A DNA stretch of 25,112 bases from a virus. The notes under the pieces are model-generated. The model saw only the letters and a list, made by a program, of their open reading frames with translations. It ran no database searches and had not been told where the DNA came from. The position numbers and the translations under genes are program-made. Positions 1 to 25,112 of the stretch are shown here, in pieces. Positions within the stretch are counted from its first letter, which is position 1. Each line of letters opens with the position of its first letter. The stretch is taken from the IMG/VR virus record IMGVR_UViG_3300050014_000685, positions 1 to 25,112 of that record; one strand, 5' to 3'.

Positions 1-413
1 ATCACATTGACGTGGCTGACGATATCCTTCATGTCGAACTTGGCTTCCAGCGCCTTGGCCTGCATGAATGCCCGTTGCTGTCCCTTGGTCAGGTTCTCGG
101 CCTGGCCGGTGATGACGATCGGGACATAAGCATACTTCAGGATGACAGTGGAATTGTTCAGACCCTGGTTTCCGAAGTTGGCAACGGCATTGCCCACGCC
201 ATTGTAACCTTCAGGCCGATAGCCCATGTTCCAGTTGGGCTGAAGGCGCGCCAGGAAGGTATAGCCACGGATGCCGAGGTCATTGATCGGCTTTCCGAAT
301 TTGGACCCATCGCCGAGTAGGTTCATGAACGCGGCGAGAGTGCTAACCTGGTCCTGGATGGCCCCGTAGACGTTCTTGGCGTCTGCAAGGTAAGTGGTGG
401 AATCGACACCCAT
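1..413 (-). CDS. putative major capsid (coat) protein, N-terminal part
   Basis: The frame is open from an ATG at 413 to the window edge, giving 137 residues of a longer protein. It begins MGVDSTTYLADAKNVYGAI and contains VPIVITGQAENL followed by a charged helix. I recognise no catalytic motif. The call rests mainly on position: it is the gene directly after the scaffold-like gene, where coat genes sit in the order terminase, portal, scaffold, coat. The 32-base gap before it carries a GAAGGGG ribosome site. The coat would be assembled around the scaffold and docked on the portal. It could be another head protein, because the C-terminus is missing. The order is established for P22-like and many other tailed phages; the assignment here is inference. 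Confidence 0.6.
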   Translation of the reverse strand, partial: MGVDSTTYLADAKNVYGAIQDQVSTLAAFMNLLGDGSKFGKPINDLGIRGYTFLARLQPNWNMGYRPEGYNGVGNAVANFGNQGLNNSTVILKYAYVPIVITGQAENLTKGQQRAFMQAKALEAKFDMKDIVSHVNV

Positions 414-445
414 GGTGGTACCCCTTCTTGAAACTTGATGGTGCG

Positions 446-1354
446 CTACTCCCGATACTGTGCGCCCAACACCCCCGGATCGTTGATGATCTGATCTAGA
501 GTGAGCTTACCCCCCGTACGAGCGGCGGGTGTAGTACCGGTTGTAGACTGTGGGTTGGTTTGGGCCAGCCAGGCTTTGAACCCGGAATGGAGACGTCCAG
601 CAGTGAACTTCAGAGCGTCTGCCACAGCGGTGAAGTCCCCTTTGGTCTTCATGGCCAGCAGGATTTGCGGTTGTGTGGAGAAGTATTCGCCCAGATAGTC
701 CTTCACGATTTCCACAATCTCAGGGGGGGCAGTGGACAGGATGGGGTCTGCCTTGATGGCGTCTCCCAAAGTGGTCTCATACTTCTGCATGGCCACTTCC
801 GTCTGCTGCCGGTTCTGGAATTCCTGGATCGGGGTGAGCCGCTGATTGACGGCATCCTCAATCTGGCGAGTGAGGTCGGTAGATTGACCCTGATCGACGG
901 ATTGTGCACCAGGCTGGGCCTTGGCGGCCTGCTCGGAAGTAAGGATCTCAAGGGTCTTTACCGGGTCGGCGAGGAATGCCTCGTTGAAATCGGCGTCGGT
1001 ATATCCCAGAGTCTTGGCAATGGACTGGGCGTGGGTTACTACTGCAGCGGCCTGCGGGTTGGCTTGGGCCTTGAGAGCAGCAATCTCGGTCTTCTGGGAA
1101 TCATACCGGGAGCGCAACTCTCGCCAGTTGCCATCCTGTAAGTCGTCGGCAGGTTGGGTGGTGGTGGTGGGTTGGTCTGCTTGCTGAGTGCCACTGGGCG
1201 AAGGTGACGGGGTGCCGCCCGCTGCGGGTGTCGATGCCGCTGGCTGACTGGTGGTGCTGGCCGGTGCCGGGGTTCCTGCTGCCCCGCCGCCTGCCTCTGA
1301 CCCGGCTACGTCAAGTAGCCGGATAAGACCGAGGTTGAATAGAAATGGCCACAT
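446..1354 (-). CDS. scaffold-like capsid assembly protein
   Basis: This 302-residue protein lies between the portal region and the coat candidate. After a short hydrophobic start (MWPFLFNLGLIRLL), residues about 20-75 are low complexity, rich in Ala, Pro, Thr, Gln and Gly. Residues about 75-260 are charged and helix-prone, with long Glu/Gln/Lys stretches typical of scaffolding proteins. The C-terminus is Thr/Gly-rich and ends in a short acidic segment. No protease motif is visible. A role as internal scaffold removed before packaging is inferred from position, length and composition. The start is set by the AGGAGG at 1363-1368 (read on the minus strand), which lies inside a strong hairpin described separately. 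It might instead be a head decoration or minor head protein. Confidence 0.6.
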   Translation of the reverse strand: MWPFLFNLGLIRLLDVAGSEAGGGAAGTPAPASTTSQPAASTPAAGGTPSPSPSGTQQADQPTTTTQPADDLQDGNWRELRSRYDSQKTEIAALKAQANPQAAAVVTHAQSIAKTLGYTDADFNEAFLADPVKTLEILTSEQAAKAQPGAQSVDQGQSTDLTRQIEDAVNQRLTPIQEFQNRQQTEVAMQKYETTLGDAIKADPILSTAPPEIVEIVKDYLGEYFSTQPQILLAMKTKGDFTAVADALKFTAGRLHSGFKAWLAQTNPQSTTGTTPAARTGGKLTLDQIINDPGVLGAQYRE

Positions 1355-1362
1355 ATCGTGAA

Positions 1363-1393
1363 GCCTCCTAGTGTTAAGTGTACACTAGGAGGC
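1363..1393 (-). promoter_or_regulatory. hairpin sequestering the scaffold ribosome site
   Basis: A perfect 12-base inverted repeat (GCCTCCTAGTGT, 1363-1374; ACACTAGGAGGC, 1382-1393) surrounds a 7-base loop. In the minus-strand mRNA, the 3' arm contains the AGGAGG that must serve the scaffold start at 1354, so folding would hide it. No U-tract follows, so a terminator is less likely. Translation would depend on hairpin opening, for example by ribosomes arriving from the upstream small gene or by a protein. The pairing is directly visible; the regulatory role is inferred. Confidence 0.65.
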
Positions 1394-1411
1394 CGAGGAT
1401 GGGAAGAGAGG

Positions 1412-1690
1412 TTAGGTCTGGGATGTAGGGGTGAATTCGGGCTGAGGGCGATACGGGTAATGAGGCTGAGAGGTGACGGCGGGGGGCTTCACTGGCGCAT
1501 CGGTTATGGTGGGCAGAGGTATGGAGTCCTTGGGTATAGGGAGGGTGCGGGCACCCAGAGTGGTGGGCTTCTGGGACGGGATGGCAGGGGGGTTGAAACT
1601 GGCTGGGGCAAGCCCGGTTACCACATCCGGAATGTCACCCGGAATGGGCAAGGAGGCAGGGCGAGTAACTGGGATAGTGGGGTTGGACAT
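1412..1690 (-). CDS. proline-rich small hypothetical protein
   Basis: This 92-residue protein begins MSNPTIPVTRPASLPIPGD and is dominated by Pro, Thr, Ser and Ala, with few charged residues and no cysteine. It looks intrinsically disordered. The start has a good ribosome site (AAGGAG, seven bases upstream on the minus strand). It lies between portal and scaffold and is presumably co-transcribed with them. I do not recognise a family. A minor head component or assembly accessory is possible by position only. The opposite strand also has open frames here, but they lack a comparable ribosome site and run against the operon. Confidence 0.6.
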   Translation of the reverse strand: MSNPTIPVTRPASLPIPGDIPDVVTGLAPASFNPPAIPSQKPTTLGARTLPIPKDSIPLPTITDAPVKPPAVTSQPHYPYRPQPEFTPTSQT

Positions 1691-1720
1691 GGTGCAATCT
1701 CCTTAATACATGGTGACGGG

Positions 1721-3889
1721 TTAGGGGCGCATTTGGCCGGGTGATGGGGGGGCAGGGGGAGCACCATGGGAAGACCCCACAGGCTGTATGCCTTGGCCGT
1801 GAACCTGAGTGCCGCCCGTAGGCTTACCGTGGGAGGCTAGGTGGCCAGTACCCGCTGGAGGAGGTGGGCCGCCCTGTGGGGGCTGGCCGGGTGGGGGAGC
1901 CTGCTGGGCGGCCATCATATCCATCGCCTGCTTGGTGGCCAGAGCATGCTGAATCATAATCTGCTTGCTGGCCGGGTCTAGCTTGTCGAATTCCAGCGCC
2001 TTAATCTCCTCAATGTGGACCTGGTAATGCACATTGAGGTCTTCAATCTCGGGCATGAAGGTGGGAGCGATAGGCGGGGTCTGCTTCATGCCCCGGTTCT
2101 CCTGACGAGCACGGGTAGCGTCCAGATTGAATTGGGCCAGCATGCCGGTCTCGCCAAACAGGTCGTACACCCGCTCCCTGACTTCCACCTGCTGCATGTC
2201 CAGTGCGCCACGGTCGAACAGGTTGAGGAATTCCTGTTTAAGCTCGTCCTGGGTGCGGGGCAAGCCGCGCTGGGAGGCCAGCCATTCAATGGCAGCGTCA
2301 AGATCGGGGCACTCCTTGAAGTCTCGAATGGCTTGCTCATTGTTGGTTCCGCCGACGATATCCTGAATCTGCTCGAAGCTGTAATACTTCTGCATGAACT
2401 TGACGGCCTTGCGGACGGTCTCCTTCCAGCCGTTGGTCCAATTAAGCTGGGGACCGGAGAACATCTGTTCGGCCTGGCCCCGAAGCTGGGCGATGGCCGA
2501 ACCGGCTGTAACGGCCCCTTCCTGACGCCCACGGAATACGGAGGCCGCACCGCTGATGTTCTGGAACTGGGACTGGATGGATTGGCGCTGGGCATATACA
2601 CCTTGGTCTAGGGAACCAGGCTGCTCACGGTGGGGAGGTACAGAACCAGGACCTAGGGATCGGTACTTTACCACCTTATCGGCACGGCCTGTAATCTCAC
2701 CAACCAGAGTGTTGGCATCCACCACCCAGGGGGAGATAGCATTGCACATGGCATGTAGCTTGATGATGGCCTCGTATGCCTGGTACTCCTCCTGAAGATT
2801 GCATAAGTCAAAGGAAATAGAACGCCCGAAGAATAACTGGGGGACGGAGATGTACTTGAACATGGTAAGAGGAAATTCGGGGTAATCCCAATCCTTGTAC
2901 CACTTAAGTTCATCGTTGATCCAGACAGCATAAAGGCCGGATGGCTCGAAATCTTCAACGCCAGGGTGACCGTCCTTGGAGGGGGGGACATATAACTCGA
3001 CCGCCAAGCAGGAGTCTTCGTTCTGAATGTCGGTGGCGTTGAACCCTGTATAGTAATAGTTTAGGGCATTCTCATAGGTGGAATTGTAGCCATCGAGATA
3101 TAGGACGTCGGCCTTGGCCACCACCTCGAATCGGGTCCATACCTCATTGAGCGTCATTCGACGGGCGACGAATACCCAAGGGGTTCCAGATTCGCCGCCG
3201 AAGTCCTCGGAACCAGGGCGGGGCAGGACCACCATAGGGTTGAGTAGGTCCATCTCCACTTCATACTCGGTAAGGGGGCCGAGGGGGGTGTCCCGCTGTT
3301 TCTGCCTGACCCGCAGCCCGGTACACAGGCCGCCCGACAGGACGAATATCATAGCGGCTTGGGTGGGCTTATTACCCTTGGACTTGAAGTCGGACTTAAG
3401 ACCCTGGCGCTTCAAGAAATCCTTGGCCAGACGGGAAGCCACCAGGGCGATGCCATGCCGCTTGTATTGCTCATCGCCATCGGCATCCACGGCGATGGCT
3501 TCCACCGGGGGTATAGAGTTGAAGTTGGTGGCCACGGCGTCGACAGCAGGGGAGAATTCATTAATGCGCGGCTGGGGAGTGAACTCATCCTCAGGGACGG
3601 AGGGGTAGTAGAACTTGCGATATGGGTCCCAGGTGAGCCAGGTCTGACCGACATAGAACAGGATGGACTGCCAGATAAGCTGGTGGTAGGTGAGATAAGA
3701 AGTGCGAACCTTGGCCCACTTGTCGCTGATCCAAGTGCGGGCCTCCTTCTCAGGAGTGGTGCCGGTGGAGGTGCGGTCGACACGCTTGGGCTTGGCAGCC
3801 GGGGACCCAGGAGCGGCTGTGCCCACCCCCTGCCGGTTGGAACCGCCGATGCCCACCTTCTGTAGTAGGTTGGATATTGATGTGGCCAT
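1721..3889 (-). CDS. portal protein
   Basis: This 722-residue protein would form the ring at the unique capsid vertex through which DNA is packaged and ejected, and which binds terminase and the neck. An N-terminal disordered stretch is followed by the segment YHQLIWQSILFYVGQTWLTW (about 68-87), of the kind that opens the portal core. The stem/clip-like core follows to about residue 640. The last 80 residues are a Gly/Pro/Gln/His-rich tail. Length and order (after terminase, before scaffold) match P22-type portals, which are about 725 residues. The start overlaps the stop of the upstream gene (TAATG). I can see no protease or fused domain. The family call is from overall pattern and context, not from an alignment. 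Confidence 0.85.
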   Translation of the reverse strand: MATSISNLLQKVGIGGSNRQGVGTAAPGSPAAKPKRVDRTSTGTTPEKEARTWISDKWAKVRTSYLTYHQLIWQSILFYVGQTWLTWDPYRKFYYPSVPEDEFTPQPRINEFSPAVDAVATNFNSIPPVEAIAVDADGDEQYKRHGIALVASRLAKDFLKRQGLKSDFKSKGNKPTQAAMIFVLSGGLCTGLRVRQKQRDTPLGPLTEYEVEMDLLNPMVVLPRPGSEDFGGESGTPWVFVARRMTLNEVWTRFEVVAKADVLYLDGYNSTYENALNYYYTGFNATDIQNEDSCLAVELYVPPSKDGHPGVEDFEPSGLYAVWINDELKWYKDWDYPEFPLTMFKYISVPQLFFGRSISFDLCNLQEEYQAYEAIIKLHAMCNAISPWVVDANTLVGEITGRADKVVKYRSLGPGSVPPHREQPGSLDQGVYAQRQSIQSQFQNISGAASVFRGRQEGAVTAGSAIAQLRGQAEQMFSGPQLNWTNGWKETVRKAVKFMQKYYSFEQIQDIVGGTNNEQAIRDFKECPDLDAAIEWLASQRGLPRTQDELKQEFLNLFDRGALDMQQVEVRERVYDLFGETGMLAQFNLDATRARQENRGMKQTPPIAPTFMPEIEDLNVHYQVHIEEIKALEFDKLDPASKQIMIQHALATKQAMDMMAAQQAPPPGQPPQGGPPPPAGTGHLASHGKPTGGTQVHGQGIQPVGSSHGAPPAPPSPGQMRP

Positions 3890-4185
3890 TATAAGTCATC
3901 CTTAGAGTCGGGACGCCATCCGACAGGGGGCTGAGGGCGCTTCATACGGAAGGAAGGAGGAATAGGAGTCTCAGGGGGGTACTCAGGCATGCGCTCGTAG
4001 GGAGTAGTGAGGGGCAATGAATGGTAGACCCCGATGCGGCGTATAAGGCGGTCACGGTCCCGGTCGGAGGCCACAAGGCGACGGTAGGTCTGGATGTACA
4101 ACCATAGCAGCCACAGGTTGGCAGATGCAATGAATAACACCATGCCTACCAAACACCACACTACTGGATCAATGGACATAGCCAC
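3889..4185 (-). CDS. small single-span membrane protein
   Basis: This 98-residue protein has one clear hydrophobic segment at about residues 8-31 (PVVWCLVGMVLFIASANLWL), then YIQTYRR and an Arg/Asp-rich stretch. The C-terminal half is Pro-rich. The positive residues follow the membrane segment, suggesting an N-out, C-in orientation. It is translationally coupled to the portal gene by a one-base overlap. I do not recognise it. Rz/spanin-like or holin-like roles are possible for a small membrane protein in a late operon, but nothing in the sequence decides this. Confidence 0.65.
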   Translation of the reverse strand: MAMSIDPVVWCLVGMVLFIASANLWLLWLYIQTYRRLVASDRDRDRLIRRIGVYHSLPLTTPYERMPEYPPETPIPPSFRMKRPQPPVGWRPDSKDDL

Positions 4186-4499
4186 TACTCCTTCTGGGTG
4201 CCGGAACCAAGGCGAAGGCCCAATAGACCGCCGATATGGGAGTGGGCCTCCTGAGCGGTCTTAAAGGCGTGTATCTGCTCTTCGGGGGCCTTCTCAGAGT
4301 ACTCCTTAACACCCTTCGGAAGCTGGGGGGTATGGGATACCTGGATTCCGTTGGCAAGGGGCTTGATGTGGATGTTGGAGAACCCTGATAGAGTCTGGCC
4401 CGCCTCGTCCCCGTCCGGTTCCTTGCTCCCTTTATCCTTGCCCATGATGGACATACCGATGGAATGCCCCCTGGTTCCTGCATGGTTTGAGAATGCCAC
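4185..4499 (-). CDS. hypothetical late protein
   Basis: I place the start at the GTG at 4499, giving 104 residues (MAFSNHAGTRGHSIGM...). It has a GGGAGGT ribosome site immediately upstream and leaves only a short gap from the preceding gene. A longer reading from 4589 would overlap that gene heavily and has no ribosome site. The protein is hydrophilic, Gly- and His-containing, with KEYSEKAPEEQIHAFKTAQE near the C-terminus and a GGLLGLRLGSG tail. No known domain is recognised. Its stop overlaps the ATG of the next small membrane protein by one base, placing it firmly in the late operon. Confidence 0.6.
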   Translation of the reverse strand: MAFSNHAGTRGHSIGMSIMGKDKGSKEPDGDEAGQTLSGFSNIHIKPLANGIQVSHTPQLPKGVKEYSEKAPEEQIHAFKTAQEAHSHIGGLLGLRLGSGTQKE

Positions 4500-4503
4500 T
4501 GTA

Positions 4504-4845
4504 CTACCTCCCTGCGTAGTCGATGCGATAGGTGGACCCAGCCTCAGGCTGGCCGCCGAGCGTACGTGCGAATGCCTCCATGGTAGCATTGCCAGGGGAG
4601 ACGTGGAATAGGCATCCCTGAGGAATAAGGGGGCGATGGCGAATGTAACCCTGGGCGTAGGCAGATAGGGCTTGGGCCAGAAGGGTGCGGCGGATAGGGG
4701 AGGCCACCGGGTTTGGCCAATCCATCCCGTGAACTAGCACCATTGGACGAACCATACCGTACAACTCGATGTGGTCGCGCTGGCCCGCCACGAAAACCAA
4801 GTTACCGTCAACCTCGCGCTGGAAGTCTACTATGATCGGTTGCAT
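4504..4845 (-). CDS. hypothetical late protein, 113 residues
   Basis: This gene starts MQPIIVDFQREVDGNLVFVA with an AGGAGG ribosome site about nine bases upstream, inside the last codons of the large terminase gene. It looks compact and globular, mixing beta-prone N-terminal sequence with a helical middle (RRTLLAQALSAYAQGYIR) and a Gly-rich C-terminus. No motif identifies a function. Its place between terminase and portal is often occupied by small head-completion or packaging accessory proteins, but that is context only. No membrane segment or signal peptide is visible. Confidence 0.65.
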   Translation of the reverse strand: MQPIIVDFQREVDGNLVFVAGQRDHIELYGMVRPMVLVHGMDWPNPVASPIRRTLLAQALSAYAQGYIRHRPLIPQGCLFHVSPGNATMEAFARTLGGQPEAGSTYRIDYAGR

Positions 4846-4848
4846 GCC

Positions 4849-6288
4849 CTATTGCCTCCTTGTCTTATTCAGATAGTCAAACACTCCCAGCCCTTCCCCA
4901 TTCTGCTCTCTGATGGCCTTATCCCACTTCTTAGACCACGATTGGTGGGAGCGGCGGGCCTGCCTGCCCATGGATGATAGATGGGACTCATCGGTGGCCG
5001 ACATGGCTGGTGGTCGGGGGCGGGAATTCACAATATACCGCACATTGTCGATGGCGTGGTCGGGACCCTTATATTCGATGGAGCCATTGGATTGTAGCTT
5101 GCGCTGCCAGGAGGTAAACTCGTCAATGGTGTGGATGCAGGACTCCAGCACATACAAGCGAGGGGCACCCAAATTGCCGGTAAGGGGATGGGCATGGAGG
5201 GGGTCCACATGGAGAAGCTGCTTGACGCGCTCGATGCCGGATTCGAGGGCGTTCCAGGCTGGCACGGTGGACAACCCCTCATCCTGATACATCTCCCTGA
5301 TGGACTGTAGACGATTATCGTCGGACTTGACATTGGTGCGCTGAGCCGAGGACGGATCTATCAGGGTATATTCATATTGATAGCCGTTAGACATATAGAA
5401 TGCGATGCGGTCGATTATGTCTCGGGCGTGGTCGCTGAGCATGCGTTCCGACCGGTAGTACTCCCAGCATATAAAATGGTTGAAGTCCGAATCGATGGCT
5501 AGGTCCACCTTGGCGGTGATAGTGGCAGGGGCCGGGTCGAGGGAACCAAATATGCGCATACCGGATAGGGGCGGCATCACATTCAGCACATGAATGTCGC
5601 GGCTGAATTCCTTGTATACCATCCCCTCACTAATCTCCCATGACCCGTCCACATACTTCTTAACCCATTCCTCGGGAAAGTTAGCCCGTAGGTAGGGGAT
5701 GTAGTCGTCGGGCAGGCCGGGGTTATCCTTGGCCAGGGAGGGGATGAAGCAGCGGTCGGGACGCTCAATATCCACAAATCGCTTCTTGACCCATCCAGGT
5801 TCGGGATTGCAGGCTAACATGGCCATATAGGCCGGGCGGGTGCCGTCCGGTAGACGCCAATTAAACTGGGCAATCAGCATGAGGTAGGTAGATTCCTCAA
5901 TCTCGGACGGCTCATCAATAGCCAACCAACCTAGATCGATGCCCTTCACCTTCTCTAGTTCATCCTCGTCGCCTACGCCACGGTAAATAAAGTAGGAGCC
6001 GTTAACAAAGGTAATCATGCGATCACCCAAATGGTGGCGGGCAATAAGGCCAGGGGGGCAGACCTGCATAAAGGTGACCAGAGTAGAGTCCTTAAGGTCG
6101 GTAAGATTCTGGCGACAGAGTAGGCCGCGATTGCCAGGGAAGGCCATGGATAGGGCTATAATCTTCTGGCACAGGGCAACGGACTTGCCACCGCGCTTGG
6201 CCCCGCCGAATAACTGTTCGCGCTCGGCGGCATTCATGAACTTAATCTGCTGAATGTGGGGAGGAATGCGGAAACGGACCTCTGCCAT
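4849..6288 (-). CDS. terminase large subunit (packaging ATPase/nuclease)
   Basis: This 479-residue motor protein would cut concatemeric phage DNA and pump it into the prohead through the portal. The ATPase domain shows a Walker A loop GGAKRGGKS (residues 28-36), Walker B LAIDEP with catalytic Glu (122-127, E126) and a coupling motif ACNPEPG (about 159-165). The RNase H-like nuclease domain has acidic residues in GSLDP (D251), TLIDP (D311) and GPDHAIDN (D410/D414), which fit the three-Asp metal site. Length is normal for the family and no break is seen. The start has a GGAGGGG ribosome site. Because DNA here may contain base Z, this motor would act on modified DNA, but I see no obvious adaptation. 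Confidence 0.93.
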   Translation of the reverse strand: MAEVRFRIPPHIQQIKFMNAAEREQLFGGAKRGGKSVALCQKIIALSMAFPGNRGLLCRQNLTDLKDSTLVTFMQVCPPGLIARHHLGDRMITFVNGSYFIYRGVGDEDELEKVKGIDLGWLAIDEPSEIEESTYLMLIAQFNWRLPDGTRPAYMAMLACNPEPGWVKKRFVDIERPDRCFIPSLAKDNPGLPDDYIPYLRANFPEEWVKKYVDGSWEISEGMVYKEFSRDIHVLNVMPPLSGMRIFGSLDPAPATITAKVDLAIDSDFNHFICWEYYRSERMLSDHARDIIDRIAFYMSNGYQYEYTLIDPSSAQRTNVKSDDNRLQSIREMYQDEGLSTVPAWNALESGIERVKQLLHVDPLHAHPLTGNLGAPRLYVLESCIHTIDEFTSWQRKLQSNGSIEYKGPDHAIDNVRYIVNSRPRPPAMSATDESHLSSMGRQARRSHQSWSKKWDKAIREQNGEGLGVFDYLNKTRRQ

Positions 6289-6289
6289 A

Positions 6290-6538
6290 CTACCCCTCCG
6301 TCTTAACGCTTCGCGTTACGACTCCGCACAATGGTATATCAGAGTCAAAGTGGGATACCTGTGGACGCATGTCCGGCAATTCTTCCCACATCCAGAAATT
6401 AAACCAAGGCTTGGTCCACGTCTGTGGCCCATACAGGTTAACTTCGAAGTGGTGGCCTACGCAACCGGACCGCGATTTGCGATAAAACCACGTAAACCAA
6501 AACCAACGCGAGTTCCAATCAATGATGCGTAGCCTCAT
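6290..6538 (-). CDS. aromatic-rich small hypothetical protein
   Basis: This 82-residue protein is unusually rich in Trp and Phe: the first 52 residues contain SRWFWFTWFYRKSRSG and TWTKPWFNFWMWEELPD. Its ATG at 6538 overlaps the TGA of the small-terminase candidate, a strong sign of translation within the operon, and it ends two bases before the large terminase start. No family is recognised. It is not a clear membrane protein because charged residues interrupt the aromatic runs. Codon use is somewhat more AT-rich than its neighbours. A short 6-base hairpin (6304-6318) lies within its 3' end, just ahead of the terminase ribosome site. Confidence 0.6.
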   Translation of the reverse strand: MRLRIIDWNSRWFWFTWFYRKSRSGCVGHHFEVNLYGPQTWTKPWFNFWMWEELPDMRPQVSHFDSDIPLCGVVTRSVKTEG

Positions 6539-7326
6539 TCTCCTGCCTCCAATACTTTGGTTGTGAGGGGTCCGCCCTCGATTGTCTGGTGGTCGGGGGG
6601 TGCGGGCGCCCAGGTAGGCTTAGGTCCCTCCCATACTAGTCGGACCTGCCCCCGGTCATCGGTGATGGAGGTAGGATCGGAGTTGGCCAACCTCTCTATC
6701 TTGGTGCCTATATCGGCCAGCTTGGCTATCTCATTGCCAGACATCTCCTTCACCCTATCTTCGTCCAGTAATAGGGCCGATGCGCCCGCCAGCGCCACAT
6801 CCTGCAGCTTGCGGCCCACGGATGCCTGGCGTCGGGCTGACCGGCGCTTGTCCTGCTCGAACTGAGCCAACTCTTCGGCCTCAATGTGGCGGTCCCAGAG
6901 TTCGGCCCGTAATGACCAATGCCAATAAGTGGACAGGCGGCTAATCTCGCGGGGGGGCCTGCCCATTATGTCGGCAGCGCGGGCGCAGGACCGCTTCATG
7001 GTAGGGCCGACGCTGGACAGGTATATCTTAAATCTAGAATATTGAAGGGGAGTCTCGCCGGGGAGGCGCTCCCACGCGGCCTGGCCCAGCCCATTGGTCT
7101 GGACTAGCTCGGCCAGGGAGGTGCGCACCATCTTGTGGTATTGGGCGATGTGCATCCTCATAGCCAGACGGGATTCAAACTCGCGCCCGTGGCATGCGCA
7201 CAGGTATACCGATTTCTGGATGCGGCCATCCCCGCCCTTGACATATACCGCCCCATGGCCGCTGGCCCGAGGGTGGCGCGGGGTGGCACCGGTCTTCTCC
7301 CCATTAAGCGGCTTTGGCTTTCCCAT
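6535..7326 (-). CDS. probable terminase small subunit with N-terminal zinc-finger-like motif
   Basis: I start this gene at the ATG at 7326 (263 residues, MGKPKPLNGEKTG...). The frame is open further upstream to 7503, but that part overlaps the HTH gene and reads as low-information Cys/Pro/Arg sequence. Residues 41-64 form a C2H2-like pattern: C43 and C45, then H59 and H64. The middle has WHWSLRAELWDRHIEAEEL followed by a long charged helical region and repeated Ala/Leu, resembling small-terminase DNA-recognition and oligomerisation helices. The position immediately before the large subunit supports the call. The zinc finger is unusual for this role. It may alternatively be a DNA-binding packaging accessory. 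Confidence 0.65.
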   Translation of the reverse strand: MGKPKPLNGEKTGATPRHPRASGHGAVYVKGGDGRIQKSVYLCACHGREFESRLAMRMHIAQYHKMVRTSLAELVQTNGLGQAAWERLPGETPLQYSRFKIYLSSVGPTMKRSCARAADIMGRPPREISRLSTYWHWSLRAELWDRHIEAEELAQFEQDKRRSARRQASVGRKLQDVALAGASALLLDEDRVKEMSGNEIAKLADIGTKIERLANSDPTSITDDRGQVRLVWEGPKPTWAPAPPDHQTIEGGPLTTKVLEAGE

Positions 7327-7531
7327 GGCCCCCCCATCCGATAGCTTCAATAATATCCTGTTCCTCACACCCCAAGGCGTCCGACATAGCGGCCAGGACA
7401 GGCAGGCTAGGGTTGCGGGTGCCGCCCGAAATCTTGCTGATATGGGACAGGCTGATGCCAGAGTCCCGCGCAATCTGGGACATGGACTTGCCTGACCGCA
7501 CAATCAGATTGGCTAGTGTAGGGTGGCTCAT
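7304..7531 (-). CDS. XRE/Cro-CI-type HTH regulator
   Basis: This 75-residue protein is almost only a helix-turn-helix domain: TLANLIVRSGKSMSQIARDS (residues 5-24), then GISLSHISKISGGTRNPSL, with the turn and recognition helix at about residues 18-36. It is the first gene of the leftward late operon. It has an AGGAGGT ribosome site and a promoter directly upstream whose -35 region contains a degenerate operator-like inverted repeat. XRE proteins commonly bind such sites as dimers. I infer that it could regulate its own promoter and the three rightward promoters carrying the same repeat. The protein is short but complete for a Cro-like regulator. Whether it represses or activates cannot be read from the sequence. 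Confidence 0.8.
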   Translation of the reverse strand: MSHPTLANLIVRSGKSMSQIARDSGISLSHISKISGGTRNPSLPVLAAMSDALGCEEQDIIEAIGWGGHGKAKAA

Positions 7532-7559
7532 GGTTGGCGTACCTCCTATCTTCCCATCT

Positions 7560-7589
7560 ATAATATCACCACCCTTGACTCGGTGGCAA
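7560..7589 (-). promoter_or_regulatory. leftward sigma70-like promoter for the late operon
   Basis: On the minus strand, TTGCCA (7589-7584) and TATTAT (7565-7560) are separated by 18 bases and lie just before the HTH gene. The -35 box forms half of a degenerate 15-base inverted repeat (7575-7589, TTGACTCGGTGGCAA on the plus strand). It corresponds to the cleaner repeats at three rightward promoters. A short leader of roughly 20 bases is predicted. Confidence 0.65.
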
Positions 7590-7845
7590 TGGGTAGGGTC
7601 GACTAGGCAGGCCGGTGCGGGTTAGCCTTCGCCGCCTCTTCGCCACGTATACCCCCAGCGCCACCCCCAGCGTATTACCACCCCCGGAGACTTCTTCCTG
7701 CTGTGCGCTGGATCGAGGGGTGCTGCGTGCGCTGTGCGCTCTAACCCTGCATCTCCCCCTTCCCCCCCCCCCAGGCCGTACTACGTATTACCTACCAGCC
7801 AGGCTACCTTCGCCATATTAATAGGCTAACGGGAGGGTATATTTT
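7590..7845. other. divergent intergenic region with a C11 tract and short repeats
   Basis: No convincing gene lies here. It contains three copies of GTGCGCT(G/C) at 7703-7710, 7727-7734 and 7734-7741. There is also a polypyrimidine stretch ending in eleven consecutive C residues (7762-7772), which is G-rich on the minus strand and might form a quadruplex. Function is unknown; regulatory DNA or part of an origin are possibilities. Confidence 0.5.
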
Positions 7846-8001
7846 ATGGCTGTAAACCAATATCCGGATTATACCCCGTATACATCCCGACACGACATCG
7901 ATACCCCCCATGCCCCATGGGCCGATGGACTAATGGGCGTTAAGGTTGGCGTCCTAACAGGGGTCAGGGTGGCGCATGGCCAGTGGCGCACCAGAGGGTG
8001 A
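7846..8001 (+). CDS. small hypothetical protein, 51 residues
   Basis: This short frame starts MAVNQYPDYTPYTSRHDIDT at an ATG with a good GGGAGGG ribosome site (7831-7837). It ends at a TGA at 7999-8001. It is polar and Tyr/His-containing at the N-terminus and Val/Gly/Arg-rich at the C-terminus, with no recognised motif. No clear promoter is visible directly upstream. Its 3' end overlaps a large inverted repeat (7962-8022), so the coding reading competes with a structural one. The strong ribosome site is the main support, and it may be an early leader peptide or not translated at all. Confidence 0.4.
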   Translation: MAVNQYPDYTPYTSRHDIDTPHAPWADGLMGVKVGVLTGVRVAHGQWRTRG

Positions 8002-8022
8002 CGGGCATCGGCCACCCTGACC
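7962..8022. repeat. 12-base inverted repeat enclosing direct repeats
   Basis: GGTCAGGGTGGC (7962-7973) pairs perfectly with GCCACCCTGACC (8011-8022) across a 37-base interior. That interior region also includes the direct repeat GTGGCGCA (7969-7976 and 7983-7990). There is no T-tract, so this is not a simple terminator. The rest of the stretch to 8162 shows no gene; it contains GGGCATC several times. It may be a structured RNA, a replication or packaging signal, or a regulatory site. Confidence 0.55.
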
Positions 8023-8162
8023 ACCAGCGCGTCAGTCTGGGGATGCTCAGCGGGGCCTATCGGGCATCAGAGAGACGGGTCAGAAGGTAAGGTAAGGAAC
8101 CCAAGGCCATTTAGGCCAAGGGGCGGACCCAACCCAACCCGACAGCCTAACGCGCCGAAGGG

Positions 8163-8232
8163 CATCACCAGGGTAACCGGACAACAGGTTACGCCGGTGA
8201 TGTTGACATCCTGGTGTGCGGCATGAGACAAT
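8163..8232 (+). promoter_or_regulatory. rightward promoter with upstream 16-base box inverted repeat
   Basis: TTGACA (8203-8208) and GACAAT (8227-8232) are separated by 18 bases. GGTTACGCCGGTGATG (8187-8202) abuts the -35 box. Upstream, CATCACCAGGGTAACC (8163-8178) is its near-perfect inverse (14 of 16). The exact inverse of that upstream arm sits at the same place in front of the next promoter (9663-9678). After the -10, ATGGTAGT and TAAGGTAG recur at other promoters in this window. The box probably binds an activator or repressor. Confidence 0.75.
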
Positions 8233-8295
8233 GGTAGTAAGGTAGAAACAGATCGGGAGCCGGACCCAAGCCAACCGGCAGAAGGAGACCGCACC

Positions 8296-8559
8296 ATGAG
8301 AACCAACGAACAAGCACAAGCCGCCATCGACGTGCTGGACGCGCTGCTGGCCCATCACCAAGCCGAAATCAGGCGGCTGCTGACCGAGCGCATGGACGCT
8401 CTGAGCCCGACAGATGCCGAGATGGACGCAGCCTCCGAGATGGCGGAGGATTTCGGGAGCGACTGTGGGTTGCTCGACGCGATGTCAGACGTCGAACAGT
8501 CGTGGATGCTGCAGGAGCAGATCGAACAGATCCGGATGGACCGGCAGGAGGAGGCATGA
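8296..8559 (+). CDS. acidic helical hypothetical protein
   Basis: This 87-residue protein (MRTNEQAQAAIDVLDALLAH...) is strongly acidic and predicted mostly helical, with possible coiled-coil character over residues 5-35 and 65-87. It is the first gene after the first rightward promoter and has an AAGGAG ribosome site. The AGAAGGAGACC leader is shared with two later genes. Being expressed first and acidic suggests an early host-interaction or DNA-mimic-like protein, but that is speculation. No family is recognised. The stop overlaps the next tiny gene. Confidence 0.7.
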   Translation: MRTNEQAQAAIDVLDALLAHHQAEIRRLLTERMDALSPTDAEMDAASEMAEDFGSDCGLLDAMSDVEQSWMLQEQIEQIRMDRQEEA

Positions 8560-8627
8560 CCGCCCTGGTCTGCTGGGTGTTGGCCGGGCCGCTGGCCGCC
8601 CTGCTCATACGGAGGCGGAGGCGGTGA
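8556..8627 (+). CDS. tiny membrane peptide, 23 residues
   Basis: MTALVCWVLAGPLAALLIRR followed by three more Arg. The ATG overlaps the TGA of the preceding gene (ATGA) and its own TGA overlaps the next GTG, so it sits inside a translationally coupled chain. It consists of one hydrophobic segment with an all-arginine C-terminal anchor, a typical inside-positive micro-membrane protein. The preceding gene's last codons provide a GGAGGAGG ribosome site. No family is assigned. Coupling and composition support it, but a peptide this short could be chance. Confidence 0.5.
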   Translation: MTALVCWVLAGPLAALLIRRRRR

Positions 8628-8725
8628 GCCTAAGCCGGATGCTCGATGCGTACTGGTATGCCCGTCAAATCGGGCACGGCAGGTGGGTGGCAGTAGGGCT
8701 GGCCATCCTGGAGAGTTTGGTGTAG
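8624..8725 (+). CDS. small hypothetical protein, 33 residues
   Basis: This frame starts at a GTG overlapping the previous TGA (GTGA), preceded by purine-rich GGAGGCGGAGGCG. It encodes MSLSRMLDAYWYARQIGHGR followed by a short hydrophobic end (WVAVGLAILESLV). The frame is open further upstream, but that part is out of phase with two convincing coupled genes and is discarded. Function is unknown. It lies 13 bases before a parS-like palindrome. Confidence 0.45.
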   Translation: MSLSRMLDAYWYARQIGHGRWVAVGLAILESLV

Positions 8726-8738
8726 GTCAACGGGTGAT

Positions 8739-8754
8739 AGTTCCACGTGGAACA
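8739..8754. promoter_or_regulatory. parS-like ParB-binding palindrome
   Basis: The 14-base perfect palindrome GTTCCACGTGGAAC (8740-8753) lies in the gap before the DUF2786-like gene. With flanks it reads AGTTCCACGTGGAACA. Bacterial chromosomal parS sites share the form TGTTNCACGTGNAACA, so 15 of 16 positions agree with that form. No ParA or ParB gene is visible in the window, so host ParB is the likely binder if it is real. It might instead be an operator for an unrelated CACGTG-binding factor. Confidence 0.55.
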
Positions 8755-8765
8755 GAAGGAGACCA

Positions 8766-9545
8766 ATGGGCAACACAAGCGTCATGGACAAGTTGCGGAA
8801 GCTGATTGCGCATGAACAATCTGCGCAGTCAATGGGCAGTCAGGCAGAGGCGGAAGCATTCGCTGACCGGATTGCGGAAATGCTGATCAAGCACAAGTTG
8901 GAGCGGTCAGACGTCGAAGTACAGGCGGAGACGGCAGAACCTATCGGCAAGGATACGGTCAAGCCGGAAGACTTCGGTGGCAAGGTTCCAACCAGCAGGA
9001 CCAAGGCGGTAGCGTGGCAAGTCAGTCTGGCTCAAGGCGTGTGCAGCGCAACCGGGTGCGGTCTGCTATGGTCAACCTATGACGGTGGAGCGGTCTTCTG
9101 CGGCAAGTCGGCTGACCGCGAATCGGCCAAGGGCCTGTACTGCTATATGGGAGCACTGGCCATCGATCAGGCTTGGAAGATCGGACAGAAGGAGAAGCCA
9201 GCCATCATCCGAGAGGTGAAGCGGATGTGGGGCGAGACCAGCTTCGGTCACCAGTCGCAAGCTATGAAAGTGTGGAGAGAAAGCTACCTGACGGGGTTCG
9301 CCAATGAGGTGGCTAGCAGGCTGCGAGAGACGGTGAAGCAGGAGATGGTCAAAGCCGAAGGATCGACAGCCATGGTGCACGTCCGCAAGGATCAGGCAGC
9401 AGTAGAAGCCTTCATCCACAACACCAGCAGCGGCAAGAAGGGGTGCGATGTAGGCAGCAGGTTCGGAAGGATGAACTACGACGCCTACAGCAAGGGACAG
9501 GATCACGGCCAGAAGGTAGCGCTGACCGATAAGGTGCTGGCATGA
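8766..9545 (+). CDS. DUF2786-like phage protein
   Basis: This 259-residue protein opens with VMDKLRKLIAHEQSAQSMGS, then QAEAEAFADRIAEMLIKHKL (about residues 6-46), the helical pattern of DUF2786. That family has conserved Glu/Ala helices and no proven biochemical role. The middle contains VFCGKSADRESAKGLYCYMG, and later WRESYLTGFANEVASRL and a basic C-terminal region, matching longer phage members with a second conserved domain. The start has AAGGAG eight bases upstream. It is followed without gap by a tiny membrane peptide. Family recognition is from memory of the motif. It is often found near DNA-metabolism genes in phages, so a nucleic-acid role is a guess. Confidence 0.7.
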   Translation: MGNTSVMDKLRKLIAHEQSAQSMGSQAEAEAFADRIAEMLIKHKLERSDVEVQAETAEPIGKDTVKPEDFGGKVPTSRTKAVAWQVSLAQGVCSATGCGLLWSTYDGGAVFCGKSADRESAKGLYCYMGALAIDQAWKIGQKEKPAIIREVKRMWGETSFGHQSQAMKVWRESYLTGFANEVASRLRETVKQEMVKAEGSTAMVHVRKDQAAVEAFIHNTSSGKKGCDVGSRFGRMNYDAYSKGQDHGQKVALTDKVLA

Positions 9546-9646
9546 TCAGGCTGATTGACCTCGCCCTAGAGTTGCTGGTAGCGCTGCCCTTCACGGTGGC
9601 GCTACTCTGGCCCATAACCCGAATCATAACCCGCAAGGTGGACTAG
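9542..9646 (+). CDS. tiny membrane protein, 34 residues
   Basis: The ATG overlaps the stop of the DUF2786-like gene (ATGA). The protein MIRLIDLALELLVALPFTVA... is hydrophobic at residues 3-24 and ends with ITRIITRKVD, a basic tail consistent with one membrane pass and a cytoplasmic C-terminus. It is one of several such peptides each coupled to a soluble upstream gene in this arm. No family is recognised. Candidates include membrane regulators or superinfection factors, without direct evidence. Confidence 0.55.
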   Translation: MIRLIDLALELLVALPFTVALLWPITRIITRKVD

Positions 9647-9662
9647 CAGTAATAGGCCGACC

Positions 9663-9708
9663 GGTTACCCTGGTGATGTTGACACGGGCCGGGTCGGGAT
9701 GGTCTAAT
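9663..9708 (+). promoter_or_regulatory. second rightward promoter with 16-base upstream box
   Basis: GGTTACCCTGGTGATG (9663-9678) abuts TTGACA (9679-9684); 18 bases later comes TCTAAT (9703-9708). The box is the exact inverse of 8163-8178. TAAGGTAG follows the -10 at the same distance as in the first promoter, so the two promoters look like a duplicated module. It drives the GTG gene at 9765, which shares the AGAAGGAGACC leader. Confidence 0.75.
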
Positions 9709-9764
9709 GGGTGTAAGGTAGCAAGGTGAGGCCCCAAACCGGGCTTGACAGAAGGAGACCGCAA

Positions 9765-10754
9765 GTGTTACCATCAGGATTGGTAGGGTTAGGGTTCAAG
9801 CTGATACGTCTGGGATCGGCGGCTACAGAGGTGAATCTAGAGACCTTGGAGCCGGGCGACCCGTTCAGGTACGACAATCTGCAGGGCAAATGGGTGTATG
9901 GCCACCTGATCTTCAAGAATGCAAGCCGGGTCAGGGCCATGATGTACGACCAGCCCCGCACGGTGACGATCCCGGACAAGACGGACAAGAAGACCGGCAA
10001 GGTGATAGTACCGGGCCGGGCGTTTGAGACCAGCGGGGATGAGGAGCAGAATCTACCGCTGGGTATGATGGTGGAGAATTTGGCGGACGGCCACCAGTCC
10101 AAGAACCGGCCTACAGGGGCCGACAGCAAGAAGGCCAAGGAGGCCAATACCATGGATGACAGCGTGAAAGCAGCCGGATTGATCGCGAAGTACAACCATC
10201 AGCACAAGCAGCTCCAGAAGGCGCTCGAAATCGGGGACACGGGGAAGGCGGAAGTGGCCCAGACCCGAATCGATGCGCTCGAAGGGGAAGCCAAAGCGGC
10301 AGGGGTGGAACTGCCGGTGTGGGATGAGGCGGCACCGATCGCCCCCAAAGCAGTCGAGGGGGACAAGGCGGATGAGGCAGGGGCGACCAAGGCCAAAGAG
10401 AAGGCGGCCAAGGCCAAGGCAGCCGGGGCACTGGACAAGAAGGCGGCCAAGGTGGTCAAGGAGAAGGCACCCAAGAAGCTGAGGAAGACGCACGATTGCC
10501 TGTGCGGGTGCGGGACCGAGACCCTCAGCCTGTATGCCCCCGGCCACGACGCCAGAGTGAAGGGCATCATCCTCAAGGTGGAGAGGGGCGACCTGGAGAA
10601 GTCCGCCATCCCTGAGACCGTGGCCCCATTCGTCAAGTTCAGCGGCAAATGGAAGACGGAAGGGTTCAAGCTGACCGCCGCTCCGGTGAAGGTGCCGGGC
10701 CGGGATGATGTAGAGAACACCAGCCTCAAGGCCATGGAGGCGATGGACGTCTAG
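9765..10754 (+). CDS. Lys/Ala-rich protein with C-terminal CxCGC/GHDAR motif
   Basis: I choose the GTG at 9765 (329 residues), eight bases after AAGGAG; an earlier GTG at 9726 lies too close to the promoter. Residues about 130-245 form a Lys/Ala/Glu-rich helical, histone-tail-like stretch. The C-terminal part has DCLCGCGTETLSLYAPGHDA, a compact Cys/His motif like those of small DNA-associated phage and actinobacterial proteins. Nucleic-acid binding is a reasonable inference. An internal in-frame ATG at 10152 has its own AAGGAGG eight bases upstream and could give a 201-residue short form. The gene is followed by a terminator and is therefore its own transcription unit. Confidence 0.65.
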   Translation: MLPSGLVGLGFKLIRLGSAATEVNLETLEPGDPFRYDNLQGKWVYGHLIFKNASRVRAMMYDQPRTVTIPDKTDKKTGKVIVPGRAFETSGDEEQNLPLGMMVENLADGHQSKNRPTGADSKKAKEANTMDDSVKAAGLIAKYNHQHKQLQKALEIGDTGKAEVAQTRIDALEGEAKAAGVELPVWDEAAPIAPKAVEGDKADEAGATKAKEKAAKAKAAGALDKKAAKVVKEKAPKKLRKTHDCLCGCGTETLSLYAPGHDARVKGIILKVERGDLEKSAIPETVAPFVKFSGKWKTEGFKLTAAPVKVPGRDDVENTSLKAMEAMDV

Positions 10755-10806
10755 CCGTTAGGCGGGTGGCGTACGGATTGGTCTCCTTCCGTCACCCCCC
10801 TCAAGC

Positions 10807-10872
10807 CCCCTGCCGGTTGTCCCTAGTAAGGTCTCCTCAGTGCAGACCTCTAATGGAAGCGGCAGGGGTTTT
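10807..10872 (+). terminator. branched Rho-independent terminator
   Basis: CCCCTGCCG (10807-10815) pairs with CGGCAGGGG (10860-10868), followed by TTTT (10869-10872). The 44-base interior includes a second hairpin, GGTCT/AGACC (10830-10848). The short T-run and large interior are weaker than a textbook terminator. However, its place between the end of the Lys/Ala-rich gene and the next promoter fits transcription termination. Confidence 0.7.
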
Positions 10873-10887
10873 GCTTGGCCAACACCA

Positions 10888-10917
10888 TTGACAGGGAGTC
10901 AAGGGTAGTGGTACGAT
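10888..10917 (+). promoter_or_regulatory. third rightward promoter with operator-like inverted repeat
   Basis: TTGACA (10888-10893), 18 bases, TACGAT (10912-10917), then GGTAGTATG. The -35 box is the left half of TTGACAGGGAGTCAA (10888-10902), an inverted repeat with arms TTGAC/GTCAA. The leader downstream carries CAGCGCAC twice (10945-10952 and 10969-10976) around a short hairpin ACCAG/CTGGT. Confidence 0.75.
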
Positions 10918-10997
10918 GGTAGTATGTGGGCCTAGGGTAACGCACAGCGCACCAGTACACTCTGGTACCAGCGCACAACAATCAGGAGGCTCCGGGG

Positions 10998-11426
10998 GTG
11001 GGAACCATGGGCAGCAGGGAGAAGGACAAGACGCTGGGCTGGATAGAGGGAAGGGAGAACCACCTAACCAGGAGGGGGAGGGGGGCTGAGACCTCCGACC
11101 GGATCGACAGGGAGGCGTGGCCGGGCCGATTCAGGGGGTCAGCCTACCATACCATCGTCAACCTGCCTGACGGGGTGCAGGCCGGGGATACCCAGACGGC
11201 GCGGGCCATCATGGACCGGATTGAGGCAGCCATCGACCAAGGCGGGTGGACGACGAACGAGTGGGTTAGGTTGCACAAACTACAAAAGGCGTGGGCCAGG
11301 AGGCAGGCCGGAGCCGATCCGGTGTTTAACATGCGCGGATGGCAGAAGAAGGGATCAGGACACAATTTAAACCCAACACTAAAAGCATTAAAGGAGATTG
11401 GCTTATGCCTTGGCAATACGAAGTGA
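10998..11426 (+). CDS. hypothetical protein, 142 residues
   Basis: I take the GTG at 10998 because AGGAGG (10984-10989) is eight bases upstream; the ATG at 11007 would be seventeen bases away. The protein is basic, Arg/Gly-rich at the N-terminus, with DTQTARAIMDRIEAAIDQGG and VRLHKLQKAWARRQAG forming two likely helices. It ends with a Lys-rich tail. I do not recognise a family. It is the first gene of the third rightward unit and overlaps the L,D-transpeptidase-like gene by 22 bases. Confidence 0.6.
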   Translation: MGTMGSREKDKTLGWIEGRENHLTRRGRGAETSDRIDREAWPGRFRGSAYHTIVNLPDGVQAGDTQTARAIMDRIEAAIDQGGWTTNEWVRLHKLQKAWARRQAGADPVFNMRGWQKKGSGHNLNPTLKALKEIGLCLGNTK

Positions 11427-11791
11427 GCACAGGCACGATACGCGGGCCACAGGGAGCGGTACTGGCCCGTGGGTATAGCGGGAATGGGGCAAGCATCAAT
11501 AACCCGGCTGCCGAGATGATGAAGGGACACGGGCCGATCCCCGAAGGCCGATATACGATGGGCGAGTGGTATGACGATCCGGGTGGCAAGGGGCCTGTGG
11601 TATGCAAGCTGGAGCCGCACCCCGACAACCAGATGGGTGGGCGCTCAGGATTCATGATTCACGGGGATAACAGCCTACAGAACCACACCGGGTCGGACGG
11701 CTGCATCATCATTCCGAGGTTTGCCAGGGTGCGCATATCCACTGATGCCGACCAGGAGTTGGAAGTGGTGAGGGGGCAGATAGATGGCTAG
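11405..11791 (+). CDS. L,D-transpeptidase-like (DUF2778/Tlde1-type) protein
   Basis: This 128-residue protein begins MPWQYEVSTGTIRGP at an ATG eight bases after AAGGAG. It carries the catalytic signature GFMIHGDN (H86) and SDGCIII (C100), preceded by a GHGPIPEGRYTMGEW strand region. This is the pattern of DUF2778, the YkuD-related family of Tlde1 effectors, which act on peptidoglycan stem peptides as L,D-carboxypeptidase or exchange enzymes. No signal peptide is visible, so reaching the periplasm would need a partner. The next but one gene encodes a two-span membrane protein that might help, as a holin would. It lies among early genes rather than late ones, which is unusual for a lysis enzyme. 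Confidence 0.7.
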   Translation: MPWQYEVSTGTIRGPQGAVLARGYSGNGASINNPAAEMMKGHGPIPEGRYTMGEWYDDPGGKGPVVCKLEPHPDNQMGGRSGFMIHGDNSLQNHTGSDGCIIIPRFARVRISTDADQELEVVRGQIDG

Positions 11792-12365
11792 GCCCACAGG
11801 CAGGTTGCAGGTTGAAGACGACCCTCGCTCATCGGGCGGATATGATCCTGAATTGGACAGTGGCTATGCCCCATTCGACTTCATCATACCGGGGTCCGAC
11901 CACCAGGGACATTCTGAGCGGGTCTATTGCCGGGTGCAGCCCCAGCATGCCCGAGCCTTGTCCAAGGTGTTAAGCGGCCATCACTTCCCCTTCCGCACCA
12001 CTGGCGATGTGATGCGCTGGTGCGTGGTCCGGGGGTTAAAGGTGCTGGACAGGCTCGAACCTATGGCCGGTTTCATCGGCACTGCCGATATGATAAACGA
12101 AGTGCTGAGGCAGCAGCTATACATGCAGGAATTCCAGAGCATGTTCAACACCATGACGCAGGTGGTACAGCAGCATATCGCGGCAGGGGCGGAAGGGGAG
12201 GCCAGAAAGCTGCTCACCGTGATACTGGGCCATATCAGGAAAATGGAGGATGAGCCGTACTGGAAGAAGCGGGCGGAAGACGAGGTAAGGGCCAGATTCG
12301 GGCATTTGCTGGAGGGGAAGGGGAAAGTGACAAGCCTAAGAATCGAGAAGGAGGAGGAGGAATGA
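11784..12365 (+). CDS. hypothetical protein with possible ribbon-helix-helix segment
   Basis: This 193-residue protein overlaps the preceding gene by eight bases. After a polar, disordered N-terminus, residues about 45-90 read RVYCRVQPQHARALSKVLSG and then TTGDVMRWCVVRGLKVLDRL. That pattern of one strand followed by two amphipathic helices resembles ribbon-helix-helix DNA-binding domains. The remainder is helical with a strongly charged C-terminus ending in Glu repeats. DNA binding is a weak inference, and no family is confirmed. Its TGA overlaps the start of the membrane protein gene. Confidence 0.6.
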   Translation: MARPTGRLQVEDDPRSSGGYDPELDSGYAPFDFIIPGSDHQGHSERVYCRVQPQHARALSKVLSGHHFPFRTTGDVMRWCVVRGLKVLDRLEPMAGFIGTADMINEVLRQQLYMQEFQSMFNTMTQVVQQHIAAGAEGEARKLLTVILGHIRKMEDEPYWKKRAEDEVRARFGHLLEGKGKVTSLRIEKEEEE

Positions 12366-13021
12366 GAGGACGGATGGACGATGAAGAGTGTGGGTGGCAG
12401 GACCTGGTAGCCCTATTTGGGGCAGTGGCGCTGGTGGGCGGGGTGCTGCTAGTGGTGGCATTCCGGTTATGCAGAGGGGTACTGCTGATATCGACAGCGG
12501 TCTGGGAGTGGTGCTGGGGTCAGGACTGGCGGGACCTGTGGGGTAGCGGTGATGGACTGATATTCGCACTGGGGGTGGCTGCTGTGTTAGGATTGGTGTG
12601 GGCGTACGCCATCTACCCGGAACACAGGAGACATCATGGCAGACCAAGTAAGCAAGGGCTGGATATCGGGAGCGATCAAGCACCCTGGAGCGCTACATCG
12701 GGATCTGGGTGTGGCAATGGGCGACAAGATACCGGCCAGGAAGCTGTCGGCGGCGGTATCGGGCAAGTTCGGCAAGAAGACAGCGGCCAGAGCCAGGTTC
12801 GCCAAGGAATTGGCCGGGTTCCACAAGTAAGCCGTCAGCCGGTGGCCAAGGTTACGGTGTGGTCTGAGGCCGACCCTGAGCACCCTGCGGTATACGAGCC
12901 TCAATTTGAAGACGCACCCATGATCCACCATTACTCGCCGGATTTGCAGCGGGATGGTCGGACGTGTGTGGTGTGCGGACTGATGCCCGGTGGACAGTGG
13001 CATTACAAGGCGGTGGAGTGA
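12362..13021 (+). CDS. two-span membrane protein with extended C-terminus
   Basis: The ATG overlaps the preceding TGA and follows GGAGGAGGAGG. Hydrophobic segments lie at about residues 14-36 and 65-84. The frame then stays open for 135 more codons. The middle part (about 90-155) is low-complexity Gly/Gln/Ser and overlaps a separate, better-looking gene in another frame (12636-12830). The C-terminus regains character with CVVCGLMPGGQWHYKAVE. A GTG at 12842 could start this last part as its own protein, but it lacks a ribosome site. The whole frame ends in TGA overlapping the next ATG. A holin-like role next to the peptidoglycan enzyme is possible but unproven. Confidence 0.55.
   Translation: MRGRMDDEECGWQDLVALFGAVALVGGVLLVVAFRLCRGVLLISTAVWEWCWGQDWRDLWGSGDGLIFALGVAAVLGLVWAYAIYPEHRRHHGRPSKQGLDIGSDQAPWSATSGSGCGNGRQDTGQEAVGGGIGQVRQEDSGQSQVRQGIGRVPQVSRQPVAKVTVWSEADPEHPAVYEPQFEDAPMIHHYSPDLQRDGRTCVVCGLMPGGQWHYKAVE
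12636..12830 (+). CDS. small basic phage protein nested in a longer frame
   Basis: This 64-residue protein contains KGWISGAIKHPGALHRDLGV and a Lys/Ala-rich C-terminus ending in LAGFHK. It has a CAGGAG ribosome site five bases upstream. I recall similar small basic proteins with the HPGALHR core in many phages, without known function. It is entirely contained, in the +1 frame, within the membrane-protein frame 12362-13021. Its conserved-looking core and ribosome site argue that it is translated; it probably binds nucleic acid or a phage structural partner. Confidence 0.65.
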   Translation: MADQVSKGWISGAIKHPGALHRDLGVAMGDKIPARKLSAAVSGKFGKKTAARARFAKELAGFHK

Positions 13022-13140
13022 TGGTCAATTTCTTTGGGTGGGCAATGGCTACGTCAATTAAAGTTACGGTGTGGGTTGGGTTAGTATTGCTGGCCATGGT
13101 GGGGCTAAAGCTGTTGCTGGCAGTATGGGCGGTGCTGTGA
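13021..13140 (+). CDS. tiny membrane protein, 39 residues
   Basis: MVNFFGWAMATSIKVTVWVG, followed by LVLLAMVGLKLLLAVWAVL. The ATG overlaps the TGA of the upstream gene and its TGA overlaps the helicase ATG. It has one long hydrophobic segment (about residues 16-39) with a single Lys in the middle and no charged tail. No family is recognised. It is the fourth small hydrophobic protein in this arm. Coupling on both sides supports translation. Confidence 0.55.
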   Translation: MVNFFGWAMATSIKVTVWVGLVLLAMVGLKLLLAVWAVL

Positions 13141-14693
13141 TGGTGCAGATTAACACTGACGCCCCTCCCCCAGTCGCCATTGGCCTCCCCGCCCAGTACG
13201 AGGAGTGGCGTCCGGGACAGTGGGAGTTGCTCACCGGCATCCTGGAGTCAGATGCCAAGCACCACATGCTGATTGCCCCCACCGGGTTTGGCAAGTCCCT
13301 GGCCTACATGGGCATGGCCGCTCTCAACGGGGGCAGGACGGTGATCCTGACCGCTACCAAGGCGCTGCAGGGCCAATTGGTGCGAGACTTTGAGGAGGTA
13401 GGACTGTACGATGTAAGAGGAAGGGGAGCTTATGAATGCACACTGGCCCAACTCCAGCCAGACCTCGCCCACATGGTCAGGCCCAACACCACAGCCGCCA
13501 CCGCCCCCTGCCGCTGGGGGTTTGAGTGCCCTCTCAAGACAAGCTCTGGATGTCCTTATTTTGATAGAATACGCGGGGCTAGGTCGGCCAGTCTTGTCGT
13601 CACCAATTACGATTTCTGGCTCTACAACGATATTGGGGATGTGGGCCTCCTGATTATGGATGAGGCCCACCAGGCCCCCGACGAGCTGGCGGACTTCCTG
13701 AGCTTCCACCTAACCAAGGATATGCGGAAATATCTGGCCGGTAAGATGCCTGAGGGGGAAGATGTGGCCAATTGGAGGGAATGGGCCAAATGGATGTTGG
13801 AGCAGGTCAAGGGTAAGATAGAGCGGAGGGGCCACCCCGATATGAAGCTGGTGGAACTGGCCGGGGGGCTGGACAAGATAGCCCGATTGCTGGCCAGAGG
13901 CGAATGGGTGGTGGAGCGGTTCCCCGATGGGGCGGTCCACTTCGATTGTGTTAACCCTGAGGCATTCGGCTCCATGCTCTGGGGCCGGGTTCCCAAGACT
14001 GTTATGGTGTCAGCAACCTGCAATCGCATGACGGCTGCAGCCATAGGAATAGGAGAGGTGGTACAATGGGAAGCAAAGTCGTCCTTTCCCGTAGAGAGGC
14101 GTCCCGTGTGGGTCATGGAGGGAGCTGTGCAAGTAAACTTCCGGATGGTGGAGGGCCAGAAGCGCCAGTGGGTCAACCTGATCGACCGGGTGATGGCGGC
14201 CAGACCCGACCTGAAGGGTATCGTACATACCACGAGTTTCGAGAGGGCGAGGTACTTACAGCAGCACTCCTCCCACTCTTCACGCTTATTACTGAACGAT
14301 TCGCGGAATACGCGAGAAGTGGTAGCAAATTTCAAGGCGGTGAAGTCGCCATTAGTGCTAGTATCGCCCTCGCTGACGACGGGTTGGGATTTTCCGTACG
14401 ACCAATGCGGTTTTCAGGTGGTTGGGAAGGTCCCATTCCCGGATTTGCGTACCAAGGCGGCGAAGGTGAAGGCGGAGAGGAACAAGGACTGGGCGGGGTA
14501 TATGGCCGCACAGCAGATTGTGCAGAGTTCAGGGAGGGGGATGAGGGCCAAGGATGACCGGTGCGAGACCTTCATATGTGACGGGAATTTTGGCTGGTGG
14601 TACGGGAAGAACAGGCAGTTCACACCCAAATGGTGGCAGGATGCGGTAAGGCGCGTGACAGGAGGGAGGATACCAGATGCCTTGGATAAATAG
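13140..14693 (+). CDS. DinG/XPD-like iron-sulfur DNA helicase (SF2)
   Basis: I start at the ATG at 13140, which overlaps the stop of the tiny membrane gene (517 residues); the frame extends a little upstream without a better start. Motif I is APTGFGKS (46-53) and motif II is DEAH (174-177). Motif VI near the C-terminus is QSSGRGMRAKDD. Four cysteines at 100, 124, 130 and 138 between motifs I and II are placed like the 4Fe-4S ligands of XPD and DinG, which unwind DNA 5' to 3'. The protein would open duplex or repair intermediates during replication. The arrangement is established for the family; the phage role is inferred. It is shorter than E. coli DinG, as expected for phage versions. Confidence 0.85.
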   Translation: MVQINTDAPPPVAIGLPAQYEEWRPGQWELLTGILESDAKHHMLIAPTGFGKSLAYMGMAALNGGRTVILTATKALQGQLVRDFEEVGLYDVRGRGAYECTLAQLQPDLAHMVRPNTTAATAPCRWGFECPLKTSSGCPYFDRIRGARSASLVVTNYDFWLYNDIGDVGLLIMDEAHQAPDELADFLSFHLTKDMRKYLAGKMPEGEDVANWREWAKWMLEQVKGKIERRGHPDMKLVELAGGLDKIARLLARGEWVVERFPDGAVHFDCVNPEAFGSMLWGRVPKTVMVSATCNRMTAAAIGIGEVVQWEAKSSFPVERRPVWVMEGAVQVNFRMVEGQKRQWVNLIDRVMAARPDLKGIVHTTSFERARYLQQHSSHSSRLLLNDSRNTREVVANFKAVKSPLVLVSPSLTTGWDFPYDQCGFQVVGKVPFPDLRTKAAKVKAERNKDWAGYMAAQQIVQSSGRGMRAKDDRCETFICDGNFGWWYGKNRQFTPKWWQDAVRRVTGGRIPDALDK

Positions 14694-15000
14694 CCGATAT
14701 ACGGTCAAATGTGCAGAGTGCGGGGAGGCGATATTCGCCGGGGAGCGGTGCTGGTGGGACCCTGATGCCCGCAATGTTTACTGCGAAGGAAATGAATGCG
14801 CAAAGGAAATGGAGGACGAGTCCGAAAGGGGAAATAGGACGGCAACCGGCATATTAAGGTTGCACTTGCACGAGGGGTTGGCAGGGCCTAAGTGTCTGGA
14901 CTGCTACCATCAACAGTCTGAACATGGCCGGGATGGGTGCAAGCGATGCGGATGTCTGCGCAGATTCGCCCAGCCAACAGGCTTGACTACGAGTCAATAG
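14677..15000 (+). CDS. two-cluster zinc-ribbon-like protein
   Basis: The ATG lies inside the helicase 3' end with GGAGGGAGGA upstream. The 107-residue protein has a first Cys cluster (CAECG at 12-16, C25, C36, C41) and a second near the C-terminus (CLDC at 73-76, C88, C91, C93). The clusters are separated by an acidic and a Leu/His segment. Both look like metal-binding knuckles, and binding to DNA, RNA polymerase or a replication protein is possible. No family is recognised. The fourth rightward promoter begins within its last codons. Confidence 0.65.
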   Translation: MPWINSRYTVKCAECGEAIFAGERCWWDPDARNVYCEGNECAKEMEDESERGNRTATGILRLHLHEGLAGPKCLDCYHQQSEHGRDGCKRCGCLRRFAQPTGLTTSQ

Positions 15001-15011
15001 GGGTGTAAAAT
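14983..15011 (+). promoter_or_regulatory. fourth rightward promoter with perfect operator-like repeat
   Basis: TTGACT (14983-14988), 17 bases, TAAAAT (15006-15011). The -35 is the left arm of TTGACTACGAGTCAA (14983-14997), a perfect 6+3+6 inverted repeat and the best of the four operator-like sites. It drives the recombination and nucleotide-metabolism block. The leader to 15091 shows no gene, only the AAGGAGG ribosome site for the next start. Confidence 0.75.
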
Positions 15012-15091
15012 AGGAATTGAGGGTGGGGGGCCGGTGCGCCTTACCTTAACATCAACCAGCTTAACAACAGGCGCTAAGGAGGCGCATTCCA

Positions 15092-15895
15092 ATGGGAATT
15101 TCACTTAGACCATCAAGCTTTACCGCTGGCGGGGGCCTGATCGACGACGCCGATGTCGAGATCACCAAGGCGCGGTTTGTCCAGTACGACTTCGAGGGCA
15201 AGTCGGAGAACGGCCCGTCACTCTGCCTCATGCTGGTGCTGGCCGATACCGAGAAGAATGATCACGTCCAGTACTTCTCAGCCGGGAATCTGGCCTACTT
15301 CGTCCCCAGCGAGGACCCCAAGAACCCGGACCTCAACGGGATCACCATAGTCAAGGTGGGGGATAAGGAAAGTCTGAACGGCGGCACCAACACCGCCATC
15401 ATGCTCAACTCCCTTGTCCAAGCGGGCTTCCCGGAGGACAAGATGGACGCCGGGGACGTCAGAGTGCTGGAAGGGCTGGTGGGGCACGTAAACCGTGTGC
15501 CGCAACCCAAGCGGTCCAACATTGCCAAGAAGGAGGGGCAGCGGGACCCGATGGTGCTGGTGTTCACCAAGATCCTGAGCATGCCGGGGGAGCAGAAGAA
15601 GGGGGCAGCGGCCAAGACAACTGCTGCTGCAAAGAGTGCCTCCGCCACCGCGACGACAGCATCTACCAATGGCTCTGACGAGTTGGTCGAGGAACTTACC
15701 GGTGAGTTGATCGGCCTGTTCGCCGCCAAAGGGGTGAGCGAGCTGAAGAAGGTCGAAATCAGCAAGGGCCTGTTCGGCACCATCGACAAGACCAACCCTA
15801 ACAAGAACAAGCTGATCAGCATGGCGGCCAAGGATGATGTGCTGAAGTCGCTGGAAGGGTTCAGCTACAACGGCAGCGTGCTGACACAGGAGTAG
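15092..15895 (+). CDS. hypothetical protein, possible ssDNA-binding protein
   Basis: This 267-residue protein starts MGISLRPSSFTAGGGLIDDA with AAGGAGG upstream. The N-terminal half (about 1-170) is beta-rich, with SLCLMLVLADTEKNDHVQYF and HVNRVPQPKRSNIAKK, compatible with an OB-like fold. A short Ala/Thr/Lys linker (about 170-195) follows, then a helical, charged C-terminal domain. It is the first gene of the unit that encodes the nuclease and RecA-like ATPase, where phages often place their ssDNA-binding protein. I do not see a known SSB tail motif, so the role is inferred from context only. Confidence 0.5.
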   Translation: MGISLRPSSFTAGGGLIDDADVEITKARFVQYDFEGKSENGPSLCLMLVLADTEKNDHVQYFSAGNLAYFVPSEDPKNPDLNGITIVKVGDKESLNGGTNTAIMLNSLVQAGFPEDKMDAGDVRVLEGLVGHVNRVPQPKRSNIAKKEGQRDPMVLVFTKILSMPGEQKKGAAAKTTAAAKSASATATTASTNGSDELVEELTGELIGLFAAKGVSELKKVEISKGLFGTIDKTNPNKNKLISMAAKDDVLKSLEGFSYNGSVLTQE

Positions 15896-15917
15896 GGCAG
15901 GCGCAAACCACCGCGAA

Positions 15918-16005
15918 CTGTCCCTAAGGGGCTGGAGCGCCCAGCTAACTACTGGCACATGATGAAAGGAAGGGACAGGGTACCTTCCACCGTGCCGCTC
16001 CAGCC
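15918..16005 (+). promoter_or_regulatory. interleaved inverted repeats, possible pseudoknot leader
   Basis: CTGTCCCT (15918-15925) pairs with AGGGACAG (15971-15978). GGCTGGAGCG (15930-15939) pairs with CGCTCCAGCC (15996-16005). The order A-B-A'-B' is that of a pseudoknot. A competing small hairpin GGAAGG/CCTTCC lies across A'. The element ends ten bases before the nuclease ribosome site (AGGAGG, 16016-16021), so it could control nuclease translation, possibly by binding a phage protein. Confidence 0.6.
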
Positions 16006-16025
16006 TTGACCCATCAGGAGGAAAG

Positions 16026-16634
16026 ATGAAGGTTCGTGAGATTGACAGCCGCGTTACGGACGTACTGAAAGGTGCGTTCGACCACGACCAGAGGTCCACG
16101 GGCCTTCATGCCTCCCAGATATGGGAAGACCTGGATAAGCAGATTAACACCAAGAACCGGACGCCACTGGAATTAGCCAAGCTTGAGGAGTACGGCACCA
16201 TCGGGTTTATGTGGGAGCGGGTGCTGGAGGGAGTGCTGGCCCAGATCACAGTAGACGAGAACCCCCACAGGTATTTTAGGCCGGGGGAGCAATACCTAGA
16301 CGGCATCTACCTAACCCCCGACTACTTCGACGCCGACTTTGCCGGTGATGAGTCCTGCCTGACCGGCGTGGAGGAATGGAAGGTGCGCTGGTGTTCATGC
16401 AACAAGGGCGACGATCTGGAGAAAAACTTCTGGAAGATACTGGTCCAGATAAAAGCGTACTGCAAGGTGCTGGAGACCACGAGGGCCAGACTCAGGATAC
16501 TGTTCATAGTGGGCAACTGGCGGGACGACATAACCCCCAAACTCAGGACTTGGGAGTTGGAGTTCACACAACGGGAAATTGACGATTGCTGGTCGATGCT
16601 AGTCGGCCACGCACGGAGGAAGCAATGGTTATGA
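16026..16634 (+). CDS. PD-(D/E)XK nuclease, lambda-exonuclease/Cas4-like
   Basis: This 202-residue protein carries the pattern of the PD-(D/E)XK fold: GFMWERVLE (E64), YLDGIYLTPD (D92), EEWK (E117-x-K119) and the following helix VQIKAY (Q141). Such enzymes include recombination exonucleases that resect DNA to give single strands for annealing or strand exchange. No cysteine cluster typical of Cas4 is visible. It is followed by a small gene and a RecA-like ATPase and preceded by a possible ssDNA-binding protein, a plausible phage recombination set. The ribosome site is AGGAGG, four bases before the ATG. Endonuclease activity remains an alternative. Confidence 0.8.
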   Translation: MKVREIDSRVTDVLKGAFDHDQRSTGLHASQIWEDLDKQINTKNRTPLELAKLEEYGTIGFMWERVLEGVLAQITVDENPHRYFRPGEQYLDGIYLTPDYFDADFAGDESCLTGVEEWKVRWCSCNKGDDLEKNFWKILVQIKAYCKVLETTRARLRILFIVGNWRDDITPKLRTWELEFTQREIDDCWSMLVGHARRKQWL

Positions 16635-16852
16635 AAGAGCTTAGTCTTGACGGTAAGTCCACCAACCATATTTGGATTATGGAAGATGGACCAGAGACAC
16701 ATCCAGTGGGTATTCGTCTGGATTGCGGGGATGCCGGAACCGTATACATGAGTTATGACCAGTGCATGGAACTGGCGAACCAATTGTGCCAGACGATGGG
16801 AGTAGCAAAGCCATTTCCTTATGCATACATCGATCAGACAGGAGACCGGTGA
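16625..16852 (+). CDS. small hypothetical protein, 75 residues
   Basis: Two starts are possible. The ATG at 16625 is five bases after GGAGG; the ATG at 16631 overlaps the preceding stop. The protein (MVMKELSLDGKSTNHIWIME...) is beta-prone at first, with GIRLDCGDAGTVYMSYDQCM followed by a helix. It sits between nuclease and ATPase and overlaps both by a few bases, so it is surely co-translated. No known motif is present. A small regulator or subunit of the recombination set is possible by context only. Confidence 0.6.
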   Translation: MVMKELSLDGKSTNHIWIMEDGPETHPVGIRLDCGDAGTVYMSYDQCMELANQLCQTMGVAKPFPYAYIDQTGDR

Positions 16853-17649
16853 TGGCTGTAATTAAGGGGGCTGCATCAGCGTCCGGGTTCACACTGGCCA
16901 CTACCAAGGCCAAACACAGGCTTATTATGTCGATTGAGGGGACGGAGAAGTGTGGCAAGAACCACTTTGCCTTTACCGCTCCCGGCCCGGTATACTTCCA
17001 CTCGCTCGACTTCGGCGATGAGGGCGTGATCCAGAAGTTCCAGCCTGGTGGGGCCTTCCACCGTCCCGGCCTCAAGATACACAAGGCCGAATACAGGCTG
17101 GACATCCCGCCCAATACGGCCATCCAGGATGCGGCAGACACCGCTCGTCCGGTATGGTCCAGGTTCCTATCCAACTTTGCCGAGGGATTGGCCAAGGGCA
17201 GGACGACGATTGTGGATACCGCCACCGAGGCATACGAGGTGCTCAGAATGGCGGAGTTCGGCAAGTTGACCCAGGTGATGCCCCACCATTATGGCCCGGT
17301 GAACCAGGTGATGAAGGGGTTATGGCGGGATGCCTACAACTCCGACTCCAACCTGATCATGCTCCACCGGATGAAGGAGGAGTGGGAGAACAAGGTTAAC
17401 AGCCAGGGTAAAGAGGTGGGGAACAAGACTGGGCGCTGGGAGATGGCAGGGTATAAGGGGACATACTTTGAGGCCCAAGTGTGCTGCAGGGCGTACAAGG
17501 AGGGTGGGGAGTTCAAGCTACTGATCTTCGACTGCAGGCAGAATCCTGATCTGGAGGGGATGGTGCTGGAGCAGGGCAGTGGGATGCTGGACTTCAAGAC
17601 CTTAGGTCAACTCGTCTTTCCAGAATCGGAGGAATCAGAATGGCAGTAA
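16852..17649 (+). CDS. RecA-like ATPase, Sak4/AAA-type recombination protein
   Basis: This 265-residue protein has a P-loop EGTEKCGKN (29-37) and a Walker B-like strand RTTIVDTATEAYE (117-129). Length and layout fit the phage AAA/RecA-core ATPases that include Sak4-type single-strand annealing or recombination proteins. The P-loop ends in Lys-Asn rather than Lys-Thr/Ser, an unusual change. The ATG overlaps the upstream TGA. The last 18 codons, from Lys 17596 to the stop, are a recoded version of the 3' end of the following HNH frame. This suggests the HNH gene was inserted here and supplied a new tail (see 17596-18011). It probably works with the nuclease upstream. Confidence 0.7.
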   Translation: MAVIKGAASASGFTLATTKAKHRLIMSIEGTEKCGKNHFAFTAPGPVYFHSLDFGDEGVIQKFQPGGAFHRPGLKIHKAEYRLDIPPNTAIQDAADTARPVWSRFLSNFAEGLAKGRTTIVDTATEAYEVLRMAEFGKLTQVMPHHYGPVNQVMKGLWRDAYNSDSNLIMLHRMKEEWENKVNSQGKEVGNKTGRWEMAGYKGTYFEAQVCCRAYKEGGEFKLLIFDCRQNPDLEGMVLEQGSGMLDFKTLGQLVFPESEESEWQ

Positions 17650-18011
17650 TACCCGACGATTTGAAGGACCTTCCACAAGACTTAGCCACCAGAGTGTGGA
17701 GAAAGAGAATACAAAACTCTGGTTGGAAGAGCCGTAATCCTGAGAAGATGAAAGAAATACAAAAAAACGGGTATAGAAAACTAAGAAAACAAGTGATGGA
17801 CGCCTATGGGGCTAAGTGCAAATGCTGTGGAGAAGAACACGACGAGTTTCTAACTATCGATCATATTGGTGGTGATGGAGCCAAGCACAGAAAAGAAACC
17901 AACAATGAAGTATACGCGTGGCTTAGAAGGAACGGGTATCCAGAAGGATTCCAAGTGTTGTGCATGAATTGTAACTTTTCGATAGGGATGCGAGGATATT
18001 GTCCACACAAC
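17596..18011 (+). mobile_element. inserted HNH homing-type element with recoded host-gene tail
   Basis: The ATPase ends KTLGQLVFPESEESEW plus Q, and the HNH frame ends KTLGQLVFPESDEGEW plus L. Fourteen of 17 residues agree, yet nine of those 14 codons differ in sequence. Removing 17596-18011 joins the ATPase in frame to the second copy, whose TGA overlaps the next gene's ATG (18062) in the usual way. The inserted part is AT-richer. It therefore appears that an HNH gene entered the ATPase 3' end and carried a synonymous tail. That would keep the ATPase functional and destroy the cleavage site. Exact borders are estimates. Confidence 0.75.
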
Positions 18012-18065
18012 AAGACCTTGGGGCAGCTAGTCTTCCCTGAGAGTGATGAGGGGGAATGGTTATGA
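17640..18065 (+). CDS. HNH endonuclease, probable homing enzyme
   Basis: This 141-residue protein has a Lys/Arg-rich N-terminus and a Zn-type HNH core: CKCCG (60-64), LTIDHIGGDG (71-80, D74-H75), QVLCMNCNFSIG (C108, C111) and RGYCPH (C121, H123). Such proteins nick or cut DNA at specific sites and often act as free-standing homing enzymes in phages. The ATG overlaps the last ten bases of the ATPase gene. The last 18 codons are shared with, and probably derived from, the original ATPase 3' end, so they are likely a passenger tail on the nuclease. Base composition is clearly more AT-rich than the neighbours, a sign of transfer. Confidence 0.9.
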   Translation: MAVIPDDLKDLPQDLATRVWRKRIQNSGWKSRNPEKMKEIQKNGYRKLRKQVMDAYGAKCKCCGEEHDEFLTIDHIGGDGAKHRKETNNEVYAWLRRNGYPEGFQVLCMNCNFSIGMRGYCPHNKTLGQLVFPESDEGEWL

Positions 18066-18259
18066 GTTTCGGTATTGTAATGTGTTCTACGTGCAAGATG
18101 GAAGTTCACCAAGATGGACCTAAGGACGACAAAGGGCGGACTACTTGGACTCACTGCCACGACAAGTCGCCAATGTGCGATAAGTCCATGGCAGTATACC
18201 CATGCGATAATGACCCTATTAAGGGGTCGCCATGCGGTATTGATGCAGGAGGATGGTGA
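18062..18259 (+). CDS. Cys-rich small protein, 65 residues
   Basis: I choose the ATG at 18062, which overlaps the preceding TGA and is seven bases after GAGGGGG; an ATG six bases earlier is too close to that site. The protein MSFGIVMCSTCKMEVHQDGP... has CSTC followed by HCHDKSPMCD and YPCDNDP, giving several Cys/His that could bind zinc. It is short, polar and without a hydrophobic segment. No family is recognised. It originally followed the ATPase gene directly, before the HNH insertion. Confidence 0.6.
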   Translation: MSFGIVMCSTCKMEVHQDGPKDDKGRTTWTHCHDKSPMCDKSMAVYPCDNDPIKGSPCGIDAGGW

Positions 18260-18573
18260 TGGGCGGATGTGGCGGTAAGAAAGCAAGAGAGAAGCGGAAG
18301 GCTGGGACCTCCACAGTGGGGGGCAAGTTTGATTCCATAGGCCAGGTTGAAGAGCAGCAGGCCAACCATGCGCTGGTGGTGAGGCTGTTGGCCGAGATAA
18401 TCCCTCTGGTCCACCATGCCTCATCCAACGACCGCCTGTTCCTGCAGGATGTCAGAATAAAGCTGAACCAGCAGGGATCCAACGCCCAATTCGGGTGGCG
18501 TCAGGTGGAAGCCATGGTCAGGGTGCATGCCGAAGTACTGGACAAGGAGGCTCACAGTGGCAAGCGCAATTGA
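18259..18573 (+). CDS. hypothetical protein, 104 residues
   Basis: The ATG at 18259 overlaps the previous TGA and lies six bases after AGGAGG (18247-18252); an in-frame ATG at 18253 would touch that site. The N-terminus is Gly/Lys/Arg-rich (MGGCGGKKAREKRKAG), then two amphipathic helices follow (QQANHALVVRLLAEIIPLV and GWRQVEAMVRVHAEVLDKEA). No known domain is recognised. It overlaps the MazG-like gene by 17 bases and is thus tied to the nucleotide cluster, but it need not share its function. Confidence 0.6.
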   Translation: MGGCGGKKAREKRKAGTSTVGGKFDSIGQVEEQQANHALVVRLLAEIIPLVHHASSNDRLFLQDVRIKLNQQGSNAQFGWRQVEAMVRVHAEVLDKEAHSGKRN

Positions 18574-18964
18574 GCCAGCCGCCCGCGCCCTGGCCCAACG
18601 CACCATCGATCTGGCCCGTCTAGCTGCCATCCGAAAGCATGGGGAATTACAAGGGGGAATGGCCCGCTGGATTCACCACCTGCGGGAGGAGACTGAGGAA
18701 GCCTGTGACGAGATGTTAGCCCTCGGCTTCCACCACACCAATGCTCAATACCACGAACACAAAGTTAACCTTATTACTGAGTTGTCCCAGGTAGCGCAAC
18801 TGGCCCAATCCATGATGACCCTATTGTACCTTAACCGAGAGATGGAGGAGAAAACTCAATGGCAACCGGAAGACCTGAACATATATTCGGATCCAGAACC
18901 GCCGAGCCCAAGCCCATTATCATTGTCCAAGGTGGACAGTGGGGATCAGAAGCTAAAGGGCTGA
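18557..18964 (+). CDS. MazG-like NTP pyrophosphohydrolase, candidate MazZ
   Basis: I start at the GTG at 18557, seven bases after AAGGAGG (135 residues). The core reads KHGELQGGMARWIHHLREET, then EEACDEM, and later LITELSQVAQLAQSMMTLL. This is the all-alpha MazG pattern: EExxE at residues 44-48, and ExxQ at 75-78 where classical MazG has ExxD. In Z-genome phages MazZ converts dGTP to dGMP, the PurZ substrate, and its gene often sits by purZ. Here its last 106 bases overlap purZ, so the two are tightly coupled. The Gln variant is found in some MazG-like phage proteins. Substrate specificity cannot be read from the sequence. Confidence 0.65.
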   Translation: MASAIEPAARALAQRTIDLARLAAIRKHGELQGGMARWIHHLREETEEACDEMLALGFHHTNAQYHEHKVNLITELSQVAQLAQSMMTLLYLNREMEEKTQWQPEDLNIYSDPEPPSPSPLSLSKVDSGDQKLKG

Positions 18965-20226
18965 TCACCCACAAGCTAACCATGGAGAAGAAGGTGGACT
19001 GGGCCATCCGCACCGGCACCGTCAACGCTGGCCACACTGTCTACCACAAGGGTGTGGCCTATGCCATGCAGCAGCTTCCTGTGTCCTGGGTCCGCCCGGA
19101 GTGCATGCTGGTGCTGGGTCCAGGGGCCTATATCCACCCCGACATCCTGATGCGCGAAATTGAGTGGATCATGGAGGCACAGGGGTTGAGGCTGGACACA
19201 GTATTGGACCGGGTATGGATCGATTACCGTTGCGGCATCCATCTACCGTCCCACACCGATCGTGCCCACCATGCCGACCGCCATCATAGCATCGGGACCA
19301 CCGGCAAGGGGTGCTCAGAGGCTGTAATGGACAAGATCAAAGGGCGCGACCAGGATCCTCTCCCCACCTTCCAAGCATGGGTGGCCGACAAGCCGGGGTT
19401 CTGGCAGAATGTAGCCCGGCGCATTACCGACACCACCGTGCTGATGAATGACGCCTATGACGCTGGCGACCAGATCCTGCTGGAGGGGACGCAAGGGACG
19501 CTGCTGGACTTGCACCTCGGCGACTACCCCTTCACCACCCACAAGCAGACCCAGGCGGCCAGTTGGCTTGCAGAGGCCGGATTGTCCTGTACCCTGCAGA
19601 ATGACTTATGGCTGGTAATGCGCACCTACCCGATCAGAGTGGCGGGGAATTCAGGACCGATGCCGGGCGAAATATCCTGGCCGAGGCTGGCCAATCTGAT
19701 CAACGACCGGCAAGGAATAGAGAGGGTGGGGGAGTGGGCGCTCAGCGAGTGGAACGCCGGTCTGGCCCTGGCACGGGCCAACAATTACCCTGAAGCCCCC
19801 AGCCCGGAGCCTGCCTGCTGGACCCAGCAGCAGCGCCAGGAGAACCGGGAGGCGGCCAGCGAATTGCACAATGAAGCGTTCAAGCTGATGTCGACCAAGG
19901 CTCAGGCCGAATTGTGCAAGCTGTTCGAGTTCACCACTGTGACCAAGAAGCTGCGGCGGATTGGCGAGTGGGATTGGAACGTGGCCCAGAAGTCCCTCAT
20001 GCTGAATCGCCCTCACCACATCGCCCTCACCTTCGCCAACTATAAATGGCCCAAGCTGTGGGGAGCAGACTGGAAGCGGGCGTGGGAGGGGTACAGCCAG
20101 TGGGGAGAGTGGGTGGACATCCTTAATACCTTCTCCCGCAAGGAGGCGGCCAGCGGCCCGGTGGGGATGATAAGCTTCGGCCCCCAGATCGAACACACCC
20201 ATATGGACACGGAGACTGCCCGGTGA
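18859..20226 (+). CDS. purZ: PurZ, 2-aminodeoxyadenylosuccinate synthetase
   Basis: This 455-residue PurA homologue carries GGQWGSEAKG (residues 25-34). PurA has GDEGKG there, and its catalytic Asp is replaced by Ser30, the known mark of phage PurZ. PurZ joins dGMP and aspartate to start 2-aminoadenine synthesis. Other family motifs are kept: NAGHTV with H65, SIGTTGKG, EGTQGTLLDL, YPFTT, YPIRVAGNSGP and TVTKKLRRIG. The ATG is seven bases after GGAGGAG and inside the MazG-like gene; no later start would keep the P-loop. Downstream genes include DatZ and the polymerase. The product would be finished by host PurB and kinases to dZTP. Confidence 0.92.
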   Translation: MATGRPEHIFGSRTAEPKPIIIVQGGQWGSEAKGLITHKLTMEKKVDWAIRTGTVNAGHTVYHKGVAYAMQQLPVSWVRPECMLVLGPGAYIHPDILMREIEWIMEAQGLRLDTVLDRVWIDYRCGIHLPSHTDRAHHADRHHSIGTTGKGCSEAVMDKIKGRDQDPLPTFQAWVADKPGFWQNVARRITDTTVLMNDAYDAGDQILLEGTQGTLLDLHLGDYPFTTHKQTQAASWLAEAGLSCTLQNDLWLVMRTYPIRVAGNSGPMPGEISWPRLANLINDRQGIERVGEWALSEWNAGLALARANNYPEAPSPEPACWTQQQRQENREAASELHNEAFKLMSTKAQAELCKLFEFTTVTKKLRRIGEWDWNVAQKSLMLNRPHHIALTFANYKWPKLWGADWKRAWEGYSQWGEWVDILNTFSRKEAASGPVGMISFGPQIEHTHMDTETAR

Positions 20227-20954
20227 TCGTCGACCGCCGTGCAGGTAGCGTGGACCTATACCCCCAACTCCAAATGGCCGGTGTCAAGCCCCTGGAGCTG
20301 GGGGAGTTGGGGTACGGGGACATCCAAATAGAGGGCCGGGGGCCTGAGGGGTGCCCCGTGCTGGTGGGGGTGGAATACAAGAAGCTAGGGGACCTGGCCC
20401 AGTGCATCGACAATGGAAGGTTGGTCGGCCATCAGCTTCCTGGAATGCTGGAGAGTTATGATGATGTCTGGGTTCTGGTGGAGGGCATATGGAAACAGGG
20501 AAGGTTTGGCGAGGTATTGGTCCCGCGAGGGTCAACATGGAAACCACTACGATCTGGGACCGGCAATTTCTCCTATATAGCCATGGAGGGGTTTCTATTG
20601 ACCCTGCAGGAAAAGTTGCAGGTGAAGGTGAGGCTTACTGGTACTGGTGGCCAAACGGTACAGTGGCTATCAGCGCTGAACCGGTGGTGGACTGGGAAAG
20701 ATTGGGATGATCATCGTGCTCATCTTAACTTTGATAATAGTCAAGCCCTCAGCCTTATTGCCCGCCCCTCGCTGGTCCGTAAGATGGCGGCGACTCTACC
20801 GGGTATCGGCTGGGACAAGTCCGGCAAGGTTGCTAGGCACTTTGCCAGTGTGGTGGAGATGGTCAATGCCCCCCAAAATGAGTGGGAGCAGATTGAGGGA
20901 ATTGGTAAGGGCATTGCTAAGAATGTGGTAAAGGCAATGGAAGGCGAGGGGTAG
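20223..20954 (+). CDS. ERCC4-type nuclease with tandem helix-hairpin-helix
   Basis: This 243-residue protein starts at a GTG overlapping the purZ stop. The N-terminal nuclease domain has VDRRAGS (3-9), GD (32-33) and E51-Y-K53 with D57, matching GD-ERK-x3-D of XPF/MUS81-family nucleases with the Arg replaced by Tyr. It is followed by IDNGRLVGHQLPGMLESY, as in these families. The C-terminus carries two helix-hairpin-helix units, ATLPGIGWDKSGKVARHF and EWEQIEGIGKGIAKNVVKAM. Such enzymes cut branched DNA, forks and flaps. Lying between purZ and the polymerase, it probably resolves replication or recombination intermediates. Confidence 0.85.
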   Translation: MIVDRRAGSVDLYPQLQMAGVKPLELGELGYGDIQIEGRGPEGCPVLVGVEYKKLGDLAQCIDNGRLVGHQLPGMLESYDDVWVLVEGIWKQGRFGEVLVPRGSTWKPLRSGTGNFSYIAMEGFLLTLQEKLQVKVRLTGTGGQTVQWLSALNRWWTGKDWDDHRAHLNFDNSQALSLIARPSLVRKMAATLPGIGWDKSGKVARHFASVVEMVNAPQNEWEQIEGIGKGIAKNVVKAMEGEG

Positions 20955-20957
20955 GCC

Positions 20958-21293
20958 ATGAAGAAGAAAAGGGATAGGACAGGAGAATACCAACTCAGAA
21001 AGGACTACCATCGGAACCGACACGCCCGGTTGCGACGCGAAATAGCTCTTTTCCTCCGTGCTTATAAAGCCGAGAACCCTTGTACTGATTGCGGCAACCA
21101 CTTTCCTGAATACGTGATGGAGTTCGACCATGTACCAGAACGCGGGAAGGCTCAATCATTAATATCGGCTGTGGTATCATGGGTTACGCTGGATAGGGAA
21201 ATGGAAAAATGCGACTTGGTGTGCGCTAACTGTCACAAAGTAAGGTCTCACGTTAGAGGTCAGTTCAATAGGAAGAATTATGAGAAAGATTGA
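20958..21293 (+). CDS. HNH endonuclease
   Basis: This 111-residue protein has a Lys/Arg-rich N-terminus, then CTDCGNHFPEYVMEFDHVPE with the Asp-His of HNH, and CDLVCANCHKVRSH with the second Cys pair and metal His. It lies between the ERCC4-type nuclease and the polymerase gene and overlaps the latter by 14 bases. The base composition is more AT-rich than the neighbours, suggesting transfer. It looks like a free-standing homing or DNA-cleaving enzyme. Unlike the HNH gene at 17640, I see no copied tail of a neighbouring gene at its ends. Confidence 0.85.
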   Translation: MKKKRDRTGEYQLRKDYHRNRHARLRREIALFLRAYKAENPCTDCGNHFPEYVMEFDHVPERGKAQSLISAVVSWVTLDREMEKCDLVCANCHKVRSHVRGQFNRKNYEKD

Positions 21294-23868
21294 TCCTCGA
21301 AAAGTCGAAGGTATCATGGTCCATGGTGACGGCCCCCGACCAGCACAGATCATGATCATTGGCGAGAGGCCAGGTATGAATGAGCCGCTTGCCGGTAGAC
21401 CGTTCATAGGCATGGCCGGTGTAGAGCTTAACCGATACCTGCGGCTTGCTGGCATCAACCGCGAAGAAGTCTTTGTGACTAACCTGGTACGCGATTGGCG
21501 AGACGACGACCCCGCCGACTGGGAGATTGCCAGAGACGAAGAGGAACTGTTGAAAGAACTGGCTGAAGTGAAACCGGCACTTATAGTGCCAGTAGGCCGG
21601 TTCGCTATCCGTCATTTCTTGGGGGATGTCGATGTCGAACAGGTACACGGGTTGTTGCACATGGTTGGTAGTCAGGCTGTCTACCCGTGCTATCATCCTG
21701 CTGCTGGCCTTCACTCACCAGACGCCATCCAGTTTATACAGGATGACTTCGCCGGATTAGCCGACCCGTGGACCAGAGTCCTACCCCAGGATAAATTTGG
21801 TAGCAAAGGTCTGGCTTATGGAGAGTGGGGGTGGCCCAACGTCTATGTGCCGCTATTTATGGATACAGAAGGGTGGGAGCACAACCCTTGGTGCCTTACC
21901 TTCTCCACCCAGCCCGGCCAGGGGGGCATCATCATGGCGGGCGACGATCAGAAGCTTCGGCGTGTGAAGGAATGGCTGGCCAACTCCCGCGAACCCCTGG
22001 TCCTACACAACGCCATGCACGACATCGGAGTACTACGGGCATTAGGCGTCCGCATCCCCACTGGCCGCATTATCGACACCATGATACTCGCCTATCTACT
22101 ATGCCTGCTTCCCCAAGGGTTGAAGGCCCTCGCCTATCGTCTGGCTGGGATGCGCATGGATTCGTACGACGAGGTAATAGCACCGGGGCGAGAGGTGGTC
22201 TGGGGAGAGTGGATGGAGGGGGCCAAGGCAGTGGCCGACCAGATGCCCGATCCTGAGGCCGAGCTAGTATGGGACGACAAATCGGCCAATTGGCGGGTGA
22301 AGCAGCCGCAGAGCATAGGGCGCAGGATAGCCCGCATGGTGCAGGACGTCGAGAAGAAGGGCATACTGCATCCAGACAACCCCTCCGGAGTGGATATACG
22401 GAAGCGGGTAGATAGCTGGGATGATACTGGGGCGGAAGCGCTGGTGACGGCCATCGGCCCAGTGCCGGAGCCGACCCTGTCGGACATCCCCAGGGAGAGG
22501 GCCATCCACTACGCCTGCCGGGATGCAGACGCTACTGGGCGGGTATTCCCCTTTCTGGTCAAGAAGGTGAAGGACGAGGGGATGTGGGACGTGTGCATGA
22601 TAGACCACGGCATAATGCCGATGGTGGAAAGGATGCAGGCTAATGGACTTCTGGTCGACAAAGCACATATGGAGATGCTTGAGGGCAGACTCACACAGGA
22701 AATGTCTGACAAGCGAGACGAGATTGAAGCGATGGTTGGAGTCAGAATCAACCCCAGTAGCCCACCGCAGACTGCGGCCCTACTGTTTAAGCAACTTAAG
22801 CTCCCCTCGCGTAAGACAACCAGCACCGGCCAGGATAGCACGCAAGATAAGGTTCTGGAAGGCCTTCGCCTTGCTCATCCAGTCGTGCCCCTGGTCCTCG
22901 ACTACCGCGAGTTGGATAAAGCGAGGGGATCGTTCGTTAGGGTGGCACTCACCAAAACCGGAAGTGACAACCGTCTACGATGTAATTTGCGCCTTACGAG
23001 AGTTAGTTCGGGGCGGATCGCTGCAAACACCCCTAACCTCATGGCGATTCCGGTACGGTCGGCGATCGGCAAGGAAATCAGGCAGGGATTTATAGCTCCC
23101 CCCGGCAAGCTGCTGGCCGACTGGGACCTGGATCAAGCAGAGATGAGGTTTATGGCGCATGACTCACAAGACGCATCGCTTGTTGATATCTTCTGTGGTG
23201 GACACCTTGACATCCATACTGACACAGCGGCCCGGATGTTCAGTAAGCCCTATGCCGATGTTGATAAAAACACGGAACGTTACGCAGCTAAACGAGTGGG
23301 CTTTGGAGTTATTACTGGAATTACGGGAGCGGGGTTGGTCGATCAGATGGTGCTGGCAGGTGCCAAGCGGCCAGACGGGGGAGAGTGGACAGAAGGCCAA
23401 TGTGACGATCTTATCGCCCGGTGGTTTCAAGCTAGACCTGGAGTTGCAGTCTACATGGACCGGTGCCGGGCTGAAGCTAGACGCCAGGGCTGGGTCGCTG
23501 ATATGTGGGGGAGAAGGAGGTATCTACCAGGCGTCTGGAGCAGCGTTGAGAGAATACGAGAAGAAGCTTGCCGACAGTCTCACAGCCATAAGATCCAAGC
23601 CGGAGCGCAAGGGTACTTCAAGATAGCAATGGCCCGGATATGGTGGTGGCTGGAGGAGGTATGGTGGCCGAGGGGTGGGAGGTGGGCGGAGATTGAACCG
23701 CTGCTGCAGATACACGACAGCCTGCTGTTTGAACTGCCAGACGACAAAGAGATTGTGGAAGAAGTGGACCAAGTGGTGGTAATGGAGATGGCTGGGGCGG
23801 CGGAATTGAGGGTGCCGATGGGGGCCAAAGGGGGTAGGGCGAAGAATTGGGGAGATCTGAAGGGGTAG
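21280..23868 (+). CDS. family A DNA polymerase fused to UDG-like domain, DpoZ candidate
   Basis: This 862-residue replicative polymerase has three parts. Residues about 20-165 resemble family 4 uracil-DNA glycosylase: GERPGMNEPLAGRPFIGMAG (E29, E35), VTN with N68, and YHPAA with H139; the usual iron-sulfur cysteines are absent. The 3'-5' exonuclease is complete: DTEG (195-198), N244 and D248, and YxxxD (Y411, D415). The polymerase shows motif A (D616, DLDQAEMR), O-helix KRVGFGVITG (671-680) and motif C HDS (812-814). The O-helix Tyr of E. coli Pol I is Thr679 here, and motif C has Ser for Glu. Context with purZ and datZ suggests it copies Z-containing DNA. Confidence 0.9.
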   Translation: MRKIDPRKVEGIMVHGDGPRPAQIMIIGERPGMNEPLAGRPFIGMAGVELNRYLRLAGINREEVFVTNLVRDWRDDDPADWEIARDEEELLKELAEVKPALIVPVGRFAIRHFLGDVDVEQVHGLLHMVGSQAVYPCYHPAAGLHSPDAIQFIQDDFAGLADPWTRVLPQDKFGSKGLAYGEWGWPNVYVPLFMDTEGWEHNPWCLTFSTQPGQGGIIMAGDDQKLRRVKEWLANSREPLVLHNAMHDIGVLRALGVRIPTGRIIDTMILAYLLCLLPQGLKALAYRLAGMRMDSYDEVIAPGREVVWGEWMEGAKAVADQMPDPEAELVWDDKSANWRVKQPQSIGRRIARMVQDVEKKGILHPDNPSGVDIRKRVDSWDDTGAEALVTAIGPVPEPTLSDIPRERAIHYACRDADATGRVFPFLVKKVKDEGMWDVCMIDHGIMPMVERMQANGLLVDKAHMEMLEGRLTQEMSDKRDEIEAMVGVRINPSSPPQTAALLFKQLKLPSRKTTSTGQDSTQDKVLEGLRLAHPVVPLVLDYRELDKARGSFVRVALTKTGSDNRLRCNLRLTRVSSGRIAANTPNLMAIPVRSAIGKEIRQGFIAPPGKLLADWDLDQAEMRFMAHDSQDASLVDIFCGGHLDIHTDTAARMFSKPYADVDKNTERYAAKRVGFGVITGITGAGLVDQMVLAGAKRPDGGEWTEGQCDDLIARWFQARPGVAVYMDRCRAEARRQGWVADMWGRRRYLPGVWSSVERIREEACRQSHSHKIQAGAQGYFKIAMARIWWWLEEVWWPRGGRWAEIEPLLQIHDSLLFELPDDKEIVEEVDQVVVMEMAGAAELRVPMGAKGGRAKNWGDLKG

Positions 23869-23884
23869 CAGGTAATGGACACCC

Positions 23885-23914
23885 TTGACTACGTGTCAAT
23901 ACCTATGGTACAAT
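23885..23914 (+). promoter_or_regulatory. fifth rightward promoter with operator-like repeat
   Basis: TTGACT (23885-23890), 18 bases, TACAAT (23909-23914), then GGTAGT. The -35 lies in TTGACTACGTGTCAA (23885-23899), arms TTGAC/GTCAA. It opens a new unit that includes datZ, so the dATP-removal step may be controlled separately from purZ while sharing the same regulator. Confidence 0.75.
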
Positions 23915-23949
23915 GGTAGTGGAATTGCGGGCTGGGGAGGCCCATCATA

Positions 23950-24384
23950 ATGTCAAGCAAATCAGCACTAGAGAAGGCTGCAGAGGAATTGGCCCTACAG
24001 TCGTGGGACGAGGTAGAAGCCCTGGCCGAGTCCAAGGTAACCATAACCGGAGCAGGGTCGGGAGTAGAGACAGTGGAACTGGACTTCGCTGACGCTATCA
24101 GCCTTCGCGAGGAGCTTAAGTCCCGTATCGATACGGACACCCTCAAGCTCAAGGAGATCAACGACAACCTGCTAGTGGCTGCGCTGGGGGCAGAGGTACA
24201 GAAGGTTAAACTGTGGGCAGGGATGACCTTCGAGGTGCGGTCGGGGCGGTCGGCCAGCAAGATTGTGGCCACCAGGCTGCTGGAGCAGGGAGTAAGCTTG
24301 GACCAGATCCAATCGGCTACGGTCGAGGGTTCGGCTTACCAGTACGTCCAGGTGAATAAACCCAAGCCGCCGAAGGGAGCATGA
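23950..24384 (+). CDS. helical hypothetical protein, 144 residues
   Basis: This protein starts MSSKSALEKAAEELALQSWD with GGGGAGG nine bases upstream. The N-terminal half is acidic and helical with a possible coiled coil around residues 45-75 (DAISLREELKSRIDTDTLKL). The C-terminal half has KVKLWAGMTFEVRSGRSASK and a basic end. No catalytic motif or family is recognised. It is the first gene after the fifth promoter and its TGA overlaps the datZ ATG, so it is translated together with the nucleotide enzyme. A function in DNA metabolism is possible by context only. Confidence 0.6.
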   Translation: MSSKSALEKAAEELALQSWDEVEALAESKVTITGAGSGVETVELDFADAISLREELKSRIDTDTLKLKEINDNLLVAALGAEVQKVKLWAGMTFEVRSGRSASKIVATRLLEQGVSLDQIQSATVEGSAYQYVQVNKPKPPKGA

Positions 24385-24917
24385 TGGTGGGCCAGTCGAG
24401 GGTAAGGGACCTATTAAACCTGTCATATGTCAAGCGGTGGGTGATCGCCCCGATGTACCGGGAACAGTCGGTGGCGGAGCATACCTTTCGCGTGATGGTG
24501 ATACTATGGGGCCTGCACGACGCACTGCTGTCTGCAGGCCACGTCTCATTCCCAATTTGCGACGGTCTGATGGATGCCATGTTGCACGATGTGGATGAAG
24601 TATACAGTGGGGATGTGCCGGGGCCGCACAAGGATAAGAGCAAGGGATGGAAAGACCCGGCCACCATGATGAACTTGGAAGTGGCAGTTAAGGTGGCCGA
24701 CAGTCTGGAGACCTGGGACTGGTGGAGGAAGCATGGGGATAAGGGATGGGGACACGATATGAAGCCTGCATGGGGGCCTGAGTGCCGGGATATCAAGAAA
24801 ATCCACCATTACTGCCGAGAGTGGCCCGAACTATTGGAGGCGGCCAAGGTGGTAGTAGAATTGGCCATGGGGTGTGGTAAAATCGAAATGGAGGGGGTAT
24901 TCTATGTTGGACACTAG
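24381..24917 (+). CDS. datZ: DatZ-like HD-domain dATP triphosphohydrolase
   Basis: This 178-residue protein is a YfbR/DatZ-type HD hydrolase. It has KRWVIAPMYREQSVAEHTFR with H34, then LHDVDEVYSGDVPGPHK with H69-D70, and VKVADSLETWDW with D107, the four expected metal ligands. In Z-genome phages DatZ breaks dATP into deoxyadenosine and triphosphate. That empties the dATP pool so the polymerase inserts Z instead of A. Length fits DatZ (about 175 residues). The ATG overlaps the preceding stop. YfbR-type 5'-nucleotidases share the fold, so activity on dAMP is the main alternative; the presence of purZ favours DatZ. Confidence 0.85.
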   Translation: MMVGQSRVRDLLNLSYVKRWVIAPMYREQSVAEHTFRVMVILWGLHDALLSAGHVSFPICDGLMDAMLHDVDEVYSGDVPGPHKDKSKGWKDPATMMNLEVAVKVADSLETWDWWRKHGDKGWGHDMKPAWGPECRDIKKIHHYCREWPELLEAAKVVVELAMGCGKIEMEGVFYVGH

Positions 24918-25112
24918 CAAGTTCGATGTCGGAGTGAAAGAATACTACAACAAGTTGAGTCGACAGGCGCAAACGGATATCCCCATGCAACAACAGGTGG
25001 GGGCCAACAAGCGGTTCGACTCAGGGGCCGAGAGGTCGCCCGACGCTGACCGGTACCGGTTCGACCTGTTGTGCCCAGAGGCGATGGGCAGGCTGGCCGC
25101 TACCATGGCGGA
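24904..25112 (+). CDS. dATP/dGTP diphosphohydrolase-like N-terminal domain, partial
   Basis: The ATG follows GGAGGGGG and overlaps the datZ 3' end by 14 bases; the frame runs off the window after 69 residues. It contains KRFDSGAERSPDADRYRFDL, then LCPEAMGRLAATMA. This matches my memory of the DUF5664 domain, now described as the N-terminal domain of dATP/dGTP diphosphohydrolases. Those proteins typically continue with a glycine- and Lys-rich motif outside this window. It would be a second candidate for the dGTP-to-dGMP step feeding PurZ. The catalytic part is not visible, so activity cannot be judged. Confidence 0.65.
   Translation, partial: MLDTSKFDVGVKEYYNKLSRQAQTDIPMQQQVGANKRFDSGAERSPDADRYRFDLLCPEAMGRLAATMA

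Follow-up and report, generated by a model that had tools for sequence, protein, structure and literature searches.

A PurZ-DatZ cassette in a tailed-phage fragment of a separate branch: a probable 2-aminoadenine genome

The window, by which we mean the whole 25,112-nt stretch of the uncultivated phage fragment IMGVR_UViG_3300050014_000685 (positions 1 to 25,112), comes most probably from a tailed phage, of a lineage not yet described, in which 2-aminoadenine (Z) replaces adenine in the DNA; we estimate the probability at about three in four. Gene content, residues, phylogeny, synteny, co-occurrence and palindrome depletion were observed or computed for this reading. The joint presence of purZ and datZ is firm, while a dGTP-hydrolysing enzyme (a MazG-like and/or a DUF5664 protein) is weakly indicated. 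The phage is best regarded as a variant of the Z-genome phages, on a separate branch with its own polymerase type.

Results

Gene content and synteny

1721-3889, portal gene
4849..6288, minus strand, terminase large subunit (43% identity to the related contig G008)
6535-7503, terminase small subunit
13071..14693, plus strand, DEAD-type helicase, with which the shared replication module begins (phrog_2488, 4.4e-75)
15092..15895, plus strand, conserved replication-module gene whose position suggests a single-strand-binding-like protein (27-37% identical in related contigs)
16026..16634, plus strand, conserved replication-module gene that looks like Cas4/RecB (30-40% identical in related contigs)
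16762..17649, plus strand, RecA/Sak4-like ATPase (Pfam AAA_24 at 0.0049, short of the cut-off; related contigs 34-40% identical)
18527..18964, plus strand, candidate MazG-like all-alpha NTP-pyrophosphohydrolase (P0002), 145 aa
18859..20226, plus strand, purZ-like 2-aminoadenylosuccinate synthetase gene, 455 aa (phrog_1211, S-type clade, 6fm1, AlphaFold)
20223..20954, plus strand, ERCC4-like nuclease with HhH domain (Pfam ERCC4 0.0034 and HHH_2 0.00024, both below the gathering cut-off)
20958..21293, plus strand, HNH endonuclease, probably mobile (phrog_3106, 1.1e-20)
21280..23868, plus strand, UDG, 3'-5' exonuclease and family A DNA polymerase in one protein, 862 aa
23950..24384, plus strand, conserved gene between polymerase and datZ, function unknown
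24381..24917, plus strand, datZ-like dATP triphosphohydrolase gene, 178 aa
24904..25112, plus strand, beginning of a DUF5664-like gene (dATP/dGTP diphosphohydrolase), truncated where the contig ends

The terminase and portal genes identify the window as part of a tailed phage. A sequence-only reading of this DNA had proposed five genes of a complete Z pathway in one block at 18557-25112. All five were found there, with unequal support that is firm for PurZ, the family A polymerase and DatZ, but the true start of the block is at 18527. Four features of the block had gone unmentioned in that reading, namely the ERCC4-HHH nuclease, the HNH gene, the UDG domain and the gene at 23950-24384.

A window-type purZ is present in at least eight other viral contigs. 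A single-protein PurZ query for related loci found nothing and an alignment query was needed to find these relatives; the helicase of BUCT555, used as a further control query, returned nothing. One purZ-carrying relative, G008, is 42.8 kb long, has a 126-bp terminal repeat and is apparently circular and complete. The module recurs in the related contigs as far as each of them reaches, with 38-54% identity, in the order MazG-like or other NTP-PPase-like gene, purZ, ERCC4, UDG/Pol, (unknown), datZ. The helicase is 36-44% and the polymerase 38-52% identical in related contigs. The ERCC4-like nuclease (34-44% identical in L023, L025, L026 and G008) sits between purZ and the polymerase in all contigs reaching that far, and the gene at 23950-24384 matches, over short stretches, its positional counterparts in L025 (E 1.6e-4) and G008 (4e-4).

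Within the same polymerase lineage datZ is found in the window, G008, G004 and G021, which all carry purZ, and in none of seven purZ-less contigs, a status that for several comparison contigs applies to the sequenced part only (Fisher p=0.003; this value and that of the palindrome comparison below are optimistic because the contigs are related by descent). The MazG-like gene was likewise not found in the sister phages without purZ.

PurZ

18946..18948, plus strand, codon of Ser30, at which Asp has become Ser (S23 in S-2L PurZ; Asp13 in E. coli PurA; from alignments)
19693..19920, plus strand, insertion of about 75 residues (approx. aa 279-354), predicted helical (alignment, model)
19933..19935, plus strand, codon of Thr359, within the EFTTVTKK aspartate loop (equivalent to T273 in S-2L PurZ; typical PurA has Gly; alignment)
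20038..20040, plus strand, codon of Asn394 (Q308 in S-2L and N297 in phiVC8, the ATP type; alignment)

The assignment as a PurZ with the Asp-to-Ser change held up. The motif reads GGQWGSEAKG, and the protein matches phrog_1211 ('2-aminooxy adenylosuccinate synthetase', E=1.3e-63) as well as Pfam PF00709 (1.4e-47). The A2 profile has phiVC8 PurZ (6fm1) as its best PDB match (1e-121), and an AlphaFold model (pLDDT 81) matches the PurA/PurZ fold. All three PurZ-specific substrate residues, whose roles are taken from PMC8342488, are kept: Ser30, the TTVT loop and Asn394. Serine is found at the Ser30 position in every clade member whose sequence covers the site, and the position of Asn394 is taken by Asp in PurZ0, in PurA and in the majority of S-type proteins. 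According to the alignment, the insertion is absent from phage PurZ and PurZ0. Judged by these residues, the enzyme would take dGMP, Asp and ATP and give succino-dZMP.

A position inside bacterial PurA had been named as an outcome that speaks against the Z pathway. In the phylogeny the protein groups outside, within a Ser-type PurZ superclade (100/100) that stands apart from archaeal and bacterial PurA; an identity as either of these was thus rejected. Inside the superclade it belongs to a separate clade (100/100) which is neither PurZ (S-2L/phiVC8) nor PurZ0 (Wayne/Ghobes), the branching order relative to these two not being resolved by the tree. The cut-off of the NCBIfam PurZ model (NF038379) was missed with 194 of 300 bits, which places the protein outside the described PurZ family as modelled.

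Serine at this position does not prove the use of dGMP, because Ser-type proteins occur also in bacterial chromosomes, where they adjoin a dCTP-deaminase-like gene and a deoxynucleoside kinase gene. All three residues of the clade recur in a few of these cellular proteins (L105, L106), which may use another substrate. The chromosomal and plasmid forms that were checked have Asp at the GTP/ATP position, except a few from Patescibacteria. The notion that the Asp-to-Ser change is diagnostic of Z-phages was rejected, as it is frequent on bacterial chromosomes and plasmids.

DatZ and candidates for dGTP hydrolysis

The DatZ-like hydrolase was likewise recovered, with a match to phrog_7076 'dATP triphosphohydrolase' (1e-17). 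Its best match among solved structures is S-2L DatZ (6zpa, 1.3e-6, versus 0.0035 for YfbR). Among the key residues of S-2L DatZ for metal, phosphate and adenine specificity, with roles as given in PMC8065100, 15 of the 15 that can be aligned are identical (R19, W20, I22, Q29, A32, H34, H66, D67, E70, G74, D75, P79, K81, K116 and D119), E93 falling into a gap. The protein is therefore predicted to have what dATP-specific hydrolysis requires in S-2L DatZ.

For the proposed MazG-like protein P0002, whose gene end is overlapped by the start of purZ, no match below 0.01 was obtained in Pfam, PHROG or NCBIfam and none by tblastn against phages, and its single-sequence model (pLDDT 67) gave no meaningful match in a fold search. 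However, a profile of the purZ-overlapping genes from G008, L046, L025 and L023 finds P0002 with E=5.8e-6, beating 3000 shuffles, and one of these four genes matches Pfam MazG at E=0.0043, under the cut-off. Thus, P0002 is a weak MazG-like candidate when taken singly, and the assignment is suggested through its clade. Its motif consists of E54-E55-x-x-E58 and E84-x-x-Q87; of the acidic metal ligands that are strictly conserved in MazZ (E35, E38, E50, D53), three are present and the fourth is Gln throughout the clade. A more specific identification as MazZ was not supported: besides this Gln, profile comparison with MazZ-1 and MazZ-2 gave no alignment, which is weak evidence of absence as the profiles were thin and the MazZ-1 set had a poorly cut SH-Ab segment.

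The putative dATP/dGTP diphosphohydrolase gene at the contig end comprises 69 aa in the window. It is found by a small DUF5664 profile (E=0.0095, beating 1000 shuffles), but by nothing in Pfam or tblastn. This profile replaced an earlier one, contaminated with DUF550-type sequences, which had scored the gene among shuffles. In the relative L026 a clear DUF5664 / dGTP_diPhyd_N (PF18909) gene lies beside purZ (3e-24).

The polymerase

23314..23316, plus strand, codon of Thr679 in helix O (GFGVITG); Tyr is usual, Phe is found in DpoZ (F459 of phiVC8)

That the block holds a family A polymerase was confirmed (PF00476, 1e-79); the same protein starts with a UDG domain (PF03167, 2.8e-21), and a 3'-5' exonuclease (PF01612) is part of it as well. 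An identity as DpoZ was not upheld. Both NCBIfam DpoZ cut-offs were missed (127.7 of 500 and 55.6 of 350 bits), the alignment shows neither insertion 2 of phiVC8, a DpoZ-2 feature, nor the helix-O Phe, and in the phylogeny the protein falls into a separate clade outside both DpoZ-1 and DpoZ-2, by which both identities were rejected. The closest in sequence is canonical Pol I. Selection of Z over A would thus rest on DatZ, as in S-2L, or on another mechanism; the change of Tyr to Thr in helix O may add selectivity. This is the same site at which both known DpoZ clades changed to Phe.

Depletion of GC-only palindromes

GC-only 6-bp palindromes occur twice in the window, compared with 65.7 expected. 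Palindromes of this length containing A/T are near expectation (249 observed, 334.7 expected), and GC-only non-palindromic hexamers reach 1.02 of expected. The palindrome statistic of the window is the lowest among 103 contigs, the eight lowest all carrying purZ, and its depletion exceeds that of all 52 controls. The contrast, initially clean in three genomes, is with controls significant (Mann-Whitney 5e-6) and not specific. Since a second control set, TerL2, is shifted (median -0.43) and two relatives which are purZ-less in their sequenced part, L206 and L209, are also strongly depleted, the signal is taken as supporting evidence only. S-2L, Hiyaa and Milani show no such depletion. Such a pattern would be expected if restriction acted on DNA whose A positions are protected, which is supportive and not decisive.

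Discussion

The idea of a Z pathway is sustained by the residues of PurZ and DatZ, synteny, co-occurrence and the restriction footprint, while its DpoZ, MazZ and Ser-mark points do not hold in the form proposed. We infer each enzymatic step, as well as the Z content of the DNA, as follows. The MazG-like and/or the DUF5664 protein would convert dGTP (and dATP) to dNMP; PurZ would join dGMP and aspartate, with ATP, to succino-2-amino-dAMP, which PurB and nucleotide kinases of the host would carry on to dZTP. DatZ would degrade dATP to deoxyadenosine, so that a polymerase without known DpoZ marks would meet mainly dZTP opposite T. Restriction sites containing A/T would then be protected and GC-only sites exposed, hence purged.

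One point at which this scheme can be questioned is the polymerase. Being outside both DpoZ clades, closest to canonical Pol I and devoid of DpoZ insertion and helix-O Phe, it might not discriminate, and dZTP would be made with adenine replaced only in part, so that Z would be a minor component of the DNA or would perturb the nucleotide pool of the host. We consider this unlikely: DatZ is intact and goes with purZ in every case here, in S-2L the combination of DatZ and an unselective PrimPol keeps A out (PMC8065100), and the palindrome bias fits near-complete protection. Still less probable is a PurZ-like enzyme for another substrate, in a cassette for nucleotide-pool control or counter-defence instead of a Z genome. 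Chromosomal Ser-type proteins might have such a substrate, but the Asp found at the GTP/ATP position in the forms checked, outside a few Patescibacteria, contrasts with the window protein, whose TTVT loop and Asn match phiVC8 PurZ, and the DatZ-type gene linked here was seen beside none of the chromosomal cassettes examined. The depletion, seen also in L206 and L209, could reflect only particular restriction enzymes of the host, the genome being ordinary DNA with decayed or borrowed nucleotide genes. This we hold to be very improbable, as the window is more extreme than every control, no frame is broken, and active-site residues persist across contigs at 40-50% identity, implying selection.

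Z-genomes depart from standard A:T base pairing, which is rare in nature. Two Z-phage lineages, PurZ and PurZ0, are recognised in work up to 2026, and each has a DpoZ of its own (PMC12884076). A third, independently assembled Z-replication system is conceivable here, at somewhat below even odds: PurZ proteins in a clade distinct from both PurZ and PurZ0, a UDG-exonuclease-PolA replicase that came to use Z through the helix-O change of Tyr to Thr, a MazG-like dGTP supplier of a new kind, and a loss of GC-only palindromes across the genome as sequence-only footprint of A-position modification. What the lineage adds is a polymerase of a third type and a relative that is apparently circular and complete. 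If its imperfect specificity is allowed for, the depletion offers a test, from sequence alone, for adenine-position modification in uncultivated phages.

Compared with the PurZ-type Z-phages (phiVC8, SH-Ab 15497, PMBT28, S-2L), which combine DatZ with MazZ/DUF550 and DpoZ-2 or PrimPol, the window shares a purZ with Ser, TTVT and Asn/Gln (ATP type), a datZ that has kept the same residues, a purZ neighbour that is small and pyrophosphohydrolase-like and, with most of them, a PolA polymerase. It differs in the PurZ motif (GSEAKG, not GSTGKG), the 75-aa insertion and the separate 100/100 clade, in a UDG-fused polymerase with Thr679 that is not DpoZ-2 and stands between purZ and datZ, in a pyrophosphohydrolase candidate that is not evidently MazZ-like, and in the ERCC4 nuclease. 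With the PurZ0 type (Wayne, Ghobes, Hiyaa; DutZ/DmtZ/DUF5664 and DpoZ-1) it has the motif GSEAKG and the DUF5664 candidate in common, and its relatives L026 and L027 carry DutZ-like genes, L027 also a PurB-like gene. In contrast to that type, Asn replaces Asp at the nucleotide-donor site, DatZ is present, the polymerase belongs to another clade, and the window holds no DutZ or DmtZ.

Bacterial Ser-type proteins (Nostoc, Nitrosomonas, rhizobial plasmids) share the Asp-to-Ser mark, with at most 36% identity for the plasmid forms, but have Asp (GTP type) at the donor site and other neighbours (DCD, dNK and RNase H-like, or a kinase fusion with DUF7002). The purZ-less IMG/VR sisters (G011/L190, L198, L206-L209) possess the helicase, the single-strand-binding-like and Cas4-like genes, the RecA-like ATPase, ERCC4 and a UDG-Pol with 33-40% identity, but no purZ, datZ or MazG-like gene, and Tyr, Phe or Met, never Thr, in the O-helix. 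Since they share the replication module, they provide a natural paired comparison for the changes needed to switch from A to Z.

Gene content of the window

The 25,112 bases of the window make up an entire uncultivated virus record. The left part carries, on the minus strand, the head genes of a tailed phage (portal, large and small terminase subunits); the right part, on the plus strand, holds a replication module:

13071 to contig end, plus strand: replication module, opening with a helicase gene
17640-18065: HNH endonuclease gene upstream of the purZ block
18527-18964, plus strand: P0002, small gene before purZ
18859 onwards, plus strand: purZ, with a GGAGG motif ahead and overlapping the preceding gene
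20958-21293: second HNH endonuclease gene, flanked by the ERCC4 gene and the polymerase gene
21280-23868, plus strand: P0006, polymerase

The sequence-only reading had proposed a candidate complete five-gene pathway for replacing adenine by 2-aminoadenine (Z). Scans with Pfam, PHROGs and NCBIfam leave no doubt about PurZ, DatZ and the polymerase, but support neither the MazG-like gene nor the last, truncated one.

PurZ and its relatives

With 194 bits against the NCBIfam PurZ model (cut-off 300), slightly less than against the archaeal PurA model (206), the window protein is a remote PurZ. Its residues were compared in an alignment with a total of 176 homologues, drawn from phages, plasmids, IMG/VR contigs and the genomes of bacteria and archaea. 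S23, T273 and Q308 of S-2L are PurZ-specific and touch the substrates, and the use of ATP rather than GTP has been ascribed to Q308 (N297 in phiVC8) (PMC8342488). The window has Ser30, Thr359 and Asn394 at these positions. In PurA from archaea and bacteria they are typically Asp, Gly and Asp; in the PurZ0 phages and most viral Ser-type (Asp-to-Ser) sequences, Ser, Thr and Asp. The phiVC8-type phages and the clade of the window share Ser/Thr/Asn; outside these groups only three of the 176 homologues show it (one viral contig, two Patescibacteria bins). The Results of PMC12884076 give the ATP preference to PurZ0 and that for GTP to PurZ, which seems at odds with the S-2L and phiVC8 structures and with the Asp/Asn pattern found here; this is possibly a slip of wording.

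In a maximum-likelihood tree of 56 sequences, all Ser-type proteins, including that of the window, split from PurA with support of 100/100; the grouping inside PurA that would have spoken against a Z-genome is thus not the case. The window PurZ and five IMG/VR sequences form a clade of their own (100/100), which this tree does not firmly place with respect to PurZ and PurZ0. When the clade is combined with known PurZ in one profile, the best match among solved structures is phiVC8 PurZ (6fm1). The AlphaFold model (pLDDT 81) shows the PurA/PurZ fold, with an insertion of about 75 residues, helical by prediction, ahead of the aspartate loop. By fold comparison alone the archaeal PurA of Pyrococcus is closest, followed by phiVC8 PurZ and PurZ0, so the fold does not decide; residues and tree are what assign the protein to PurZ.

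Relatives matching Ser-type PurZ patterns occur in at least 549 viral stretches of IMG/VR, some on contigs of 150-310 kb, and purZ therefore looks far more widespread than in the named phages. Bacterial chromosomes and plasmids carry a conserved cassette of an RNase H-like exonuclease, a Ser-type PurZ-like gene, a dCTP-deaminase-like (DCD) protein and often a deoxynucleoside kinase (Pfam); it is seen at L109, L113, L129, L017 and some 28 further loci of cellular origin. PADLOC returned only weak single-protein matches, and the cassette is possibly an undescribed nucleotide-based defence or modification island. In soil bacteria and on rhizobial plasmids (L016, L018, L019, L116, L162, L180), kinase-PurZ fusions with an N-terminal AAA_18 domain have a DUF7002 protein as neighbour. 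They are of Ser-type with Asp at the donor site, and some of the plasmid copies have HD hydrolases nearby.

DatZ and the conserved gene block

Aligned with seven known DatZ proteins, the window DatZ equals that of S-2L at every alignable key position named for the latter in PMC8065100 (R19, W20, I22, Q29, A32, H34, H66, D67, E70, G74, D75, P79, K81, K116, D119). S-2L DatZ is also its top match among solved structures. Since I22 keeps out the 2-amino group (PMC8065100), dZTP is predicted to be spared.

The order helicase, single-strand-binding-like, Cas4-like, RecA-like ATPase, small gene, purZ, ERCC4, UDG-Pol, unknown gene, datZ recurs, whole or to the contig limit, in L023/L024/L039, L025, L026, L046, L103 and L211 (38-54% protein identity); L027 has a purZ of the same clade among different neighbours. 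The contig of L103, G008 (42,838 bases), appears circular and complete because of a 126-base terminal repeat, located inside purZ. It has terminase, portal and one head gene, 75% identical, in common with the window. The same ERCC4 and UDG-Pol genes exist on purZ-less contigs (G011 and others). None of seven such contigs has datZ, versus all four purZ-bearing contigs with the region downstream of the polymerase recovered (the window, G004, G008, G021; Fisher p=0.003).

The small gene before purZ

In every library scanned (Pfam, PHROGs, NCBIfam), P0002 is an orphan. Short proteins at its position, overlapping the purZ start in another frame, form a family (G008, L023/L024/L039, L025, L046, L211), and a profile of four members matched P0002 at E=5.8e-6, well clear of the scores of 3000 shuffles. 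MazG, to which the G008 member matches in Pfam below the cut-off (E=0.0043), has an acid pattern similar to the E-x-x-E ... E-x-x-Q found here; yet all members carry Gln as the last metal ligand. A relation to MazZ was sought with thin profiles and could not be shown. Other genes resembling NTP-pyrophosphohydrolases accompany purZ too: DUF1599 (nucleotide modification associated domain 1) lies upstream of purZ in L025:6044-6682, L027:5632-6246 and G008 (42013-42516, in L187), and DUF5664 near purZ in L026 (3e-24). From these sequences, a dGTP-hydrolysing function near purZ looks to have been repeatedly replaced, in agreement with the convergence reported by PMC12884076. A PurB-like lyase gene immediately precedes purZ in L027:6640-7950 and one is annotated in the Ghobes and Hiyaa records; some Z-phages seem to supply the second step themselves.

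The polymerase

Three domains are joined in P0006: a UDG of family-4 type, a 3'-5' exonuclease that keeps its acidic residues, and PolA. The protein is nearest to canonical Pol I by sequence and lies outside both DpoZ clades, in which the helix-O tyrosine is the sole position altered in both, to Phe (PMC8599892). All five purZ-bearing polymerases of the P0006 lineage with the site available have Thr there, versus Tyr (four), Met (one) and Phe (one) in six purZ-less relatives; as the purZ-bearing sequences are a single clade, the difference stands for only one event in evolution. The polymerase of L032, a purZ-bearing contig outside the clade of the window, has Thr as well.

Unlike in the window and L026, two overlapping frames, split at the same place, encode the polymerase in L023:6106-7547, L025:8617-11072 and G008 (L103:1933-4334). 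The first covers UDG and exonuclease; the polymerase frame opens at a conserved NTGGCTARR start within the overlap. Either gene fission or recoding may account for the split.

Restriction footprint

A Z-phage should tolerate A/T-containing palindromes and still avoid GC-only ones. Where 65.7 GC-only palindromes of 6 bp are expected from a maximal-order Markov model, the window contains 2; of A/T-containing ones it contains 249, with 334.7 expected, a contrast of 4e-17 (binomial). Non-palindromic GC-only hexamers stand at 1.02 of expectation, and the depletion is visible in each half. No other contig of the 103 compared is as extreme as the window, and purZ is present in each of the eight lowest; a shift is seen for the group of known Z-phages (p=0.0015) and for the whole set of purZ contigs (p=5e-6). 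Equally extreme depletion is seen in L032, L037, L051 and L080, purZ-bearing and outside the clade of the window.

The test is not specific, since the relatives L206 and L209 are strongly depleted though without purZ in the sequenced part, S-2L, Hiyaa and Milani are not depleted, and in one of the two control sets the median is negative. L206 and L209 may have another modification at A positions, or purZ in their missing parts; L209 has a methyltransferase-like gene after its polymerase. The footprint backs the Z-genome reading without proving it.

Comparison with known Z-phages

Judged by its genes, the window most likely belongs to a phage in which PurZ would lead to dZTP, DatZ would remove dATP and the UDG-exonuclease-PolA polymerase would replicate the Z-containing genome. 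This polymerase type has no earlier link to Z in the Z-phage papers cited here (PMC8342488, PMC8065100, PMC8599892, PMC12884076). By sequence, the kit is made up of genes of a known kind; the way they are combined, the clade of the PurZ and the polymerase represent novel variants.

Follow-up and report, generated by a model that had tools for sequence, protein, structure and literature searches.

The purZ gene described in this work belongs to a separate, undescribed phage branch that has an insert and an unusual DNA polymerase of its own, and its product is very probably a PurZ enzyme making the 2-aminoadenine precursor in concert with DatZ, a probable MazG-type enzyme and a UDG-fused PolA polymerase (UDG-PolA), with adenine being replaced across the phage genome. 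The gene lies in a 25,112-base IMG/VR record of an uncultivated phage, probably a fragment, which is hereafter called the window. The P-loop serine highlighted by the first-pass annotation is an ordinary and already known PurZ hallmark; the novelty resides in the surrounding system, most likely a Z-genome lineage with its own PurZ insert and a separately derived polymerase.

The gene (18859..20226, plus strand) encodes a purZ-type adenylosuccinate synthetase of 455 aa and is preceded by its own Shine-Dalgarno-like GGAGGAG; the product matches the phage PurZ family phrog_1211 (1.3e-63) and PF00709 (1.4e-47), as well as PurA, PurZ and PurZ0 in structure. At these values, family membership exceeds chance by a wide margin. 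Its P-loop, GGQWGSEAKG (residues 25-34), is encoded in frame at 18931..18960 on the plus strand, and a search of the window with the back-translated motif gives one hit against 0.00 expected. The first-pass annotation had recognized the motif itself but placed it one codon late, since 18934-18963 encodes GQWGSEAKGL. Within the loop, Ser30 (codon TCA, 18946-18948) corresponds to Asp13 of E. coli PurA (GTQWGDEGKG) and to S-2L Ser23, an assignment that had been proposed and that is unambiguous in the alignment with E. coli PurA, S-2L, phiVC8 and PurZ0. Ser is found in 100% of 147 phage PurZ and Asp13 in 99% of PurA sequences (PMC12884076), and thus Ser30 represents the normal PurZ state. The reading of this residue as the switch from IMP to dGMP use stood as far as the PurZ hallmark is concerned, but not as proof of dGMP use by Ser alone, which is ruled out by Ser-bearing chromosomal paralogues of bacteria and archaea in unrelated operons; as a warning from this census, Ser at the Asp13 position is not enough by itself for a PurZ annotation. 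The hydrogen bond once postulated between the Ser hydroxyl and the 2-amino group would be too long in the S-2L structure, where the two are 3.7 A apart (PMC8342488). The window combines an adenylosuccinate synthetase fold, Ser at Asp13, a P-loop within the known range, and linked pool genes and polymerase; with the NCBIfam PurZ model NF038379, which was built on known subgroups and covers 293 positions, the protein scores 194 bits, below the curated cut-off of 300.

The alanine following the glutamate (Ala32, codon 18952-18954) had been suggested as a lineage-specific variant, a notion not borne out by the alignment, in which Ala is frequent and homoplastic. Loop counts among the relatives were GSEGK 128, GSEAK 33, GSTGK 7, GSTAK 2 and GSESK 1, with GDEGK in 3 PurA of the same comparison, and Ala was also present in the PurZ0 of Wayne, Ghobes, Hiyaa and TurboVicky and in the PurZ0 structure 7vf6. 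On the tree, the position underwent at least 13 changes, all states considered, and Ala, Gly and Ser all occur there within the window's own clade; Ala32 is probably a neutral alternative to Gly.

Chromosomal Ser-bearing paralogues were recognized in a scan covering 84,980 genomes of bacteria and archaea; it recovered dozens of chromosomal proteins with GSEGKG and, by requiring Ser in one of two patterns, shows their existence, not their frequency. In loci L099-L177 (e.g., L106:7834-12152 and L113:7953-11855), the PurZ-like protein is part of a conserved operon, its upstream neighbour being an RNase_H_2 + kinase-like P-loop protein (in some, DUF429) and its downstream neighbour a dCTP-deaminase/dUTPase-like protein, and a similarity search identified homologues of both neighbours in 45 of 80 loci. 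The operon resembles the phage Z clusters (PurZ plus a Dut-like protein) and might serve cellular 2-amino-adenine nucleotide synthesis. Some loci (L159:9440-11673, also L109, L141 and others) display a P-loop kinase-like domain fused N-terminally to the Ser-bearing PurZ-like protein (about 540 aa), an architecture followed by a DUF7002 protein downstream, and in Nostoc linckia (L106:6177-12152) the operon adjoins a type I restriction methyltransferase (HsdM) gene. A literature search for the chromosomal PurZ-like operon found nothing.

The AlphaFold model of the window protein (mean pLDDT 90.1) superposed on P. horikoshii PurA with a Z of 44.0, on PurZ0 7vf6 with 40.9, on phiVC8 PurZ with 40.7 and on S-2L PurZ with 38.4. 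By alignment, the TYPIRV motif (19624..19641, plus strand; R260 and V261) corresponds to R240/V241 of S-2L, where V241 is credited with keeping out the ribose 2'-OH (PMC8342488), and the aspartate-substrate loop TTVTKK (19933..19950, plus strand) to S-2L T273-T276. Ser30, N56-A57-G58-H59-T60, V261, TTVT and Arg366 all match S-2L and phiVC8 PurZ. In the nucleotide-base recognition motif LTFANY (20026..20043, plus strand), Asn394 aligns with Q308 of S-2L and N297 of phiVC8, which contact the adenine of ATP, and is of the ATP type, the same position being Asp in PurA and PurZ0. Asn is present in 8/8 members of the window clade and in 7/9 additional PurZ retrieved by way of the polymerase scan, the other two (L184 and L233) having Asp. 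Regarding the donor, PMC12884076 words the preference as ATP for PurZ0 and GTP for PurZ; our assignment follows the structures, because that wording conflicts with the paper's own introduction and with the ATP/dATP structures of PurZ. An insert of ~60-70 aa that is specific to the clade (19693..19908, plus strand; about residues 279-350), delimited by spacing comparison and mainly helical in the AlphaFold model, directly precedes the aspartate-binding loop: the spacing from RxxPIRV to TTVT is 85-101 residues in 8/8 clade members versus 22-36 in all others measured, and the insert is present in all eight and in 0 of ~150 others.

In a tree of 111 sequences, the window grouped with L018, L020, L021 and L025 (SH-aLRT 96), and then with L022, L023 and L024 (100); together they make up a strongly supported clade of uncultivated phages that lies apart from both cultured groups (PurZ0 and PurZ). 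No nucleotide-level match to the window was found among phage genomes; likewise, a scan of viral contigs with the single protein found no relative, whereas the alignment-based scan did retrieve relatives. One alternative is that the clade is a divergent member of the phiVC8/S-2L PurZ lineage retaining an older GSE(A/G)KG loop, with nothing independent in it, a possibility that we place somewhat short of even. It is consistent with the DatZ, MazG-like gene and ATP-type Asn common to both, and with a joint clade with the PurZ references, which was not rejected (p-AU 0.53); against it, the free tree placed the clade nearer PurZ0 and apart from phiVC8/S-2L PurZ, the loop of the PurZ references is GSTGKG and they lack the insert, and the window polymerase falls in another PolA branch than phiVC8 DpoZ. 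When the clade was made to join only the cultured PurZ0 rows, the p-AU was 0.02, a value of little meaning because these rows nest among other viruses. Since the joint clade with PurZ was not rejected, an independent origin of the ATP-type Asn cannot be claimed.

In the window, the terminase gene is on the minus strand and the replication/nucleotide block on the plus strand. The order helicase, nucleases, purZ, ERCC4/HHH nuclease and polymerase is kept in relatives, the ERCC4/HHH-type nuclease (20223..20954, plus strand) being conserved next to purZ across the clade, and both datZ and PolA lie at most 5 kb from purZ in an arrangement that is also conserved. A small gene between the polymerase and datZ (23950..24384, plus strand) is conserved, as judged by eye, a comparable ORF occupying the equivalent position in L020, L021, L022 and L025. 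Two small HNH endonuclease-like ORFs (20958-21293 and 17640-18065, also by eye) break up the replication block, one of them sitting between the nuclease and polymerase genes. In two clade members, the ORF directly before purZ is either a weak match to Ghobes PurB, an adenylosuccinate lyase (L023:6640-7947), or PurB-like by eye (L024:8943-9989).

The polymerase gene (21280..23868, plus strand) encodes a fusion of UDG (PF03167, 2.8e-21), a 3'-5' exonuclease (PF01612, 1e-8) and a family-A DNA polymerase (PF00476, 1e-79), making it a DpoZ candidate that falls in a PolA branch away from both DpoZ clades. Its Thr679 (codon 23314..23316, plus strand) corresponds to Tyr766 of E. coli Pol I in helix O, a position that is Phe in phiVC8-type DpoZ, Wayne, Ghobes, Parvaparticeps and TurboVicky, Tyr in Hiyaa, and Thr in the window clade. 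A helix-O Tyr-to-Phe replacement is the one change common to both DpoZ clades, and no single residue responsible for Z-over-A selectivity has been found in DpoZ (PMC8599892). In L018:6088-7547, L020:5930-8424, L021:8608-11069 and L025:11917-14411, the UDG-exonuclease/polymerase is split into two overlapping genes with the exonuclease domain cut, while the window and L022 have a single fused gene; a programmed frameshift was set aside for the split forms, as the second ORF begins with a conserved start of its own, [AG]TGGCTA.

Thr at helix O was found in 10 of 109 sampled polymerases, all in purZ-bearing records. One of these belongs to a virus outside the window clade (L033:6721-8895), in which Thr is probably an independent change. 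Within the UDG-PolA family, none of the 10 purZ-bearing members keeps the helix-O Tyr (9 Thr, 1 Asn), and Thr was present in 9/10 purZ-bearing versus 0/37 longer purZ-less records (Fisher 7e-9, from a table of related rows that takes in five found through purZ); leaving those five out, purZ accompanied 4/4 Thr rows versus 1/38 others (by hand, about 5e-5). Whole-record searches of the purZ-less records found no purZ, a result that is weak for short records because they are often fragments. Thr is not required, as 23 other purZ-bearing rows keep Tyr. This retention would suit a lineage accident in which Thr merely travels with purZ and is not an adaptation to Z-DNA, an explanation that we regard as slightly doubtful. 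Supported branches yielded only 3 independent pairs, too few for a sign test to reach 0.05, which also leaves room for an accident; on the other hand, no pair ran in the opposite direction, and the confinement of Thr to purZ-bearing records extends to the distant L033.

With regard to the pool enzymes, the datZ-type HD phosphohydrolase (dATP triphosphohydrolase; 24381..24917, plus strand; phrog_7076, 1e-17) conserves R19, W20, I22, Q29, H34, H69, D70 and D107, thereby keeping the metal- and phosphate-binding residues plus I22, which excludes the 2-amino group in S-2L. Homologues are also present in L020, L022, L025, L182, L184, L190 and L241. The ORF at 18557..18964 (plus strand, GTG start) is a probable MazG-type NTP pyrophosphohydrolase and MazZ candidate: homologues occur in most relatives, upstream of purZ or overlapping its start, and their HG...EExxE...ExxQ signature, together with this position, suggests a MazG-type enzyme. 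The best MazG profile match was sub-threshold (PF03819, 0.002, in the relative L020), AlphaFold and Foldseek gave no match to a MazG fold for the window product, and profile-profile comparison with DUF5664/DUF550-type proteins of Acinetobacter and Klebsiella phages returned nothing.

From the residues, alignment, fold, gene neighbourhood and clade described above, we infer a substrate, a nucleotide donor, a pathway order and a Z-genome. The choice of dGMP follows from Ser30 taken together with the conserved V261 (S-2L V241), TTVT and Arg, and with the DatZ and polymerase encoded nearby. PurZ would condense dGMP and L-aspartate into N6-succino-2-amino-dAMP, driven by ATP (or dATP), and host enzymes would complete dZTP; DatZ would remove dATP, and the probable MazG-type enzyme would convert dGTP into dGMP. 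Along with the UDG-fused PolA polymerase, these enzymes would exchange adenine for 2-aminoadenine throughout the genome. Points against the PurZ assignment are the best match being the IMP/GTP PurA 5k7x, the NF038379 score below cut-off, Ser in chromosomal paralogues, Asp at the base position in L184 and L233, two members of the wider clade, and the sub-threshold MazG. A PurA-like enzyme acting on IMP (or dIMP/GMP), its Ser a neutral leftover from a PurA ancestor of archaeal type and its function unrelated to Z-DNA, would fit the archaeal PurA as nearest solved structure and the many chromosomal Ser-bearing homologues in operons unlike phage Z clusters, but is highly improbable, given that the catalytic base Asp13 is absent, the linked DatZ has the residues of a dATPase sparing dZTP, and the linked polymerase is altered at a position changed in most DpoZ.

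On top of the PurZ assignment, we give an even chance to a third 2-aminoadenine phage lineage, which would have separately recruited a UDG-PolA that is Z-selective with the helix-O Tyr-to-Thr change, along with its own PurZ with a helical insert and an ATP-type pocket. If true, a third Z-DNA polymerase lineage would matter because the preference of DpoZ for Z over A has yet to be explained, and the Tyr-to-Thr lineages with their close purZ-less Tyr relatives would offer a direct mutational test of it.

Compared with known systems, the PurZ0 of actinophages (Wayne, Ghobes, Hiyaa; 7vf6, from Gordonia phage Archimedes) shares with the window protein the fold, Ser at Asp13 and the GSEAKG loop with both Ser and Ala, but carries a GTP-type Asp for base recognition where the window protein has Asn394, lacks the insert, and is partnered by DutZ/DmtZ instead of DatZ; dutZ is present in 98/98 PurZ0 genomes (PMC12884076), and none was found in L020, L025 or the window, although the window record is a fragment. 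The PurZ of phiVC8 and S-2L (6fm1, 6tnh, 7odx) resembles it in Ser, the V241 equivalent, TTVT, Asn/Gln at the adenine position and the DatZ partner, and differs in GSTGKG (Thr for Glu; 7 references) and in the absence of the 60-70-aa insert; S-2L, moreover, has PrimPol where the window has UDG-PolA. The archaeal-type PurA of P. horikoshii (5k7x), although the best sequence and structure match, is a shorter GTP/IMP enzyme that keeps the catalytic Asp (GGQWGDEGKG) and lacks the insert. S-2L DatZ has R19, W20, I22, Q29 and the HD metal ligands in common with the window DatZ at only 21% identity, and the window gene follows the polymerase rather than lying beside purZ and mazZ. Finally, DpoZ-1 and DpoZ-2 are likewise family A polymerases with an exonuclease, encoded beside purZ and changed at the helix-O Tyr, but to Phe (in most of those sampled) instead of Thr, while the window polymerase adds an N-terminal UDG domain and occupies a PolA branch of its own.
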